Below the pieces are notes generated by a model. That model did no database searches. It saw only the letters and a list, made by a program, of their open reading frames with translations, and was not told the DNA's origin. Shown here in pieces: positions 1-64,000 of a stretch of DNA of 64,000 bases. The first letter of the stretch is position 1, and each line of letters starts with the position of its first letter. The DNA comes from Loktanella sp. M215. GTDB lineage: Bacteria > Pseudomonadota > Alphaproteobacteria > Rhodobacterales > Rhodobacteraceae. Both the position numbers and the translations under genes were made by a program. The stretch lies in the NCBI RefSeq assembly GCF_021735925.1, contig NZ_WMEA01000001.1, forward strand, positions 2,262,001 through 2,326,000, written 5' to 3'.

Positions 1-1
1 A

Positions 2-244
2 CTTCCCAATATTGTGGTCGCTATGCGGCAGATGCTCGCTGTGGTGTGGACCTATCTTGTGATTGCTGAAATCGTTGCTTCGTCAACGGGTATCGGTGCG
101 ATGATGATGCGGGCGCGGCGGTTTTTGCGCACGGATGAAATTCTTGCCGGCATCGTTGTGATTGGCGCTTTGGGGCTGATTTGCGACATAGCCTTTGCGA
201 TTTTGCACCGCCGTCTGTTCCCTTATCTGCGCGGAGTGCGCTGA
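2..244 (+). CDS. ABC transporter permease, NitT/TauT (SsuC-like) type, C-terminal part
   Basis: Only the last 80 residues are present; the start lies before the window. The fragment has the end of a binding-protein-dependent permease: a conserved stretch with ASSTGIGAMM, then RTDEILAGIVVIG leading into a final hydrophobic helix and a short basic tail. In the SsuC/TauC/NrtB family this IVASSTGIG-type segment lies near the last cytoplasmic loop that meets the ATPase. The stop codon TGA shares a base with the start of the following ATPase gene, so both belong to one operon. It would form the inner-membrane channel of an importer for a small organic or nitrogen/sulfur compound. The substrate cannot be told because the binding protein is outside the window. 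Confidence 0.85.
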   Translation, partial: LPNIVVAMRQMLAVVWTYLVIAEIVASSTGIGAMMMRARRFLRTDEILAGIVVIGALGLICDIAFAILHRRLFPYLRGVR

Positions 245-1029
245 TGACCGAGTCACTGTTGACGTTGCAAAACGTGACGAAAACCTTTCGGTTGCCATCT
301 GGCGACGACCTGACAGCAGTAGACGACGTGTCATTCAATATCGACGCGGGATCAGTCTGCGTCCTGTTGGGTCCGTCCGGCAGCGGGAAATCAACAATCC
401 TGCGCATGATCGCGGGTCTGGAAACCCAGACCTCTGGTGTGATCCAGATTGGCGGTCAGCAGATTGACGGGCCAGGGCAGGACCGGGGAATGGTGTTTCA
501 GGCCTATACTTCGTTCGATTGGATGTCAGTCGGCAAGAATGTCGAATTCGGAATGCGCGTGAATGGTGTGCCTGTGGCTGAACGGCGGGAACGGGCGGCC
601 CATTTCATTGATCTCGTCGGACTGACAAAATTCATCGATACTTATCCGTCGACGCTGTCGGGGGGGATGCGCCAGCGAGTCGCCATCGCGCGCACTCTGG
701 CAAACGCGCCAAAGGTGCTGCTGATGGACGAACCGTTTGGCGCATTGGACGCCGAAACGCGTTGGCAAATGCAGGAACTGATGATGGACATTGCGCAGGC
801 ATCTGGCACGACGATGGTCATCGTGACCCATGATATTGAGGAAGCCATCTTTCTGGCTGACAAGATTATTTTCCTGTCAAGCCACCCGGGCCGGGTCAAG
901 GAAGAGATTTTGCCGGATTTCAAGCCCCCGACACGGCTCGTCAACAAGGAAGACCTGATTGCACTTGATGGCTATGGCGTGATGGAGAGGAAGATCATGC
1001 GCATGATGCGGGAAGAGGGGAAGCACTGA
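244..1029 (+). CDS. ABC transporter ATP-binding protein, NitT/TauT (SsuB/TauB-like) family
   Basis: 261 residues. Walker A GPSGSGKST at about 43-51, signature LSGGMRQR at 138-145, Walker B VLLMDEP at 158-164, and the switch His in IVTHDIEEA near 190 are all present, so it should be an active ATPase. The FQAY(T)SFDWMSV Q-loop region and the C-terminal 'IIFLSSHPGRV' segment are typical of the nitrate/sulfonate/taurine importer ATPases. I chose the ATG at 244, which overlaps the permease stop by one base; a reading start 63 bases upstream would lie wholly inside the permease gene. The downstream SDR gene overlaps its stop in the same manner, so transport and catabolism are co-transcribed. Confidence 0.93.
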   Translation: MTESLLTLQNVTKTFRLPSGDDLTAVDDVSFNIDAGSVCVLLGPSGSGKSTILRMIAGLETQTSGVIQIGGQQIDGPGQDRGMVFQAYTSFDWMSVGKNVEFGMRVNGVPVAERRERAAHFIDLVGLTKFIDTYPSTLSGGMRQRVAIARTLANAPKVLLMDEPFGALDAETRWQMQELMMDIAQASGTTMVIVTHDIEEAIFLADKIIFLSSHPGRVKEEILPDFKPPTRLVNKEDLIALDGYGVMERKIMRMMREEGKH

Positions 1030-1784
1030 TGTCGCTCAACTTCACGGGGCGGACCGTCGTGGTCACCGGATCAAGCCGCGGCATCGGCTTGGGCATCGCA
1101 GAGGGTTTTGCCGCAGCAGGGGCGGTCCTGCATTTGATCGCTGATGACATCGCAGTGAACCAATGTGCCGAAACACTCGGCGCGACGGCGGCGGTTGCCG
1201 ATATCACAGATGCCGATCAAGTTGCCGCAGCCCTCGCACCGCTTAATCGGATCGATGTTTTGATCAATAACGCGGGTCTGGAGCTGATGACGCCGATCGC
1301 AGATTCGTCCGGCACCCTGTCGGATGCATTTCGTCGGGTCATCGATGTGAACGTCATTGGCACGACTTTGGTCACGACCGCCGCTTTGGGTCGCATGGGC
1401 GCTGGGGGAGCAATCGTTAACACGTCGTCGATTTGGGGTCGCGTGGCGGAACCCGGCTTCGGTGCCTATGTCGCCTCGAAACACGCAATTATCGGGCTGA
1501 CGAAAACCTGGGCACGCGAACTGGGACCACGCGGCATTCGCGTGAATGCGGTCTGTCCAGGTTGGGTGCGCACGGCAGCGTCCATGCGTTCACTGGCTCA
1601 CATGGCGGCCGATGCAGGCTTGCCTGAACAGGAACTGCTTGACCGGATCGTTGCCGGTCAATCCCTTTCTGGCCTGATGGAACCGGCGGATATGGCGCCA
1701 ACCTATCTGTTTCTGGCTTCGGCCATGGCTGCAAACATCACTGGTCAATCGCTGGGCGTCGACCGAGGAGAGGTGCCGTGGTAA
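1029..1784 (+). CDS. SDR family oxidoreductase
   Basis: 251-residue classical short-chain dehydrogenase/reductase. The nucleotide-binding glycine motif TGSSRGIG is at 13-20, NNAG at 80-83, the catalytic Ser at about 133 (NTSS), and YxxxK at 147-151 (YVASK), followed by the PGWVRT segment usual after the active site. The family oxidises or reduces alcohols or ketones with NAD(P)(H); the substrate cannot be inferred. Its start shares one base with the ATPase stop and its end overlaps a second SDR gene, so two related dehydrogenases are made from the same message, perhaps for successive oxidations of the imported compound. Confidence 0.9.
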   Translation: MSLNFTGRTVVVTGSSRGIGLGIAEGFAAAGAVLHLIADDIAVNQCAETLGATAAVADITDADQVAAALAPLNRIDVLINNAGLELMTPIADSSGTLSDAFRRVIDVNVIGTTLVTTAALGRMGAGGAIVNTSSIWGRVAEPGFGAYVASKHAIIGLTKTWARELGPRGIRVNAVCPGWVRTAASMRSLAHMAADAGLPEQELLDRIVAGQSLSGLMEPADMAPTYLFLASAMAANITGQSLGVDRGEVPW

Positions 1785-2476
1785 TGCCGCTTACCGGCAA
1801 GGCGGCGATTGTGACCGGCGCAGCCAGCGGGATCGGTCTGGCGACAGCGGTGGCGCTGCGGCAGGCAGGCGCCCGGGTGATCGGACTGGACCTGCAGCCC
1901 GGTAATGACATCCTTGCCTGCGATCTGCGTGACGAGGTCCAGATCATCGCGGCAGTGGCACAAGCGCAGGCACATCTGGGCGGAATCGACATTCTTGTGA
2001 ACAACGCAGGCATCCTGCGGGAACAGCGGCTGGCACAGCTGACCTCAGAGCATATCGATACGATGTTTGCGGTAAATGTGCGTGCAGCGATGCTGGTTGC
2101 ACGTGAAGTGCTGCCGCATTTGCCCGACGGCGGACGGATCATCAATATCGTGTCAGAGCTTGCCTATCTGGGCCGTGCCGGAGGCGCCGTCTACGCCGGC
2201 ACGAAGGCGGCCATGATCGGCGTGACGCGGTCTTGGGCCCGCGAATTGGGCCCGCGCATTCTGGTGAACGCCGTCGCCCCAGGTCCAACGGATACACCAT
2301 TGCTGGGTTTTTCGGCACTGACAGACGATGAGAAGGCTGCGGAAACCGCCAATCCACTGGGTCGCATCGGACAACCAGAAGAGGTTGCTGCCGCGGTCGT
2401 GTTCCTTGCGGGACCGGGCGCCACATTTTTTACAGGACAATGCCTTGGTGCCAATGGCGGCGCGGCAATGACATGA
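1784..2476 (+). CDS. SDR family oxidoreductase
   Basis: Second short-chain dehydrogenase of the operon, 230 residues. TGAASGIG at 11-18, NNAG at 73-76 and YAGTK with Tyr137/Lys141 mark the classical fold; NPLGRIGQPEEVA and the FFTGQCLGANGG end are the usual FabG-like C-terminus. I took the ATG at 1784 (sharing the last base of the upstream TAA) because a purine-rich GAGGAGAGG box ends about 10 bases before it; a GTG at 1778 is possible and would add two residues. It is clearly different in sequence from its neighbour, so this is not a recent duplication. Substrate unknown. Confidence 0.88.
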   Translation: MPLTGKAAIVTGAASGIGLATAVALRQAGARVIGLDLQPGNDILACDLRDEVQIIAAVAQAQAHLGGIDILVNNAGILREQRLAQLTSEHIDTMFAVNVRAAMLVAREVLPHLPDGGRIINIVSELAYLGRAGGAVYAGTKAAMIGVTRSWARELGPRILVNAVAPGPTDTPLLGFSALTDDEKAAETANPLGRIGQPEEVAAAVVFLAGPGATFFTGQCLGANGGAAMT

Positions 2477-2486
2477 TGGAACCATT

Positions 2487-3272
2487 ATGACCGAAAGTGT
2501 TTTCTACGCCGACCTGCCGTGGCCGGAGGTTGCCGCGCGTGTGGCCGCTGGCGCCCCCATATTCTTGCCCCTCGGCGCGACGGAGCAGCACGGGCGGCAT
2601 ATGGCGCTAAATGTGGACGTTGTTATTCCGACGGCAATTGCCGTGCGGGCTGCGTCGCTTGTCGGTGGTCTCGTTCTGCCGACAGTCGCATATGGCAACC
2701 GGTCGCAGCCCAAGACCGGCGGCGGCCCTCGTTTTCCAGGCACGTTGAACCTGACGGCCCATACTTTTGCGCTGATCGTGCGAGACGTGATCTGCGATCT
2801 TTATCGGCAGAATGTGCGTAAAATCGTGACCGTCAACGGCCACTTTGAAAACATTGGGCCAACCATCGAAGGAATAGAATTGGCACTCGACGCACTGGGC
2901 CGAGATGTCGTGCGCGACCTTGTCATCCTGCGGGTCGATCACTGGGACATGGTTCAGCCGCAGACCTTGGACCGAATTTTTCCTGACGGTTATCCTGGGA
3001 TCGAGCTGGAGCACGCTTCAGTCATCGAAACATCGATCATGTTGGCGCTGCGACCGGAACTGGTGGATCTGGCTCGCGCGACCCACGACGGGCCTGCAAA
3101 CTTTCGACCCTACGACCGCTATCCGCGCCCCAGCGACGAGGTGCCGGACTCTGGTGTGCTTTCATTGACTGAAGGGTCATCGGCCGAAAAAGGGGAGTGG
3201 CTGCTGGCCGACAGTGTGAATGGCATTGTCGCCATGATCGAAAGCGAATTTTCTAAGGGATGTAAGGCATGA
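2487..3272 (+). CDS. creatininase family protein (amidohydrolase)
   Basis: 261 residues. The family's metal ligands are visible: EQHG at 33-36 (Glu and His), Asp44 in NVDVVIP, NGHFEN at 117-122 and the Glu in ELEHASVIET near 173-175. Family members hydrolyse cyclic or linear amides (creatinine to creatine, formamides, mycofactocin precursor peptide) using two divalent metals. The next gene is a ureohydrolase, whose start overlaps this stop by four bases. In creatinine-type pathways such an amidohydrolase opens a ring and a ureohydrolase then removes urea, so a related guanidino compound is a reasonable inferred substrate, but true creatininase activity is not shown by the sequence. Confidence 0.88.
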   Translation: MTESVFYADLPWPEVAARVAAGAPIFLPLGATEQHGRHMALNVDVVIPTAIAVRAASLVGGLVLPTVAYGNRSQPKTGGGPRFPGTLNLTAHTFALIVRDVICDLYRQNVRKIVTVNGHFENIGPTIEGIELALDALGRDVVRDLVILRVDHWDMVQPQTLDRIFPDGYPGIELEHASVIETSIMLALRPELVDLARATHDGPANFRPYDRYPRPSDEVPDSGVLSLTEGSSAEKGEWLLADSVNGIVAMIESEFSKGCKA

Positions 3273-4225
3273 CCAATTTCCACCAACCCGTCGATGCATC
3301 GCTTGTCCCGCGTTTTGCCGGGCATGCAACGTTCATGCGACTCCCCGCCGTGGAATCCGCCGCTGGCTTGGATATCGCGCTGATCGGGGTTCCGTGGGAT
3401 GGGGGCACTACCAACCGTGCTGGTGCACGCCATGGCCCGCGCGAGGTGCGCAGCATGTCGAGCTTGATGCGCCGTGCGCATCACGTGTCCGGGGTGGCTC
3501 CGTTTTCAATAGCGAACGTGGCGGACGTGGGTGATCTGGCCGTGAACCCGATCAATCTGATGGACGGGCTTGATCTGATCCAGCGCGGCATGGCTGAAAT
3601 CGTCGCGACCGGCGCGATCCCATTGTCTGTTGGTGGTGATCATCTGACGACACTTCCCGTGCTGCGTGCCGTTGCGGCCAAAGGCCCGGTCGGCCTGATC
3701 CATTTCGACGCTCATTCGGATACCAACGATACTTATTTCGGTGATAATCCCTATACCCACGGCACACCATTCCGGCGTGGAATCGAGGAGGGACTGATCG
3801 ACCCCAAACGGATGGTTCAGATCGGCATACGCGGGTCGGTCTACGATCCAACTGAACATGATTGGGCGCGGTCGCAGGGAATCCGTATTATTTATATGGA
3901 GGAATTCGTTCAACGCGGCGTTGCCAGCGTGATGGAGGAGGCCCGCACCATTGTAGATGATGGCGCAACGTATGTGACCTTCGATGTCGACAGTATCGAC
4001 CCTTCGATGGCGCCCGGCACCGGTACGCCGGAAATCGGCGGCTTTACCACCCGCGAGGCGCAAGAAATGCTGCGCCTTCTGGCAGGCGTCAATATCGTCG
4101 GTGCCGATGTGGTTGAGGTGGCACCGCCGTTCGACGTCGGTGGCATGACCGCATTAGTCGGCGCGACAATGATGTTTGAATTGCTTTGCGTGATGGCCGA
4201 CATGATCGATGCGCGCAGGCGTTGA
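3269..4225 (+). CDS. agmatinase/arginase-family ureohydrolase
   Basis: 318 residues, a full-length ureohydrolase. The binuclear manganese site is complete: GGDH at 122-125, DAHSD at 147-151 and DVDSIDP at 239-245. The HGTPFRR loop at about 164-170 and the length are close to the agmatinase/guanidinobutyrase/guanidinopropionase branch rather than to arginase. The reaction is release of urea from a guanidino substrate. Last gene of the operon that starts with the ABC importer, so the imported compound, or a product of the creatininase-family enzyme, is probably its substrate. I give no gene symbol because agmatinase proper cannot be separated from the guanidino-acid hydrolases by eye. Confidence 0.9.
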   Translation: MTNFHQPVDASLVPRFAGHATFMRLPAVESAAGLDIALIGVPWDGGTTNRAGARHGPREVRSMSSLMRRAHHVSGVAPFSIANVADVGDLAVNPINLMDGLDLIQRGMAEIVATGAIPLSVGGDHLTTLPVLRAVAAKGPVGLIHFDAHSDTNDTYFGDNPYTHGTPFRRGIEEGLIDPKRMVQIGIRGSVYDPTEHDWARSQGIRIIYMEEFVQRGVASVMEEARTIVDDGATYVTFDVDSIDPSMAPGTGTPEIGGFTTREAQEMLRLLAGVNIVGADVVEVAPPFDVGGMTALVGATMMFELLCVMADMIDARRR

Positions 4226-4414
4226 AGCGTATCTGGATCGGTCGTGGGGGGATCTGTTGCCCACGTTGGGGATGCAGGGGCGCAACCTCTTGGTGTCTGA
4301 AACATAGCCAGTGTCTGCCTCCGGTTTTGCAGTCCGCGCGGGTTCTGAGCGGCCATTGACGTTCTCCGGTAGGGTTGAGTTGCAAAACTGACCTAACGAT
4401 CGAGGAGATCCCCC

Positions 4415-4750
4415 ATGACCAAAGACATGATAGCAGAAACCGTGGCGCTGAAGGCGCTTCTTTCGGACACCGCGGATCATCAGATATTGGCCGAGATGCT
4501 TGGGTTTGTCGCCGACCGCCTGATGGCGCTGGCAGTTGACCAGCGATGCGATGCTGGAACACATGAGCGGAGCACCGAACGGGTCAATCATCGGAACGGG
4601 TATCGTGAGCGCCGGTGGGCAACGCGGGCCGGGACCGTCGATGTTCAGAGCCCAAATCTTCGGAAGGGGTCATACTTCCCGGAGTTTCTGGAGCCCCGTT
4701 GGGCCCCGGAAAAGGCGATGCCGGCAGAGGGGCTCCATGTTCATCAATAG
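4415..4750 (+). pseudogene. IS256-family transposase, N-terminal fragment
   Basis: The predicted protein carries the start of an IS256-type (Mutator-like) transposase: an N-terminal helical region followed by HERS...RNGYRERRWATRAGTVDVQSP and the conserved KGSYFPEFLEPR. Family members are about 400 residues with three catalytic acidic residues further on; this copy loses homology after about residue 97 and stops at 111, so the catalytic core is gone. A ribosome-binding-like GAGGAG lies before the ATG, showing that the true start is retained. A remnant of an insertion sequence separating the first operon from the catabolic cluster. The 4226-4414 spacer holds no gene. Confidence 0.8.
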
Positions 4751-4839
4751 TCCTTCTCCGGCACGTGAACGGTAACCTCGCGGAGGTTATTCTCCTGACT
4801 AGCACAACTGCTGCTGTCACTCGCAATATCTTCTGCGAC

Positions 4840-5634
4840 TTACTGCGCGTCCGGACCGCTCGTCTGCAAGATCTCCTCCTCTGCTCGCTGCCAAAGCTCG
4901 AAGGCAATTGGGTTGCGGGTTTCTTCGAGGATGTGCCCGACTAAGCCAATTGCCCGGGCCATGACACCGAAGCCGCGGATGATCTCTTGGGGGAAGCCGA
5001 ATTCGCAACAGATCGCGCCAATGGCGCCGGTGGCGTTGATTGGAAGCTTCTTGCGGGATGACGCCTCTGCCTCAGTCTGGATCAATTGCATCAGAGCGAC
5101 ATATAAACCGGACATATCGTTCTCCTCGGCGATCTGGAACAAGCGCGGGGTGCGAGGATCGACAGGCTTGTGCACCGGATGACCCAGGCCGGGGACGATC
5201 TTGCCTGCGGCACTGTATGCGGCCACTGTCTCTTTGGCGATCCGGCTGAGGTCCGCTTCGGTCGCCTTCTCGCCGGGGGGCAGGGCGGCGTAAAGCATCT
5301 TCGACGCCCCTTCCATCGATCCGACGAACACCGTCCCGAGCCCGCAGAGGCCTGCGGCCACCGCGGCCTGCAGTGACTCTGGCGCGCCCATGTAGGTCAG
5401 CCGCGCCACCATGGCCGAGGGGGTGATGCCGTGTTCCACCAGCGTCACAGCGATTGCGTTGAAGACGATTGATTCCGGTGCAGTTGGCTTGCGCCCCGTC
5501 ACCTGCATGAAGGCCATGTCGCCTAGATTTACGTGGCCGAGGATTTCGGATGGCAAATCAAGGCCGTGAACCTGAATCCTGTCGGCCGTGCTCCACCCGA
5601 TGGCGGAGGTGATCTTGTCCTTACGCTTGGGCAT
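4840..5634 (-). CDS. citryl-CoA lyase-like / citrate synthase superfamily protein
   Basis: 264 residues, about the size of the small citrate-synthase-fold lyases. Recognisable parts are GAPESLQAAVAAGL, the GLGHPVHK loop with the His that binds the acyl-CoA carbonyl, and the C-terminal GFGVMARAIGLVGHILEE segment. Family members make or cleave a carbon-carbon bond between a CoA thioester and a keto acid. The position that usually carries the catalytic Asp (N-x-D-G in many relatives) reads NATGAIGA here, so chemistry may differ. It is the last gene of the minus-strand catabolic operon, 10 bases after the SDR, and may perform the final cleavage of the CoA intermediate. Confidence 0.75.
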   Translation of the reverse strand: MPKRKDKITSAIGWSTADRIQVHGLDLPSEILGHVNLGDMAFMQVTGRKPTAPESIVFNAIAVTLVEHGITPSAMVARLTYMGAPESLQAAVAAGLCGLGTVFVGSMEGASKMLYAALPPGEKATEADLSRIAKETVAAYSAAGKIVPGLGHPVHKPVDPRTPRLFQIAEENDMSGLYVALMQLIQTEAEASSRKKLPINATGAIGAICCEFGFPQEIIRGFGVMARAIGLVGHILEETRNPIAFELWQRAEEEILQTSGPDAQ

Positions 5635-5644
5635 GTCGTTTTCC

Positions 5645-6559
5645 TCAGATGGGGTCCCAGTTAAATACGTCCGCCGATACGTCGAGCGGGGTGAAGCCGG
5701 CCCTTAGGGCTGGGATGGCGTGGTCGGCGACGCTCTCGGGTGTCCAGCCTTCGCTGTGGTGGACAGACCGGACGGGGCGCGGTTGGTTCATCACGAAGAT
5801 CTCGTTGTTGCGGCAGGCAAAGATCTGACCGGTCACGTCGCGCGCTGCGTCGGAGGCGAGGTAGGTTGCCAGCGGTGCGATCTTGGCAGGCTTCATCTCC
5901 TGCAGCTTGCGCACCCTTTCCTCCTGCTCCGGGCTGTCGACCTTGATGGACGAGGTCATCCGGCTCCACGCGAAGGGAGCGATGCAGTTCGAGGTGACGT
6001 TCCAGCGTTTGAGGTCGAGCGCGATGGATTTGGATAGGGCAACCATGCCAAGCTTAGCCGCGGAATAGTTCGCCTGCGCTAGGTTGCCGATCAGGCCGGA
6101 GGTCGAGGTCATGTGGATCAGCGCGCCGCTTTCCTGTGCCCGGAACTGGTCCGCCGCAGCGCGCGAGACGTTGAACGCGCCGTAGAGGTGCACCTTGATG
6201 ACGGCGTCGAAGTCCTCAAAGCTCATTTTGTGGAAGAAGCCGTCGCGCAGGATGCCCGCGTTATTGACGACGGCGTCAAGACGGCCGAACGCCGCAACCG
6301 CGTCCGCCACCATCTGGCGGGCGGCGTCCGGGTCGCTGACGCTGCCGCCGTTGGCGATGGCGCGCCCGCCCGCTTCCTCGATTTCTTGCACGACGGCTTG
6401 GGCCGCGCCCTGGTTCTCGCGCTCGCCTTTCAGTGTGGCGCCGATATCGTTGACCACGACGGCGGCACCAGCAGCGGCTGCCGCCAGGGCGAGGTCGCGC
6501 CCGATGCCACCCCCGGCGCCGGTGACAAGCATGACCTTGTCCTTGAGCACCTGGCTCAT
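5645..6559 (-). CDS. SDR family oxidoreductase, multifunctional-enzyme-2 (17beta-HSD4-like) type
   Basis: 304 residues, longer than ordinary SDRs and resembling the dehydrogenase part of peroxisomal multifunctional enzyme 2. It has TGAGGGIGRD near 14, NNAG in the middle (VNNAGILRDGFFHKM), Ser in MTSTSG and the YSAAK active-site motif, then the extension with FACRNNEIFVMNQPRPVRSVH typical of this subgroup. It would oxidise a 3-hydroxyacyl-CoA to the 3-ketoacyl-CoA, following hydration by the MaoC pair encoded upstream. Its start is 3 bases after the DUF35 gene's stop, indicating one transcript. Confidence 0.87.
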   Translation of the reverse strand: MSQVLKDKVMLVTGAGGGIGRDLALAAAAAGAAVVVNDIGATLKGERENQGAAQAVVQEIEEAGGRAIANGGSVSDPDAARQMVADAVAAFGRLDAVVNNAGILRDGFFHKMSFEDFDAVIKVHLYGAFNVSRAAADQFRAQESGALIHMTSTSGLIGNLAQANYSAAKLGMVALSKSIALDLKRWNVTSNCIAPFAWSRMTSSIKVDSPEQEERVRKLQEMKPAKIAPLATYLASDAARDVTGQIFACRNNEIFVMNQPRPVRSVHHSEGWTPESVADHAIPALRAGFTPLDVSADVFNWDPI

Positions 6560-6562
6560 CTC

Positions 6563-6895
6563 TCAATCCTCCTTGACGGTTGTGAAGGTCGGCACGGGGG
6601 TGCCGGCGAAATCCTGCATACGGCCCGCCACCCGGTCGCCGATAGCGGTATCCGGATCGGCGTGGCCCATGATGCGGGGGCCGTCGTCCAGATCGACGAG
6701 CGTGATGCACCACGGCAGCGGCTCCGGATGGTCGCGGCTTGGGGCACGGTGCTGGATCGTGACGGAGAACACCGTGCCGCAACCGGTGCTGTCGTGCGAG
6801 GCCGGGGCATCGGCGCCGCAGGTCCTGCAGCGGGGGCGGTCGAGCGCCCAGGCGTCGCCACACGCGGCGCAGCGTTGATAGCGGATCGCGGTCAC
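6563..6895 (-). CDS. Zn-ribbon/OB-fold protein (DUF35, partner of thiolase-like enzyme)
   Basis: 110 residues. Four Cys in CAACGDAWALDRPRCRTCG (about residues 9-27) form the rubredoxin-like zinc ribbon; the remainder fits the OB-fold with PWCITLVDLDDGPRIMGH. DUF35 proteins bind tightly to SCP2-type thiolases or steroid side-chain aldolases such as Ltp2 and act as CoA-ester docking subunits. Its start overlaps the stop of the thiolase-like gene by four bases, the arrangement expected of obligate partners. No catalytic residues are expected on this subunit itself. Confidence 0.88.
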   Translation of the reverse strand: MTAIRYQRCAACGDAWALDRPRCRTCGADAPASHDSTGCGTVFSVTIQHRAPSRDHPEPLPWCITLVDLDDGPRIMGHADPDTAIGDRVAGRMQDFAGTPVPTFTTVKED

Positions 6896-8034
6896 GACAC
6901 TCTCTCCAGCACCAGCGAGACGTGGGACGACAGGACGCCGCCGTCGCCGTGAATCAGCGCGTGGGTAGGGCGGTTAGGGATCTGCCGCTCGCCCGCGGTT
7001 CCACGCAGTTGCGCCAGCGTCTCTGCCACGTGGGCCATGGCCCCAGCGACGCCGCAGTGGCCATAGGACAGCAGGCCGCCGTGCGTATTCAGCGGCAGGT
7101 CGCCGCTGGCGTTGAAGCGTCCTGCGCGCGCCTCTGCCCCGGCGCGGCCCGGGGCGCTGATGCCAGTAGCCTCCAGCAGCAAAGCAAGCGTGACGGTGAA
7201 ACTGTCGTAAATTGCCAGCAGGCCGACGTCGGCCGCGCTGATGCCCGCCTCGGCGTAGGCCTTCGCCACTGCGATCCGCGCACCAAGGGCTGGGTCATCG
7301 GGCGCCTCAGTTACATGCTGGTGCAGATGGGCCTGCCCCGCGCCGGTCAGGGCGACGGCGGGCCCGTCGCCGGGGGCGGCCGTTACCAGCACCGCCGCAC
7401 CGCCGTCGGAGATAGGGCAGCAGTCCAGCAGCTTAAGCGGCGTGGCGATAGGGCGCGAGGCCATGACCTCCGCTTCGGTGACAAGGTCCTGCAGATGGGC
7501 GCCGGGCGTGCGCGCGGCGTTGCGGCGCATCAGGACCGCAAGGGCCGCTAGGTCGTCCTGTGTAGCGCCAGTGTCATGCAGGTAGCGTGCGGCCAGAAGG
7601 GCGTAGTAGGCAGGCACGATCGTCCCGGTCGGGACCTCTCGTGTCGGGTGGCCGACCTGCGCCAGCGTCTGCAGTGATGAATCGCGGCTTTGACCCGTCA
7701 GGCGGTTTTCACCCGCAACGACCAGCACGGACCGGCAGGTGCCCGAAGTTACGAGGATGTGGGCGAGGTGGATCATCGCGGCCCCGGTGCCGCCGCCCAT
7801 CTGCAGGCCATGGGCATAAGTGGGTTTCAGGCCGAAGCTTTCGGCGAAGAGGCTGGCCAGCATCAGGTGGGGCAGGGTGGTGGCATAGCCGCAGATCAGC
7901 CCGTCAACGTCGCCGCGCGTAAGATTTGCGTCGTCCAGCACGCGGTCGGCGGCGCTGGTCATCAGGCCGATGGGGTCCGACCCCTCCTGCCGGCCGAATG
8001 GCGTGGCATAGGCAGCGCGCAGATAGGCGGTCAC
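6892..8034 (-). CDS. thiolase-like (SCP2/Ltp-type) CoA lyase or aldolase
   Basis: 380 residues with the thiolase fold. The region that carries the nucleophilic Cys in true thiolases reads HGLQMGGGTGAAMIHLA around residues 75-91 and has no Cys. The C-terminal motif is HGGLLSYGHCGVAGAM (about 320-335), retaining a His and a nearby Cys. Absence of the first Cys, together with a DUF35 gene immediately downstream, is the state described for Ltp2-type retro-aldolases of steroid side-chain degradation. The product may therefore split a beta-hydroxyacyl-CoA by retro-aldol reaction rather than thiolysis. This is an inference; a non-classical thiolase remains possible. The gene overlaps the upstream MaoC gene and downstream DUF35 gene by four bases each. 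Confidence 0.82.
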   Translation of the reverse strand: MTAYLRAAYATPFGRQEGSDPIGLMTSAADRVLDDANLTRGDVDGLICGYATTLPHLMLASLFAESFGLKPTYAHGLQMGGGTGAAMIHLAHILVTSGTCRSVLVVAGENRLTGQSRDSSLQTLAQVGHPTREVPTGTIVPAYYALLAARYLHDTGATQDDLAALAVLMRRNAARTPGAHLQDLVTEAEVMASRPIATPLKLLDCCPISDGGAAVLVTAAPGDGPAVALTGAGQAHLHQHVTEAPDDPALGARIAVAKAYAEAGISAADVGLLAIYDSFTVTLALLLEATGISAPGRAGAEARAGRFNASGDLPLNTHGGLLSYGHCGVAGAMAHVAETLAQLRGTAGERQIPNRPTHALIHGDGGVLSSHVSLVLERVS

Positions 8035-8414
8035 GGTGCGACCCTGTTGGCGAGGCGAGCGGTGCCCGTCAGCACCACGCGGTTGTCGTCAGTCCGCACC
8101 TCGAGTGCATACAGCGCGCCGTCCTGTTGGCGCAGGATCCCAGTGATCACCTGACCGACGTAGGTCGGTGCCGAAAAACGGATATTGAGGTCTGCGATGT
8201 AGAACGCTTGTGCCGTGGCCACGTCCACGGCGGCGTAGAGCAGGTTCAGGGCCATCGTTCCATGCGCAATCGGTTTGCCAAAGGCGGTCCCTTTTGCAAA
8301 TGTGGGGTCGAGGTGGATCGGGTTAAAGTCCTGCGTCAGCGCGGCGTATGCCTCTGCGGCGGCAACGCTGGTTGTCAGCGTCAGCGGGGCGATGGTGGCG
8401 GGAAAATCGGTCAT
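8031..8414 (-). CDS. MaoC-type hot-dog enoyl-CoA hydratase, catalytic subunit
   Basis: 127 residues, a single hot-dog domain. The hydratase 2 signature is clear: TQDFNPIHLDPTFA around residues 27-40 with the Asp/His catalytic pair, followed by the conserved GKPIAHGTMALNL helix. It adds water to a 2-enoyl-CoA. Immediately upstream is a second hot-dog gene without this motif, so the two products probably make a heterodimer as with other split MaoC hydratases (for example in steroid side-chain degradation). The start lies 10 bases after the partner's stop. Confidence 0.85.
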   Translation of the reverse strand: MTDFPATIAPLTLTTSVAAAEAYAALTQDFNPIHLDPTFAKGTAFGKPIAHGTMALNLLYAAVDVATAQAFYIADLNIRFSAPTYVGQVITGILRQQDGALYALEVRTDDNRVVLTGTARLANRVAP

Positions 8415-8424
8415 CGCATGCTCC

Positions 8425-8823
8425 TCATGCGTTCCAGATGGCGACGATACGACCGTTCAGGATCTCGGTCCCGTCGTGATCGGCGCGGACGGTGAAGGTG
8501 ACCCAGTGACGCCCCTTCTTCTCGGCCTTCTCGGCAACGCCGACGCGGTAGGTTAACGTCTGCCCCAAGGCGACCTGCGCGCCGGTCAGTGCGATTTTCT
8601 GTCCTGCATGGACGTTGCCTTTGGGGCGTGGCTGGATAGCGTGGATGTAGGCTTCCATCATGCCGGCGATGATCATGCCGTCCGGGGCTGTCGCGCCTAT
8701 GACGGCACCGTAAATCGCCTCCCATCCTGCGACGCGATTGGCGTCGAGTGGCACGGTGACAGGAGCGAAATGCTGGCCTGGCGCAAATCGGGCAAAGGTC
8801 CAAAGGGTGGCATCGTCGATCAC
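8425..8823 (-). CDS. MaoC/FAS1-like dehydratase, non-catalytic hot-dog subunit
   Basis: 132 residues matching the N-terminal, FAS1-type half of MaoC dehydratases. It has the hot-dog pattern (WEAIYGAVIGATAPDGMIIAGMMEAYIHA, then strands with GQKIALTGAQVALGQTLTYRVGV) but lacks the D-x4-H catalytic motif. First gene of the minus-strand catabolic operon; the promoter must lie in the divergent intergenic region. Expected to pair with the catalytic MaoC protein encoded next and to shape the pocket for a bulky acyl chain. It could also be annotated simply as a hot-dog-fold protein. Confidence 0.75.
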   Translation of the reverse strand: MIDDATLWTFARFAPGQHFAPVTVPLDANRVAGWEAIYGAVIGATAPDGMIIAGMMEAYIHAIQPRPKGNVHAGQKIALTGAQVALGQTLTYRVGVAEKAEKKGRHWVTFTVRADHDGTEILNGRIVAIWNA

Positions 8824-9164
8824 CGGATGTCCCTTCCGTGCGCTAAGCGTGCAGTCGAAGTGACAGGGGAAATCGGCGCTTCAGGCAGAATTTTCGCGCG
8901 GCGAAGCCGCCCTCGTGACGTCTGGTCGTTGCCTTTTAAATCCAAGTTTTCTGAGGATCGCATGCATATTTTCCTTGCAGAACATCATTTACTATACAGA
9001 ATGAAGGCGGCGGCACAAGTTGTCCGATGCGCGGGACAACGCGATGCCGCGCCGGGAGGAGATGCAAGCGACGCGCCAATGGGCAGCGGCACTTGCACCG
9101 GCAAGCTGCAAAATGCGGTCCTGCCAGATGCGGGGGCCGTCAGTCATTTTCACGGAGGAACGTC
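8824..9164. promoter_or_regulatory. divergent promoter region of the two catabolic operons, with an inverted repeat at 9019-9040
   Basis: No gene is seen in these 341 bases. They separate the start of the minus-strand hydratase operon from the plus-strand importer operon, so both promoters must be here. A perfect 7-base inverted repeat GTTGTCC-8-GGACAAC (9019-9040) is a good operator candidate; the IclR-type regulator at the end of the plus operon is the obvious inferred ligand-responsive binder. The AT-rich stretch with TTGCAG (8975) and ACTATACAG (8991) could hold a promoter, although the hexamer spacing is poor. A GGAGGA box at 9154-9159 precedes the importer start. Confidence 0.5.
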
Positions 9165-10295
9165 ATGTCCATCACGCTCAGGAATACTTTCGCCGCGGTC
9201 GGCGCGCTTGTCTGCCTCGCGCAGCCGCTAGCGGCCGCCGACCATACCATTGGGGCCCTGTTCCCGCTGTCAGGCCCCAATGCGGTCTACGGCGACGTCT
9301 TCATGTCCGGCGCCGATCTGGCGGTCGATCACATCAATGCCGACGGCATTCTGTCCGGACCGCTGTCCATCGCCTACGAGGACAGTCAGGGTTTGCCGCA
9401 GCCTGCAGTCGTAGGAATGACGAAACTGGTGAACGTGACAAAGGTGCCTTACACTCTGTCCGCCTTCACCGGCGTGTCCAAGGCGATCTCGACCTTGGCT
9501 ATGCGCAACAAGGTCGTTGCGGTGAACGGTGGCGGCGTTGGTCCCGATCTTGCGACGCTGGGTGAATACTTCTGGAACGTCATCCCGCTCGCTAACCTCG
9601 AGGTGCGAGCGATCGTTCCCTATATGGTGAATGAGCGCAAGCTGACCAAGGTGGCGTTGATCTACATCGACGATCCACTGGGCCAAGCGATGGAGGCTGA
9701 ATTCGAAACCGAGCTCCCAAAGGTCGGTGCGGAGCTGGTCGAGGCCTATTCGGTCCCCACCACGGCGCAGCAGTTCTCCGGCGTGGCCGCACAGGTGCGC
9801 TCCTCAGGGGCCGACGTTGTCTATGTCGCCAGCTACGGCAACCAGCAGATCCAGATCGTCAAGCAGCTACGTGATAATGGCGTGGACGCGCAGCTGGCTT
9901 CCTATTCCGGCTACGCTGTGCCTGATGCTTTTGCGTTGCCTGAATCCGAGGGGATGCTGATCACCGGCCAAGGTGTCGACCTGGAAGCGCAGGACCCCGT
10001 CACTAAGCGCTTCGTCACTGACTACCGTGCGAAATATGACCGTGACCCGACCGCCTACAACATCAACTATTACAACGCGACGCTGCTTTACGGCGTTTTG
10101 GCCGCTGCCATCGAAAAGGACGGCAACGACGTTACCGGAGAGGCGCTTCTGAACAAGCGCAAGGAGATGGGCAGCTTCGATCTAGTTGGTGGCACCGTGA
10201 CCTTCCAGGACAACGGCACGCTGCTGTTCCCGATCCAGGTCAAGGAGATCAAGAACGGCGCGGCCGAGGCCCTGACATCCGTCAACTTCGAATAG
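9165..10295 (+). CDS. Liv-type ABC transporter periplasmic substrate-binding protein
   Basis: 376 residues. I chose the ATG at 9165 (strong GGAGGA ribosome-binding site just upstream) rather than an upstream in-frame start. It begins with a Sec signal peptide (hydrophobic AAVGALVCLAQPLAAA) and the mature protein starts near ADHTIGALFPLSG. Type I periplasmic binding fold of the LivJ/LivK/AmiC family: GPNAVYGDVFMSGADLAVDHIN near the start, and later FVTDYRAKYDRDPTAYNINYYNA. First gene of the importer operon. Liv-family binding proteins near CoA ligases often take up aromatic or branched carboxylates rather than amino acids; the ligand here is unknown. Confidence 0.92.
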   Translation: MSITLRNTFAAVGALVCLAQPLAAADHTIGALFPLSGPNAVYGDVFMSGADLAVDHINADGILSGPLSIAYEDSQGLPQPAVVGMTKLVNVTKVPYTLSAFTGVSKAISTLAMRNKVVAVNGGGVGPDLATLGEYFWNVIPLANLEVRAIVPYMVNERKLTKVALIYIDDPLGQAMEAEFETELPKVGAELVEAYSVPTTAQQFSGVAAQVRSSGADVVYVASYGNQQIQIVKQLRDNGVDAQLASYSGYAVPDAFALPESEGMLITGQGVDLEAQDPVTKRFVTDYRAKYDRDPTAYNINYYNATLLYGVLAAAIEKDGNDVTGEALLNKRKEMGSFDLVGGTVTFQDNGTLLFPIQVKEIKNGAAEALTSVNFE

Positions 10296-10305
10296 GGGAC
10301 GGGCG

Positions 10306-11175
10306 ATGCTGGCGATCCAACTGGCCATCACTGGTCTGCAGACAGGTGCGCTCTATGCGCTGACGGCAGTGGGGTTTTCGCTGATCTTCGGATCGACGCG
10401 GATCTTCCACTTCGCCCATGGCGCGACCTTCGTGGTCGCCGCCTACCTGTTCTATGCGGTCTTCAACGCCGGTTGGGGCGTCGCACCCGGCATCCTCGCC
10501 GCGGCGATTGGGGCGGTGGTCTTCGGTCTGGCGCTTGACCGGCTGGTCTATGTCCCAATCCAGCGGCACGAAGGGTCCTTCTTCACAGTCTTCGTCGCGT
10601 CGTTCGGGGTTGGGATCGCGGTCCAGAATATCATTGGCATGGTCTTCGGCCGCGGTTTCGTGACCGTGAACACCTCGCTGTCGCGCAGTGTCGAGATGTT
10701 CGACAACATCTACGTCTCGCCACTCGCCTGGATTGCTATCCTCTGCGCCGTTGTGTTTCTGGGTGGGCTGCAGTTCGTGCTGCTAAAGACCCACGTCGGC
10801 ATGTCTCTCCGGGCGCTGTCGGACAATCCAGAGCTGGTCCGCACCTTCGGTCTCGATCCACGGCGGATCGAGGCCATGGCCTTCGCCATCGGATCGCTGC
10901 TGGTGGTGCCCGCGGCGATCATCACCTCGGCCACGACGGGGCTCAATCCGTCCGTCGGGCACCATGTCATGCTGATCTCGCTTGCGGCGACCATCGTGGG
11001 CGGTATCGGGTCGATCCCTGGCACTGTGCTTGCGGGGGTTCTGCTGGGACTGGCCGAAAGCATGGCGCTGCTGGTCGTCGACTCGCAATGGACCGAGGCA
11101 GTGACCTTCGCGATCCTCTTCGCCTTCATCATCATCCGACCGTCGGGCCTGCTGGGCCGGACTATCGCGCACTGA
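10306..11175 (+). CDS. livH-like: branched-chain-type ABC transporter permease, LivH family
   Basis: 289 residues with about eight hydrophobic segments. The N-terminal TGLQTGALYALTAVGFSLIFG and FAHGATFVV are the LivH signature, and the conserved loop LRALSDNPELVRTFGLDPRRIEA is the site that meets the LivG/LivF ATPases. The final part (GGIGSIPGTVLAGVLLGLAE) is also typical. Starts 10 bases after the binding-protein gene and forms the inner-membrane channel together with the following LivM-type permease. Confidence 0.92.
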   Translation: MLAIQLAITGLQTGALYALTAVGFSLIFGSTRIFHFAHGATFVVAAYLFYAVFNAGWGVAPGILAAAIGAVVFGLALDRLVYVPIQRHEGSFFTVFVASFGVGIAVQNIIGMVFGRGFVTVNTSLSRSVEMFDNIYVSPLAWIAILCAVVFLGGLQFVLLKTHVGMSLRALSDNPELVRTFGLDPRRIEAMAFAIGSLLVVPAAIITSATTGLNPSVGHHVMLISLAATIVGGIGSIPGTVLAGVLLGLAESMALLVVDSQWTEAVTFAILFAFIIIRPSGLLGRTIAH

Positions 11176-11185
11176 GGGGGGCGAC

Positions 11186-12061
11186 GTGGAAGCCTACATT
11201 TTCAATCTCGTCAATTTGATCGCGATCTATGCGATCCTCGCGGTCACACTGAACTTCATCATGGGATATGCGGGAATCTACTCGCTGGCCCATGCGGTTT
11301 TTTTCGGGATCGGAGCGTATACCGGATCCTGGGTCGCGCAGAATGTCAGCCCATCGATTTTCGTGACCCTGCCTGCCGCCATGGCAGCGTCCGCCGTGGT
11401 GTCGCTGCTGCTGGCGCTTCCGGCACTTCGGGTGCGGGGCGAATACTTCGTCGCCGCTTCCTTGGGATTGCAGGTGCTGGCCGTCACGATTTTTTCGGAA
11501 TGGAAGGGTTTCACCGGCGGCATCGGTGGTGTGCTGGCGATCCCCGCTGTCCGAATCATGGGGGTGGAGGTCTATCAACCCAGCCAGTTCTCGATCCTGT
11601 CGGTCGCGATGCTGATCCTGGTATTGCTGGCAATCAATGCGCTGGTCCACTCCAGCTTCGGCCGCAATCTGCGCGCCATCCGCGACAGCGAAAGCGCCGC
11701 GGCGTCGTTCGGGAAGAACGTCCCCATGATCAAGACAATCTCGGTCGTCATTTCGGCTGCGCTGGCCGCCGTCGCGGGGGTGCTTTACGCCAGCTACCTC
11801 AGCTTTATCAACGTAGAGACGTTCACGCTGGATAACTCGGTGCTGATCATGGCGATGGTCATCATCGGCGGCACAGGCACCATCGCGGGGCCTGTCGTGG
11901 GGGCCGCAGTCCTCCTGCTGCTGCCTTCGCTGATCTCCTACTTCGCGTTCCTGCCGCAAACAGAGATCGGGGCCCTGCAGCAGATCATCTATGGCCTTGG
12001 CATGACGCTGCTCATGATCTTCCGCCCCGGCGGCATCGTAGGCCGGAGGGCGGGGAAATGA
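11186..12061 (+). CDS. livM-like: branched-chain-type ABC transporter permease, LivM family
   Basis: 291 residues, starting with GTG at 11186 after a GAGGGGGG-type ribosome site. LivM hallmarks are LNFIMGYAGIYSLAHAVFFGIGAY near the N-terminus, LPALRVRGEYFVAASLGLQVL, and the ATPase-contact loop LRAIRDSESAAASFGKNVPMIK. The C-terminus has GGTGTIAGPVVGAAVL and IFRPGGIVG, usual for the family. Its stop overlaps the start of the LivG-type ATPase by four bases. Confidence 0.92.
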   Translation: MEAYIFNLVNLIAIYAILAVTLNFIMGYAGIYSLAHAVFFGIGAYTGSWVAQNVSPSIFVTLPAAMAASAVVSLLLALPALRVRGEYFVAASLGLQVLAVTIFSEWKGFTGGIGGVLAIPAVRIMGVEVYQPSQFSILSVAMLILVLLAINALVHSSFGRNLRAIRDSESAAASFGKNVPMIKTISVVISAALAAVAGVLYASYLSFINVETFTLDNSVLIMAMVIIGGTGTIAGPVVGAAVLLLLPSLISYFAFLPQTEIGALQQIIYGLGMTLLMIFRPGGIVGRRAGK

Positions 12062-12822
12062 GCGTAAGCGCCCCCGCCCTGAACGAGCCACTTATGCAGA
12101 TCCGAAACCTCAGCAAGAGCTTCGGCGGCGTCACCGCTGTCGACAATGTGACGATGGATCTGCGGTCCGGCATCGTCACGACGCTGGTTGGCCCCAACGG
12201 TGCGGGCAAGACGACCTTCTTCAACCTGATCACCGGCAACCTCGCCCGCGACAGTGGAGAGGTGACGTGGCTGGGCAATGACATCGCGGGCGTGAGTCCG
12301 CACCGGATTGCCCGGATGGGTGTCATGCGCACCTATCAGGATTTGCGGCTGTTCGATGGCATGACGGTCTTGGAAAACACCCTGAACGCCACCGAATTCA
12401 ACGCCCTGCCACTGCCCATGTCCCGCACGGCACGGCGCCGGCGGCAAGAGCGGATCGATGAGGTGCTGGAACGCACCGGACTGGCCGACAAGCGCAACAC
12501 CCGTGCAATCGATCTCGCCTATGCAGAACGCAAGTTCCTGTCCCTTGCGCGGATCATGGCGACGCAGGCGCGGCTGTGGCTGCTGGACGAACCCGCCTCG
12601 GGGCTCGACCCGAATTCCTATGACCGTTTTTTGACGATCCTGCGCGAGGACGTGGCTAAGGGCGTCACGGTCTGCATCATCGAGCACAACCTTGACATCG
12701 TCATCGGAATTTCCGACCGGATCGCATTTCTAGATCGGGGCAAGCTGCTGGCGGACGGCGATCCCCAGTCTGTGCTGGATGACCCAGAACTGGCGAAAAT
12801 CTATTTCGGAGACCGCGCATGA
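12058..12822 (+). CDS. livG-like: branched-chain-type ABC transporter ATPase, LivG family
   Basis: 254 residues. Walker A GPNGAGKTT at about 44-52, a variant signature region around DLAYAERKFLSLARIMAT in place of the common LSxGxQR, Walker B LWLLDEPASGL near 175-185, and IIEHNLD with the switch His. The AYAERKFLSLAR signature is divergent from typical LivG (LSYGQQRLLEIARAL) but ordered correctly. The last part, LLADGDPQSVLDDPELAKIYFG, is standard. Coupled by four-base overlaps to both neighbours. Confidence 0.9.
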   Translation: MSVSAPALNEPLMQIRNLSKSFGGVTAVDNVTMDLRSGIVTTLVGPNGAGKTTFFNLITGNLARDSGEVTWLGNDIAGVSPHRIARMGVMRTYQDLRLFDGMTVLENTLNATEFNALPLPMSRTARRRRQERIDEVLERTGLADKRNTRAIDLAYAERKFLSLARIMATQARLWLLDEPASGLDPNSYDRFLTILREDVAKGVTVCIIEHNLDIVIGISDRIAFLDRGKLLADGDPQSVLDDPELAKIYFGDRA

Positions 12823-13529
12823 CCGCCGTTCTGCAGACCCACGACCTAGCCGCCGGATACGGTGGTCGCCCTGTGATCTCGGAAATCGATATCACACTGA
12901 ATCAGGCCGAGGTGCTATGCCTGATCGGTCATAACGGTGCGGGCAAGTCGACCCTGCTGAAAGCGATGTTCGGTCTGCTGCCCACCGAAGCCGGACAGGT
13001 GCAGGTGAATGGACAGAACGTGACCGGCAGCACGCCGCGCGCCATCGCCGACATGGGAGTGGCCATGGTCCCCGAGGGAAGGGGCGTCTTTCCGTCACTC
13101 ACGGTGAACGAAATCTTCGCGCTCGGGATGCACGCGACGTCTGTGCCGAAGGACGAGCGGGAGGAGCGCATCGACTGGGTGCTGAACATCCTGCCCGTCA
13201 TTCGGGAATTCATGCACCGGCCCGCCTCGACCCTGTCCGGGGGACAGCAACAAATGGTGTCCATCGGGCGGTCCTTGCTGTCGCGCCCTCGAATCCTGCT
13301 GCTGGACGAGCCTTCGATTGGTCTGGCGCCGAAGCTTTTTCAGGACCTGCTCGCCCCGATCCGCAAGCTGCAGGAACAGGAGGGGCTTTCGATATTGCTG
13401 GTCGAACAGAATGTGCGCGAGGCGCTCAAAATCTCGGACCGTGCCGTTGTGATGAAATCCGGTCGCATGATCTGGGAAGGGATGCCCGAGGAGCTGTCCG
13501 ACAACGAAAAGCTGATGGAGCTTTACTGA
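12819..13529 (+). CDS. livF-like: branched-chain-type ABC transporter ATPase, LivF family
   Basis: 236 residues, the usual LivF length. Walker A GHNGAGKST near 38-46, MVPEGRGVFPSLTVNE (LivF-specific), signature TLSGGQQQMVSIGRSL, Walker B ILLLDEPSIGLAP and LLVEQNVREAL with the switch residue. Forms the heterodimeric motor with the LivG-type protein. The stop TGA shares a base with the ATG of the acyl-CoA ligase, tying import directly to activation. Confidence 0.93.
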   Translation: MTAVLQTHDLAAGYGGRPVISEIDITLNQAEVLCLIGHNGAGKSTLLKAMFGLLPTEAGQVQVNGQNVTGSTPRAIADMGVAMVPEGRGVFPSLTVNEIFALGMHATSVPKDEREERIDWVLNILPVIREFMHRPASTLSGGQQQMVSIGRSLLSRPRILLLDEPSIGLAPKLFQDLLAPIRKLQEQEGLSILLVEQNVREALKISDRAVVMKSGRMIWEGMPEELSDNEKLMELY

Positions 13530-15112
13530 TGACGTCGCGTCTGACGTTCGACGGTCTGATCGCCGCCCGCCAAGACCGGGACGATGACCGCCCCGTTCTG
13601 GTCACCGCCACAGGGCGGGCCGTCAGTGCCGCCGAATTCGACCGGCACGTCGGTCAAGCGGCGACGTGGCTGACGGGGCAGGGCGTGGGGCGCGGCGACC
13701 GTGTTGCAGTCTGGCTGAACAACTCGCACACGTGGCTGGCCCTACTGTTCGGCGCGGCGCGCATCGGCGCCGTCGTGGCGGCGGTCAACACCCGTTATCG
13801 CACGGCCGAGCTGCATCACATACTGGCTAGTTCTCGCGCCCGAATGCTGATCTTCGACAGCGACGACAGCCATGCGGATTTTGCCGAAATGATCGCCGCC
13901 CTCGACATGACGACGCTGCCCACCCTGACGGCGCTCGCGTCGCCTGCGGGCGGGACTGAAATCGCGGGTCTGGCCGTCGCTGCTTGTAGTTTCGATGATC
14001 TCAATCCGACTCCGTCGCAGGACGCTGCCCCGGCCGACCCCCTTCTGCTGTTCACGACTTCTGGCACCACCAGCAAGCCCAAGCTGGTGCTGCACACGCA
14101 AGAAACGCTGTCCCTTCACGCAACCCTGTGCGCTGGGGCCTATGGTTTCAACCAGCCCGGCGCGCGGTATCTGGCCGCGATGCCGTTTTGTGGCGTCTTC
14201 GGACTGAACCCGACGCTGGCCGCCGTCGCGGGCGGGGCAACTGTCCACATAATGCCGGTCTTTCAGGTTGCCCCGGCAATCGAGATGGCTCGCGCGAACG
14301 CGATCACTCATTTCTTCGGCTCGGACGAGATGTTCCGTCAGATGTGGGAGGCCGACCGCGATGGCTTCGCAGAGGCGCGGCTTTGCGGCTTTGCCTCTTT
14401 TACCCCCGGCCTAAGCGAAACCCTGCGGCAAATGGCAACTGCAGGTCTGCCCTTGGTGGGCGTCTATGGCGCGTCCGAGGTCAACGCCATCTTCTCGATC
14501 CAGCCCCTAGCCCTGTTGGTCGAACAGCGGTTGCAGGGAGGCGGCCGCCCTGCGGGCGGCGACACCGTGCAGATCCGCGTCCGCAACAGCGAGACCGGCG
14601 CGCTGTGCCAGACAGGAGAGGCTGGCATGCTGGAGATCCGAGCGCCCACGAACTTTAAGGGCTACTTCGAGAACCCGGAGGCGACGGCAAAGGCGTTAGA
14701 CGCCGATGGCTATTTCCTGTCCGGCGACGCGGGGTTCCTGCGCGATGACGGCACCTTCGTTTATCTCGCGCGAAACGGCGACTTCGTCCGTCTGTCAGGC
14801 TTCCTGACCGACCCTGCCGAGATCGAGGAGGTCATCGCGCAAGCCCCCGGTGTGTCCAAGGCGCAGGTCGTCGGCGTCACGCACGACGGCAAGACGCGGC
14901 CCGTGGCTTTCGTCGTGGCCAAGCCGGGAGCGACGCCCGACGCGGATGCCGTCATTGCACATACCAAGTCAAAACTTGCGCATTACAAGGTGCCGCTGAT
15001 GGTCATCATGCTTGATGCCTTTCCGACAACCGAGAGTGCCAACGGGCTAAAAATTCAGAAGACCCGCTTGCGGGACATGGCCGAAGCGAGACTGTCAGGA
15101 GATGCGTCATGA
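13529..15112 (+). CDS. AMP-dependent acyl-CoA synthetase/ligase
   Basis: 527 residues of the ANL adenylating superfamily. The P-loop-like motif LLFTTSGTTSKPKLVLHTQE (about residues 172-191), the YGASEVNA motif where other members have YGxTE, GYFLSGDAGFLRDDGTFVYLARNGDFVRLSGF carrying the hinge and adenylate-binding Asp, and a C-terminal TTESANGLKIQKTRLR with the catalytic Lys are all present. The enzyme would convert the imported carboxylate to its CoA ester at the expense of ATP, feeding the hydratase/dehydrogenase/lyase set of the divergent operon. Specificity is unknown. Overlaps the MaoC gene downstream by four bases. Confidence 0.9.
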   Translation: MTSRLTFDGLIAARQDRDDDRPVLVTATGRAVSAAEFDRHVGQAATWLTGQGVGRGDRVAVWLNNSHTWLALLFGAARIGAVVAAVNTRYRTAELHHILASSRARMLIFDSDDSHADFAEMIAALDMTTLPTLTALASPAGGTEIAGLAVAACSFDDLNPTPSQDAAPADPLLLFTTSGTTSKPKLVLHTQETLSLHATLCAGAYGFNQPGARYLAAMPFCGVFGLNPTLAAVAGGATVHIMPVFQVAPAIEMARANAITHFFGSDEMFRQMWEADRDGFAEARLCGFASFTPGLSETLRQMATAGLPLVGVYGASEVNAIFSIQPLALLVEQRLQGGGRPAGGDTVQIRVRNSETGALCQTGEAGMLEIRAPTNFKGYFENPEATAKALDADGYFLSGDAGFLRDDGTFVYLARNGDFVRLSGFLTDPAEIEEVIAQAPGVSKAQVVGVTHDGKTRPVAFVVAKPGATPDADAVIAHTKSKLAHYKVPLMVIMLDAFPTTESANGLKIQKTRLRDMAEARLSGDAS

Positions 15113-15564
15113 GCCATTCGCTCTACTACAACGATTTTGAGGTGGGGCAGGTCTTTACCAGCCAAGCACGCACGATGACAGAAAGCGACCTGACGATGTT
15201 CTCGATGCTGACCGGCGATTGGAACCCGGTGCACAACGACGCGGAATTCGCAAAGCAAACGCGGTTCGGCCAGCGGTTGATGCACGGCGCCTTCGGCATT
15301 GGACTGGCCCTCGGTCTTATGCACAACCTTGGCATCTTCGAGGACAGCGCAGTCGCACTTCTGGACGTGCAGGACTGGCAGTTCAAGGAACCGGTATTCA
15401 TCGGCGATACGCTGCATCTTAAACTGCACATCCTGGATAAAAGCCTTGGCCGCAGCGGCAATACCGGCCGCATCGGGCGCCGATTCGAACTGGTCAACCA
15501 GCATGGAAAGGCAGCCCATACCGGGCGGGCGGACGTCCTCGTGCGAGTCAATCCGGTGACCTGA
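15109..15564 (+). CDS. MaoC-family (R)-specific enoyl-CoA hydratase
   Basis: 151 residues, a single hot-dog domain with the complete hydratase motif TGDWNPVHNDAEFA (Asp/His pair about residues 39-45) and RLMHGAFGIGLALG behind it. It is separate from the split MaoC pair on the minus strand and has its own catalytic residues, so the cluster probably has two hydration steps or two substrate sizes. Last structural gene of the importer/ligase operon, ending about 100 bases before the IclR regulator. Confidence 0.87.
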   Translation: MSHSLYYNDFEVGQVFTSQARTMTESDLTMFSMLTGDWNPVHNDAEFAKQTRFGQRLMHGAFGIGLALGLMHNLGIFEDSAVALLDVQDWQFKEPVFIGDTLHLKLHILDKSLGRSGNTGRIGRRFELVNQHGKAAHTGRADVLVRVNPVT

Positions 15565-15669
15565 CGGAGTTGCATGAAGCACGAGCTTGGCAAACAGATC
15601 GCGGCCGATCGTGGCGCAGGACAAGTCAAATGACGTGCATCGCGGGGATGCCGTGTAGAAGGCGGCTGC

Positions 15670-16452
15670 ATGAGGGATAGCATGAAAGAAACCGGCCCGT
15701 CGAAATTCGTCCCAGCCGTCGAGAACGCGATCAAGCTGTTGCGGCGCATCGCCATGGCGAGTGAGCCGGAAGGCGTGGCCGCCATGGCGCGGGCAACGGG
15801 GCTGAACGGATCGACCACGTTTAACATCCTCAAGACCCTCGCCAATGAGGGCTTCGTTACCTTCGACGAAAAGGACAAGACCTACCGGATCGGCATGGGC
15901 GTCCTGGAAATCGTGGGTTCCATCCTCGGCGCCAATCCCAATGATCTGATCCGGCCCCTGCTGAATGCACTTGCGACAGAGCATAGCGTGCTGATTGCCC
16001 TGTGGCAGATCACCGAATGCGACCGCATCGTTTTGATCGACAGTGTAGCGCCGCACAAGACTGTGCACGCGAAGCTGGAGACCGGGTCTCGCCTTCCGGC
16101 GATGATTGGTGCAGTCGGCCGCTGCTATGCCGCGCTCACGGGTGTCACACGGGGCCATGCGCAGGCGGCCTATGACCGCTTGAAATGGCAGTCCCCGCCG
16201 GGATTCGAGGCATATTGGGAGGATATCGAGACGGCGCGGGTAACCGGTTTCGCCTTTGATTTCGGCAACCTCTTCATCGGACTCAACATCGCTGCCGCTG
16301 TGGTCTGCGACGCCGACGGCAGGCCCCGCTTGGGGCTCAGCGCCATCAGCATTGCGGGTCAGACAAGTGCGGAGGCGATGCAGGATATCGCGACGGCTTT
16401 GCATAAGGCGGCCAATCTGATCGAGACCAACGTTTTCGCACGGCCACGCTGA
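15670..16452 (+). CDS. IclR-family transcriptional regulator
   Basis: 260 residues. N-terminal winged helix (about residues 14-75: AIKLLRRIAMASEPEGVAAMARATGLNGSTTFNILKTL, then the wing FVTFDEKDKTYRIGMGVLEIV) followed by the GAF-like effector domain with GAVGRCYAALTG. IclR proteins bind palindromes and respond to small aromatic or keto acids. It follows the importer/ligase operon and most likely controls both divergent catabolic operons, perhaps through the inverted repeat in their shared promoter region. An ATG four codons downstream (15682) is an alternative start. A short palindrome GCATC-5-GATGC lies just before the gene (15637-15651). Confidence 0.9.
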   Translation: MRDSMKETGPSKFVPAVENAIKLLRRIAMASEPEGVAAMARATGLNGSTTFNILKTLANEGFVTFDEKDKTYRIGMGVLEIVGSILGANPNDLIRPLLNALATEHSVLIALWQITECDRIVLIDSVAPHKTVHAKLETGSRLPAMIGAVGRCYAALTGVTRGHAQAAYDRLKWQSPPGFEAYWEDIETARVTGFAFDFGNLFIGLNIAAAVVCDADGRPRLGLSAISIAGQTSAEAMQDIATALHKAANLIETNVFARPR

Positions 16453-16619
16453 ATCTCGGTAGCAAAGGCTCGTGCTTGACTTCGTTGCGCAGGCGCGGAG
16501 CCGAGATGGACATCGTTGACGGGCATTACTCCATCTGATTTGGATCGTGCGCACAGCCAAGTCATGGCCGACAAGTTGAGACGGGTAACTGCCACCCCAG
16601 ATATGAGGTGCAACAGTGG

Positions 16620-16895
16620 TCAGACGCCTTCACCATTGTCGCAGAGTGCCGCCGCGAGGTTCTTGTCGCGGTTGCCTCCGTGCGAGCAGAGCACGGCATC
16701 GCCTGGGACTAAGGGGTTCATCGCGCGTTCCACGGTCGCGCCCTTGCGGTTCGTTAATCTACGAAAGAGCCGTGCGCCGCCGCGGTAGGCATCCGTAAGA
16801 ATGGGCACCCGCGCACCGTCAAGATGTTCGACGACGGCTTCGATCAGTTGAAAGCTGTGATGCGTAGGCATAGGCGTAGGACTGGTCGTAGACAT
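16620..16895 (-). pseudogene. possible transposase remnant (IS1595/ISXO2-like)
   Basis: A 91-residue open frame with segments such as LIEAVVEHLDGARVPILTDAYRG, FRRLTNRKGATVERAMNPLV and PGDAVLCSHGGN. The 'DAVLCSxG' pattern resembles the second catalytic region of ISXO2/IS1595-type DDE transposases (usually DAxLxSDG); the acidic residue is replaced by His here. No start signal or terminal repeats are seen and both ends are lost. If correct it is a dead fragment; it may equally be chance coding potential in GC-rich DNA. Confidence 0.3.
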
Positions 16896-16938
16896 AGAAC
16901 CCCGGCGCTTGCGTCAACGCAGCAAACCTACCCCGAAC

Positions 16939-16967
16939 AGGCAGCCCTTTAACCCGAGGGGCTGCCT
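16939..16967. terminator. hairpin AGGCAGCCC/GGGCTGCCT
   Basis: A perfect 9-base stem with an 11-base loop lying between the plus-strand regulator region and the converging mct-like gene. Only short T runs flank it, so it is a weak candidate for a factor-independent terminator. Confidence 0.35.
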
Positions 16968-17153
16968 TGTCGCATACTTCAATTCGGATATCCGCGTTGA
17001 AGATAGAGTAATGTCAGCAGTTAAAATACCTGTTCCGGCTGCCGCATTTCTTTGACCACAGCGATTTGTGTAGCGCGACAATCGGCATGAGATTCTCATC
17101 TTGATTGTCACGCTGCACGATTTGGGTTGAATGCTAGCGCAAAAATCCTCGAA

Positions 17154-18392
17154 CTAAGCGGCTGTCTTGTGCGCTCCTGTGCGCGGCCCATCGACCAAGC
17201 CTTTATCGAACAGTGCACCTATACTGGCGCTGCTGAGTCCTACAATGTCCGCCAATATTTCCTCTGTATTTGCACCCAAAACCGGGGCTGCTGTCGCAGC
17301 TTCCCGGGGTGCACCGTGAAAAATGGCCGGGTGTGCAGGAGTCAAATAAGTGCCGGTATCAGGATGTTTGACAGCTCTGAACATCGGGTTGTCTTCGCTC
17401 AGATCAGAGTCGTCGGACATTGCCTCCCGCACGGATCTGAATTCAGACCAGGTGAGACCTGCGCTATTAAACGTCCCTTCGAAATCGCTGACATTGCGCG
17501 CCGCGAACCAAGGTTCGAAAACTGCTGTGATCGCTTTGCGGTGTCTCCAGCGATTGCCTTCATCGTCCAAAGACAGACCCAGCCTGGCTTCAAGCCCCTT
17601 GATCGCGTCACCCAGGCCTGTCGCCTTGACCAGCCCGATCCACTGGCGATGGGTCAGACCGATGACCATGACCCGCCGCCCGTCGGCGCAGAGGAAATCC
17701 TGTCCATAGGCCCCATAGAGGGCATTGCCTGCTTTGCCACGATCCGCGCCATTCAGCGAGACATCGCCAATGATACCAAGGTGGCCCAGCGTGGCTGCAG
17801 CCACATCTTTCAACGCAATTTCAACTTCTTGTCCGCCATGACCTCGCAAACGGTGGCGTTCTGCCGCGAGGAGGGCTGAAACGCATAGGTTGCCCGCGAT
17901 CAGGTCCCAAGCGGGAAGAGCATGGGCGACAGGCTCCTGACTGTCTTCGGGGCCTGTCATCATCGGAATGCCCAAAGCCGGATTGACCGTGTAGTCCACC
18001 TGAGGCCTTCCATGGCGATCGCCGGTGAGAGTGACCATCACGAGGTCTTCGCGGGCCTTGCTCAGGGTCTCATAGTCCATCCAACCGCGGACCCGCAGAT
18101 TGGTCAGAAACATCCCTGCATCGTCCCCCGGCGCCGTGATGATCTGAGAGATCAGCTCTCTGCCTTCCGCAGCTTTCATGTCGACGGCAATGGATTTCTT
18201 GCCCTTGTTCATGCCAGCCCAGAACAAGCTGTTTCCGTTGGGGGCAAGTGGCCAACGCCCTGCATCGAGTCCACCGCCGATGCGATCAAAGCGGATCACT
18301 TCCGCCCCCATTTGCGCTAGGGTCATTCCGGCGAGAGGCACGGCAACGAACGCTGATCCCTCGACCACTCGCATCCCCTTGAGAACCGTCAT
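17154..18392 (-). CDS. mct: CaiB/BaiF family III CoA transferase, 2-methylfumaryl-CoA isomerase (Mct)-like
   Basis: 412 residues; I start at the ATG giving MTVLKGMRVVEGSAFVAVPL, which overlaps the upstream hydratase stop. The N-terminal stretch (VVEGSAFVA..LAGMTLAQMGAEVIRFDRIGGG and GRWPLAPNGNSLFWAGMNKGK) resembles what I know of 2-methylfumaryl-CoA isomerases (mesaconyl-CoA C1-C4 CoA transferase). The family's catalytic Asp is in LPAWDLIAGN. The enzyme moves CoA within mesaconyl-CoA, an anaplerotic step of the 3-hydroxypropionate cycle or of C5-dicarboxylate use. The neighbouring upstream gene is the matching C4-CoA hydratase remnant, which supports the assignment; other CoA transferase specificities cannot be excluded. 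Confidence 0.72.
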   Translation of the reverse strand: MTVLKGMRVVEGSAFVAVPLAGMTLAQMGAEVIRFDRIGGGLDAGRWPLAPNGNSLFWAGMNKGKKSIAVDMKAAEGRELISQIITAPGDDAGMFLTNLRVRGWMDYETLSKAREDLVMVTLTGDRHGRPQVDYTVNPALGIPMMTGPEDSQEPVAHALPAWDLIAGNLCVSALLAAERHRLRGHGGQEVEIALKDVAAATLGHLGIIGDVSLNGADRGKAGNALYGAYGQDFLCADGRRVMVIGLTHRQWIGLVKATGLGDAIKGLEARLGLSLDDEGNRWRHRKAITAVFEPWFAARNVSDFEGTFNSAGLTWSEFRSVREAMSDDSDLSEDNPMFRAVKHPDTGTYLTPAHPAIFHGAPREAATAAPVLGANTEEILADIVGLSSASIGALFDKGLVDGPRTGAHKTAA

Positions 18393-19087
18393 TGTGTTTC
18401 CTCCCAAACGGCGCGGGCCTGCATGCATTGGTGTCCGTTCTGACCCGTCCACAGCGCAAGGCCCTCTTCGTCTTCCTGGCAAGCGATGTCGCAGGTGGCA
18501 CCCGCAAACATAGGATGCACGCTCCGGAACTCGAAGAAGAATGGTGATCGCCCCTTGTGCCGTGTTGCCGCGCGCATCAGGAATGTCGCTTGCAACGGAC
18601 CATGCACGACCAGTCCGGGATATTGTTCGACGGTCTGCGCATAGCTCTGATCATAGTGTATGCGGTGGGCGTTGAATGTGATCGCGGAATAGCGAAAAAG
18701 GAGCGTCTCGGGCGTTTCGATCATCTCTTGAGGGGCCGCTGGAAGGTCTTTCTTCGGCGGTGGCGTGAACATCTCCGGGATCTGCAGGTAAACGATGTCC
18801 TGGCGCTCTTCGATGGCGAGACCTTGAGTGCCATGTATGACGTGATCGAGTGTCAGCAGAACCATCGGGCCAGTCTTGCCCTGCTTTTCGACCAATGACC
18901 GGATGCGCGTCGACCGCTCCAGCGGCTCGCCCACATGGAGAGGGCGGTGAAACGTGAGACTGCCACCGGCCCACATGCGCCGCGGAAGGTGAACCGGCGG
19001 CAAGAGCGCCGCGCCGCGCACATGGCCGTCGATGTCCAAGGCGTCGAGTGTTTCTGTCGGGGTGAACGCGCACCAATGCCAGAGGGA
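18389..19087 (-). pseudogene. meh: mesaconyl-C4-CoA hydratase-like protein, N-terminus lost to an IS element
   Basis: The reading frame begins directly at the inverted repeat of the IS3-family element: it opens with SLWHWCAF, then runs through LPPVHLPRRMWAGGSLTFHRPL to the C-terminal hot-dog half with FRYSAITFNAHRIHYDQSYA and LVVHGPLQATF. In FAS1-like/HTD2-type hydratases PLWHW lies some 50-60 residues into the protein, so roughly the first fifth is missing. The catalytic part in the second half is intact, but no native start remains; the first usable codon would be a TTG at 19039. Its stop overlaps the mct-like gene's start, showing the original operon order meh-mct. Confidence 0.8.
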
Positions 19088-19126
19088 TGAGGTGCTCCCC
19101 TTCCCTTGGACAGGATCTGGCGCTTT

Positions 19127-20002
19127 CTAAGCTCTGATCTGCTCCTGCTGATCGGGTTGCGTTGCTTCGACTTTCAGCGAGTAGACTACGGCCGGTGGTT
19201 GGCCGCCAAGGGCTTTGTGCGGGCGGCGGTGATTGTAGAACCCCATCCATGTCCGGACACCCGCGCGGGCCTGAGACCCGGTCTCCCAGACATGCAGATA
19301 GACGCACTCGTATTTCAGCGTGCGCCACAGGCGCTCGATGAAGATGTTGTCCAAGTAGCGGCCCTTGCCATCCATCGATATGCGGACGCCCGACCGCCGC
19401 AGGCGGTCTGTCCAGGCAAACGATGTGAACTGCGATCCCTGATCGCTGTTCATGATGTCAGGTGGCCCGAACCGATAGATTGCCTCGTTCAGCGCGTCGA
19501 CGCAGAAGTCGGCGTCCAGCGTGTTCGAGATCCGCCACGCCAGAACCATTCGGGTGTGCCAGTCCATGATCGCCACCAGATAGAGAAACCCTCTGCGCAT
19601 CGGCAGGTAGGTGATGTCCACGCACCAAACCTGATTGGGCCGCTCTACGCGCAGCCCGCGTAAGAGGTAGGGATAGGTCTTGTGCCCCTTCGCCGGCTTG
19701 CTGGTGTTGGGTTTCTGGTAGATTGGAATCAAACCAATCAGGCGCATAAGCCGACGGATGCGCTTTTCGTTCACCGCGTGTCCCTCGTTGCGCAGGTGCC
19801 ACGTCATCTGGCGCACGCCGAAGAAGGGCGTCTCCAGGAATTGCACGTCGATCAGCCGCATCAGCGCGAGGTTCTGCTCCGTCTCACCCTGCGGCGTATA
19901 GTAAAACGACGACCGAGAAACCTGTAGCAGCGCGCACTGCTGGCCAATCGACAGGTCCGGATGGTCGCGCTCGACCATGCTGCGCCTCACTTCCCGCCCC
20001 AA
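19127..20002 (-). CDS. IS3-family transposase OrfB (DDE integrase domain)
   Basis: 291 residues. The HTH_21-like region VRQMTWHLRNEGHAVNEKRIRRLMR is followed by the rve catalytic core: first Asp in WCVDITYLP, second in MNSDQGSQFTS and the Glu in NIFIERLWRTLKYE, all conserved, so it should be an active transposase. In this family OrfB is normally made as an OrfAB fusion by -1 frameshifting; the two frames overlap by 16 bases here. The C-terminal FYNHRRPHKALGG is also typical. Confidence 0.92.
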   Translation of the reverse strand: MGREVRRSMVERDHPDLSIGQQCALLQVSRSSFYYTPQGETEQNLALMRLIDVQFLETPFFGVRQMTWHLRNEGHAVNEKRIRRLMRLIGLIPIYQKPNTSKPAKGHKTYPYLLRGLRVERPNQVWCVDITYLPMRRGFLYLVAIMDWHTRMVLAWRISNTLDADFCVDALNEAIYRFGPPDIMNSDQGSQFTSFAWTDRLRRSGVRISMDGKGRYLDNIFIERLWRTLKYECVYLHVWETGSQARAGVRTWMGFYNHRRPHKALGGQPPAVVYSLKVEATQPDQQEQIRA

Positions 20003-20280
20003 GGTTTGAGCTTTCTTTCCAAAAAGAGTTGGCCACCGCCAGCTCCCCCGATCTTGGCATGCAGATCCCTGACCTGGTCTTCATCGATGACCGGCGTCTT
20101 GCGGCCGCCGCGTTCAAAGACACCGGACGCGCCATCCAGCAGCGCACGTTTCCATTGGTTGATCATCGTCGGATGCACGCCGAACCGGCTCGCCAGCTCC
20201 GACACCGTCGCCTCACCTTTCAGCGCCTCAAGCGCCACCTTCGCCTTGAACTCAGGGGCGTGCTGCTTTCGTTTCGACAT
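19987..20280 (-). CDS. IS3-family transposase OrfA (helix-turn-helix)
   Basis: 97 residues. SKRKQHAPEFKAKVALEALKGEATVSELASRFGVHPTMINQWKRALL is the HTH_Tnp_1 DNA-binding domain of IS3 OrfA proteins; a short helical tail (QLFLERKLKPW) corresponds to the leucine-zipper region used for multimerisation. It lies at the upstream end of the element, about 80 bases inside the terminal repeat, and overlaps OrfB. Confidence 0.9.
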   Translation of the reverse strand: MSKRKQHAPEFKAKVALEALKGEATVSELASRFGVHPTMINQWKRALLDGASGVFERGGRKTPVIDEDQVRDLHAKIGGAGGGQLFLERKLKPWGGK

Positions 20281-20360
20281 CTTCGATCTCCTTCGTGGTG
20301 AAGATCAACAGACAGCAAATCGGAGCTTACGTCAGTGTCCAGTTTTCGGGGGGCACCTCA

Positions 20361-21803
20361 CTCTTCACGTGCAACAGTCTTGAAGCGGTGTCGCCACCCA
20401 TGGTTGGGGCTCACCGCAGGCGGGACGAGCCCTTCTTTTTTAAGCCATTCAGCAATTCGGTTACCAGTAGTTTGCGCGCGTTTTAGAACGGTCCCTTTAC
20501 CGTATTCAGGGACGAACAGTGGGCCTGATTGGGCTGCAGAAACGAAGGCGATGAAGCCGGCTTCGACAAGGGCAGGGTGGATCGGCACGTCCCGATAGCC
20601 GCCAGACTTAACTGTTCCGGCATCCGGCGTAATACGCATTGAGTAAATTTCGCCTTCCAGTGAGATGTCCAGTTTACGAAGCTGCGTCAGCTCAACGACG
20701 CGGGCGCCGCTGTAGGCAAGAAGGAGCGGGACCCATTTTTTTTGCAGCTGACGTTTGAGGATATTCTCGAATGGAACCGCCGTTGAAGGGCTTTGGTTCA
20801 TAATTGTAAGCAAATAGCAAAACCGCGTTCGCTTCTTCTTCCGTATATCCCTGCTCCCTCGATTTAATCTGTTTTGGCATTTCCTGCCGGACATCCTTAG
20901 CCGGGTTCTCATCCAAAAGGTCTTCGGAAACGGCCCACTTCAAAACTGCCTTAACGGCTGTGAGGTGAACTTTTTTTATTGTGCTAGGCGCCAGGGACAT
21001 TCTTAGCATATCCCGCCACTTGATAATGTCTTTTTTGAAATCTTGCGCGCGTTGTCATGGCCTAGATGGGACACCAGGCTCGGAAATACGGGTTTCCAGC
21101 GTAGCTCTGTGCCCTTGCTGCGACCGAGGTAATTCCGCGTGGCAATATAGTCTTCAAACAATCCCGAGAGGGACACGGATGCCCTTTCTCGTTCGAGCGG
21201 CGGAACATTTTGCAATATCGGATCAACTGGAACACCAGAGTAGTCGCCGTCATCACGTTCGACGACGCGGGCAAGCGCTTCTAGCTCTGACGTGCAAAGG
21301 GCACGTGCCAGCTCTCGCCACTCAGGTGTGTTAGGTTCCGCGGTAGTATTTCCAATTTTACGAAAATGCTCGATACGATGGCCAACCAAATTTGCCAGCT
21401 CGAGGTTACTCGCCGTTCCTGCGATCCCGCAGCGTAACATCGCCACGTAGCGATCGTCTACAGCGACTAGGCCGTATGCTGGTTGCGTGTTGCGTGCATC
21501 GTTATCCTGCATCAACCGGGCTTCGTAGCTTTGCAGAGCTATCTGCTGGGCCGACAGAGGATACCGTCCGGGAACCGCCAATTCCCCTTCGGCTGAGGCT
21601 CTTTGCTGTTCAGCAATTGCAATGATTTGGAACAGTCCAGCCAAGACACCCGGATGCTTACGTTCTGCAGCACGAAGGTCACCGCCGAGAGGCTCACGAA
21701 GTTCTGTCTTGTTATCGAGGTAGGCTCGGAGACTTTTTGGAATAACGAGTCGAGCGTAGTAGCGCCCGTCGCGGAGCTGAAAGTGCCGTAATTTACCTGC
21801 CAT
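20361..21803 (-). pseudogene. tyrosine recombinase (phage-type integrase), two frameshifts and 3' end removed by the IS
   Basis: The start ATG at 21803 opens MAGKLRHFQLRDGRYYARLVIPK, like roseobacter phage integrases with an N-terminal DUF6538-like region. The reading frame is lost at an A6 run near 21025-21031 (restored with one more A, giving KDIIKWRDMLRM) and returns to the first frame at an A8 run near 20738-20745 (one A too many, giving KKWVPLLLAYSGARVVEL). The core-binding domain, the catalytic Arg of SGARVVE and HGWRHRF are present, but the gene ends at the IS3 terminal repeat before the catalytic Tyr. It is therefore inactive whatever the status of the frameshifts. Confidence 0.85.
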
Positions 21804-21893
21804 AGAGAACCCACTTTGTAACGTGCTTTGTAACATCAGGATGGACAAAGCACCTGCAACGCAAGGGTATTCTTTAATATCAAGGGGTTCAGA

Positions 21894-21946
21894 TGGTGCT
21901 GTGAGAGAGGATTGAACTCTCGACCTCACCCTTACCAAGGGTGTGT
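21894..21946 (-). other. 3' half of a tRNA-Thr (GGT) gene, probable integrase attachment site
   Basis: Read on the minus strand: anticodon stem-loop CACCC-TTGGTAA-GGGTG with anticodon GGT (Thr), a five-base variable region, the T arm GAGAG-TTCAATC-CTCTC, and acceptor end TCACAGCACCA including CCA. The D arm and 5' acceptor strand are absent; the sequence upstream becomes unrelated right after the anticodon stem. Such 3' tRNA pieces are att copies left by tRNA-targeting integrases, and a broken integrase gene starts about 90 bases away. It cannot be a working tRNA. Confidence 0.75.
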
Positions 21947-22149
21947 GCTTTGTCTTATCATGCGAACTTGTATGTATCGTATGTTTTACAAAGAGATGAG
22001 ACAGATGCGACTTTGTAATCTGTGGATTACATCCCTCTCGTCGATGGTTGCAAAATAGATACACGCATGATGACGTCTTATCAAGCGATCTGCGTACAGA
22101 TGAACGCTCGCACTCTCCCCTGATGTGCTTGTCTTATCATGCGTGAACT
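21945..22149. repeat. three copies of a CTTATCA(T/A)GCG direct repeat next to the tRNA fragment
   Basis: CTTATCATGCG at 21954-21964 and 22133-22143, with CTTATCAAGCG at 22077-22087. The first and third are parts of a longer near-repeat, GTGCTT(T)GTCTTATCATGCG plus GAACT. Their position beside an att-like tRNA piece suggests arm-type integrase sites or excisionase sites; another reading is replication iterons. The rest of 21804-22389 shows no gene. Confidence 0.5.
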
Positions 22150-22389
22150 CGCTTGACGCCGAGTCCGCTGTGGTACACTGTCTTGATATGGACACCGCAA
22201 CGCACCAGCACCGAATATCGTAGCCCACGGCGGCCCTCACGGGGCTACGAACGGGAGACAGCACAGGTGTGCGGGAGGGTCTTATACCCCCTTAAGGCGC
22301 CAGATCAGCGTTCACGGCCGGGATCGTTACCCGGGTCTCCTACCATTTCTGTAATCAGTTTTAGGCCTTAACGGGCGAACGGAGGCGTC

Positions 22390-22902
22390 ATGTCGTTCAC
22401 GACTGACCACCTGGTCTTCATCGACTTTGAGGCATCGGGCCTCGACGCGAACAGCTGGCCCGTAGAGGTCGGTCTGACAATCATCGCTGGTGGCCAACTG
22501 CAGACCTGGTCGTCACTTATCAAGCCGGAGCCTGACTGGCCAGCGCGGTCCTGGGACGCGCGAGCTGAGCAGATCCACGGCATCAGCAGGACAGATCTGG
22601 ACGGGGCGCCGGCGGCCGCTGACGTCGCGAGGGAACTCCTGGCCCGCATCGGTCAACGGAGCGTTGTCAGCGACGCGCCGGGTTTCGACTGGAACTGGTG
22701 TTTTAAGCTGGTCGACGTCATCGATGCCGTGCCGCCGAGGTTTCAGGACGTGGACAGGATCGTCAAAATGGCTTGCAAGGGTCAGATGGGCGCCATGCTG
22801 GTGGCCTTCAGCCACTTGTCAGATGCGCCGCGAGAGCACCGCGTCGGTGCCGACACCGAGCGTATGGCGACCGCCTTCGTCAAGGGGATGTCGATGCTAT
22901 GA
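22390..22902 (+). CDS. DEDD-type 3'-5' exonuclease
   Basis: 170 residues. The DEDDh exonuclease motifs are in order: FIDFEASG (Asp/Glu) at about 11-18, a central Asp in DAPGFDWNW and a C-terminal HRVGADTERM with His and Asp. The family includes the proofreading and RNase T-like exonucleases; small phage versions such as this process DNA or RNA during replication. A GGAGG box sits just before the ATG, and the stop overlaps the next gene by four bases. First + strand gene of the mobile element. Confidence 0.82.
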   Translation: MSFTTDHLVFIDFEASGLDANSWPVEVGLTIIAGGQLQTWSSLIKPEPDWPARSWDARAEQIHGISRTDLDGAPAAADVARELLARIGQRSVVSDAPGFDWNWCFKLVDVIDAVPPRFQDVDRIVKMACKGQMGAMLVAFSHLSDAPREHRVGADTERMATAFVKGMSML

Positions 22903-23243
22903 CGCAGGCAGACTACCCGGACCTTGGAACGTGGATCCTCCGGTTTGAAGATGGCATGAAACTGGGCGACGGGATGAATTGCATCGACGTCGAGAGGTGG
23001 TCAATCCGGCGCGAGAGGCACGGCCGTTGGACACTGACAGGAAATGTGGATGGGTCGCCACTGGGTCAGAATCTGCTGGTCGGCCTGACGACGGGGCTGA
23101 CGCACGCATGCACGACGCGCGGTTGGTGCAAGCTCATCAGGTGGAAAAATCACACGCTATTCCCGCATGATGCGGGCTACGTTTTTAATGAGCTAAGGTT
23201 TCTAAGGGAAGTCTACCGACGGGTGCTGACAGAAGACGACTGA
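22899..23243 (+). CDS. hypothetical protein of the mobile element
   Basis: 114 residues, starting at an ATG that overlaps the exonuclease stop (ATGA). No family recognised. Soluble, with many Arg and Trp residues (RWSIRRERHGRWTLTGNV, WCKLIRWKNHTLF), no signal peptide or membrane segment. Translational coupling to the exonuclease suggests a shared role in nucleic-acid handling. Its 3' end overlaps the opposite-strand lipoprotein gene by about 30 bases. Confidence 0.6.
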   Translation: MTQADYPDLGTWILRFEDGMKLGDGMNCIDVERWSIRRERHGRWTLTGNVDGSPLGQNLLVGLTTGLTHACTTRGWCKLIRWKNHTLFPHDAGYVFNELRFLREVYRRVLTEDD

Positions 23244-23476
23244 GAGATGTTCAGGCCGTCGTGGCATTGCTGCCAGCCGTCCAAGGCCTCAGCTCGGCTG
23301 GCTGCCAGGTCCCGGAACGTTGAGCCTTCGAGGAGCAAGGAGCGACCAGCGGGATCAGGGCAGACGATCTCAATGCGCGGCGGCGTAACCGCAGCCGGAA
23401 ACCCAGTGCCTGCGGCGCAAGCAGACAGGACCAGCGGGAGAAGAAATCCAACAGAAAGAATAGAACAAGACTTCAT
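23213..23476 (-). CDS. small lipoprotein, probable outer-membrane spanin (Rz1-like)
   Basis: 87 residues from the ATG at 23476. Begins MKSCSILSVGFLLPLVLSAC: a signal peptide ending in a lipobox (LSAC), so the mature protein is lipid-anchored at Cys20. The mature part is short and Pro/Ala-containing at first (AAVTPPRIE), as in phage o-spanins. It follows an inner-membrane coiled-coil protein of the Rz type and an endolysin on the same strand, the classical lysis order. In a spanin pair this partner spans the periplasm with the i-spanin and fuses the membranes at the last step of lysis. Confidence 0.62.
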   Translation of the reverse strand: MKSCSILSVGFLLPLVLSACAAGTGFPAAVTPPRIEIVCPDPAGRSLLLEGSTFRDLAASRAEALDGWQQCHDGLNISQSSSVSTRR

Positions 23477-23545
23477 CACACCACCACTTTCTTCCTGATT
23501 TTCCTTACCCACCCGACCAAAGCCGCCGCAGGCACCAGTTCTTCT

Positions 23546-23836
23546 TCAGTCGAGCAGAGCGCCCGGGAGGGCCTCGTCGACACACACACCTTTGGCTGCC
23601 CTGATGCGGGCCAGCCTGTCTATATATGCAGCATCAGAGGCCGGCCTCGCAGTCCGCAGGGCTTCCACCTGCGCGACCATCACATCGGCCGCCTCTGCAT
23701 ACGCTGACACGGCCAGCCGCGATGCCTGAAGCTCGACATCCGTCGCGCGCAAGTCCGACCGCAAGGACAAGACATACGCCCCAAACGCCGCGACAATCGC
23801 GACCAGGGCTACGGCGAACTGAACCCTGCCCAGCAT
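23546..23836 (-). CDS. probable inner-membrane spanin (Rz-like)
   Basis: 96 residues from the ATG at 23836, which shares a base with the previous gene's stop (a start 12 bases upstream is also open). One N-terminal transmembrane helix (QFAVALVAIVAAFGAYVL) followed by a charged helical domain, SLRSDLRATDVELQASRLAV..., likely a coiled coil in the periplasm. This topology and its place between the endolysin and a small lipoprotein gene match an i-spanin. Sequence homology is not strong enough to be certain. Confidence 0.62.
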   Translation of the reverse strand: MLGRVQFAVALVAIVAAFGAYVLSLRSDLRATDVELQASRLAVSAYAEAADVMVAQVEALRTARPASDAAYIDRLARIRAAKGVCVDEALPGALLD

Positions 23837-24036
23837 CACGTATCCCAACCCGGCTTGCAGATCCGCGCGAGTTCGTCGAGCGCCCTGATTGTGCCCGACT
23901 TTTCGATCCGGTCTGATGCGTGGTCTGCTGTCACTGCAACATCGATCATCGCGCCTTGTGCCCGGTTCTCAAATAGAACCATGGTCAGCAGCCCGATAGT
24001 CGCGATCAGTAGAGTGACGGTGATAAACTTGAACAT
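23836..24036 (-). CDS. small membrane protein of the lysis cassette
   Basis: 66 residues with one N-terminal hydrophobic helix (ITVTLLIATIGLLTMVLF) and a hydrophilic tail that contains 'AVTADHASDRIEKSGTIRALDELARICKPGW'. The gene begins one base after the stop of a 24-codon open frame and its own stop overlaps the spanin gene. It could be a holin or a regulatory membrane protein of lysis; no homologue is recognised. Confidence 0.6.
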   Translation of the reverse strand: MFKFITVTLLIATIGLLTMVLFENRAQGAMIDVAVTADHASDRIEKSGTIRALDELARICKPGWDT

Positions 24037-24037
24037 G

Positions 24038-24112
24038 TCAGCAACTCCCGGCTGCGATTGCGTAGACCCACGCCGACGCGGCGATGGCGGCGATGATGAC
24101 GTTGATCCTCAT
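24038..24112 (-). CDS. 24-residue hydrophobic peptide of the lysis cassette
   Basis: A tiny open frame MRINVIIAAIAASAWVYAIA followed by AGSC and stop. Its ATG overlaps the ancestral endolysin stop (TGATG) and its stop is followed after one base by the next gene's ATG. The peptide is almost entirely one transmembrane helix. The tight coupling on both sides is the main evidence that it is a real gene; a holin- or pinholin-like role is possible. Confidence 0.5.
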   Translation of the reverse strand: MRINVIIAAIAASAWVYAIAAGSC

Positions 24113-24645
24113 CAGCGCGTCCAAAGGCCGGCGCAGAACGGCTTCTGCACACTGATCGGCTTCACGGGTGCTTGGGCTGCCGTGACCGGCGTCAGAAACA
24201 GCGACCGCTCATCTTCCCGGCGCCGTGTCAGGCCACGGAGAACGACCTTTTTCCCTTTGACGGTGCCCTTGTTCTATAGCCGCAGGCGATCCGCAGCGTC
24301 CTGCACGTTGCCCGCGTTGAACTGGCGAAGCGAAGATGATGTGGCGAAGTTCGCCGAACCGACGTTGTAGACGAAGGACAAGTAGCCGCCGCGCTGGTTC
24401 TCGTTGATCGGGCGTGTGATCAACCGGTCCATCTCGGCGCCGAACTTTTCCAGTGTCGCCTCGAAGTAGGCATCCGCCTGAGCCTGCGTGATCGTCATGC
24501 CGGCCCGCGGCGAGATCCCGACACCGGCCCTGGAAGTCGTGCCCCAGCCGATCGTCCAGACCCCGACAGCGTCGAGATACGCATTCAGGTGGCACTGCTC
24601 GTAGCTTTGAATGAGTGCTCTGGTCGCGTCGTTCACATGCGTCAT
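24112..24645 (-). pseudogene. phage lysozyme (GH24 endolysin) interrupted by an in-frame TAG
   Basis: From the ATG at 24645 (AGGAG six bases upstream) the product has the GH24 catalytic order: Glu in IQSYEQCHLNAYLD, then the DAVGVWTIGWGTT segment with the catalytic Asp/Thr, and later NENQRGGYLSFVYNVG. At 24274-24276 the frame meets TAG after DAADRLRL, where the family has Trp (RLxxW). Beyond it the same frame continues for 53 codons with clear endolysin sequence (KKVVLRGLTRRREDERSLFL) to a TGA that overlaps the next gene. One G-to-A change (TGG to TAG) explains it. Unless suppressed, the protein would lack its C-terminal region. Confidence 0.82.
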
Positions 24646-24876
24646 GTCGATCTCCTGCTTTCCATCAGGATACCGATCGGACCCATTGCTATGCGCGGCT
24701 GGGCAAGTCACCGAAATCAGAATGCGGAAGTTTTGCGAAATGATACATCCCTGAAAGCAATGGGAATTTCATGACTACCGCTCACTTAACAGCAGCATCT
24801 TCCGGTTTCGATACGCCCGCCGAAATGCGCCAAACAGCCGGTGCAGCGAATGTCTCTGAAGAACGGAGACAGGCAC

Positions 24877-25443
24877 ATGAACAACGACATCACACACACG
24901 GCGGGGAGGCTCATCCGCGGGTCGATCAGCACGACGACGCACGACATCGAAGTCGTCATCGGTAAGATCAAGACCGGACGGACGCTGGCTGAAAGGTTCT
25001 CGTTCTCGGATCTGGAGAAGCGTGACTCATATGAGATCGCAGAACTCTACGCCGGGGTGTCGTTCACCGCTTCGCTGACCGCATACCGCCGCAACGGCGA
25101 GTCCTGGCTTCTCGACTACGTGGACCAGCACAGCGAGCGCGGCAGGCTTGTCACGCGACTGATGGACGACCTGAGGGATCTCCTCATCACCTATCAGTAC
25201 GAAGCGTTCCGCTTACTGTGCCGGCACACGACGCTTCCGCACGTTCGGCGTGGCTTGGCTTTGATGTTCATCTGCCTCGACGCTGTCGATGCCGCAAACC
25301 TTTCGGCCTTCAAGTCGTTCGCTGGGATCTCCCAGCGGTGCGGCGATGCTCAGGGCGACGCCCAGTTGCTCGCTGAGGAACATCACCTTGGCCCCGATAC
25401 AGGTCTCTGGCCCGAATCCCCCAACATGAAATTCAAGTCTTAA
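24877..25443 (+). CDS. hypothetical protein of the mobile element
   Basis: 188 residues from the ATG at 24877, preceded by a GGAGA box; an in-frame start 36 bases upstream is less likely. No family recognised. The sequence is mixed charged and helical (SFSDLEKRDSYEIAELYAGVSF, RLVTRLMDDLRDLLITYQYEAFRLLCRH), without membrane segments. It lies 27 bases before the helicase gene on the same strand and is probably part of the replication or early region. Confidence 0.6.
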   Translation: MNNDITHTAGRLIRGSISTTTHDIEVVIGKIKTGRTLAERFSFSDLEKRDSYEIAELYAGVSFTASLTAYRRNGESWLLDYVDQHSERGRLVTRLMDDLRDLLITYQYEAFRLLCRHTTLPHVRRGLALMFICLDAVDAANLSAFKSFAGISQRCGDAQGDAQLLAEEHHLGPDTGLWPESPNMKFKS

Positions 25444-25470
25444 TCGGCGCAGCTTTTGTGCCCTACAAAC

Positions 25471-26844
25471 ATGGATGACGAAATGACAAATGCACAACCG
25501 ACAAAGGCTCGACTGAGCTACTTCATTAAAAATGGTATCGACCCGAAATCGCTGATGAGGACATGCCCTCCTCAGGAATATGTGGACGGTTTTCTGATCC
25601 CGGTGGGTGTTTGTACTGTCGTTGCAATGAAGGGATCTGCGGGCAAAACGACCGCATTCGTGCACGCAGGCATCAACGCAGCCGCGACGGGCATCATGGA
25701 TTTGTTCGGACTCCGTAATCACGACAAGCCTCAGCGCATGGTACTGGTGCTCGGCGAAGAGTCACCCCTCATGTTTAACCAGCGTCTCTCGAACGTCCTG
25801 CCGGATGGTGCTTTTGATCGTTACATCACCGCGTGTGAGTCCGGCATGATTGAGGTTGTCTGTTACCGTGAAGCGAAGCGCAACATGGTGACCCCCGACC
25901 ACATGATCAACGCTGAAGCAAAGCTTTCAGATGGTGGAGTTGAGTTGTTTGATGCCATTATTGAACTCAACCCCGATATTGTCGTGTTTGATACGCTAAC
26001 GTCGCTGTGTGGCGCAAATCAGACAGATGACACCATGGTATATTCTGTCATCGATATCCTCGACGACTTCGCATCCAAAGCCAAATGCGCCGTCATCCTG
26101 ACATCGCACCTGACAAAAGACGGCCTCAAGAAGATCGACGAAACCACAACATCAGACGAGCTGATCGCAACGATGCGTGGCTCGGCTGCTCTTGTGAACG
26201 CATCACGGCATTCAATCGTAATGGTTCCGGCATCTAAGGGTATGTACGAGAACATTAAGATCGATAAGGGTGACTCCCTGTGGGTCTGCGCAGTTAAGTC
26301 GAATATCGGTCACCCGAAAAACGGCGAAACATTTCCCGTCATCCGCTCAAAGAAGCGCATGACTTTCGTCGCGACTGCTCCGGACGGAAAGCCGATTGGT
26401 GAAGTCATGGAGCTCGAAGAAGCAGCGATGCTGCGTCGCCTCCGGCCGTACGTTTACCATGCAGTCAAAATCGCGGCAGAGCGTGGAATGCCGTACGCTG
26501 GCCGCGGGCAAAACGGTATTGTCGCTCAATCGGATAAGATTGTGAAAGAGCTTCTCCCTGAGGGCTCAACATCGAAGATGGTGTCGATGCTTGTCGACGA
26601 GATGACTGGCACACTGCTTACAATCTGCCGCACAAATCCGAAAGACATTGGCGTCCTCGACGTGATCGGTGGACCGTACAATGAGAACGACCCCGACACC
26701 GGCAAATTCCGGACATACATTTCCGGCGCACCTGACGTTCTGGGCATGGCAGCATTCATCAATGAGCAAGTAGACATGGACCCGAACGGTAAAAACCTTG
26801 GCCAGCACAACTTGAATGGAAATGCAGTCCAGGATCCGTTCTAA
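25471..26844 (+). CDS. RepA/RecA-like AAA ATPase, replication helicase of the mobile element
   Basis: 457 residues (a second ATG four codons later, 25483, is equally possible). A RecA-type ATPase core is visible: Walker A VVAMKGSAGKTT (about residues 50-61), MVLVLGEESP as the strand-Glu motif, Walker B DIVVFDTLTSL, then AVILTSHLTKDG with the sensor. This matches the RSF1010 RepA / AAA_25 type of hexameric helicases used by plasmids, phages and satellites. The C-terminal 200 residues have no recognised domain. Its stop overlaps the stop of the converging integrase by three bases. It implies that the element can replicate on its own after excision. Confidence 0.8.
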   Translation: MDDEMTNAQPTKARLSYFIKNGIDPKSLMRTCPPQEYVDGFLIPVGVCTVVAMKGSAGKTTAFVHAGINAAATGIMDLFGLRNHDKPQRMVLVLGEESPLMFNQRLSNVLPDGAFDRYITACESGMIEVVCYREAKRNMVTPDHMINAEAKLSDGGVELFDAIIELNPDIVVFDTLTSLCGANQTDDTMVYSVIDILDDFASKAKCAVILTSHLTKDGLKKIDETTTSDELIATMRGSAALVNASRHSIVMVPASKGMYENIKIDKGDSLWVCAVKSNIGHPKNGETFPVIRSKKRMTFVATAPDGKPIGEVMELEEAAMLRRLRPYVYHAVKIAAERGMPYAGRGQNGIVAQSDKIVKELLPEGSTSKMVSMLVDEMTGTLLTICRTNPKDIGVLDVIGGPYNENDPDTGKFRTYISGAPDVLGMAAFINEQVDMDPNGKNLGQHNLNGNAVQDPF

Positions 26845-27872
26845 AGCCTGACGGCATCTTTGCTCTTCGACTGATACGACGGACGGTGGTGCGCATAAAC
26901 GCGTTCCACCATCGTTGTGTTTTTATGACCAAGTCTACCCGCGATCTCGAACAGCGGCACGTCAGCTTGGGCCATCCACGTCGCAGCCGTATGCCTCAAA
27001 ACGTGCGGAGTGATGTCCAAGCCGCCCAAGCCGGCCCGCTCAACCGCTGTCCCAAATGCTTTCCGCACCGATGCGATAGACTTACCGCCGAACTCAATGA
27101 CGTTGCCAGTCACGGACCGCTTCCGAGCTTCGGTGAGGGCTTCCACGATGCCTTCATTGATGGGCACATGTGCAGCTGGCTTGATCCGAGCATCACCCCT
27201 GGCGGCTCTCTCTTCGCGCGTCTCGCGCAGGTCGACTTCCCCAAGCTCCAAGTCAACCCGATGCCAGGGCAGGGCGAGGATCGCGCCTGGGCGACCGGCA
27301 GTGTCAAGGCACAGTCGAACAAATAGCTTGATGTGTGCATGTTCGCATGCCGCGATCAGAGCACGCGCCTGATCCCGCGTCAGCGCGACGTCTTTCGCTT
27401 CCGAGGCCGGCGGCAAATCAAGCTTAGGCATCGTGATCGAAATCAGCTTTGCGCCGATTGCGATATTCCACGCTGAAGTCAATGACGATAATTCCTGCCG
27501 GATCGTGGGTCCCGCAACTCCGTCCTGACGACGTGAATACGCGTAATCTTTCGACCACTCCTTGTCGATCTCTTGCAGCGTGACGTCGCCAGCGTATCGA
27601 TTGACTGTCTTCTCGAGATACTTGAATTTGCGGTTCCAAGTCTTCTCGTTTTTTTCCTGCCGCTCTGCGGCCCACACCGACATAAGGTCGGAGACCGTCT
27701 CGATGGTGGCCTCATGCTCGTTACGTCCCGGCCTCTCCGCGATGTATTTCATGAGCACCGCTGTAGCTTTTCCGCGGCTCGTTTCACCAGTACTGATCCG
27801 CTTCTTCCCGTCGCGGATGTGTAGGTGCGGGCGTCCCTTGACCGACGTCAGGTATGGAAGGTTGTCAGTCAT
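26841..27872 (-). CDS. tyrosine recombinase/integrase
   Basis: 343 residues from the ATG at 27872, which overlaps the end of the repressor gene by 8 bases. It has the SAM-like N-terminal domain (WNRKFKYLEKTVNRYAGDVTLQEIDKEWSKDYAYSRR) and the catalytic domain with Arg in LDTAGRPGAILALPW, HVLRHTAATWM (H-x-x-R-H) and LGHKNTTMVERVYAHH with the nucleophilic Tyr. The usual ARxGE box reads GRPGA, a modest deviation. Intact and therefore the likely integrase of the 22-28 kb element; it may recognise a different site from the broken integrase near 21 kb. Confidence 0.9.
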   Translation of the reverse strand: MTDNLPYLTSVKGRPHLHIRDGKKRISTGETSRGKATAVLMKYIAERPGRNEHEATIETVSDLMSVWAAERQEKNEKTWNRKFKYLEKTVNRYAGDVTLQEIDKEWSKDYAYSRRQDGVAGPTIRQELSSLTSAWNIAIGAKLISITMPKLDLPPASEAKDVALTRDQARALIAACEHAHIKLFVRLCLDTAGRPGAILALPWHRVDLELGEVDLRETREERAARGDARIKPAAHVPINEGIVEALTEARKRSVTGNVIEFGGKSIASVRKAFGTAVERAGLGGLDITPHVLRHTAATWMAQADVPLFEIAGRLGHKNTTMVERVYAHHRPSYQSKSKDAVRL

Positions 27873-28248
27873 CTGAACTTTCTGTGATAATTTGAACGAT
27901 CTTCGCCGCCTCGGAAAACGGCATTTCAGTTGCAACCTCGAGGAACACACGACCCTTGTCGCCGTTCAAGGATGGCGAGATCGAATAGGCGTTCCGTGCG
28001 GGTGCGCTTTGCATCTCGATACCGTCAAGCTCCGTTCGGGCGGGGTCGATGTCTGAGGGCTTCACGCCGAACACCTTAGCTATTGCGATCAGCTTTGCAT
28101 CTGGCGGCATTGTTTTGCCGAGGACATATCGACCGAAGCTGTCACGCTGCATGCCAGAACGCCGCGCCAGTTCAGCTTGTGACAACCGGGATGCCGCGGT
28201 TAGCTTTTTCAAGTTTGATGCCCATATTGGAAGTTCCTCATCTGCCAC
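27865..28248 (-). CDS. XRE-family (Cro/CI-like) transcriptional regulator
   Basis: 127 residues. Residues about 10-66 form a helix-turn-helix of the XRE type: LKKLTAASRLSQAELARRSGMQRDSFGRYVLGKTMPPDAKLIAIAKVFGVKPSDI. The remaining C-terminal region is short and has no peptidase active site, so it is not a LexA-like self-cleaving repressor. It is translated in tandem with the integrase and probably keeps the element quiet by binding the repeats just upstream of its own start. Confidence 0.87.
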   Translation of the reverse strand: MADEELPIWASNLKKLTAASRLSQAELARRSGMQRDSFGRYVLGKTMPPDAKLIAIAKVFGVKPSDIDPARTELDGIEMQSAPARNAYSISPSLNGDKGRVFLEVATEMPFSEAAKIVQIITESSDD

Positions 28249-28266
28249 TGTCGTACTCCAAATTAT

Positions 28267-28309
28267 ATTCGCATCATTCGCATTATTATGCTTCCGTGTC
28301 TCATGTCAA
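28267..28309 (-). promoter_or_regulatory. repressor-integrase promoter with tandem operator-like repeats
   Basis: On the minus strand TTGACA (28309-28304) and AATAAT (28287-28282) are 16 bases apart, a good sigma-70 promoter. Overlapping its downstream edge are two direct copies of ATGCGAAT (28283-28276 and 28274-28267), nine bases apart. The arrangement fits autorepression of the XRE gene, which begins about 20 bases later. Confidence 0.6.
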
Positions 28310-28917
28310 TGAATCCTGATAATCGATGCAGCATTCGTCACGACGCTGGTGCGAACTATGACGAGGTCATGGGAGCGGCACTTCAACAGACTGCCGCCAT
28401 ATGAAACGTAGTTGAGGCTCCGTTAAATCTAGGCCTTGAGGGCTTTTAGAGAGCTTTGCTTATGTTCGGTTGTGTTGAGCTCTGGATTTGCCATGCGCCA
28501 TAATTAACACGTGGCGGATCTCTATTCTCCGGTCCGGTCGAGTGTCAGATGCTAAGCAAAACCGACTTTTGTGCCACATGGCTGACCCAAAGAGCGGTTG
28601 GCTGACTTCCTGCCTCAGTGATCGTAACCCAAAGGGCGGAGAGGCATGGACCACGACGACCATTGCCGAAGGCCCGCACATTGGCTCGGAGAGACAGGGC
28701 GCGGGCCATTCGGACAGGGAGGATGGGTTGGGACGAAGTGGGCGCAAGCCGCACTGCCGACTGTAGCACGATGTTACGCCCAAAGAGCGGGGCAGGGGCC
28801 AAGCGGTCGTTCCTGCAAACCGCAGCGAAGGTCCGGAAAGAGCCGATTTTGTTGAAAAAACAAAGGTTCCCTCGCGCAGAAAGTCAGGCGCCGATGATGG
28901 CGCGAACGCCTTAGTTA
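28310..28917. other. about 600 bases without a recognisable gene; three CCCAAAG(A/G)GCGG copies
   Basis: Open frames on either strand here have no recognisable family features and contradictory frames. The only structure is CCCAAAGAGCGG at 28586-28597 and 28778-28789 with CCCAAAGGGCGG at 28628-28639, all in the same orientation. This may be the right end of the mobile element or intergenic repeat DNA. Confidence 0.5.
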
Positions 28918-29301
28918 TCAGGCCGGGCGCACATGCTGCGGTGCGGGAAGGATTTTGGCCAATTTCCGGAGGTTCTGGGCGGTGGCAGCGAGCAGAAATT
29001 CGTCATTTGCGCCGTTCGGACCACGTAATCGGAGCCGCCCCAGCCGCAGAATGCGCTTGAGGTGGGCGAATAGCATCTCAATCTTCTTTCGAAGCCGCAT
29101 TGAGACGGTGTATTGCTCCGTCTTCGCGATGTCGCGGGCGACTTGGCGGGCATCTTCATGCTCTTAGCGGGTGATCTTGCGGGCGTCGGCATTTGGGCAG
29201 CATTTTTGCTTCGAAGGGCAGGATTGGCAGGTCAGCGTCAGGGCCTGATACTTGGCGCCTCCCTTGCCGGTCTGGCCACGGTTCGGGTCTGAGTAGTTGC
29301 C
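28918..29301 (-). pseudogene. IS1182-family transposase, C-terminal remnant with in-frame stop
   Basis: In one frame the minus strand reads NYSDPNRGQTGKGG, then the cysteine cluster CQSCPSKQKCCPNADARKITR, an in-frame TAA (29164-29166), EDARQVARDIAKTEQYTVSM and RLRKKIEMLFAHLKRILRL with RLRGPNGANDEFLLAATAQNLRKLAK. These are the conserved C-terminal blocks of IS1182-type transposases (normally about 450 residues). The first two thirds are missing, upstream of 29301 the frame meets a stop, and no terminal repeats are seen. Confidence 0.82.
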
Positions 29302-29532
29302 TTATGTGTCTCAGCCTATACAAAGGCGGTACTGTGCCACGGCTGATGCTAGTATTATCCGGTGCGGCGATGCTGCCTATGCACGACTTCCTGCAAGACG
29401 CCGTCGCCTGGTGGGCCGACGCAGCTGGCGCTTCGGTGTTGGCCGAATGGAATAAGGCCGCCCCTTCGGCATGACCTCCCACCAGGCGTGCCGCAGGTTG
29501 CGGATCGCGACACCGACAGTCAGCCCCGCACA
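29302..29532. other. spacer with no recognised gene
   Basis: 231 bases between the IS1182 remnant and the TonB-like gene. Short open frames exist but none resembles a known family and no promoter or terminator stands out. Possibly further insertion-sequence debris. Confidence 0.4.
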
Positions 29533-31020
29533 TCAATCCGGTTGCGTCGTGACGAAGAAGTAGACCCATTCGCCCTTGAAGTCTGAATGCGCCCTGCGTG
29601 CTGCCGCGATCCTGTCCTTCAGAAATGACAGATACGGTGCCGCTGGTTCCGTGACGGGCCGCATCCCGTCGTACAGCGGAACGGATGTCGCGAAGGCTGC
29701 GGCGATCTCCTGACCGTAGGGGGGGCCGACGGTCAGGGTCAGATAAGGTTTGCCGTTACGCGGGCGGCCGACGGTCATTGCGGCCTTGGCAGCCAAAGGT
29801 TCTAGCGGGACCGTGGTATTGGGTTGCAGGTGTATCACGCTGCCGTCCGCCGCAAAATAATCGACATAGACAAAGCTGTCGTAGTCTGGTCCCGCCAGAT
29901 CAAGCTGCAGGGGCTGGCCGTCGGTATAGGTATAATCGCGGGCAAAGCCGTTGGCACCGATGACCCTCGGGTTCGTCAGCTGTTCGTCCGATTGTGGCAG
30001 ACCTGCGTCCGCGATCCCGGCCAAGGCGCCGCACTGGGGGCGGGGCAGGATCTTCAGATTGTCGGCGACCGCGATCGCCGTACCCATCTGCGCGCGCAGG
30101 GCGGACAGGACCGGGCCCCGCAGGGCGTCCTCTGGAATATGGCCCGACAGGGACAGGGTCCCCGTTGCGGGGTCGAAAACCGTCTGCAACCGGGCGCATG
30201 GCACTGCCGACAACAGCCCCGCTATCCCGTCGCGCACCTTGCTGGCGTCGGCAGAGGCATCGCCTTCGGTGGAAAAGGCGGCGATGGCGGCCAGTGACTG
30301 GGCCGTCAGGGGTGCCGTGTCACCGCCGGACCACGCCAGTGATGCGATCCGGGCGGTTGCGGGCAGGGGCAAATCGGTGGCCGCTTCGGAGGGCAGATCC
30401 GATGGCATGGTTTTGGTCGCCGCAGGCGGACCGGGTGTGACAGCCGTGGCCGGTGCCGTTGCTGCAGCGAGGGTCGCACCCTGCGGCGGCAGAGCGGCGG
30501 CGCTGCGCGATTTGGCCAGCGTGGCGCGCTGGACCGGTCTTGTCGGCACGGCGGCGGCAACCCGCAGCGCCGTTGGTACCGTGGACGCCACCGGTGTGGC
30601 GGTGGATGGCGCCGGGGCGACCGTTGGAGAGGGGAGTGCCACGACGGGGGCCGGGACCGGGCTCGGCCTTGCTGCGACGATCGCATCAGGCGTGGGCAGG
30701 CGCGCCACGGTCGCCAGCGGTGTCGCAACGATGCGGGCCTGCGGCACGATGGGCGCCTCTGCCCGCGGGCGGGTCTGCAGCACGCGGCCCTGTATGGCCG
30801 TGGTCACGGTGGCTTCGCCCTCTGCCGCGGCCTCTCCGCCGGTCTCTGCGGGGCGCCCTTCGGTCTGGCGCACGGCCTGCGATATCATCTCGATCCGGGT
30901 TTGCGGAGGCGTCTGATCGGGAATGGACCGCGGCGACAGCACCATGGCCAGTCCCGACATGGCCGCACCGTGCAGGGCCAGTGATCCGGCAACAGCGGCA
31001 AGGGTGCGAGGGCCGATCAT
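29533..31020 (-). CDS. TonB-like inner-membrane protein with BON-like and DUF4384-like C-terminal module, T6SS-associated
   Basis: 495 residues. An N-terminal anchor (RTLAAVAGSLALHGAAMSGLAMV) resembles TonB anchors, including the Ser/His-type helix, and is followed by about 200 residues of Ala/Pro/Val-rich linker (PAPVVALPSPTVAPAPS...). The folded C-terminal part is not a TonB carboxy domain: a BON-like stretch (LSLSGHIPEDALRGPVLSAL), a Cys-containing segment, then SFVYVDYFAADGSVIHLQPN and PLYDGMRPVTEPAAPYLSFL. The same elements end the PpkA kinase of this locus (GNVFHLLPN, IFDGLRPTTESAAGY). It is encoded with ExbB and two ExbD proteins by four-base overlaps, so it is inferred to be driven or sensed by their proton channel. 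Function in T6SS is inferred, not known to me. Confidence 0.75.
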   Translation of the reverse strand: MIGPRTLAAVAGSLALHGAAMSGLAMVLSPRSIPDQTPPQTRIEMISQAVRQTEGRPAETGGEAAAEGEATVTTAIQGRVLQTRPRAEAPIVPQARIVATPLATVARLPTPDAIVAARPSPVPAPVVALPSPTVAPAPSTATPVASTVPTALRVAAAVPTRPVQRATLAKSRSAAALPPQGATLAAATAPATAVTPGPPAATKTMPSDLPSEAATDLPLPATARIASLAWSGGDTAPLTAQSLAAIAAFSTEGDASADASKVRDGIAGLLSAVPCARLQTVFDPATGTLSLSGHIPEDALRGPVLSALRAQMGTAIAVADNLKILPRPQCGALAGIADAGLPQSDEQLTNPRVIGANGFARDYTYTDGQPLQLDLAGPDYDSFVYVDYFAADGSVIHLQPNTTVPLEPLAAKAAMTVGRPRNGKPYLTLTVGPPYGQEIAAAFATSVPLYDGMRPVTEPAAPYLSFLKDRIAAARRAHSDFKGEWVYFFVTTQPD

Positions 31021-31421
31021 GGCGCGGGTGGCGTGACGACAAGGACGATGTCCGTTGCACCGCGGCTTTCCAGTTCGGCGACCAATGGCAGGACCGACGC
31101 CAGCGGTGCCGCGTGATGGGCATTGATGCGGATCAAGCGGTCCGGTGTGACGGTCAGGTCCTGCGCGATTTGGGCGATCAGGGCGGCATGGTCCAGCGCG
31201 GTGCCGTCCAATGCCAGCGCGCCGTCGTCGGCAATGGCAAGCGTCAGTCCGCCCCCGGGCATGTCGGTCCCCGTGCGTGCCACGGCGGGTGCGACCTCGA
31301 ACGGGGCGGTCGCGTCCATGCGGCCGATCAGCATGAAGAAGACCAGCAGGAAGAACACGACGTCGATCAGCGGCACGATGGTTTCCGGCGCGGTCCGACG
31401 CGTGGCACGCGCAAGCCTCAT
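31017..31421 (-). CDS. exbD-like: biopolymer transporter ExbD/TolR family protein
   Basis: 134 residues from the ATG at 31421, overlapping the previous ExbD-like gene's stop. A single N-terminal transmembrane helix with the proton-channel Asp (VPLIDVVFFLLVFFML) follows a basic cytoplasmic start (MRLARATRRTAPE); the periplasmic domain ends VLPLVAELESRGATDIVLV, as in ExbD/TolR. Two different ExbD proteins in one operon suggest a heteromeric stator. Energises the TonB-like protein encoded next. Confidence 0.88.
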   Translation of the reverse strand: MRLARATRRTAPETIVPLIDVVFFLLVFFMLIGRMDATAPFEVAPAVARTGTDMPGGGLTLAIADDGALALDGTALDHAALIAQIAQDLTVTPDRLIRINAHHAAPLASVLPLVAELESRGATDIVLVVTPPAP

Positions 31422-31813
31422 GGTGCTGCGACCCGCACCACGCGCAGGCTTTTGATGCCGGCGCCGGTGATGGTGTCCATCAACGACACCAGCGACTGGG
31501 TGTCGCCGCGCAAGGACGGCAGGATCAGAATCTGCGTGTCGGCCGGCAGCGCCGCAAGACGGACGGACAGGGCATCGAGAGAGAGCACTTCGCCCGCCAG
31601 CCATGTCTGACCGTCAGCGCCGAGGCGGATCATGACGGGCGTGGCGTCCGCAGGCGTGCCTGCACCTTCGGTCGCGGTCCGCGACAGGGGGATCATGTCG
31701 AGGTTCAGGTAGGTCGAGGTGACCATGAAGAAGACCAGCATGATCAGCAGCACGTCGATCATCGACACCAGAGAGATCAGTCGCGGCGGTGGGGGCGGGC
31801 GGCGCAGATGCAC
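31418..31813 (-). CDS. exbD-like: biopolymer transporter ExbD/TolR family protein
   Basis: 131 residues. Basic Pro-rich N-terminus (HLRRPPPPPR), then the helix SLVSMIDVLLIMLVFFMV with the conserved Asp, and a small periplasmic domain ending SLVSLMDTITGAGIKSLRVVRV. Only distantly similar to the second ExbD encoded downstream, so the pair is an old duplication or two lineages. It begins 3 bases after the ExbB gene. Confidence 0.88.
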   Translation of the reverse strand: MHLRRPPPPPRLISLVSMIDVLLIMLVFFMVTSTYLNLDMIPLSRTATEGAGTPADATPVMIRLGADGQTWLAGEVLSLDALSVRLAALPADTQILILPSLRGDTQSLVSLMDTITGAGIKSLRVVRVAAP

Positions 31814-31816
31814 GCT

Positions 31817-32437
31817 TCAGACGCCCGCGTCGTACCGGGTCAGCAACTGGCCGACGTCGGTTTCAATCCTAGTCCCAGCGCGTTCGACCCATTCCGACAG
31901 AAGGGTCGCGCCGACGGCCGCCGGAATGGCGACCAGCAACCCGGCGGCAGTCGTCAGCAGCGCGGTCCAGATGCCGCCCGCCAGCAAGGATGCATTGGCC
32001 GCCCCCTGCGCCAGCGCCAGTTGCTGGAACGCCGAGATCATGCCTAGCACGGTGCCCAGCAGCCCCAGCAGCGGGCTGACCATGGCGATCAGTTCCAGCA
32101 GTCGGATATGGCGCTGCATCACCGCCATTTCGGCGTTGCCGCGCCATTCCAGTTCCGCCACCAGCACCGCACGGGGGCGGTTCGCCGCAAGCCCCTTCAT
32201 GGCCGTCAGTGTCATCCGGTCGGCGGGGGCGGTGGCGCCTTCAAGCGCCCGCTGGGCGGCATGGTGGTCGCCGGTTGCGAAGGCCTCGATCGCCGCGTGG
32301 CGGCGCGACTCGCCTGCTGTCACGCCGCGCAGGTGGGCGACCTTCACGGCAATCAGCGCCAGCGACCCGACCGACATGACAAGCAGAAGAAAGACAATCG
32401 GCCCGCCGGCGACCAGCATGTCGAAGGGTGCGCCCAC
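31817..32437 (-). CDS. exbB-like: MotA/TolQ/ExbB proton channel family protein
   Basis: 206 residues with three hydrophobic segments: an N-terminal one (IVFLLLVMSVGSLALIAVKV), then the pair containing LLELIAMVSPLLGLLGTVLGMISAFQQLA and GGIWTALLTTAAGLLVAIPAAVG, which are the most conserved parts of ExbB/TolQ. With the two ExbD proteins it forms the proton-motive-force-driven stator complex in the inner membrane. Lies 4 bases after the periplasmic protein gene of the same operon. Confidence 0.9.
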   Translation of the reverse strand: MGAPFDMLVAGGPIVFLLLVMSVGSLALIAVKVAHLRGVTAGESRRHAAIEAFATGDHHAAQRALEGATAPADRMTLTAMKGLAANRPRAVLVAELEWRGNAEMAVMQRHIRLLELIAMVSPLLGLLGTVLGMISAFQQLALAQGAANASLLAGGIWTALLTTAAGLLVAIPAAVGATLLSEWVERAGTRIETDVGQLLTRYDAGV

Positions 32438-32441
32438 GGTC

Positions 32442-32891
32442 CTATTTCACCAAGTCCGCCGCCGTCCGGCTGGTCAGGTCGACCAGTGGAAAGCAGTCCG
32501 TCGCGTCCTCGTTCTGGAAGTTGCAGACAGGGATATCGTGCAGCAGCACCTGTGAGATTGCGTCACAGGCGATGCCGGGGATTTCGAACAGCTTGAGCGT
32601 CGTGCGGGCGGCGGGCAGGGGTGCTGCGTCGATCGACAGAAGCTGGTCGATGATGCCGCCCTTGTCGAGGATCGCCAGCGACATCTGAAACCCCGAAAAG
32701 CTTTTGCCGGTGCCGTTGCGGAACAGGAAAAACGCGCGGCAGCTGTCACCTTCGCCCGCCTCGAACTTGTTCAGTTCGACGGTCAGACGGCTGGATGATG
32801 GCTCGGGTGCCGCCGCTTGTGCAGCGGACCCGGTCGGCTGTGCCGCGACAGCCATGACCAGCGCGACGCAGAGGATCGGAAATCTCGTCAT
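32442..32891 (-). CDS. small periplasmic protein of the ExbB/ExbD module
   Basis: 149 residues from the ATG at 32891; an upstream TTG would add residues lacking signal-peptide character. A signal peptide (FPILCVALVMAVAAQPTGSAAQA) precedes a compact domain with three Cys (DSCRAFFLF, GIACDAI, VCNFQNEDATDCF), probably a disulfide-bonded periplasmic fold. No family assigned with certainty. As the first gene of the operon it is likely a periplasmic partner of the TonB-like protein. Confidence 0.65.
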   Translation of the reverse strand: MTRFPILCVALVMAVAAQPTGSAAQAAAPEPSSSRLTVELNKFEAGEGDSCRAFFLFRNGTGKSFSGFQMSLAILDKGGIIDQLLSIDAAPLPAARTTLKLFEIPGIACDAISQVLLHDIPVCNFQNEDATDCFPLVDLTSRTAADLVK

Positions 32892-33070
32892 GAAACGCTC
32901 CGTCAGGGCGGGGTTGCTTGCAGGATGGGCGCAGATTGCGACCTGCGTCAAGCCACTCCGAACGACTGCAACCGTGAAAGAATGGTTGACCAGTGACAAA
33001 CTTTCCGTAAGGTCACACGCAGTCGTGAGCCCGTTACCGCCGCAATCAAATCAAGTGTTTGTCATGTGTT

Positions 33071-33088
33071 GGTCGGTGGTATCCGACC
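33071..33088 (+). terminator. hairpin with downstream T run upstream of tssA
   Basis: GGTCGG-TGGTAT-CCGACC followed by TGTTGTTTTTC, 65 bases before the tssA start in the 261-base divergent region. The stem is only six pairs, so it may be an attenuator or an operator palindrome rather than a strong terminator. The T6SS and ExbB/D-module promoters should lie in this same region, but no convincing hexamer pair could be chosen by eye. Confidence 0.35.
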
Positions 33089-33152
33089 TGTTGTTTTTCA
33101 AGGATTTAAGGGTTTTCGTGTGAGGCGATAAGGTGGAAGGTCGGGCTATGCT

Positions 33153-34208
33153 ATGCCGATCTTTCCAGGGGAGTCGGCGCTTGTGGACCTAAGACCGGAA
33201 AGTCTGGACGACGCGGCGCCAAGCGGGCCGAACGTTGAATACGAGCCGATTTTCGTGGCCTTGGAAATGGCTGCGCAGGGGGGTGAGGAACGGCAGGCTG
33301 GCGACACCATCATCGAGGCCGAACCACCCGATTATGATGATGTGAGCACCAAAGCTCTCGCTGTGCTGGAGCAGAGCCATGATCTGCGGGCTGCGGCACA
33401 TCTGGCGCTGGCGCAAATTCATGTCAACGGCCTGCCGGGGCTGGCTGATGTGATTGGCTATGTGCGCCAGTGCCTCGAGGATTTTTGGGACACCTGCCAC
33501 CCGCAGCTGGACGCCGATGACGACAACGATCCGACCATGCGGGTCAATGCCGTCCTGGCTCTGTCAGGCGCTGCGATGCAACGGGCGATCCGCCTGGCAC
33601 CTCTGACGCGTAGTGCGGCCTTCGGCATGGCGAGCCTGCGTGATCTGGAAATCGTCAACGGCGACATCAGGCCAGCAGAGGGCGAAGATGCGTTCGACGG
33701 CGCGAGCCTGTCTGCCGCGTTCCGTGACACGAAGCCCGAGGTCTTGCAGGACATCCTGTGCGGTGCACGAGGCGCGCTTGACGATCTGAAAAGCATCGAT
33801 GCGGTTTTCGATGTGCTGACGCCCGGTCAAGGCCCTGATCTGGCACCGGCGCAGAAGTTGCTGCAGCGTGCGGTCGGGCGACTGCTGCAGGAGACCGGTG
33901 GCGCGGAGCACACCGCAAAATCCGAGGCGGCGCCTGATGTCGCGCCTGTCATCGGCGGCGTGAGCGCACCTGTCTCGGCACCCGCTGCGCCTGCCGGTGC
34001 CATCAGCAGCTCTGCCGATGTGTCGGTGGCACTGGACCGGATCCTCGCCTATTACGCGCGCTTCGAACCGTCGAGCCCGCTACCGCTGCTGCTGGACCGA
34101 GCCAAACGGCTCGTGGGCGCGGACTTCGTGACCATCATGAAGGACATCGCGCCGGGCGGCATGGAGTCGGTCAAGATCGTCGGGGGTCTGCCGGAGGACG
34201 AAGACTGA
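33153..34208 (+). CDS. tssA: type VI secretion protein TssA (ImpA N-terminal family)
   Basis: 351 residues. The ImpA_N domain is clear from SLDDAAPSGPNVEYEPIF near residue 17 through LAVLEQSHDLRAAAHLALAQIHVNGLPGLADVIGYVRQCLEDFWDTCHPQLDADDDNDPTMRVNAVLAL. A Pro/Ala linker precedes a short C-terminal ring-forming domain (ALDRILAYYARFEPSSPLPLLLDRAKRLVGADFVTIMKDIAP), a pattern of the short TssA class. TssA caps and primes sheath assembly at the baseplate. First gene of the + strand T6SS operon. A GTG nine codons downstream is an alternative start. Confidence 0.93.
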   Translation: MPIFPGESALVDLRPESLDDAAPSGPNVEYEPIFVALEMAAQGGEERQAGDTIIEAEPPDYDDVSTKALAVLEQSHDLRAAAHLALAQIHVNGLPGLADVIGYVRQCLEDFWDTCHPQLDADDDNDPTMRVNAVLALSGAAMQRAIRLAPLTRSAAFGMASLRDLEIVNGDIRPAEGEDAFDGASLSAAFRDTKPEVLQDILCGARGALDDLKSIDAVFDVLTPGQGPDLAPAQKLLQRAVGRLLQETGGAEHTAKSEAAPDVAPVIGGVSAPVSAPAAPAGAISSSADVSVALDRILAYYARFEPSSPLPLLLDRAKRLVGADFVTIMKDIAPGGMESVKIVGGLPEDED

Positions 34209-34291
34209 ACTTGAACGCCGCGTTCCGGCGCGGTGCTCGTCACAACAGGGTCCGTTCGCGGACTGCACGCATACAGCAAACGGAGATACCA

Positions 34292-34795
34292 ATGTCGAGT
34301 TCGCAGAAGTTCATCGCACGCAACCGCGCCCCAAGGGTTCAGATCGAATATGATGTGGAACTTTATGGTGCTGAAAAGAAGGTCCAGCTGCCCTTCGTCA
34401 TGGGCGTCATGTCGGATCTGGCCGGCAAGTCCGAGGTCGCCCAGCCCGGCATCGCCGACCGCAAGTTCCTTGAAATCGATATCGACAACTTCGACAGCCG
34501 CATGAAGGCGATGAAGCCCCGCGCGGCGTTTTCGGTGCCCAACGCCCTGACCGGCGAAGGCAACCTGTCCGTCGACCTGACGTTCGAAAGCATGGACGAA
34601 TTCTCGCCGGGTGCGATCGCGCAGAAAGTCGAGCCGCTGCGTAAGCTGCTGGAAGCGCGCAATGAGCTGAGCAACCTGATGACCTACATGGATGGCAAGC
34701 CGGGCGCGGAAGAGCTGATCTCTGACGCGATGAAGAACCCCGAACTGCTGAAATCGCTGGCCGCGACGCCGGCCGCCAAAGACGCGGAGGAATAA
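34292..34795 (+). CDS. tssB: type VI secretion contractile sheath small subunit TssB (VipA)
   Basis: 167 residues, starting at the ATG after CGGAGAT. Typical TssB: RNRAPRVQIEYDVELYGAEKKVQLPFVMGVMSDLAGK, then FLEIDIDNFDSRMKAMKPR and NELSNLMTYMDGKPGAEELI. Together with TssC it builds the contractile sheath. Its TAA stop shares a base with the tssC start, ensuring paired synthesis. Confidence 0.96.
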   Translation: MSSSQKFIARNRAPRVQIEYDVELYGAEKKVQLPFVMGVMSDLAGKSEVAQPGIADRKFLEIDIDNFDSRMKAMKPRAAFSVPNALTGEGNLSVDLTFESMDEFSPGAIAQKVEPLRKLLEARNELSNLMTYMDGKPGAEELISDAMKNPELLKSLAATPAAKDAEE

Positions 34796-36285
34796 TGATG
34801 GCCGATGACGCAAAAGCCGCCGAAGCCGGTGCCGTCCAGGCGCAGGAAATGGATTTTGCCAGCCTGCTGAACAAGGAATTCAAGCCGCGCACGGATACGG
34901 CCAAGACGGCCGTGGAATCTGCGGTCAAGACTCTGGCGCAGCAGGCACTGGAAAACACCGGCCTGATCTCTGATGACGTTCTTCACTCGATCGAATCGAT
35001 GATCGCCGAGATCGACAAGAAGCTGAGCCAGCAGATCAACCTGATCATCCACAACGCAGAATATCAGCAACTTGAAAGCGCGTGGCGGGGTCTGCACCAT
35101 CTGGTGAACAACACCGAAACCGACGAGATGCTGAAGATCCGGGTGATGAACATCTCCAAGAAGGACCTGTCCAAGACCCTGCGCAAGTTTAAGGGCGCGG
35201 CCTGGGACCAGTCGCCGATCTTCAAGAAGCTGTATGAAGAAGAGTTCGGCCAGTTCGGCGGCGAACCCTATGGCTGCCTCGTGGGGGACTACCACTTCAA
35301 CCACACGGCGCCCGACGTCGAACTGCTGGGCGAAATGGCCAAGGTTGCGGCCGCCGCCCACGCCCCCTTCATCACCGGCGCAGATCCGTCCCTGATGCAG
35401 TTCGAAAGCTGGCAGGAACTGTCCAATCCGCGCGACCTGACCAAGATCACCGGCACCCCGGAATACGCGGCGTGGAATTCCCTGCGCAACTCCGAGGACA
35501 GCAAATATCTGGGCCTGACCATGCCGCGGTTCCTCGGCCGCAGACCCTACGGTGCCAATTCCAACCCGGTTGAGGAATTCGCCTTCGAGGAAGAGGTCGG
35601 CAATGCCGAGTCCGAAAACTTCTCCTGGGTGAACGCGGCTTACGGCATGGCCACGAATATCAACCGGTCGTTCAAGGAATATGGCTGGTGCACGCGGATC
35701 CGCGGCGTGGAATCCGGCGGCACGGTGGAAAACCTGCCGACGCACACGTTCCCCACCGACGACGGCGGCGTGGACATGAAGTGCCCGACCGAGATCGGCA
35801 TTTCGGACCGCCGCGAGGCTGAACTTGCCAAAAGCGGCCTGATGCCGCTGATCCATCGCAAGAACACCGACATGGCCGCCTTCATCGGGGCGCAGTCGCT
35901 GCACCGTCCGGCGGAATACGACGATCCGGATGCGACGGCCAACGCAGCACTGGCCGCGCGTCTGCCCTACCTGTTCTCAAGCTGCCGGTTCGCGCATTAC
36001 CTCAAATGCATGGTCCGCGACAAGGTCGGGTCCTTCAAGGGCCGCGACGAAATGGAACGCTGGCTGAAGGACTGGATAATCCAGTACGTCGACAGCAACC
36101 CCGCCACGTCCAGCGAAAAGGACAAGGCGCGTCGCCCGCTGGCCGCGGCGGACGTGGTGATCGAGGAGGTCGAGGGCAACCCCGGCTATTACACCTCGAA
36201 ATTCTTCCTGCGGCCGCACTACCAGCTTGAGGGCCTGACGGTGTCGCTCCGGCTGGTGTCCAAGCTGCCGAGCGAAAAGCAATGA
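34795..36285 (+). CDS. tssC: type VI secretion contractile sheath large subunit TssC (VipB)
   Basis: 496 residues, full length. Conserved TssC blocks are QLESAWRGLHHLVNNTETDEMLKIRVMN, GEPYGCLVGDYHFNH, ITGADPSLMQFESWQEL, MPRFLGRRPYG, FSWVNAAYGMATNINRSF and the C-terminal NPGYYTSKFFLRPHYQLEGLTVSLRLVSKLP. Starts at one of two adjacent ATGs overlapping tssB's stop. Recycled by the ClpV ATPase encoded downstream. Confidence 0.96.
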   Translation: MMADDAKAAEAGAVQAQEMDFASLLNKEFKPRTDTAKTAVESAVKTLAQQALENTGLISDDVLHSIESMIAEIDKKLSQQINLIIHNAEYQQLESAWRGLHHLVNNTETDEMLKIRVMNISKKDLSKTLRKFKGAAWDQSPIFKKLYEEEFGQFGGEPYGCLVGDYHFNHTAPDVELLGEMAKVAAAAHAPFITGADPSLMQFESWQELSNPRDLTKITGTPEYAAWNSLRNSEDSKYLGLTMPRFLGRRPYGANSNPVEEFAFEEEVGNAESENFSWVNAAYGMATNINRSFKEYGWCTRIRGVESGGTVENLPTHTFPTDDGGVDMKCPTEIGISDRREAELAKSGLMPLIHRKNTDMAAFIGAQSLHRPAEYDDPDATANAALAARLPYLFSSCRFAHYLKCMVRDKVGSFKGRDEMERWLKDWIIQYVDSNPATSSEKDKARRPLAAADVVIEEVEGNPGYYTSKFFLRPHYQLEGLTVSLRLVSKLPSEKQ

Positions 36286-36291
36286 CAGCCG

Positions 36292-36323
36292 CCTTGTCCG
36301 GCCGGTCGGTTGACCGGGCAAGG
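36292..36323 (+). promoter_or_regulatory. 10-base-pair RNA hairpin between tssC and hcp
   Basis: CCTTGTCCGG, a 12-base loop, and CCGGGCAAGG pair fully in RNA (one U-G pair). It starts 6 bases after the tssC stop and ends 53 bases before hcp. No T run follows, so it is more likely an RNA processing or stability element than a terminator. Confidence 0.5.
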
Positions 36324-36376
36324 TATCACCATCCTGCGGTCGACAGAGCCGCGCAATCAACAACGGAGACTTTCAA

Positions 36377-36874
36377 ATGGCCGTAGACATGTTCCTCTTC
36401 ATCGACACACCCGCCGTGCCGGGCGAGTCGCAATCGGGCACCAAGGCGCACGCCAAGGGGTGTATCGACGTCCTCGCGTGGTCGTGGGGTGTGTCGAATT
36501 CCGGAACGACCCACATGGGCGGCGGGTCCGGCGCGGGCAAAGCCAACTTTCAGGACCTGTCGGTCACGTCGTGGTACGAAAAATCGACCCATGAGCTGAT
36601 GAAGTCCTGTTCCAAAGGCACCCACCACGGGGAGATCACGCTGGTGTGCCGCAAGGCCGGCGACAAGCCGCTGGAATACATCAATTATATCCTAAAGGAT
36701 TGCATCATCACCTCGGTCTCGACCGGCGGAAGCGGTGGCGAGGATCGCCTGACCGTGAACTTCTCGATCAACTTCGGGGCCTTCGACATCAAGTATGTCG
36801 AGCAGGACAAGAAAGGCGGCACCGCGAGCGAAGTCCCCTTCGCGTTCGACATCGCGGCCAACGAAGTCGCCTGA
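36377..36874 (+). CDS. hcp: Hcp, type VI secretion tube protein TssD
   Basis: 165 residues. Hcp1-family sequence: VDMFLFIDTPAVPGESQSGTKAHAKGCIDVLAWSWGVSN, FQDLSVTSWYEKSTHELMKSCSKGTHHGEITLVCRKAG, YINYILKDCIITSVSTGGS and the final FDIKYVEQDKKGG. It polymerises into the inner tube and is secreted in large amounts. The gene is flanked on both sides by intercistronic hairpins, which would suit separate control of a product needed in excess. Confidence 0.96.
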   Translation: MAVDMFLFIDTPAVPGESQSGTKAHAKGCIDVLAWSWGVSNSGTTHMGGGSGAGKANFQDLSVTSWYEKSTHELMKSCSKGTHHGEITLVCRKAGDKPLEYINYILKDCIITSVSTGGSGGEDRLTVNFSINFGAFDIKYVEQDKKGGTASEVPFAFDIAANEVA

Positions 36875-36894
36875 TCTTGCCACATCTGACCCGT

Positions 36895-36913
36895 CACCGC
36901 GCATGCCGCGGTG
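36895..36913 (+). terminator. hairpin just downstream of hcp
   Basis: CACCGCG-CATGC-CGCGGTG, a perfect 7-pair GC-rich stem with a 5-base loop, 20 bases after the hcp stop and 33 bases before tagJ. Without a T run it could be a partial terminator or a 3' stabiliser of an hcp message. Confidence 0.5.
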
Positions 36914-36946
36914 GCGGGCACCTTCCTTTAAGACCGGAGCCCGCAC

Positions 36947-37756
36947 ATGCCGTCCGATGCCACAGCGCTGTTGAAGGCCAACGATCTGCCCGGCGCGCTG
37001 GCGGCGTTACAGGATCAGGTCCGCAAGAACGCGGCCGACCCCAAGCTGCGCATCTTTCTGTTCCAGCTTCTGTGCGTCATGAGCGACTGGAAGCGGGCTG
37101 TCGCACAATTGAAGCTGTGCGCAGAACTCGATGCCGCTGCGATCCCGATGGCCCAGACCTACCGCGAGGCGATCATCTGCGAGGTCTACCGCGAGAAGGT
37201 CTTTGCCGGCGAAAAGGACCCGCTGATCTTTGGCGAGCCGTTGGAATGGGTTGCCCTGATGATCGCGGCGAACCGTGCGCTGGCGCGGGGCGATGCGGCG
37301 GCTGCGGCGGACCTTCGGGACCGGGCCTTCGGTGCCGTGCCGGATGCCACGGGCACTTTGAACGGCGAAAAATTCGACTGGGTGGCCGATGCGGACATGC
37401 GTCTGGGTCCGCTGCTCGAAATCATCTTGAACGGGCGCTATTTCTGGATGCCGTTCTCGGCGATCGGCACGCTGACCGTCGATCCGCCGGCGGACCTGCG
37501 TGACGCGGTCTGGACTGCGGCCAGCCTGAAGCTGGCCAACGGCGGCGGCACCGTGGCCCTGATCCCGACCCGCTATGTCGGCACCACGGGTGCGAGCGAT
37601 GGGACCGCGATGCTGTCGCGGACGACGACATGGGCGGACGCGGGCGGCGGCGCGCAGATCGGCACCGGCCAGCGCCTGCTGGCGACGGATGCGGGCGAGA
37701 CCGCGATCATGGACCTGCGCAGCCTCGTGATGGACCCGGTGGCGACCGATGGCTGA
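36947..37756 (+). CDS. tagJ: type VI secretion accessory protein TagJ (ImpE/SciE family)
   Basis: 269 residues. TPR-like N-terminus (ALLKANDLPGALAALQDQVRKNAADPKLRIFLFQLLCVMSDWKRAVAQL) and the ImpE region GTLNGEKFDWVADADMRLGPLLEIILNGRYFWMPF, then PTRYVGT. TagJ binds the TssB N-terminus and occurs in the ImpE-containing group of T6SS loci with TssA-like and Fha modules. Ends inside the start of tssE (8-base overlap). Confidence 0.9.
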   Translation: MPSDATALLKANDLPGALAALQDQVRKNAADPKLRIFLFQLLCVMSDWKRAVAQLKLCAELDAAAIPMAQTYREAIICEVYREKVFAGEKDPLIFGEPLEWVALMIAANRALARGDAAAAADLRDRAFGAVPDATGTLNGEKFDWVADADMRLGPLLEIILNGRYFWMPFSAIGTLTVDPPADLRDAVWTAASLKLANGGGTVALIPTRYVGTTGASDGTAMLSRTTTWADAGGGAQIGTGQRLLATDAGETAIMDLRSLVMDPVATDG

Positions 37757-38249
37757 TCGAACGATCATCGAACGCCTGCAACCGTCCCTGCTGGACCGGC
37801 TGACCGACGACGACCCGGACAATGCGACCGAAAGCCGTGATGCCCGCGTCATCACCCTCAACCGCCTGCGCGACATCGTGCGCCGCGATCTGGGCTGGCT
37901 GCTGAACGCGAACAGTCTGGATACGGTTCTCGACGATCAGGAAACGCCCCATGCGGTGAATTCGACGCTGAATTACGGCATTCAGGACACCTCCGGCGAT
38001 TTCGCGACGGGCAACCGGGCCGAAGCGATCCGCCGCGCCATCGCACAGGCGATCAGCCGGTTCGAGCCGCGCATCATTCCCGGCACGCTGGACGTGTCGA
38101 TGGTGGCGGCCCCCGCCGACCGGGGACGCCCTGTCGTCGATTTCGACATCCACGCGGAATTATGGGCGCAGCCCTTGCCGATGGAACTGTATCTGCGCTC
38201 GCAGATCGACCTGACCACCGGCGCGCTGTCCCTAGACAAGCGGACCTGA
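37749..38249 (+). CDS. tssE: type VI secretion baseplate subunit TssE (gp25-like)
   Basis: 166 residues with the GPW/gp25 fold. Key blocks are LQPSLLDRLTDD at the start, RLRDIVRRDLGWLLNANSL, HAVNSTLNYGIQDTSGDF and AIAQAISRFEPRIIPGTLDVSM. It joins TssF and TssG in the baseplate wedge that is attached to the membrane complex. Four bases separate it from tssF. Confidence 0.93.
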   Translation: MADRTIIERLQPSLLDRLTDDDPDNATESRDARVITLNRLRDIVRRDLGWLLNANSLDTVLDDQETPHAVNSTLNYGIQDTSGDFATGNRAEAIRRAIAQAISRFEPRIIPGTLDVSMVAAPADRGRPVVDFDIHAELWAQPLPMELYLRSQIDLTTGALSLDKRT

Positions 38250-38253
38250 CCCG

Positions 38254-40128
38254 ATGGATACCCGCCTTCTCAAGCACTACGAGGCCGAACTGGCTTATCT
38301 GCGCGAGATGGGCGCCGAATTCGCCGCCTCCTATCCGAAGATCGCCGCCCGCCTTGGCATGGACGGGATCGAGGTGCTGGACCCCTATGTCGAGCGCCTG
38401 CTGGAAGGCAGCGCCTTTCTGTCCGCGCGGGTGCAGCTGGAACTGGAGATGCAGTATCCGGCGTTCACAACCCACCTGCTTGATATCGTATATCCGCATT
38501 ATCTGGCGCCGACGCCCTCGACCTTGATTGCGCAGCTGAACCCGGACATGGACAACAGTGCGCTGGAAAGCGGCTTCGTGCTGCCGCGCCAGACGCAGTT
38601 GCGGTCGCGGCTGGTCGAAGGCGCGCCCAAAGGCTGCATCTATACGACCGCCGCCGATCTGACGCTCTGGCCGATCGCGCTGGAGGAGGCGGAATACATC
38701 GACGGGCGCGGCGCGCTTGTGGCCGCCGGGGTCGCGGGAGAGACCGAGGCCCGCGCCGCGGTGCGGCTGCGGCTGCGGCGACACGGCGGCCAGCCCATTG
38801 GTGCGCTGCCGCTGGAGGGGTTGACGCTGTTCCTCGGCGGCAAGGGGATGCGGGGCTGGCAACTGCACCAACTGCTGTGCACGCAGACCACCGGGCTTGT
38901 CGCGCGCAGCACGGACCGGCTCTCGGACTGGACGGTGCGTCTGCCGGGCGGCGTCATGCCCCGCGGCTTTTCGCCAGAGGAGGCGCTGCTGCCGACGCCG
39001 CGGCAAAGTTTCGATGGCTACCGGCTGCTGCAGGAATACTTTGCCATGCCGGAACGGTTCCATTTCGTGGAACTGACCGGGCTGTCGGCCGGGATCGCCC
39101 GCGCCACGGGCGATTCCGTCGACGTCTACGTCCTGCTGCGCGACGGAATGCCCGGCATCGCGGCGGGCATCACCGCCGATGCCTTCTCACTCAACTGCGT
39201 CCCGGCGATCAACCTCTTCGAAAAGCGGCTGGACCGTCTGCAGGTCACCTCTCGCGATGTGGCCCACCATGTCGTGGCGGACCGTACGGGTCCGCTGGAT
39301 TTCGAAGTCCATTCGATCCTGCTGGTCAAGGGCATCAACGGCGAAGGGCAGGAAGACACGGAGTTCCGCCCGTTCTATTCCGCCGACGACTTCTCGCCTG
39401 CCGGGGACAGTCACGCGGCCTATTACACGGTGTCACGGCGGATGCGGCAGCGCACCGAAAAGGAACGGCTGAAGGGCGCGCGGACCAGCTATCTGGGGTC
39501 GGAAACCTACCTGACCCTCGTGGACCGCACGGAGGCGCCATATCCTGCGCGGATCCATCAGCTTGCGGTCCGTGCGATGGTGACGAACCGCGACCTTCCG
39601 ATGCTGCTGCCGACCGGGGTGACGGACCTGTTCTATCTGCCTGGCGGCGGACCGGTCGCCTCGATCACGACGCTCGTCAGCCAGACGCGGCCGCGTCCGA
39701 CGCTGGCGCAGGGCGACGCAGCATGGCGGCTGATCAGCCACCTGAGCCTGAATTATTTGTCGATCGCCGACAGCGACAAGGGGGAGGGGGCCGCGGCGCT
39801 GCGCGAACTCGTGGGACTTTATGCGCCCGCCGGCGACCGCGGCGTGATGCTGCAACTTGAAGGCATCGTGTCCGTCGCCAGCCGCCCCGTCGTGCGTCGG
39901 ATCAGCGACGGCGTGCTGTCCACCGCCGTGCGCGGCCTCGAAATCACACTGGTGCTGGACGAAAGCTTCTTCGAGGGCACGAGCGTCTATCTGCTGGGGG
40001 CCGTGCTCGAACGCTTCTTCCGCAAGTACGTAACGATCAACAGCTTTACCGAAACGGTGCTGCGCACCCAGCAAAACGGAGAAATCGCGCGATGGCGACC
40101 CCAGACGGGCCTCGAGCGGATCATCTGA
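38254..40128 (+). CDS. tssF: type VI secretion baseplate subunit TssF (VasA)
   Basis: 624 residues. Begins LLKHYEAELAYLREMGAEFAASYPKIAARLGM, the near-invariant TssF start, followed by DPYVERLLEGSAFLSARVQLELEMQYPAFT and LLDIVYPHYLAPTPS. The ending GTSVYLLGAVLERFFRKYVTINSFTETVLRTQ is also diagnostic. Baseplate wedge component. Its last 37 bases overlap the tssG start, indicating translational coupling. Confidence 0.95.
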   Translation: MDTRLLKHYEAELAYLREMGAEFAASYPKIAARLGMDGIEVLDPYVERLLEGSAFLSARVQLELEMQYPAFTTHLLDIVYPHYLAPTPSTLIAQLNPDMDNSALESGFVLPRQTQLRSRLVEGAPKGCIYTTAADLTLWPIALEEAEYIDGRGALVAAGVAGETEARAAVRLRLRRHGGQPIGALPLEGLTLFLGGKGMRGWQLHQLLCTQTTGLVARSTDRLSDWTVRLPGGVMPRGFSPEEALLPTPRQSFDGYRLLQEYFAMPERFHFVELTGLSAGIARATGDSVDVYVLLRDGMPGIAAGITADAFSLNCVPAINLFEKRLDRLQVTSRDVAHHVVADRTGPLDFEVHSILLVKGINGEGQEDTEFRPFYSADDFSPAGDSHAAYYTVSRRMRQRTEKERLKGARTSYLGSETYLTLVDRTEAPYPARIHQLAVRAMVTNRDLPMLLPTGVTDLFYLPGGGPVASITTLVSQTRPRPTLAQGDAAWRLISHLSLNYLSIADSDKGEGAAALRELVGLYAPAGDRGVMLQLEGIVSVASRPVVRRISDGVLSTAVRGLEITLVLDESFFEGTSVYLLGAVLERFFRKYVTINSFTETVLRTQQNGEIARWRPQTGLERII

Positions 40129-41138
40129 CGCATTTTGCGAGGCTGACCGCGACACCCGAGAGCCACCACATCTTTGCCGCCCTGCGCATCATCGAGGCGC
40201 AGTATCCGGCCGCGCCGCGCATGGGCCGGTCGCGCCGCCCGCGCGAGGATGCGGTGCGGCTGGGGCAGGAACCGCGCATGGCCTTTCCGCCCAGCACGAT
40301 CAGCGGCTTCCGTGCGCCGGGGGGCGAGCCGGGGCGGCTGACCAACCTGTTCTTTGGCATGTTCGGCCCGCACGGCCCATTGCCCGCGCATCTGACCGAA
40401 TACGCGCGCGAACGGATGATCAACCGCCGCGACCCGTCCTTCGTGGCCTTCGCCGACATGCTGACGCATCGGCTGATGTCGCTGATGTACCGCGCGTGGG
40501 TCACCGGGCAGCCGGCGGTGGATTTCGACCGCGGCGGGACTGCCGCCTTTTCGAACCATGTGGCCGCACTGGCGGGCCTGCACGGCGCCGCGTTCCAGGG
40601 GCGCGATGCGATGCCGGATCTGGCCAAGCGTCACTTTTCGGGGCTTCTGGGGACAAGCGTGAAGAACGCGGAAGGTCTGCTGGCGATCCTGTCCGCCTTT
40701 CTGAAGGTGCCTGTCCGCATTCAGGAGCTCGTGGGCTGCTGGCTGGCGCTGGAACCCGAAGACCAGTGGCAACTGGGGCGCAGGGACGGTCTGGGGCAGG
40801 GCGGCGGTCTGGGCCGCACCAGCAGCCTCGGCGCCCGCGTCTGGAGCCGCAGCGCCAAGTTCCGCCTGATCGTGGGGCCGGTGGGCCGTGCCGATTACGA
40901 CCGCCTGCTGCCCGGCCAGCCGACGATGGACAGACTGGCCGCGATCGTGCGCGGCTATGGGGGCGATACGCTCGATTACGACGTGAACGTCGTTCTGCGC
41001 GCCGCCGACGTGCCGCGTGCGTCGCTGGGGCAGGGCACCGCCCTTGGGCATACCAGCTGGCTTGCCGCGCGGCGCACTGCGTCCGATGCCGCCGACCTTT
41101 ATCTTGAACCGCAGCAACAGAAACACCGGGCGGCATGA
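40092..41138 (+). CDS. tssG: type VI secretion baseplate subunit TssG (VasB)
   Basis: 348 residues. HHIFAALRIIEAQYPAAPRMGRSRRPREDAVRLGQEPRMAFPPSTI and LTNLFFGMFGPHGPLPAHLTEYARER are TssG family signatures; later IQELVGCWLALEPEDQWQLGR and FRLIVGPVGRADYDRLLPG complete the pattern. The start inside tssF follows the common tssFG overlap. Baseplate wedge partner of TssF and TssE, contacting TssK. Confidence 0.95.
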   Translation: MATPDGPRADHLTHFARLTATPESHHIFAALRIIEAQYPAAPRMGRSRRPREDAVRLGQEPRMAFPPSTISGFRAPGGEPGRLTNLFFGMFGPHGPLPAHLTEYARERMINRRDPSFVAFADMLTHRLMSLMYRAWVTGQPAVDFDRGGTAAFSNHVAALAGLHGAAFQGRDAMPDLAKRHFSGLLGTSVKNAEGLLAILSAFLKVPVRIQELVGCWLALEPEDQWQLGRRDGLGQGGGLGRTSSLGARVWSRSAKFRLIVGPVGRADYDRLLPGQPTMDRLAAIVRGYGGDTLDYDVNVVLRAADVPRASLGQGTALGHTSWLAARRTASDAADLYLEPQQQKHRAA

Positions 41139-41172
41139 CCATGCCGCACCGGGTCATCAAAGGACTTTACCC

Positions 41173-43905
41173 ATGACAGAGATCAGTCGTGTCGCCCTGT
41201 TCGGCAAGCTCAATGCTGTCGGTTACAAGGCGATCGAGGGGGCCACGGTGTTCTGCAAGATGCGCGGCAATCCCTACGTGGAAATCGTGCATTGGCTGGC
41301 GCAGATCGTGCAACTGCCCGACAGCGACTTCAAGCGGATCATGGATCACTACAGGATCGACCCGTCGCGGCTGGCGTCCGACATGACGGCAGCGCTTGAT
41401 GCGCTGCCGCGCGGGGCCAGTACTATTTCCGACCTGTCGCAGCATCTGGAGGATGCGATGGAACGGGCCTGGGTCTATGGCTCTCTTCTCTATTCCTCGT
41501 CACAGGTCCGCACCGGGCATCTGGTGCTGGGGATGATGAAGACCAAGAATTTGCGCAACATCTTCCTTGGTATTTCCAAGGAGTTCGCGCGCATCCTGCC
41601 CGACGATCTGGCGGACAACTTCAACAGCATCACCGACGGCTCGCCAGAGGACCGTCTGGTGCCGCAGGACGGGTCCAGCACCGGTGGCGGGGCGGTCCCG
41701 GGCGAGGCATCGGGGGCCATGTCGCCCGCCGCGATGGGCAAGGAAGAGGCGCTGAAGCAGTTCTGCACCGACATGACCCAGCAGGCTAAGGACGGCAAGA
41801 TCGACCCCATCGTCGGCCGCGACGAGGAGATCCGGCAGGTTGTCGACGTGCTGATGCGCCGTCGCCAGAACAACCCGATCCTGACCGGCGAGGCGGGCGT
41901 CGGCAAGACGGCGGTCGTCGAAGGCTTTGCCCTGCGGATCGCCCGCGGCGACGTGCCGCCCGCGCTTCAGGGCGCGCGGTTGCTGGCGCTGGACGTGGGC
42001 CTGTTGCAGGCCGGGGCCAGCATGAAGGGCGAGTTCGAAAACCGGCTGAAATCGGTGATCGAGGAAGTGCAGGCCTCGACCTCGCCGATCATCATGTTCA
42101 TCGACGAGACGCATACGCTGGTCGGTGCGGGCGGGGCTGCAGGAACCGGGGACGCCGCCAACCTGCTTAAACCGGCGCTGGCGCGTGGCACCCTGCGGAC
42201 CATCGGCGCAACCACGTGGGCCGAGTACAAGAAGCACATCGAAAAGGACCCCGCGCTGACACGGCGGTTTCAGGTCGTCGCGGTCGAGGAACCGAGCATC
42301 CCGAAGGCCATCATGATGATGCGCGGGATCGCTTCGATGCTGGAAAAGCATCACAAAGTGCAGATTCTGGACGAGGCCATCGCGGCGGCGGTCGAACTGT
42401 CGGCCCGCTACATCCCGGCGCGGCAATTGCCGGACAAGTCGGTCAGCGTTCTGGATACCACCTGCGCCCGCGTGGCGATCAGCCAGCACGCCGTCCCGGC
42501 CGAGGTCGACGACGCCCGCAAACGCATCGAGGCGCTGACGACAGAGCTGGAGATCATCGGCCGGGATGAGACCGCGGGCTTCGACGTGACGACCCGCCGT
42601 GACGGGGTGCAGTTGATGCTGGATGCCGAGGAACAGCGCCTGTCGGAACTGAATGCCCGGTGGGAGGCCGAAAAAGCCGTCGTGAAGGACATCCTCGATC
42701 TGCGCGCCAAGCTGCGTGAAGGTGGGGCAGCGGTCGATACCCCGACAGATCCCGTTGCAGCAGAAGCGGGCGATGTGTCCATCGATCCGCCGCAGGAACC
42801 GGCAACAGGCGCGGACCGTGCCGATCTGATGGCGCAGTTGCAGGCCAAGAATGCGGAATTGCACGATTTGCAGGGCGAAAATGCCCTGATCCTGCCCATT
42901 GTGGACCAGCAGGCCGTTGCCACCGTCATCGGTGACTGGACCGGGATTCCCGTCGGCAAGATGGTGAAGGACGAACTCGACACTGTGCTGAACCTGGCCG
43001 ATCATCTGGCCAAGCGGGTCATCGGGCAGGATCACGCGATGCAGATGATCGCGAAGCGCATCCAGACCAGCCGCGCGGGTCTTGATAACCCGAACAAGCC
43101 GATCGGGGTGTTCCTGCTGGCCGGCACCTCTGGCGTCGGCAAGACGGAAACAGCACTTGCGCTGGCCGAGGTGCTGTATGGCGGCGAACAGAACGTCATC
43201 ACCATCAACATGAGCGAATATCAGGAGGCGCACACCGTGTCGTCGCTGAAAGGTGCGCCGCCGGGTTATGTCGGGTATGGCGAAGGCGGCGTGCTGACCG
43301 AAGCGGTGCGGCGCAAGCCCTATTCCGTCGTGCTGCTGGACGAAGTCGAAAAGGCGCACCCGGACGTGCACGAGGTGTTCTTTCAGGTCTTTGACAAGGG
43401 TGTGATGGAGGACGGCGAAGGCCGCGTGATCGACTTCAAGAACACGCTGATCCTGCTGACGTCAAACGCGGGATCTGAACTGATCATGGATCTGTGCAGC
43501 GACCCCGACCTGATGCCCGACATCGACGGGCTGACCAAGGCGATGCGCGACCCGTTGCTGAAGGTGTTCCCGGCGGCCCTGCTGGGGCGGATGGTGACGA
43601 TCCCCTACTACCCGCTGTCGCCGGACATGATCGGCAAGATCACCGCCCTGCAACTGAACCGGATCAAGAAGCGCGTGACCGAAAACCACAAGGTGCCCTT
43701 TAACTATTCCGACAAGGTAGTCGAAGAAATCGTCAGCCGCTGTCAGGAACTGGAATCCGGCGGCCGCATGATCGACGCCATCGTCACGAACACCATGCTT
43801 CCCGACATCTCGGCCGAGTTCCTGAACCGCATGATGGAAGGCAAGGCCGTGACCAAGGTGGACATCGACGTGACCGACCATGAATTCACCTATGCCTTCG
43901 ACTGA
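41173..43905 (+). CDS. tssH: type VI secretion AAA+ ATPase TssH (ClpV)
   Basis: 910 residues from the ATG at 41173. N-terminal Clp-N-like domain ([40 protein letters not shown]) that binds TssC, then two AAA+ modules: Walker [10 protein letters not shown] with [15 protein letters not shown], and GTSGVGKTE with [14 protein letters not shown]. The linker between them contains the coiled middle domain, and the C-terminal D2-small domain ends [15 protein letters not shown]. Both ATP sites look intact. It disassembles contracted sheath for reuse. Confidence 0.95.
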
Positions 43906-43942
43906 TCCCCGCCGTCCCGCCTGACCCGAAGAGGACCGATAA

Positions 43943-46072
43943 ATGGCCGCGCCGTTCACACTCTCCATCACCCTGCGGGGCGAGACCGATCCGGTTGACG
44001 TGCAGGTCGCGGCGGCCCTGATTGCAGGCGAGATCGGCGCGGTGCCCGTGGCGCACATCGATTTCGCGTCAAAGGACAAGGCGATGGACTTTGAAACGCT
44101 GGTCGGCACCGATGGCGGACTGACGCTGACCGGGGAAACGGGGGCGAAGCAGCAGTTCTGGGGCACGGTCATCAGCGCCGAGGCGCGGGGCGTCACCGAC
44201 GGCATGGGCCGATATCTGTTGGAACTGCGCCCCTGGCCCTGGTTCCTGACGCGGGCGCGCAACAACCGCATTTTTCAAGACATGACCGCGATGGCGATCG
44301 TCAAGGAGGTCCTGTCGGCCCACGGCTTCAGCCGCGATCTGGTGGTCAACCCGACGCAGACGGATGCCACGCGGGTCTATTGCACGCAGTACCGCGAAAG
44401 CGATTTCGATTTCGTCGCCCGGTTGATCGCGGAGGAGGGGTACTATTTCTATTTTGATCACGGCAAGGACGGCGTGCGCATGGTCGTCACCGATCAGGCC
44501 AGCGCCCACGTGTCCGCGACGGCGGACGATGTTGTCCCGTTCCGCGGCCAGATGGGGGCGGGCCGGATCGAGCACCTTCACAGCTGGACGGCGGCAGAGC
44601 GGGTTGTGACCGGCAAGGTCACCCTGCGCGACTACGACTTCGAAAATCCCACCGCCGATCTGACGGTCAGGGCCACGCAGACGACGGGCGCGCATGGTCA
44701 CAAGGAATACAATGCCTATCGCTATCCGGGGCTGTATACCGATGCGGGTGCTGGCGACAGCAAGGCCGCTGCCATGGGCGAAACGGAAGCCGCCGACTTC
44801 CGGACGTGGCGCGGGGCGGGGGATACCGTCCTGCTGTTTCCGGGCAAGCTTTTCACGCTCAAGGATCATCCGCGCCATACCACGGCCGACTCGAGCGCAT
44901 TTCTGGCGACGCAGGTATCGCTGTTCTACCGCTCCGATGCACACCCCAAACCGGGGGCGGAGTCGGTCCTGCAGGATCTGCAGGTGCCAGCGCCCGATGA
45001 GGGCCAGCACGTGGCGATGTCCTGCACTGCCGTGGCCAAGGCGCAACCCTACCGTGCCCCCTTCGTACCGCCGCGCCCGCAGATCGCCGGGGTCCAGACG
45101 GCGATCGTGACCGCCCCGAACGGAGAGGAGATCGACGTCGACAAATACGGCCGAATTCACGTCCGGTTCCACTGGGACATGGCAAAGAAGTCCGACGCCG
45201 CAGCCACATGCTGGGTGCGCACCATGATGCCTTGGACCGGCAAGGCTTGGGGCATGGCCGCGTGGCCGCGGGCCGGGCAGGAGGTCGTCATCCAGTTCGA
45301 GGAAGGCAACCCCGACCGTCCGCTCTGCACCGGCATGCTCTACAATGCGGACACCATGCCGCCCTATCCCCTTCCGGGCCAGTCGACGCGCAGCGGCATG
45401 AAGACCAACAGCTCCAAGGGCGGTGGCGGCTACAATGAACTGATGTTCGAGGACAAAAAAGGCAAGGAACTGATCCGGATGGAGGCGGAGCGCGATTTCA
45501 CGCAGGTGGTGCAGAACGCGGCGCATCTGCGGGTCGGCTACAAGCACGACGGCGACGTGACCGACGCCAAGGCGCAGGACGCGCGCAGCATGAAACTGGA
45601 GGTGGAAAACCACCTCGACGAGATCGTCGAGAAGGGTGACCACAGCTTTACCGTCAAGACCGGCAGCCAGACGCTGGCCATCAAGACCGACAAGACCGAA
45701 AAGGTGGAAGGCAAGTCCGATTTGACGGTGACGGGCGACACCGCCGTGACCATCAAGAAGGGCAACCTGACTGAGACGATCGATACCGGCAACGTCACGC
45801 GCAAGCTGTCGACAGGCAACGAGAAGCTGACGTTGAGTGCCGGGAACTACACGATGAATGCGCAGGCCGGAAAGGTCGACATCACCGCGGCCCAGTCGAT
45901 CACGCTGACGGTCGGAAGCAGTTCGATCAAGATCGACCAGAGCGGCGTGACGATCAAGGGGCTGAAGGTCAGCCTGGAGGGGATGGTGGCGTTGGAGGCC
46001 AAGGCACCGGTGACCGAGGTGAAAGCGGATGTGACCTTGATCCTCAAGGGCAGCATGACGATGATCAATTGA
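43943..46072 (+). CDS. vgrG: VgrG spike protein TssI
   Basis: 709 residues. gp27-like N-terminal part (YCTQYRESDFDFVARLIAEEGYYFYFDHG), gp5-like OB domain (DKYGRIHVRFHWDM...CWVRTMMPWTGKAWGMAAWPRAGQEVVIQFEEGNPDRPLCTG) and DUF2345-like beta-helix needle with repeats such as TGDTAVTIKKGNLTETIDTGNVTRKLSTG. The C-terminus stops within the needle, so there is no covalent effector domain. It is followed by an unknown gene and a PAAR tip protein, the usual place for cargo genes. Confidence 0.95.
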   Translation: MAAPFTLSITLRGETDPVDVQVAAALIAGEIGAVPVAHIDFASKDKAMDFETLVGTDGGLTLTGETGAKQQFWGTVISAEARGVTDGMGRYLLELRPWPWFLTRARNNRIFQDMTAMAIVKEVLSAHGFSRDLVVNPTQTDATRVYCTQYRESDFDFVARLIAEEGYYFYFDHGKDGVRMVVTDQASAHVSATADDVVPFRGQMGAGRIEHLHSWTAAERVVTGKVTLRDYDFENPTADLTVRATQTTGAHGHKEYNAYRYPGLYTDAGAGDSKAAAMGETEAADFRTWRGAGDTVLLFPGKLFTLKDHPRHTTADSSAFLATQVSLFYRSDAHPKPGAESVLQDLQVPAPDEGQHVAMSCTAVAKAQPYRAPFVPPRPQIAGVQTAIVTAPNGEEIDVDKYGRIHVRFHWDMAKKSDAAATCWVRTMMPWTGKAWGMAAWPRAGQEVVIQFEEGNPDRPLCTGMLYNADTMPPYPLPGQSTRSGMKTNSSKGGGGYNELMFEDKKGKELIRMEAERDFTQVVQNAAHLRVGYKHDGDVTDAKAQDARSMKLEVENHLDEIVEKGDHSFTVKTGSQTLAIKTDKTEKVEGKSDLTVTGDTAVTIKKGNLTETIDTGNVTRKLSTGNEKLTLSAGNYTMNAQAGKVDITAAQSITLTVGSSSIKIDQSGVTIKGLKVSLEGMVALEAKAPVTEVKADVTLILKGSMTMIN

Positions 46073-46082
46073 CGGGGCAAAC

Positions 46083-46691
46083 ATGACACAGCGTTTCGAC
46101 GATCTGAAGAAAGTGCCGGCGCAGCCCGCAGCCCGTCTGCTTGCCCATGAAAACGCCAAGTTGAAGACGCCGATGTCATTGCCGGCCAGCGCCGGCGTGT
46201 CAGAGGTCATGGCGGCCTTGGCAGAGGCCGGGGCCACCGTGGACATGCTGCGGCTGATGTCGGTGGCCCTGCCACCGCGCGAACGGACATGGTGGGCCTG
46301 TCTGGCGGCACGCGATCTGATCGGAAAGGTCGACAAGCTGCCGCTGCCGCTGGAACTGGCCGAGGCCTGGGTCCGCCGCCCCAGCGATGACACGCGCGAC
46401 GCCGCCCGAACCGCGGTCGATCTGGCGGATGTGGATGATGAAACCGTGCTCTGTGCCACGGCCGTGATCTTTTGCGACGACAAGCTGGGAACCGGCGAGC
46501 TGGCGGCCTATGCCGGGCCGCCGGGGGCGGCGTCAGCGGCGGTCTTTGCCATGAACATCAAGGCGCTGACAAGCGGCGGCGACATGGCCGCCAATGGTCA
46601 TGTGCTGATCGACCGCGCACTCGATATTGCCCGTGGCGGCAACGGGCAGATCTCGCTGCCCGCCCGCCCGACAGAGGAGACCTTGCCATGA
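46083..46691 (+). CDS. conserved T6SS-associated protein between vgrG and PAAR
   Basis: 202 residues, ten bases after vgrG and overlapping the PAAR gene by four. Soluble, mostly helical, without signal peptide: FDDLKKVPAQPAARLLAHENAKLKTP, then LRLMSVALPPRERTWWACLAARDLIGKVDKLPLPLELAEAWVRRPSDDTRDAARTAVDLADVDD. It resembles an uncharacterised family (perhaps DUF6931-like) found in alphaproteobacterial T6SS loci, but I am not certain. Position suggests an adaptor that loads the PAAR tip or an effector-related protein; no toxin motif is visible. Confidence 0.7.
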   Translation: MTQRFDDLKKVPAQPAARLLAHENAKLKTPMSLPASAGVSEVMAALAEAGATVDMLRLMSVALPPRERTWWACLAARDLIGKVDKLPLPLELAEAWVRRPSDDTRDAARTAVDLADVDDETVLCATAVIFCDDKLGTGELAAYAGPPGAASAAVFAMNIKALTSGGDMAANGHVLIDRALDIARGGNGQISLPARPTEETLP

Positions 46692-46993
46692 TGCCCTGCG
46701 CCCGCGTCGGAGATTTTCATCTCTGCCCGATGATCACGCCCGGCGTGCCGCCGATCCCGCACGTGGGCGGTCCCGTCCTGCCGCCCGGCGTGCCGACGGT
46801 CATCGTCAGTGGGTCGTTTGCGGCACCGATCGGCAACATGGCCACCTGCATCGGCCCGCCCGATACGCTGGTGAAGGGGTCATCGACCGTCATGGTCGGG
46901 TCCAGGCCCTGCGTTCGGATCATGATGGATCCCTGCGCCCACGGCGGGATGGTCGTGGGACCGGGCGCGCTGACCGTGATCGTGGGGGGCTAG
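46688..46993 (+). CDS. PAAR-domain spike tip protein
   Basis: 101 residues from the ATG at 46688. PAAR-like signatures are MPCARVGDFHLCPM, HVGGPVLPPGVPTVIVSG..AAPIGNMATCIGPPDTLVKGSSTVMVGSRPC and CAHGGMVVGPGALTVIVGG, with Cys and His residues that would hold the tip zinc ion. No effector domain is attached. It should cap the VgrG trimer. Confidence 0.9.
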   Translation: MMPCARVGDFHLCPMITPGVPPIPHVGGPVLPPGVPTVIVSGSFAAPIGNMATCIGPPDTLVKGSSTVMVGSRPCVRIMMDPCAHGGMVVGPGALTVIVGG

Positions 46994-47002
46994 ACCGGTT
47001 TC

Positions 47003-48445
47003 ATGCCTGTGACGATCCATTTCCAGTCGACCGGCACCATGCCGGCCAATGCCAGACCGGCCCGCATGGTGGGGGGGACGATGACGCTTGGCCGGTCGGA
47101 TCAGAACGATCTGGTCCTGCCGGACCCCGACAAGACGATTTCCGGCCGCCACTGCGCGATCGAGGATCATGGCGGCAACGTCGTGGTCGTCGATTTCAGC
47201 ACCAACGGTACGTTTCTGAACTATGGCAAGATCCCTCTGGGCAAGGTGCCGACACCGCTGAACGACGGCGACATCCTGTCGGTCGGGCGCTACGAGCTGC
47301 TGGTCGAGATTGCGCGCGCCGATACCGGGCCCGGTCCGGCCGATCTCTTTGCCGACATCGCGCAGACCGCTCCGGACCAGGCGCCCGCGCGGTCTGCGCC
47401 GCCCACCGCCCGCGCGGCAGACATGTCCGACTTTCTGGACCCGCTGGGCGACGCTGACGGGTTTCTCGACGATCTGCTCGGCGGTCCGACGGCGGGACCT
47501 GCCGGGGTCCGGCGCGATGTGCTGGGGGACGACGGCCTGTTGCCGCCGCTTGGCGACGATGAGGATTTCCTGAAACCGGCACGCGTCCCGGATGGTCCGG
47601 CGCAGTCGTCGCACGCTTCGTCCCTGTCAGAGGCGATGCCACGGCGTGCGGCGGTGGAGCCGGCACCCCCAGTGCCCTCGGGCGGCGCGATCCCCGACAA
47701 CTGGGATCTGGACCTGCTTGGCGGCACGGACTTTTCCTTTGGTGAACCGTTCGAGCCGACGCAACCGGCGCCGCCCGCCGCCGCGCCGGTCATTCCCGAC
47801 GAACCGATTCTGCCCGCCGCCACGGTGCCCCCGGCGACGGCCCCCTCGTCGGCGGCGCCCAACGACGCAGCCCGCGCGTTTCTGGAGGCTCTTGGCGCTG
47901 GCGATCTGGACATTCCCGACGCGGAGCTGACCGAGACGATGGCGCGCCTTGGCGGTGTGCTGAACACCATGATCGGCGGCCTGCGGGACATCCTGATGAC
48001 CCGGCAGTCGATCAAGTCGGAATTCCGGATGCAGCAGACCGTGATTTCGGCCGGTGCGAACAACCCGCTGAAATTCTCGGTCAGCGTCGATCAGGCGATC
48101 ACCGCGATGGTCCGCCCAGCGACCAAGGGCTATCTGCCCGCAGCCGCCGCCGCCTCCGAGGCGCTGAACGACATCAAGGCCCACGAGATCGCGATGATGA
48201 CCGGGATGGAGGCTGCACTGAAAGGCGTGCTGGGGCGGCTGGACCCCAAGCGGCTGACAGAGCGGATTGCGTCGGACAGCAGCCTGCGGTCGGTGCTGAC
48301 CAACAAGAAGGCCCGCTACTGGGACGTGTTCGAGACGCAGTACGCAGAGATTTCGGATCAGGCCGAGAACGATTTTCACGACCTGTTCAGCAAGGAATTC
48401 GCCAGAGCCTATCAGGCGCAGCTGGATCGGCTGAAGGCGACATGA
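47003..48445 (+). CDS. tagH: FHA-domain T6SS protein (TagH/Fha1/ImpI)
   Basis: 480 residues. N-terminal FHA domain with the phosphothreonine-binding motifs LGRSDQND, ISGRHCAIED and STNGTFLNYGKIPLG (about residues 30-80), a 190-residue acidic/Pro-rich linker, and the VasC/TagH C-terminal domain FLEALGAGDLDIPDAELTETMARLGGVL...IKSEFRMQQTVISAGANNPLKFS. In the threonine phosphorylation pathway PpkA phosphorylates Fha and PppA reverses this; both enzymes are encoded in this locus, so post-translational T6SS control is expected. Confidence 0.92.
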   Translation: MPVTIHFQSTGTMPANARPARMVGGTMTLGRSDQNDLVLPDPDKTISGRHCAIEDHGGNVVVVDFSTNGTFLNYGKIPLGKVPTPLNDGDILSVGRYELLVEIARADTGPGPADLFADIAQTAPDQAPARSAPPTARAADMSDFLDPLGDADGFLDDLLGGPTAGPAGVRRDVLGDDGLLPPLGDDEDFLKPARVPDGPAQSSHASSLSEAMPRRAAVEPAPPVPSGGAIPDNWDLDLLGGTDFSFGEPFEPTQPAPPAAAPVIPDEPILPAATVPPATAPSSAAPNDAARAFLEALGAGDLDIPDAELTETMARLGGVLNTMIGGLRDILMTRQSIKSEFRMQQTVISAGANNPLKFSVSVDQAITAMVRPATKGYLPAAAAASEALNDIKAHEIAMMTGMEAALKGVLGRLDPKRLTERIASDSSLRSVLTNKKARYWDVFETQYAEISDQAENDFHDLFSKEFARAYQAQLDRLKAT

Positions 48446-48466
48446 TGGAACGACCGGGGGACGGCA

Positions 48467-49807
48467 ATGTCGTGGGATAGCAAGGTACTGTGGACGGAAG
48501 GGTTGTTCCTGCAGCCGCACCACTTTCAGCAGGCGGACCGTCACACTGAGGCGCTGGTCGCGGGGCTTGCCCGGCGCGTCGCGCCCTACGCATGGGGTGT
48601 GTCCGCGCTCGAGATCGACATGGACGTGCTGAAGGTCGGCCAGTTTGCCGTGAAAGCCTGCGCCGGGCTGACGCAGGATGGCACCGTGTTTCGCGTGCCA
48701 GAGGCCGAGACCCATCCCCCCGCGCTGGAGGTGCCGTCGGAGACCAAGGATTGCATCGTCTATCTGACCGTGCCGCAGCGCCGTCAGGGTGCTGCGGAAA
48801 CGGACCAGACCGGGGCGGAACTGTCGAACGCCCGCCTGCGCATGGGCGAGATCGAGGTGACGGATACGGCAGGCGCCGGTCGCAAGGGTGCGACGCTGAC
48901 CGTCGGCACCTTGCGGCTGCAATTCGCGCTGGCCGTCGACGATCTGGCCGACCGTCTGGTGATTCCCGTCGCCCGCATCATCGAGGTGCGGGCGGATCAG
49001 GAAGTGATCCTTGACGGGTCGTTCATCCCGTCTTGCCTCGACATCCGCGCGGCGGGGCCGCTGGCGGGCTTCGTGCAGGAACTCGACGGTCTGTTGGCGC
49101 ACCGCATGACCGCGCTGTCGGGCCGCATCGCGCAAAGCGGCACGACGAAGGGTGCGGCCGAGATACAGGATTTCCTGCTGCTGCAGACCATCAACCGGAT
49201 GCTGCCCGCCGTGCGTCTGGCGCTCGACATCGAGAACCTGCATCCCCTGCACCTTTACCGCGACTGCGTCATGCTGGCCGGAGAGTTGTCGACCTTCATG
49301 GCGGCGCAGAAGCATCCCCCGGCGTTTCCGGCATACCGGCACCACGATCTGACACAGACATTTTCCGGCGTGATCCGGGTGCTGCGGCAGTACCTGTCGG
49401 CGGTGCTGGAACAGACGGCGGTGTCGATCCCGCTGGAGCCGCGCAAGTACGGCATCTCGGTCGGGGTGATCGCGGACCGCAAGCTGATCAACACCGCGGG
49501 TTTCGTTCTGGCGGTCAGTGCGGACGTACCGTCAGAGAACCTGAGGCGGCACTTTGCCGGTCAAGCCAAGATCGGATCGGTCGAGGAAATCCGGCAGTTG
49601 GTCAATTCTGCACTTCCCGGGATCCCGATGCGGCCCTTGCCGGTGGCGCCGCGGCAGATCCCCTACAGCGCCAACGTGGTCTATTTCGAACTGGACAGCG
49701 ACACGCCGATCTGGGGCCGGATGACGACCTCGGGCGGGATCGCGGTGCATGTCTCGGGCGATTATCCGGGGCTGACGATGGAACTTTGGGCAATCCGGCA
49801 AGGATAG
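48467..49807 (+). CDS. tssK: type VI secretion baseplate subunit TssK
   Basis: 446 residues. The start KVLWTEGLFLQPHHFQQADRHTEAL is the conserved TssK N-terminus, and HPLHLYRDCVMLAGELSTFMAAQKHPPAFPAYRHHDLTQTF and the end NVVYFELDSDTPIW...MELWAIRQG match the family. TssK links the baseplate wedges to the TssL/TssM membrane complex. Confidence 0.95.
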   Translation: MSWDSKVLWTEGLFLQPHHFQQADRHTEALVAGLARRVAPYAWGVSALEIDMDVLKVGQFAVKACAGLTQDGTVFRVPEAETHPPALEVPSETKDCIVYLTVPQRRQGAAETDQTGAELSNARLRMGEIEVTDTAGAGRKGATLTVGTLRLQFALAVDDLADRLVIPVARIIEVRADQEVILDGSFIPSCLDIRAAGPLAGFVQELDGLLAHRMTALSGRIAQSGTTKGAAEIQDFLLLQTINRMLPAVRLALDIENLHPLHLYRDCVMLAGELSTFMAAQKHPPAFPAYRHHDLTQTFSGVIRVLRQYLSAVLEQTAVSIPLEPRKYGISVGVIADRKLINTAGFVLAVSADVPSENLRRHFAGQAKIGSVEEIRQLVNSALPGIPMRPLPVAPRQIPYSANVVYFELDSDTPIWGRMTTSGGIAVHVSGDYPGLTMELWAIRQG

Positions 49808-49808
49808 G

Positions 49809-51179
49809 ATGACGATGTCTGACGACGATCCCTTTGCGGAACCCGACGACACCGAACGCACGGTGATCCGCCCCAATCCGGGCGGACGGCGGCCCGCCGC
49901 ACCGATGCCCGCAGCCCCGGCGGCCGCGGCGGCGCCCCCGCCGCTGCAGGCCTCGGCGGCCCCCCGGGATACGGGACCCGCGCCCCGGCTGACGGGTCTG
50001 AACCCGCTGAACGCCGCGGCCGCCACGCTTTTCGCGCTGGTCGGACGCATCCGCAACCGTGCCCAGCACCCTGACCCGGACGCCCTGCGCCGGTCCGTCG
50101 TGGCAGAGGTGCGCGCCTTCGAGGCGCAGGCGCTGCAGGATCGCATCGACCCCGCCGCGATCAAGGTTGCGCGCTATGCGATCTGCGCGACGTTGGACGA
50201 CGTGGTGCTGAACACGCCTTGGGGCGGGACGTCGCAATGGGGGCAGCAGTCGATGGTCGCGACCTTCCACCGCGAAACCGTCGGCGGCGATCGCTTCTAT
50301 GACCTGCTGGCCCGGCTGGAACAGGACCCGGGCCGCAATCTGGACATGCTGGAATTCCTCTACATGTGCCTGTCTCTGGGGTTCGAGGGGCGGTTGCGTG
50401 TCGAACAGGGCGGGGCCGACAAGCACATGGAGGTGCGGCGCGGGCTCGCGCGGATCATCCGCACCCAGCGCGGCGACCCGGACCGGGTGCTGTCGCCGCA
50501 CTGGCCCGGCCTCGATGTGCCGCACCGGACGTTTTCGGCGTGGAAGCCGATGTGGATCTCGGTTGCCGCGACGGCGGCCCTGCTGGTCGCGGGTTTCATG
50601 ACGCTGTCCTACCTGCTGAACGCGCAGGCGCAGACGGTGATCGGGCAGTTGTCCGTCCTCGACCCCGGTGGGATTGCCACGCTGGAACGGCGCGCGCCCC
50701 CGGTCCCGGCACCGCCGCCCGCCGCCACCGACGATGCAGCGGTGCAGAAGGTCACGGAATTCCTGAAACCCGAAATCGACGAAGGGCTGGTCAAGGTGCT
50801 GCATGACGCAAACACGATCACCGTGCGGATTGCGGGCAACGGCATGTTCCGCTCTGCCTCGGATGCGCTGGTGCCGGCCTTCGAGGCGCCGCTGCAACGG
50901 GTGGCCGAGGCGTTGAAAGAGGCGAAGGGGCCGATCATCATCGCGGGCCATTCCGACTCCTCACCGATCAAGAGCGCGCGGTTCAAGTCCAACATGGACC
51001 TGTCGCTGGCCCGGGCCGAGGCGGTGCGCACCTCCATTGCCGGACAGTTCGCCGACCCCGCGCGCCTTCAGGCCGAAGGCCGGTCGGACCGCGAACCTAT
51101 CGCACCCAACGATACCGCAGAGGGCAGGGCCATGAACCGACGGATCGAGATCGTTCTGGTGAAGGAACAGCAGTCATGA
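49809..51179 (+). CDS. tssL: TssL with C-terminal OmpA peptidoglycan-binding domain
   Basis: 456 residues (an ATG two codons later is equally likely). Pro/Ala-rich N-terminus, DotU/IcmH domain (NPLNAAAATLFALVGRIRNRAQHPDPDALRRSVVAEVRAFEAQA...ARYAICATLDDVVLNTPWGG), a single transmembrane helix (ISVAATAALLVAGFMTLSYLL), and an OmpA-like domain with IIAGHSDSSPIKSARFKSNMDLSLARAEAVRTSI. The fused OmpA domain would anchor the membrane complex to the cell wall, so no separate TagL is required. Overlaps tssM by four bases. Confidence 0.94.
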   Translation: MTMSDDDPFAEPDDTERTVIRPNPGGRRPAAPMPAAPAAAAAPPPLQASAAPRDTGPAPRLTGLNPLNAAAATLFALVGRIRNRAQHPDPDALRRSVVAEVRAFEAQALQDRIDPAAIKVARYAICATLDDVVLNTPWGGTSQWGQQSMVATFHRETVGGDRFYDLLARLEQDPGRNLDMLEFLYMCLSLGFEGRLRVEQGGADKHMEVRRGLARIIRTQRGDPDRVLSPHWPGLDVPHRTFSAWKPMWISVAATAALLVAGFMTLSYLLNAQAQTVIGQLSVLDPGGIATLERRAPPVPAPPPAATDDAAVQKVTEFLKPEIDEGLVKVLHDANTITVRIAGNGMFRSASDALVPAFEAPLQRVAEALKEAKGPIIIAGHSDSSPIKSARFKSNMDLSLARAEAVRTSIAGQFADPARLQAEGRSDREPIAPNDTAEGRAMNRRIEIVLVKEQQS

Positions 51180-54100
51180 AGATCCTGCGGTTCTTCGGGT
51201 CGGGCATCGGCATCACGCTGATCGTCGGCCTCATCGCCTCGCTGTGTCTGTGGTTCGTCGGCGGGTATCTGGGGTTCGGCGACCGGCATCCCTTCGACAG
51301 CGTGACGGGGCGGCTGGTGGGGCTGGCAGTGCTGTGGATCGCCGTGCTGCTGATCGTCTTGTTGATCGTGCTGCGCCGCGACCGCAAGGATACCGCCCTG
51401 ACCGAAGACATGGTCACGATGGCCGATCCGGTCGCCATCGAGGACGAGGCGGTGACCGCCGAACTGTCCGAAATGCGCAGCAAGCTGAAGGCCGCGCTGA
51501 CCGGCCTGCGCAAGTCCAAGTCCGGGCGCAAGCATCTGTATCAATTGCCGTGGTACATCATCATCGGCCCGCCGGGGGCGGGCAAGACGACGGCCATCGT
51601 GAACTCCGGTCTGAAATTCCCGCTGTCCGACGAAGGCGAGGTCGCTGCCATCGGCGGTGTAGGCGGAACGCGCAACTGCGACTGGTGGTTCACCGACGAC
51701 GCCGTGCTGGTCGATACCGCCGGGCGCTACACGACGCAGGACAGCGACGCCGAGGCGGACAATGCCGCTTGGCTGGGTTTCCTTGCGCTGCTGAAGAAAC
51801 ACCGCAAGCGGCAGCCGATCAACGGCGCGATCGTGGCAATCAGCCTGTCGGACCTGTCGTTGCAGGACGAGGTCACGCAGAAGGCGCATGCGCAGGCGAT
51901 CCGGCGGCGGCTGCACGAACTTCGCGAAAGGCTCGGCGTGCATTTCCCGGTCTACATCCTGTTCACTAAGGCCGATCTGATCGCGGGCTTCACGGAATAT
52001 TTCGACGGGCTGGGCAAGGAAGAGCGCGAGCAGGTCTGGGGTTTCACGCTGCCAGCGCCGCGCAAGGGCACCAAGACGCCGCCCGCCGCTGCATTCGACG
52101 CTGAATTCGGCCTGCTGGTCGACCAGTTGAATGCGCTGGCGCTGGAACGCATCCAGACCGAGACCGATCCCCAGCGGCGCAGCATGATCGCGGGATTCTC
52201 GTCTCAGGTGGCGTCCGTGCAGGACATCGCCCGCAGCTTTCTGGACGCGCTTTTTCAGGACAACACCTACGAACACCGGCAGATGCTGCGCGGCGTCTAT
52301 TTCACCTCTGGCACGCAGGAAGGCACGCCGATCGACCGTCTGATGATGGGCATGTCGCGCACCTTCGGTATCGGGCGGCAGGCCATCGGGTCCGGGCGCG
52401 GGACCGGGCGGTCCTATTTCCTGACCCGCCTGTTCGAAAGCGTGATCTTTCCCGAGGCGGGCCTCGTGTCCGCCGACGACCGGGTTGAGCGGCGTTATCG
52501 CTGGACCAAGCGGGCGTCCTTTGCCGCCGTGGCCGTGGTCGCCATCGGCATGGGGTCGCTTTGGGCGCGCAGCTATACCGGCAACCTTGCGCTGCTGGAT
52601 TCGACCCGGACGGGTATCGCGGATTACCGCGATCAGGCGGCGCTGATACCGCCCAGCCCGGTCGGCGATACGGACCTGATCTCGATCGTGCCGGCGCTGA
52701 ACACGCTGCGCGATTTGCCGGGCAATCCGTCTGGCAATCCGTCTGGACAGCCCGCATCGCGGCCTGCGTCGCTGGGGTTCGGGCTGTATCAGGGGCGGGT
52801 GATCGGCAACGAGGAACGTCTGACCTATCGCTCCGCCCTCAACACCCATTTCCTGCCGCGCCTGCTGCTGCGGCTGGAAAACCAGATGCAGTCCAGCATC
52901 AACGACCCGGATCTGCTGTACGAGACGCTGAAGGTTTATCTGACGCTGGGCGGCGTGGGGCCCTTGAACCCCGATCTGGTGCAGCAATGGATGCAGGCCG
53001 ATTGGGACGCGGCCTTTCCCGATGCCAGCCGCGAGGGGCTGCGCGCCGATCTCGCGGGCCATCTGGCTGTGCTGATGTCGGGCCCGCTGCAACCCATCGC
53101 ACTCAACAACGATCTGGTCAAAGCCGCGCAGGGCGCTCTGACCCAGATGCCGCAGGCGCAACGCGTCTACAACGGGATCATCAATTCCCCTGCGGCCCTC
53201 GATCTGGCCGCATGGCGGCTGACGGACGTGGGCGGTCCATCGGTGGCGAAGGCCTTCAGCAGATCGTCGGGCCAGCAGCTGAACGACGGGATTCCCGGCA
53301 TCTTCACCAAGGCCGGCTTCAACGAGGTTTTCCTCGAACAGGCGCTGACCGTTGCCGCCCGCATCCAGAGCGAAAGCTGGGTGCTGGGGCAGGCAGCGGC
53401 ACAGGAACAGAGCGAAACCGCGCTGATGAACCTGAGCAGGGACGTGCTGGCGCTCTACTACGAGGACTTCAACGTGCAGTACGATGCGCTGCTGGGCGAT
53501 CTGGACATCATCCCGATGAAGGACCTGCCAACCGCCGTCGAGGTGACGAACGTCTTGTCGGGACCGACCTCGCCCATCGCGAACGTGGTGAACGCGGTCT
53601 CGGCGGAGACGATGCTGACGGACGTGGCGACGGATGACGGAACGGCAGCCGTCGCCGCAGCCGCCGGTGCGCCTGCGGCCAACCTTCTGACCCGGCGCCT
53701 GTCGATGCAAAGCCGGCTTTTCCTTGAAGCGATGATGAAGACGCAGGCGGCCAGCACCGGCAAGCCTGCAGTGGCCCCCGGCGCCCCGGTGGAGGCGCAT
53801 TTCGCCTGGCTTCATCAATTGACGGCGGCGGCAGAGGGGCAACCTTCGGCACTGGACGGGCTGATCGACATCCTGAAGGACGTCTATCAGGAGCTGTCGA
53901 ACCTGAACTTCGCGGGTGGCATCGGCAACCCGCAGGATGCCAGCGCCGCACTGCCACGGTTTCAGGCCGCCGCCGGGCGGGTGCAGGACGGGCCGATCAA
54001 GCGCTGGGCCTCGCAGATCACGGTGGGGTCGAAGGGGATCGCCACCGAAGGCACCCGCGCGGGCATCGATGCGGCGTGGCAGCAGGCGGTGCTGCCGCTG

Positions 54101-54760
54101 TGCCAGCGGGTGACGACGAACACCTATCCGTTCGAAAAGCGCGCGACCGCCGATGCCTCGCTTGCCGAGTTCGGCGAGCTCTTCAAACCCGGCGGCCAGA
54201 TCGACGCCTTCTTTAAGGCGAACCTCGAAAAGGTCGTCGACATGTCGCAAAGCCCCTGGACCTTCAAGCCGGGGCCGGGGACAGAGCTCGGGATTTCCCC
54301 GGCGGTGCTGACCCAGTTCGAGAATGCGGCCCTGATCCGGGCGGCGTTCTTTTCGGGGGGGGCGAACCTTGGCCTGTCGTTCCAGCTGACGACCGAGGCG
54401 CTGGACCCCAAGGCCGACGGCATCGTGCTGGACATCGACGGGCAGACCGTGGGTTTCGTCCACACGCAGGGCACCCCCGGCACGGTCGCGATGCTGTGGC
54501 CCGGATCGGTGGGTGCCGCGCGGGTGTCGTTCCTGCCCGCTCAGAGCCAGTCTGAAAGCGAACTGGTCCGCAGCGGTCCATGGTCGCTCTTCCGCATCTT
54601 CGATGTGGCAGAGCTGCGCAATACCGACGTGCCCGACAAGAAGCGGCTGATCTTCAATCTGGGGGGGCGGATCGCGATCTTCAAATTGCAGACCGGCACG
54701 TCCATCGATCCCTTCACCTTGGCGGCGCTGCGCGATTTCCGCTGCCCGACGTCGTTCTGA
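51176..54760 (+). CDS. tssM: type VI secretion membrane protein TssM (IcmF)
   Basis: 1194 residues. Two N-terminal transmembrane helices (FGSGIGITLIVGLIASLCLWF and LAVLWIAVLLIVLLIVL), a cytoplasmic NTPase-like domain with intact Walker A GPPGAGKTTAI, FTDDAVLVDTAGRYTTQD and the ImcF-related KADLIAGF (G4-like) motif, a third helix near residue 450, then the long periplasmic IcmF/DUF1215 region. Together with TssL it forms the trans-envelope complex; I see no separate TssJ lipoprotein gene in the window. Confidence 0.95.
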   Translation: MKILRFFGSGIGITLIVGLIASLCLWFVGGYLGFGDRHPFDSVTGRLVGLAVLWIAVLLIVLLIVLRRDRKDTALTEDMVTMADPVAIEDEAVTAELSEMRSKLKAALTGLRKSKSGRKHLYQLPWYIIIGPPGAGKTTAIVNSGLKFPLSDEGEVAAIGGVGGTRNCDWWFTDDAVLVDTAGRYTTQDSDAEADNAAWLGFLALLKKHRKRQPINGAIVAISLSDLSLQDEVTQKAHAQAIRRRLHELRERLGVHFPVYILFTKADLIAGFTEYFDGLGKEEREQVWGFTLPAPRKGTKTPPAAAFDAEFGLLVDQLNALALERIQTETDPQRRSMIAGFSSQVASVQDIARSFLDALFQDNTYEHRQMLRGVYFTSGTQEGTPIDRLMMGMSRTFGIGRQAIGSGRGTGRSYFLTRLFESVIFPEAGLVSADDRVERRYRWTKRASFAAVAVVAIGMGSLWARSYTGNLALLDSTRTGIADYRDQAALIPPSPVGDTDLISIVPALNTLRDLPGNPSGNPSGQPASRPASLGFGLYQGRVIGNEERLTYRSALNTHFLPRLLLRLENQMQSSINDPDLLYETLKVYLTLGGVGPLNPDLVQQWMQADWDAAFPDASREGLRADLAGHLAVLMSGPLQPIALNNDLVKAAQGALTQMPQAQRVYNGIINSPAALDLAAWRLTDVGGPSVAKAFSRSSGQQLNDGIPGIFTKAGFNEVFLEQALTVAARIQSESWVLGQAAAQEQSETALMNLSRDVLALYYEDFNVQYDALLGDLDIIPMKDLPTAVEVTNVLSGPTSPIANVVNAVSAETMLTDVATDDGTAAVAAAAGAPAANLLTRRLSMQSRLFLEAMMKTQAASTGKPAVAPGAPVEAHFAWLHQLTAAAEGQPSALDGLIDILKDVYQELSNLNFAGGIGNPQDASAALPRFQAAAGRVQDGPIKRWASQITVGSKGIATEGTRAGIDAAWQQAVLPLCQRVTTNTYPFEKRATADASLAEFGELFKPGGQIDAFFKANLEKVVDMSQSPWTFKPGPGTELGISPAVLTQFENAALIRAAFFSGGANLGLSFQLTTEALDPKADGIVLDIDGQTVGFVHTQGTPGTVAMLWPGSVGAARVSFLPAQSQSESELVRSGPWSLFRIFDVAELRNTDVPDKKRLIFNLGGRIAIFKLQTGTSIDPFTLAALRDFRCPTSF

Positions 54761-54762
54761 CC

Positions 54763-55341
54763 GTGGGCGCCGTTTCTGCCTTCGGCAAGATCGCAGCCTT
54801 GGGCGATTTCGTCCGCATCGGTGCACCGTCCGGTTTCACCGACCGTTGGGACCGCTGGCTGCAACAGACGATGATCGCGGCCCGCACAGCCTGTGGGGCC
54901 GATTGGCAGAGGTGTTATCTGTCGGCGCCGATCTGGCGCTTCGTCTTGGCGCCGGGGCTGGCCGGGGCACAGGGTGTCGCCGGTGTCATGATGCCTTCGG
55001 TCGACCGGGTCGGGCGGCAGTTCCCGCTGGCCCTGTTCGCGATCTTGCCCAAGGACGTACCCACTCCCGCCGACGCCTGGTTTGCGCGGCTGGAGGATGT
55101 GGCGCTTGCGACGCTGGACGACGCTGCGACGCGTGACACGCTGATGGCAGCGCTGGATGACCTTGCACCGCCGCCGGGCGCTGCTGCCACACCGGCATCC
55201 GGGCAAAGCCACTGGACGGCGCACTGCGATGGCATCATCCAGCGCTTTCAGTTTGCGGGTTGGCCGCCACCCGATGCGGCGGCGGACTTCTTTGATCCTG
55301 CACGCTGGCCCGGTGCCATCCCGCAGGAAGCCCGCGCATGA
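54763..55341 (+). CDS. tagF: type VI secretion-associated protein TagF (SciT family)
   Basis: 192 residues, probably starting with GTG at 54763, two bases after the tssM stop; no strong ribosome site, so it may rely on coupling. SAFGKIAALGDFVRIGAPSGFTDRWDRWLQQTM, WRFVLAPGLAGAQGVAGVMMPSVDRVGRQFPLALFAIL and FDPARWPG are typical of DUF2094/TagF. TagF is known to repress assembly post-translationally in other bacteria, often together with or fused to PppA; here pppA follows with a four-base overlap. Confidence 0.88.
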   Translation: MGAVSAFGKIAALGDFVRIGAPSGFTDRWDRWLQQTMIAARTACGADWQRCYLSAPIWRFVLAPGLAGAQGVAGVMMPSVDRVGRQFPLALFAILPKDVPTPADAWFARLEDVALATLDDAATRDTLMAALDDLAPPPGAAATPASGQSHWTAHCDGIIQRFQFAGWPPPDAAADFFDPARWPGAIPQEARA

Positions 55342-56051
55342 TCAGGCTGCGCCATGTCAGTGCGACCCATGTGGGCCACGTGCGCAAGGTGAATGAGGAC
55401 AGCATCCTGTCGCTGCCGGACGCGCAGGTCTTCGTGGTGTCCGACGGCATGGGCGGCCATGCCGCCGGCGATTTCGCATCGCAGACGGTGGTGGACAGCG
55501 TCGCCACGATGCCGCTGGCGGACACGCCTGCCGCGCAGATGCAGGCGCTGCGTCAGGCCTTGCTGACGGCACACGCTGCGATCCTGTCAGAGATTGCAGC
55601 CCGCGGCGGCGGCACGATCGGTGCGACAGTCGTGGCCCTGATGATCGCCGACGGACATTTCGTCTGCTTCTGGGCCGGTGACAGCCGCCTTTACCGCCTG
55701 CGCGGCGGAGAGATCGAGATGCTGACGACAGATCATTCGATCGTGGCCGACCTCGTGCTGGCAGGACAGCTCAGCTGGGATGCCGCGGAACACCATCCGC
55801 AGTCCAACGCCATCACTCGCGCCGTCGGGGTGGGCGAGGTGCTGGACATCGACAAGATCCGCGGAGAGGTGCAGCGCGGCGACCGCTTCTTGCTCTGCTC
55901 TGACGGTTTGACGAAATACGCCGGGTTTGCCGTGTTGCGTGACCTGCTGTCGGACACCCCGATCGAGACGGTGACGGAACGGCTGATGGCCCGCGCACTG
56001 GAGGGTGGTGGGGCCGACAACATTTCCGTCATCGTGGTGGACGTGGCGTGA
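55338..56051 (+). CDS. pppA: PP2C-family serine/threonine phosphatase PppA
   Basis: 237 residues. PP2C metal-binding motifs appear in order: VRKVNEDSI, VVSDGMGGHAAGD, GGGTIGATVVALMI, FWAGDSRLYRLR, FLLCSDGLTK and GGGADNISVIVVDV. It would remove phosphate from Fha and other PpkA targets, switching the T6SS off. Encoded with TagF, another negative regulator. Confidence 0.94.
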   Translation: MIRLRHVSATHVGHVRKVNEDSILSLPDAQVFVVSDGMGGHAAGDFASQTVVDSVATMPLADTPAAQMQALRQALLTAHAAILSEIAARGGGTIGATVVALMIADGHFVCFWAGDSRLYRLRGGEIEMLTTDHSIVADLVLAGQLSWDAAEHHPQSNAITRAVGVGEVLDIDKIRGEVQRGDRFLLCSDGLTKYAGFAVLRDLLSDTPIETVTERLMARALEGGGADNISVIVVDVA

Positions 56052-56102
56052 TCCCCGTTCGCGAATCCGATGTCCGGCCACCACCTGCCGGATCAACGCA
56101 CC

Positions 56103-56117
56103 GGGGCTTCTTGCCCC
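56103..56117 (+). terminator. short hairpin between pppA and the 202-aa gene
   Basis: GGGGC-TTCTT-GCCCC, five GC pairs with a five-base loop, about 20 bases before the next ribosome site (AGAGGAAGA). It may partly separate expression of the following gene from the long operon, as with the hairpins round hcp. Confidence 0.4.
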
Positions 56118-56138
56118 CTCAAACAGAGGAAGACTGAG

Positions 56139-56744
56139 ATGCCATTTGCCAAGTATTACGAAATATTCGATGTCGGCGCGATGTTGAGAGGCGCCGAGGG
56201 TGCGGCCTCACCCCTGACCGGGATGGCCGGTCACTCGCGTATGCTGCATGCCACCTCCGCCGGTGGCACTGGAGGCGCGACGATGACGGCGATGCTCGAC
56301 CGCGTGACCAAGCGCGCCGGCGAAAGCAACAGCCAGTTCAAGAACCGCGGCGGGACCGGGAAGACCGGCGCCTTCGCCACGCAGGTTCTTCAGATATCGG
56401 CCGCCACGCAGGCGCTAAACAGCGTGCCGGGTCAGGCGGCACTGGCGGTGCTGGACGACGCGACGCACGCCGGGTCCCCGCTGCGGATCGTCATGACGAT
56501 TCCGATCACGAAGGAATTCGGCTTCATGCCGGCCAGTGGCGCGCCGTCCTATGCCTCGGTGTCAAAGAACGATGCCGCCGTCACGCGGACTCAGGCCAGC
56601 TGCAGCATCAACATGATCATCGACCGCGGCGCGGGTGGCACCACCCTGCAGATCCAGACCTGCTATCCCGTCGACGGTGTCGGCATTCCGGCGTCCTGGA
56701 CCGTGACGAACTTCTCGACGAAAGTCGTCGTCGCGCAGGGCTGA
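56139..56744 (+). CDS. uncharacterised T6SS-locus protein
   Basis: 201-202 residues from the ATG at 56139 with a good AGGAAG ribosome site. No family recognised. The sequence is Gly/Ala/Thr/Ser-rich and probably all-beta (HATSAGGTGGATMTAMLDRVTKRA, GSPLRIVMTIPITKEFGF, QASCSINMIIDRGAGGTTLQIQTCYPVDG, SWTVTNFSTKVVVAQG). There is no signal peptide. A GGTGKTG stretch at about 69-75 resembles a P-loop but lacks the rest of an ATPase fold. Last gene of the + operon, between pppA and the converging ppkA gene; candidates are an Hcp-like secreted protein, an effector, or a regulator. Confidence 0.7.
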   Translation: MPFAKYYEIFDVGAMLRGAEGAASPLTGMAGHSRMLHATSAGGTGGATMTAMLDRVTKRAGESNSQFKNRGGTGKTGAFATQVLQISAATQALNSVPGQAALAVLDDATHAGSPLRIVMTIPITKEFGFMPASGAPSYASVSKNDAAVTRTQASCSINMIIDRGAGGTTLQIQTCYPVDGVGIPASWTVTNFSTKVVVAQG

Positions 56745-56760
56745 CGGCTGCGGTCCGTGC

Positions 56761-56780
56761 GGTCCGCCGAATGGCGGGCC
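56761..56780. terminator. bidirectional terminator-like hairpin between converging genes
   Basis: GGTCCGCC-GAAT-GGCGGGCC: eight pairs (one G-U) and a stable four-base loop in the 44-base gap between the end of the T6SS operon and the end of ppkA. Its place between two converging stops suits a shared terminator. Confidence 0.55.
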
Positions 56781-56788
56781 TGCCCGGA

Positions 56789-59086
56789 TCAGCGCGCGGC
56801 CGTCGTCAGGATGGCGCTGTCCAGTGACCGCACGGTGCCGGAGGAGGCGGCCAGCGCGGTGGCATAGCCCGCCGCGCTTTCCGTCGTGGGGCGCAAACCG
56901 TCGAAGATCTGATCTTCGGCATGGATCGCCAGAATCTGCGTCTTGCCCAGTGTGGTGTCGTCCACGGTAAAGGCCAGCTTCTTGCCGTCCGCCGCAGCGG
57001 CCAGCGGCCATGCGACCCGCAGGGTGACCGGACCGTCACCGCCCTGACGCAGGCTGGTCACCGCGTTGTCGGGCGTCAGCATGTTGGGCAGCAGGTGGAA
57101 CACGTTGCCAGAGACGTCCAGCGCCGACACGAACAGATAGCCCGTCGTCATCGTCGCGGGAATCGTGACGTCGATCACGGGGTTGTCGCCGACGACGAAA
57201 GTGCCGGTCGGATTTTCAGTGTCGTTGGCACCGTTGCCGAACGTGATCTGGATGCCCCCCGGAGGGGCGGCGGGCAGGACGGCTGCGATCTGGCACAGCG
57301 CAGGATTGAGGACGGTGACATTCAGATCCAGAGGCCGCGTGCCGGCGCGGGCGGTCAGCGCCGCTGTCAGCGTGCTGAGCGCATCGTCGCTGGCGACCTC
57401 GCCTGCCACCTGAACGGGCGTATCCGCCGCATAACCGACGGCGGGGGGATCGACGAGGTGCAGTGCGCCGCAGTCGGATTGGTCCTGCAGCACCTGTTCC
57501 AGCGCTGGCGGCTGCAGGATCGACAGGGTCAGGCTAATCTCGGCCGTGCCGGTCAGGCCGGCGGGCAGGGCGTCCGGGGCAAGGGCCGCCATCAGGCGGT
57601 CACGCTCGGCGGGGTCGTCTGTCGTGCCGCTGATCCGCAGGGCATTGCCGTCGGCCAGCATGCTCCAGTCCGGCAGGACTGACACCTGTCCCAGCACATC
57701 CACGATCCCGGTGCCCCAGTTCGCAGCGATGTCGCCGCTGGCGAGCGTCAGATCCGCCGTGCCGCCCAGATCGTCGGTCAGGGCCTGCACCGCATCGCGC
57801 ACATCCTGTGACGGGACATTGCCCACGATTTCGACGCTGCCGCCAGCGGGTCGTGCGGCGGCAAATGTATAGGGATCCGCCACAGGCAGTGCAGGGCTGA
57901 CCGGTGCCACATCGGTGGCCGTGTCGGGCGGGGGCGCAGGGTCGGTCACCGTTCCCGCATCTGCGAGCGCCGTGCCACTGTCCCCGGAGGGTGCTGCATC
58001 GCCGCGCGATACGGCGTCCGCTGGGGCCACTGACCCGCTTCCACCCAAAACGCCCGCACCGTAAAGCCCGCCGCCCACGGCCAGAACCACTACGACCGCC
58101 GCCACGCCAATCAGCCCGCCACGGCCTTTCGGCTTTGCCGGGACGGCGGCCTGTGGCGCGACAGTGGGCGGCGTTTTCGCGGCGGCGGGGCGTGGCGCGA
58201 TCACGGTGTGTTCGCCGGCGTCGTCGCCGAAATCCAGCGGGGCGGCATCGACCGCCGAGACGGTCGGATGGTCGATTTCCTGCAGGACATCCTGCGCGGT
58301 TTGCAGCCGGGCGTCGCGATCGGGGTGGGTCATCTTGTCGATCAGGGACTTCAGCGGTTCCGGCACGCGACCGGTGTCGAGGGGCTGCGCCTTGCGCTGG
58401 ATCACTTCCATCGGATTCGATCCGATGTCGGGCGCCTTGCCTTCGAACGCGGCCAGCAGCAGCGCACCCAGCGCATAGATATCCACCCGCGCATCGGTCT
58501 GGCCGCCCAGTTGCTCTGGTGCGGCATAGGCGTATTTGCCGGCGAATTCGTTGCCGACGATGGTTTCCGCGCCGGGGTTGGTGTCCTTGGCGATGCCGAA
58601 GTCGATGATCACCGCATCGGCGGGGTTGCCGTGGCGCAGGATGATGTTGTCGGGCGACAGATCGCGGTGGACGATATTCTTGGCGTGCGCCGCGATCAGG
58701 CCCTGCGTCACACGCCGCGCCACCACCATCAGGTCGGCGGCAGGCATCCCGCCCTGCTTGATCTTCTGGTCCAGCCCCGGGCCTTCGACGTAGTCCATCA
58801 CCAGATAGACAAGCCCCTGATCGGTGCGCTGGTTGTCGTAGTACCGCACGACGGCATCGTGGCGGATTTCGCGCATCTCTTCCTCGCGGGTCATCAGCGC
58901 GAGGAAATCTTCGTTGCGGGAGTATTCCAGCCGCAGCGCCTTCAGTGCGACGACCCGGCCCGAAATCTCGCTGACGGCGCGGTAGACTTCCGACGTCCCG
59001 CCGCGGCCCAGCACCTTGTCGATCCGGTAGGTGTTGTTCAGGACGTCGCCGACATTGAAAATGCCGCGGTTGGGCGTGCCGGTCAT
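56789..59086 (-). CDS. ppkA: PpkA-type serine/threonine protein kinase with BON-like repeats and DUF4384-like C-terminus
   Basis: 765 residues. The N-terminal Hanks-type kinase (about 20-275) has the Gly loop VLGRGGTSEVY, VVALKAL with the ATP Lys, HRDLSPDNIIL, DFGIAKD and YAAPEQLGG. After a short cytoplasmic linker a transmembrane helix (GLIGVAAVVVVLAVGGGLYGAGVL, about 325-348) leads to a periplasmic part with BON-like repeats (VEIVGNVPSQDVRDAVQALTDDL, ALRISGTTDDPAERDRLMAAL) and a C-terminal module with YLFVSALDVSGNVFHLLPN and IFDGLRPTTESAAGY. In T6SS the kinase senses an envelope signal and phosphorylates Fha to trigger assembly. The C-terminal module is shared with the TonB-like protein at the other end of the locus. 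Confidence 0.92.
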   Translation of the reverse strand: MTGTPNRGIFNVGDVLNNTYRIDKVLGRGGTSEVYRAVSEISGRVVALKALRLEYSRNEDFLALMTREEEMREIRHDAVVRYYDNQRTDQGLVYLVMDYVEGPGLDQKIKQGGMPAADLMVVARRVTQGLIAAHAKNIVHRDLSPDNIILRHGNPADAVIIDFGIAKDTNPGAETIVGNEFAGKYAYAAPEQLGGQTDARVDIYALGALLLAAFEGKAPDIGSNPMEVIQRKAQPLDTGRVPEPLKSLIDKMTHPDRDARLQTAQDVLQEIDHPTVSAVDAAPLDFGDDAGEHTVIAPRPAAAKTPPTVAPQAAVPAKPKGRGGLIGVAAVVVVLAVGGGLYGAGVLGGSGSVAPADAVSRGDAAPSGDSGTALADAGTVTDPAPPPDTATDVAPVSPALPVADPYTFAAARPAGGSVEIVGNVPSQDVRDAVQALTDDLGGTADLTLASGDIAANWGTGIVDVLGQVSVLPDWSMLADGNALRISGTTDDPAERDRLMAALAPDALPAGLTGTAEISLTLSILQPPALEQVLQDQSDCGALHLVDPPAVGYAADTPVQVAGEVASDDALSTLTAALTARAGTRPLDLNVTVLNPALCQIAAVLPAAPPGGIQITFGNGANDTENPTGTFVVGDNPVIDVTIPATMTTGYLFVSALDVSGNVFHLLPNMLTPDNAVTSLRQGGDGPVTLRVAWPLAAAADGKKLAFTVDDTTLGKTQILAIHAEDQIFDGLRPTTESAAGYATALAASSGTVRSLDSAILTTAAR

Positions 59087-59107
59087 CGGATCACTCCGCC
59101 GGCCCCG

Positions 59108-59707
59108 TCAGCTGAGGGCCTGGAATTCGACGCGGCGATTGGCATCGGCCTTGGGATTGGCCGGATCGAAGGGGAACCGTTCACCCACGCCAAGCGCTTC
59201 CATCCGGTCTTCTGGAAATCCGCAGTCGGTAGCCAGAAAGCGTTTCACTTCCTCGGCGCGCAGCTTGGACAGGCGTTCGTTGTAGTCCGCGGTGCCAGAG
59301 GCGTCGGTATGCCCGAGGATGCGAATCGCCTGCACGTCGGCCGCCTTCAACGCGCCACACAGCGTCACCAGCTTGGGCTTCTGGTCGGCGCGCAGGGCGG
59401 CGGAATCGAAGTCGAAGGAGACGTTGACGTTCACCTGTTCGCGCTGCGGGATGGCGGTCGCGATTTCCGCGACGGTATCGGCACCCTGCGGTGCGGCGTC
59501 CGTTGCGGCATCCGACGCGGCAGCGTCCGGCGTGGCCAGCACAAGGCCACGTGTCTTCTGGGTGCGGAACTTTTCGGCCATCTGCTCTGCCGTCTCGCCG
59601 CCCGCATCCGCCGCCTGTGCTGCCACCGCATGAAGGTTCAGGGGAGAGACCAGCAGGCCCGCCGAAAGGGCGGCCACTGCGACGATGGGAACGAGACGTT
59701 GCAACAT
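59108..59707 (-). CDS. OmpA-family periplasmic/outer-membrane protein
   Basis: 199 residues. Signal peptide (LVPIVAVAALSAGLLVSPLNLHAVAAQA), a short Ala/Thr/Asp-rich spacer and a C-terminal OmpA domain: NVSFDFDSAALRADQKPKL, IRILGHTDASGTADYNERLSKLRAEEVKRFL and ANRRVEF. The Asp/Arg residues that bind diaminopimelate are in HTDASG and NERLSKLRA. Upstream of ppkA on the same transcript, 21 bases before it, so it may give PpkA a peptidoglycan-linked partner, as TagQ/TagP-like envelope proteins do elsewhere. Confidence 0.88.
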   Translation of the reverse strand: MLQRLVPIVAVAALSAGLLVSPLNLHAVAAQAADAGGETAEQMAEKFRTQKTRGLVLATPDAAASDAATDAAPQGADTVAEIATAIPQREQVNVNVSFDFDSAALRADQKPKLVTLCGALKAADVQAIRILGHTDASGTADYNERLSKLRAEEVKRFLATDCGFPEDRMEALGVGERFPFDPANPKADANRRVEFQALS

Positions 59708-59871
59708 TGACGTGGCCTTTTCTGATCCATCACTGATGCGATGACACTACACGCTTCCGTTGCGTCATGTCACTCGCAATCAGCGCCCGGCGCACTAAGC
59801 GATCCGAATTGACTCGGACTTCCGCTTGCCACAGGTTGCCCGTGGCAATGCCTTGCGGGAGTTTCGGACAC

Positions 59872-60738
59872 ATGCGCGTCGTGCCGCTGATCGTGGGCGC
59901 AATCTGCCTGCTGCTGGTGCCGTTGATCTGGCTTGGTCTGCAGGCGTTGCAGGACCCGGTGGCGCAGACCGACGGCACTGCCGTAGGGGCGGCGATCGAC
60001 AGCGGCGCCCGGATCGAGATCGAAGGCCTGCGCCAGCAGATCGAGGCGTTGCAGGGTCAGATCGCGACGATTCAGGATCAGATGCAGCAGTTGGCCGCGC
60101 GTCCCGTCGCCGTGGCGCCCGCACCGGGTGGTGCAGGCGGGCCGGCGTTGCAGGATCAGGGCTACGTCCCCGATGGCGAAAACAGCATTCTGGACGCCTA
60201 TGCGCAGGTCGTGCTGATCGCGAACCGGCGGAACGTGAATCCGGGCATTGCCGTGGGGACGCCGACCTTCCTCGAAGGGTTTCTGGGCCGCCCGCGCGCA
60301 GTTCTGGGCAATGACTGTCAGCCCATGGAAAATCCCAAGCTGCGGGCGCTGCTGAAGGTTGAGGATGTGGGACCGATCCGGGTCCAGATGCTGCAACCGG
60401 CCATCGACAGCCTCAAGCGGGTGTTTGCCAAGGTCGCGGCGACGGACCCCGACCTTTATGCCCGGATTAATACCGCAGGATCGCTGTGTGTGCGGCAAAT
60501 CCGCGGCACGATCGGCCGTACGTCCACGCATGCCTTCGGGTTGGCGGTCGATCTGAACATCGACGGCAAGCTCGACACGCTGGGTGACGGCAAGACGCAA
60601 CTGGGGCTGACGATCCTCGCCGATTTCTTCCGCGAGGAAGGGTGGGTCTGGGGGGCCGGTTTCACCCGCGAGGATTCCATGCATTTCGAGATTTCGCGCC
60701 AGATGCTGGAAACGTGGCGGGCCGAGGGCAAGATCTAG
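59872..60738 (+). CDS. M15-family D-alanyl-D-alanine carboxypeptidase-like protein, membrane anchored
   Basis: 288 residues from the ATG at 59872. An N-terminal anchor (VPLIVGAICLLLVPLIWLGL) is followed by a coiled coil (IEIEGLRQQIEALQGQIATIQDQMQQL) and a VanY/M15-type peptidase with STHAFGLAVDLN (zinc His and Asp) and DSMHFEIS (zinc His). It would trim peptidoglycan side chains in the periplasm. Its place next to the T6SS locus, divergent from ompA-ppkA, suggests help in passing the membrane complex through the wall, but general cell-wall turnover is equally possible. An upstream in-frame start would put non-hydrophobic residues ahead of the anchor. Confidence 0.8.
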   Translation: MRVVPLIVGAICLLLVPLIWLGLQALQDPVAQTDGTAVGAAIDSGARIEIEGLRQQIEALQGQIATIQDQMQQLAARPVAVAPAPGGAGGPALQDQGYVPDGENSILDAYAQVVLIANRRNVNPGIAVGTPTFLEGFLGRPRAVLGNDCQPMENPKLRALLKVEDVGPIRVQMLQPAIDSLKRVFAKVAATDPDLYARINTAGSLCVRQIRGTIGRTSTHAFGLAVDLNIDGKLDTLGDGKTQLGLTILADFFREEGWVWGAGFTREDSMHFEISRQMLETWRAEGKI

Positions 60739-61592
60739 GGCGTCGTCTGATCCGTCTTTGCCGGTGGCAGCGGGCGGTCCAGCGGGATCGCGGGTCCGCC
60801 GTCGCGGTAGGCCATAACCTGCGCCTGATCCGCGTTCAGCGCCACGAACAAGAACGCCTGTCCCTTGCCCGTCGCGTTGTCGCGCACGAGGGCGGACAGG
60901 GATGGGCAGCGATAGGCGTTGCAGGTGTCCGACCGCCAGTCCCGGCTCAAGACGCATCCCGTTGCGCCGTGATAGACGCAGGACCCGTCCGACGACAGCG
61001 CGGGCAGGGCGGCGGTGTAATGTGCCATGATCGCGGCGGGCGTCAGGTCAGGGTGGAGTCTGACGCGGCGCGCGATATCACGCTCTCGCAGGAACGCATG
61101 TTCGTGCAGCCCCAGCCGACAGCAGCGACCCTGACAGGCGGTGCAGGCGGCCGCCCCGATCCTTGCATCCCGGTCCGCATCCACACCCGAGGCCGGGATG
61201 TCCGCGACCTCGGCGTCGTCTTGCGCCTGATCCGGGGCGGACGCGCAGGCGGCCTCCACGACCGACCTCAGCGCCGTCAGGAACGCGGTGCGGGTGGCCT
61301 CCGGCAAGGGGGTGACGGGTTCATTCTGATAGGGCAGCCGCACGATCTGCACCTCTGCATCGGCGGTGCCCACTGCACGCGCCGCAGCAGCGCGCAACGG
61401 CGCGGCGATCGTCGCGGCCCGCGCGTCGTCGCGCGCCTGCTGCCGCAGTGCGGTCGCCCGCGCCACCGTCGCACCGTGGCGTCGTGCGCAATGGGGCGTG
61501 CCGCAATGGCCGGTGACATCGCGTTGCGCCATTGTCAGCGGTGCATCGCAGGACGGGCACCGGGCCGTTTTGGTCCGATCGGACGGGGGCAT
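60735..61592 (-). CDS. cysteine-cluster (YkgJ-like) protein with N-terminal zinc ribbon
   Basis: 285 residues from the ATG at 61592. The N-terminus has two CxxC-type pairs (CPSCDAPLTMAQRDVTGHC and CARRHG), a probable zinc ribbon. The C-terminal half carries CTACQGRCCRLG and CVYHGATGCVLSRDWRSDTCNAYRCP, the Cys spacing of the YkgJ/CxxCxxCC family of putative zinc or iron-sulfur proteins. Function is unknown. Its stop overlaps that of the converging M15 gene by four bases. Confidence 0.7.
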   Translation of the reverse strand: MPPSDRTKTARCPSCDAPLTMAQRDVTGHCGTPHCARRHGATVARATALRQQARDDARAATIAAPLRAAAARAVGTADAEVQIVRLPYQNEPVTPLPEATRTAFLTALRSVVEAACASAPDQAQDDAEVADIPASGVDADRDARIGAAACTACQGRCCRLGLHEHAFLRERDIARRVRLHPDLTPAAIMAHYTAALPALSSDGSCVYHGATGCVLSRDWRSDTCNAYRCPSLSALVRDNATGKGQAFLFVALNADQAQVMAYRDGGPAIPLDRPLPPAKTDQTTP

Positions 61593-61853
61593 TTTGATCC
61601 TTCGTGGCAGATCCTGCTGGCAGTCTAACGCAGTCAGCCGCCGCAGGTCACGCCCGGCGATGCATGCCTGCGCCATTGCCCCTGAAAGCAACACAATCTT
61701 CACAATTCGCTTGGTTCCTGCACGGAGATCGCTCATCGTTGCCGTAACGTCAGATTCGAAGCTGACGAAAAGCCGAAATACCAAGTGACTTCAACTTTTG
61801 CGTGTAAGCCCCGTTTTCCGAAGCTGCCGACAGGCCCACTGTCAGGGAACCGC

Positions 61854-63551
61854 ATGGTTTTATATCTCAGATCGCCGCTGGCCCGCATCGTTGCGCTGCT
61901 GTTGGTGCTGGCTGCGCCGGTCTGCGCGCAGACCGCAAGCGAGGTCACGCCGGACAGCTTTCGCCCGCCGCTGCAAAAGCTGAATGGGGCCGTTGTCTTT
62001 ACCGGGCAACCCGGCACGCAGGCGCCGCCGGGCAGCGAGTCCATCGGCATCACCCTGTCCAGCGTCACCATCGAAAATGCATCACCGGCGCTGGCGACGG
62101 CCAACGAGGCGTTCCGGACGCGATTGACTCAGGGCCGCGTGCCGGTGTCGGAGCTCTTCGACGCGACCGCCGCGCTAGAAGAGGCCTATGCCAACGCAGG
62201 CTTCGTGCTGACGCGCGTGGTGTTGCCGCAGCAGTCGTTGCGCGACGGCGGTGTGCTGCGTGTCACGGTCGTCAGCGGCTTTGTGGAAACGGTGGATACC
62301 GCAGCGGTGCCCGCGCCGGTGCGTCAGCGCCTCGATTCACTGACCGTGCCGCTGCTGGACCGGACGGGCATCACCCTGCGCGAGCTGGAACGCCAGTTGC
62401 TGCTGGCCGGCGACGCGTCTGGCGTTGCGCTGAACACGGCGCTGGCCGCGGGCACACGGCCCGGCGGCACCGTGCTGGCGCTGGACGCCGCCTTCCGGCG
62501 GGTGACGGGCTTCATCGGGGCCGATAACTTTGCGTCCTCCGATCTGGGCCGCCCGGTGATCAATGCGGGGGTCGAGGTGAACTCGGCGCTCAGTCTCGGT
62601 GAAACGCTCTATGGCCGCCTGTCGGCTGCGCCAGAGGGCGTTCTGTCCGGGGAACCGCGCTACCGCGTGCTGGCGCTTGGGGCGCTGGTGCCGGTCGGCG
62701 CGTCGGGTCTGACCCTGAACGCCGAGGTGACCAGCAGCCGCACCCACCCGGAGTCGAATGTGGCGCCGACACGGTCGGCCTTTGACCGGCAGTCCCTGCG
62801 CCTGATCTATCCGGTCATCCGGTCGCGCGAGTTGAACCTGTCGACGCAGATCGGCATCGACCACCAGACCGACAGTCAGGACCTGCTGGTGCCCGGCGGC
62901 GCCGCGGCGATCTACGAGGATGAGATCACCGTCCTGCGCGCGGGGCTCAGCGGCAGCAAACAGACCGGCGAAGGCCAACTGCTCGAAGGCGGCATCACCC
63001 TGTCGCGCGGGCTGGACATCTTTGGCGCGCGCCGTGCCGGGGCCGTGCCGCTGTCGCGGCAAGGGGCGGCCCCGGAGTTCACCAAGCTGAACCTGTCCGC
63101 CCGTTATCAGCGTGCTGTGGGCGAAACCCTGACGTTTTCGCTGTCGGGCCGGGCGCAAAGCGCATTCGGCGACGCGGTGGTGACAGCAGAACAGTTCGGG
63201 ATCGTCGGTGCAGGCGATCTGTCGAGCTTCGACTCCGGCGGCCTGCGCGGCGATTCGGGTTACGTCTTGAGGACCGAGGTCGCGCGCCCCATTAATACGA
63301 CGCTGCTTGGCCGCAGTTCGGTCTTTTCACCCTATGTGTTCGCGGGCTTCGGTGCGGTCAGTCTGGCCCGGCCGACGGCACTGGAGCAGGACCGGGTGAC
63401 CGCGAACGCCTATGGCCTGGGGTTCGATGTGCTGCTGCAAGGCGAGACGCCCTTCCGGGCCGACACCATCCGTGTCGAATTTGGCAAAGGAAATCGTGAC
63501 GATGGCAAAGATGACACACGCTTCAGCATCTCGGGCAACTTCCGGTTCTGA
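61854..63551 (+). CDS. TpsB outer-membrane transporter of two-partner secretion (ShlB/FhaC/HecB family)
   Basis: 565 residues from the ATG at 61854 (AGGGAA upstream). Signal peptide (RIVALLLVLAAPVCAQ), POTRA domains (DATAALEEAYANAGFVLTRVVLPQQSLRDGGVLRVTVVSGFVETV, then LDRTGITLRELERQLLLAG) and a 16-strand-type barrel ending in FSISGNFRF with the terminal Phe needed for BAM insertion. It exports the TpsA protein encoded immediately after it. The C-terminal coding sequence overlaps the tpsA start by 50 bases. Confidence 0.92.
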   Translation: MVLYLRSPLARIVALLLVLAAPVCAQTASEVTPDSFRPPLQKLNGAVVFTGQPGTQAPPGSESIGITLSSVTIENASPALATANEAFRTRLTQGRVPVSELFDATAALEEAYANAGFVLTRVVLPQQSLRDGGVLRVTVVSGFVETVDTAAVPAPVRQRLDSLTVPLLDRTGITLRELERQLLLAGDASGVALNTALAAGTRPGGTVLALDAAFRRVTGFIGADNFASSDLGRPVINAGVEVNSALSLGETLYGRLSAAPEGVLSGEPRYRVLALGALVPVGASGLTLNAEVTSSRTHPESNVAPTRSAFDRQSLRLIYPVIRSRELNLSTQIGIDHQTDSQDLLVPGGAAAIYEDEITVLRAGLSGSKQTGEGQLLEGGITLSRGLDIFGARRAGAVPLSRQGAAPEFTKLNLSARYQRAVGETLTFSLSGRAQSAFGDAVVTAEQFGIVGAGDLSSFDSGGLRGDSGYVLRTEVARPINTTLLGRSSVFSPYVFAGFGAVSLARPTALEQDRVTANAYGLGFDVLLQGETPFRADTIRVEFGKGNRDDGKDDTRFSISGNFRF

Positions 63552-64000
63552 CCTGCGGCTGCCGGTGTCGCGGCTGCTGGCCGCACTCCTGTGCTGCACG
63601 TCTCCGATGGCGCTGTGTGCGCAGGATCTGCCGACGGGCGGTCATGTCGCCGTGGGCAACGTGCAGATCGCGCGGCCGGGCGGCGGTGCGATGGTGGTCA
63701 CCCAAGGGTCCGACACCGCCGTCGTGAACTGGAACAGCTTCGATGTGGGGAACGGCGCGTCGGTGCGGTTCGACCAGCCGTCGGCCAGTTCTGCGATCCT
63801 GAACCGCGTCACGGGCAACACCGGAACCGAGATCTACGGCAGCCTCACCGCGAACGGTCAGGTGCATATCGTCAACCCCAACGGCATCTTCATCGGACCA
63901 AATGGCATGGTGCAGGCGGGCGGCGGCTTTGTCGCCTCGACCCTCGATATCACGGATCAGGATTTCACGTCGGGCACTTACCGTTATCGCGGCACCGGGG
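63502..64000 (+). CDS. TpsA filamentous haemagglutinin-like exoprotein, N-terminal part
   Basis: Runs off the window end; 166 residues visible. The ATG at 63502 lies within the tpsB end and is preceded by AAGGAA. A long signal region (MAKMTHASASRATSG, then LPVSRLLAALLCCTSPMALCAQ) leads to the TPS secretion domain: GGHVAVGNVQIARPGGG, VNWNSFDVGNGASVRF, SSAILNRVTGNTGTEIYGSLTANGQVHIVNPNGIFIGPNG. This domain is recognised by the TpsB POTRA domains. The functional repeat region and any toxin tip lie beyond the window. Confidence 0.9.
   Translation, partial: MAKMTHASASRATSGSDLRLPVSRLLAALLCCTSPMALCAQDLPTGGHVAVGNVQIARPGGGAMVVTQGSDTAVVNWNSFDVGNGASVRFDQPSASSAILNRVTGNTGTEIYGSLTANGQVHIVNPNGIFIGPNGMVQAGGGFVASTLDITDQDFTSGTYRYRGTG

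Follow-up and report, generated by a model that had tools for sequence, protein, structure and literature searches.

What does a TonB-type motor do inside a type VI secretion system (T6SS) locus? In the 64,000-nucleotide stretch of Loktanella sp. M215 that we analysed (the window), genes of the ExbB, ExbD and TonB kind lie next to T6SS genes, and we asked whether they serve the secretion system, where they came from and how they might act on it.

The five-gene operon and its T6SS neighbours

We found all five minus-strand genes where the initial annotation had placed them (32891-29533), divergent, as it had said, from tssA (33153..34208, + strand; TIGR03363, 1.4e-59). They encode Sec (32442..32891, -), a secreted four-cysteine protein with a predicted beta-sandwich, possibly of IrmA-like fold; an ExbB/TolQ-type channel subunit (31817..32437, -; PF01618, 3.9e-27); two ExbD proteins, each with a transmembrane proton-site Asp, ExbD1 (31418..31813, -; PF02472, 1.4e-14) and ExbD2 (31017..31421, -; PF02472, 5.7e-18); and a TonB-like tether of 495 residues (29533..31020, -; DUF4384, PF14326, 4e-6; no TonB_C), which we call type-1. 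The ExbD1/ExbD2 and ExbD2/TonB-like gene pairs overlap by 4 bases, and the gene order is unbroken in 74/74 named loci that yielded all five genes (80 loci in total). Sulfitobacter, Ruegeria and Leisingera are among the genera represented by named loci. The window's ExbB and ExbDs stay below the NCBIfam tolQ and tolR equivalog cut-offs.

The motor residues are strongly conserved. Threonines in TM2 and TM3 of ExbB, which we take to be pore-lining, are present in 129/129 sequences compared. The ExbD1 proton-site Asp is retained in 79/79 type-1 systems, in 25/25 systems of a second T6SS subtype (type-2, below), in 23/23 systems with a true TonB_C domain and in 2/2 unassigned systems. At the ExbD2 site, all 79 type-1 systems carry Asp; the residue is Asn in 24/25 type-2 systems (Ser in one), in 23/23 TonB_C systems and in both unassigned ones. 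The related systems have an ExbD pair in which Asn replaces one proton-site Asp, which would make them half-protonatable motors, and the window type has Asp in both. Such natural Asp/Asn pairs allow a test of how many protonatable sites a motor of this kind needs.

The tether was analysed through 586 homologues (E ≤ 0.001) and a family alignment of 38 rows (A1). Its transmembrane helix (residues 4-27 in the AF2 model; 30940..31011, -) bears the pattern S13-x3-H17, with S13 kept in 37/37 and H17 in 35/37 of the rows that reach the helix. We matched these two residues to the SHLS motif on what we take to be its residue spacing. The Leu position of this SHLS-type helix is mostly L (26/37), and the final Ser is not conserved. 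SHLS is named in the available part of PMC10907165; compared by eye with the motif given there, A1 has a hydrophobic-x-hydrophobic stretch after a conserved Pro, and the pattern of the D-box, a strand of alternating hydrophobic residues that lies beyond the TM helix and is flanked by prolines, is only partly kept. Residues 30-235 (16% Pro, 22% Ala) form a Pro-rich disordered linker, with AF2 pLDDT < 50 across most of 59-233. Beyond it lie a BON-like part (residues 277-337; 30010..30192, -), whose BON_like match (E 0.0015) is below its cut-off, and a DUF4384 domain predicted by AF2 as an Ig-like sandwich (residues 353-493; 29542..29964, -), whose PF14326 score of 27.2 bits is just above the cut-off of 27; block pLDDT over residues 361-495 is 88-98. 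The absence of TonB_C, already remarked on in the initial annotation, was borne out by the lack of any match at E ≤ 1, and HHalign against the TonB_C profile returned E 0.33.

Farther along the locus are Fha (47003..48445, +; FHA 1.5e-15, T6SS_FHA_C 8.1e-57), tssK (48467..49807, +; PF05936, 1.8e-148), tagF (54580..55341, +; PF09867, 1.2e-39), the phosphatase gene pppA (55338..56051, +; PP2C_2, 2.2e-14) and the T6SS kinase gene ppkA (56789..59086, -; Pkinase 3e-38 over residues 20-269), adjoined by a gene for an OmpA-domain protein (59108..59707, -; PF00691, 1.1e-16). Four components of threonine phosphorylation in T6SSs (PpkA, PppA, Fha, TagF) are encoded in the locus, with Fha the presumed target of PpkA. 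A hydrophobic stretch at about residues 324-349 of PpkA was read off the sequence. No tRNA that could mark the integration site of a neighbouring element was found in the window.

An ending common to the tether and the kinase

The initial annotation had proposed that the tether and PpkA end in the same kind of module and had named a profile comparison as the way to check it. Since PF14326 gave no match at E ≤ 1 on the window's PpkA, a shared ending needed such a test. BLASTP between the two proteins gave 5e-4, and HHalign of the family alignments gave E 1.1e-6 (probability 91%), aligning residues 274-478 of the tether with 538-756 of PpkA (56819..57475, -). The C-termini alone reached 3e-8 (95%), and 16 control comparisons all had E of at least 0.049. 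By profile-profile comparison only, the BON-like and DUF4384 ending of the TonB-like protein is homologous to the ending of PpkA. The proposal of a periplasmic module common to rod and kinase therefore holds at the level of these profiles, and the design recurs in the second T6SS subtype.

This type-2 T6SS has its own Sec-ExbB-ExbD-ExbD-TonB-like set, whose tether ending matches the ending of its own kinase (HHalign 3.7e-23); between the type-1 and type-2 kinase endings there is no match (0.13). Some of the loci described with the ton2 and kin2 profiles (L205, L211-L230) had also served to build them; L231-L250, L253 and, in L167-L170, the G056 and G300 kinases lie outside that training set. 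Module and kinase genes form a convergent pair in 20 type-2 genomes. We saw no crossed module/kinase pair in 21 type-1 and 23 type-2 genomes, the type-1 pairing having been examined in 24 of the 44 type-1 genomes. One of the uncrossed genomes is G300, whose module and tssK are separated by about 1.17 Mb; the stretches examined of G093 and G193 (type-1 module) and G149 (type-2 module) yielded no kinase. The type-2 endings co-vary even after regression on kinase catalytic-domain and ExbB distances (partial r 0.58, a value reached in 0/2000 permutations). For type-1, kinases from other families are better matches to the tether profile (3e-27 to 3e-21) than co-resident PpkAs are (2e-9 to 2e-4 among the matches listed, with none listed for G031), so that tight type-1 co-evolution is not required.

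Distribution and parentage of the module

We surveyed the co-occurrence of the module with T6SS genes, as the initial annotation had suggested. The TonB-like protein occurs in 44/394 same-family genomes, and 44/44 of these have TssK, which is present in 101/394 overall (Fisher 1.8e-30, uncorrected for kinship). Where both lie on one contig they are within 28 kb of each other in 30/31 genomes, and tss genes are present in the examined flank of 68/80 named loci. The T6SS cluster itself encloses the module in G031 and G083, and in the latter genome the module directly adjoins ppkA. These data strongly support a link between the five-gene module and the T6SS, and the T6SS-only distribution within the family agrees with the earlier view of a proton-motive-force (PMF) module dedicated to this system. 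Neither of the outcomes named beforehand as refuting that view, dissimilar C-terminal profiles or an operon lying mostly apart from T6SSs, was obtained. The interpretation in the initial annotation is supported in part, its energy- or wall-stress-gated control of firing being a putative further step. The module is missing from 18/59 genomes with TssK of at least 480 bits, and five genomes (G219, G342, G364, G175, G026) keep a type-1 PpkA ending without it, which makes it an accessory rather than an obligatory part. At class level, the association of Sec with TssK is weak (11/37 vs 57/348, Fisher p 0.066; several TssK scores are low).

The nearest relatives found for the operon consist of Sec, ExbB, two ExbDs and a protein with a true TonB_C (2.2e-16 in L199), and T6SS genes were found in 0/23 of these loci (stretches of up to 20 kb). 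The parent of the module is a Sec-ExbB-ExbD-ExbD-TonB system of Alphaproteobacteria whose TonB has a true TonB_C, and the ExbB/ExbD motor was re-tooled through a swap of the tether's far end. In a quick tree (23/79 type-1 rows, ExbD2 Asp/Asn column omitted), type-1 motors cluster with TonB systems from other families (SH-aLRT 98), but a single clade uniting the T6SS motors of both types is not rejected by an AU test (p 0.22). Two independent captures, one by each T6SS subtype, are therefore favoured by the sequence comparisons, short of being shown.

A putative energised input to PpkA and its known counterparts

We propose, at a probability of about 0.5, that the five genes encode a PMF-energised TonB-type tether that gives periplasmic input to PpkA. 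From their families and conserved residues, ExbB and the two ExbDs would form a proton-driven inner-membrane motor, in which the N-terminal helix of the TonB-like protein is predicted to be anchored, its long disordered linker spanning into the periplasm. In place of the TonB_C domain that binds nutrient receptors, the tether carries a BON-like and DUF4384 module of the PpkA extramembrane kind. By moving, presenting or withdrawing this module, the motor could let it pair with the PpkA periplasmic domain or compete with it for a common ligand, for which Sec and an OmpA-domain protein are candidates. PpkA activation, Fha phosphorylation and T6SS assembly would then be set by PMF and envelope state, and the module would fill the place of TagQRST/TagR or RtkS in other T6SSs. 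The PpkA periplasmic domain is a known input site in Serratia, where RtkS binds it (PMC6082577, in the portion available). The domain common to rod and kinase may point to a shared envelope ligand rather than to contact.

A bolder form of this proposal, to which we give somewhat less credence, is that the motor exerts a mechanical action on a Ser/Thr kinase's periplasmic domain or by way of that domain, a nutrient TonB system having exchanged TonB_C, perhaps twice in the evolution of T6SSs, for a kinase-type sensor domain. Motor and kinase would be matched to each other and would together tie weapon firing to membrane energisation and to the state of the envelope.

The strongest competitor, which we hold to be rather unlikely though a serious contender, is a structural energiser dedicated to the T6SS, its tether working on peptidoglycan, outer membrane or the membrane complex (placement, passage, repair) and the shared domain denoting the same envelope target only. 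This would account for the T6SS-only distribution and the domain sharing, and it fits the weak BON-like similarity and neighbouring genes for OmpA-domain, YceI-OmpA, caspase and M23 peptidase proteins. Alone, however, it leaves unexplained why the tether domain switches with kinase type, no crossed pair having been seen, and why the endings partially co-vary. It is improbable that the module energises an outer-membrane transporter importing T6SS-secreted material such as metal-binding effectors: effectors working with TonB-dependent receptors are reported in the accessible text of PMC8602904 and the parent systems have true TonB_C, but here that receptor-binding domain has given way to a kinase-type one, and the subset of window ORFs scanned included no TonB-dependent receptor. 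Ordinary TonB or Tol-Pal genes beside a T6SS by chance can practically be dismissed, for although ExbB and ExbD proteins belong to widespread families and the operon with TonB_C is found away from T6SS genes, the tether lacks TonB_C, the tolQ/tolR cut-offs are unmet, and both the 44/44 against 101/394 distribution and the 0/23 TonB_C loci speak against it.

To our knowledge, the way in which a periplasmic signal reaches T6SS kinases is understood in only a few lineages (TagQRST, RtkS), and the open-access literature matches listed contain no description of an ExbBD-TonB-like module tied to such a kinase. New here are the TonB_C parent, the matched set of the second subtype, the lack of crossed pairs among those seen and the ExbD2 Asn/Asp difference. 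Returning to the proposed input to PpkA, the swapped outer end of the motor suggests that cells couple energy supply to the trigger of a weapon. If true, a TonB-type motor bearing the kinase's own domain type links weapon control to PMF, in a directly testable system.

The module resembles two-exbD TonB systems, such as tonB1-exbB1-exbD1-exbD2 of Sphingobium (PMC8599685, as excerpted), in its ExbB pore residues, ExbD Asp and anchored disordered rod; it differs in the BON-like and DUF4384 ending in place of TonB_C, the T6SS tie and the extra Sec gene. The same excerpt gives Asp-25 in both Sphingobium ExbDs, whereas the parent systems here have Asn in ExbD2. With Tol-Pal TolQRA it shares a MotA/TolQ/ExbB family channel, ExbD/TolR family proteins and a tether across the periplasm, but its scores stay below the equivalog cut-offs (tolQ 74.7 bits vs a cut-off of 221; tolR 35.2 and 34.5 vs 127.3; NCBIfam). 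Like TagQRST-PpkA of P. aeruginosa and RtkS-PpkA of Serratia, as described in the part of PMC6082577 available, the locus has PpkA, PppA, TagF and Fha and a putative periplasmic partner dedicated to the kinase; by description, the proposed input is set apart in being PMF-powered and bearing the kinase's own periplasmic domain type. Finally, the TssW-PpkA-Fha axis of Acidovorax citrulli likewise links an envelope-anchored accessory protein to PpkA. TssW is an outer-membrane anchor for which the abstract of PMC12607579 mentions no PMF motor.

The five-gene module and its probable parent TonB system

The initial annotation placed five minus-strand genes divergently from tssA, and we found that their coordinates agree and that family searches fit. 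They encode the secreted four-cysteine protein Sec (32442-32891; no Pfam or NCBIfam family found), ExbB (31817-32437; MotA_ExbB, 3.9e-27), ExbD1 (31418-31813; ExbD, 1.4e-14), ExbD2 (31017-31421; ExbD, 5.7e-18) and a TonB-like protein (29533-31020), which matched DUF4384 at 4e-6 and BON_like below threshold. The family search detected no TonB_C, the carboxy domain of true TonB, on this last protein at E<=1. Beyond its gene end, 24274-28248 contains a phage lysozyme, an AAA protein, an integrase and a small helix-turn-helix-like ORF called by eye, and is likely an integrated element abutting the module; no tRNA was found within the window.

Family searches also backed tssA, tssB, the TagJ/ImpE gene, vgrG, fha, tssK, tssL, tagF, pppA and the kinase gene ppkA (56789-59086, minus strand), while tssC, hcp, tssE, tssF, tssG, tssH and tssM were labelled from sequence and gene order alone. 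A DUF6931 protein lies between vgrG and fha (46083-46691), as it does in type-1 T6SS loci for which that stretch was fetched. For a 224-aa protein between pppA and ppkA (56070-56744), neither Pfam nor NCBIfam gave a match at E<=1, and a ShlB/FhaC-type two-partner secretion transporter (61785-63551) is encoded close to the T6SS end.

The Sec family occurred in 37 of 385 genomes of the class. The full-length TonB-like type was confined there to the window's own genome, the 8 other matches covering the DUF4384 end only. Among 60 stretches scanned, 23 loci had a true TonB_C protein (2.2e-16 in L199) together with Sec, ExbB and a pair of ExbDs; in four of these systems (L191, L192, L194, L195) Sec is separated from the motor genes by some kilobases. 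T6SS genes were absent from the stretches fetched for all 23. Comparison with these loci, together with a tree, suggests that the window operon is a TonB system in which TonB_C has been replaced. At the proton-site position, ExbD1 carries Asp in 129/129 systems compared. ExbD2 carries Asn in 23/23 TonB_C systems and in 24/25 systems with a second TonB-like type (ton2; Ser in the other one), these two groups lying in the range L191-L250, and in 2/2 unassigned systems, and Asp in 79/79 type-1 systems, those resembling the window's. Two unlike ExbDs, one without a protonatable residue, seem normal for the parent-system motor; no report of such a motor was found among the matches listed by an open-access literature search.

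An ending shared with the kinase

The proposal that the TonB-like protein and PpkA end alike held up in profile comparisons. The two proteins matched by BLASTP at 5e-4, and HHalign of the profiles of 38 TonB-like and 37 PpkA homologues gave E 1.1e-6 (probability 91%, 193 columns), aligning TonB-like residues 274-478 with PpkA 538-756. The C-termini alone gave 3e-8 (95%, 203 columns), compared to E 0.049 to 0.6 for 16 controls (four C-termini against TonB_C, Sec, ExbB and ExbD1 profiles). Through its ending part, the TonB-like profile also matched 15 further loci in 15 same-family genomes (E 5e-7 to 5e-4). Eleven of them share a contig with tssK at a distance of 6.3-29.4 kb, the position expected for ppkA; for one the distance is 239 kb, and for three the contig carries no tssK.

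DUF4384-ending kinases adjoin pppA or T6SS genes in other alphaproteobacterial families (L207, L208, L210), and the profile of the type-1 TonB-like ending (ton1) matched such kinases at 3e-27 to 3e-21. This suggests that the domain belonged to T6SS kinases first and later joined the TonB-like protein. Another carrier is a papain-family peptidase fused to DUF4384 (L209:9276-11840).

Distribution and pairing of modules and kinases

We surveyed 394 same-family genomes from 393 genera. The TonB-like profile matched in 46, with 44 strong TonB-like matches and two weak ones to the ending only (G226, G342). All 44 module genomes were among the 101 with TssK over the cut-off (Fisher 1.8e-30, uncorrected for kinship), and the distribution of the module in this family is restricted to T6SS genomes. 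Module and tssK share a contig in 31/44 genomes, 5.1-27.3 kb apart in 30 and 767 kb apart in G093, and lie on different contigs in 13. The type-1 module was present in 41/59 genomes with TssK >= 480 bits, 1/30 at 400-480 bits (G325, its TssK match cut by a contig end) and 2/12 below 400 bits. In two genomes with a more distant T6SS (G031, G083) it sits within the T6SS cluster, in G083 directly adjoining ppkA. For the best 80 of 135 relatives, 68 had tssA/B/C/E/F in the available flank; 8 of the other 12 have <2 kb of sequence upstream of the module.

Among the 29 genomes with TssK at 400-480 bits and no type-1 module, 26 had a Sec-family match. Of the 22 fetched, 19 carry Sec-ExbB-ExbD-ExbD-TonB-like with a different ending, ton2; the G159 locus is truncated by its contig end, and G121 and G382 have Sec but show no ExbB in the stretch. 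Six window-type-TssK genomes without the type-1 module (G056, G175, G026, G240, G391, G264) bring the ton2 loci to 25, in 20 of which the ton2 gene and its kinase are convergent on one stretch of <=20 kb. The ton2 and type-2 kinase (kin2) endings aligned at 3.7e-23 (99.5%), with profile-building loci overlapping those described (L205, L211-L230). Crossed comparisons with the type-1 kinase ending (kin1) gave 0.24 (ton1-kin2) and 0.37 (ton2-kin1), and those between types 0.13 (kin1-kin2) and 0.0093 (ton1-ton2).

We sought the kinase in 24 of the 44 type-1 genomes and found a type-1 ending in 21, using the kin1 or the full-length PpkA profile; none was found in the stretches fetched from G093 and G193, and the G228 contig ends before the kinase could be met. 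Kin2 was present in 23/25 ton2 genomes, including G300 (module ~1.17 Mb from tssK), G056 (kinase on another contig than the module) and G264 (module and kinase 21 kb apart). For G149, with its module ~150 kb from tssK, the stretch yielded no kinase, and the G166 contig is short. No crossed pair was seen among these 21 type-1 and 23 type-2 genomes. In the genomes examined, the endings switch in matched fashion from one T6SS type to the other. Kin1 without ton1 in G219, G342, G364, G175 and G026 counts against strict pairing; G175 and G026 have ton2 with kin2 besides kin1, and in 12/18 window-type T6SS genomes without ton1 no ton2 was found in the sequence searched and fetched. In G175 and G026 (L235 and L237), which have a window-type T6SS, an additional pppA-kin2 cassette plus ton2 module lies apart from the T6SS core. 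Across 20 type-2 pairs, the distances of the TonB-like endings correlated with those of the kinase endings (r 0.86). After allowing for the kinase catalytic domain and ExbB, the partial r was 0.58, which 0/2000 permutations reached, although permuting labels corrects for kinship only in part.

A caspase-family gene (PF00656) was observed no more than 4 kb downstream of the type-1 module in 54 of the 77 loci with sufficient sequence among L032-L111, and a YceI-OmpA gene in 51 of these 77. Type-2 stretches (L205, L211-L244) had a caspase-like gene in 25/27 and an M23 peptidase gene in 18, whereas the search of the window yielded no caspase gene of this kind. In L035, tssA and Sec are separated by a gene (L035:6484-8049) with no Pfam match over the cut-off; its homologues occur in 37/80 type-1 loci.

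Possible roles of the module

Judged by its sequence, the module resembles a TonB system without TonB_C and with a kinase-type ending, and its action would presumably be proton-driven. We give direct control of PpkA by the module a probability of about one half. The common ending could also reflect a structural role, in which rod and kinase have a common ligand; we consider this less likely. A role in uptake is improbable. Among the matches listed in open-access literature, with subscription papers mostly outside its scope, no paper describing T6SS control by an ExbB/ExbD module was found; three combining T6SS, ExbD and PpkA are, by title and start of abstract, genome or strain-characterisation papers. 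For direct control, the periplasmic domain of PpkA is a plausible target by analogy, since PMC6082577 states that RtkS binds this domain in Serratia and that TagR probably does so in P. aeruginosa.
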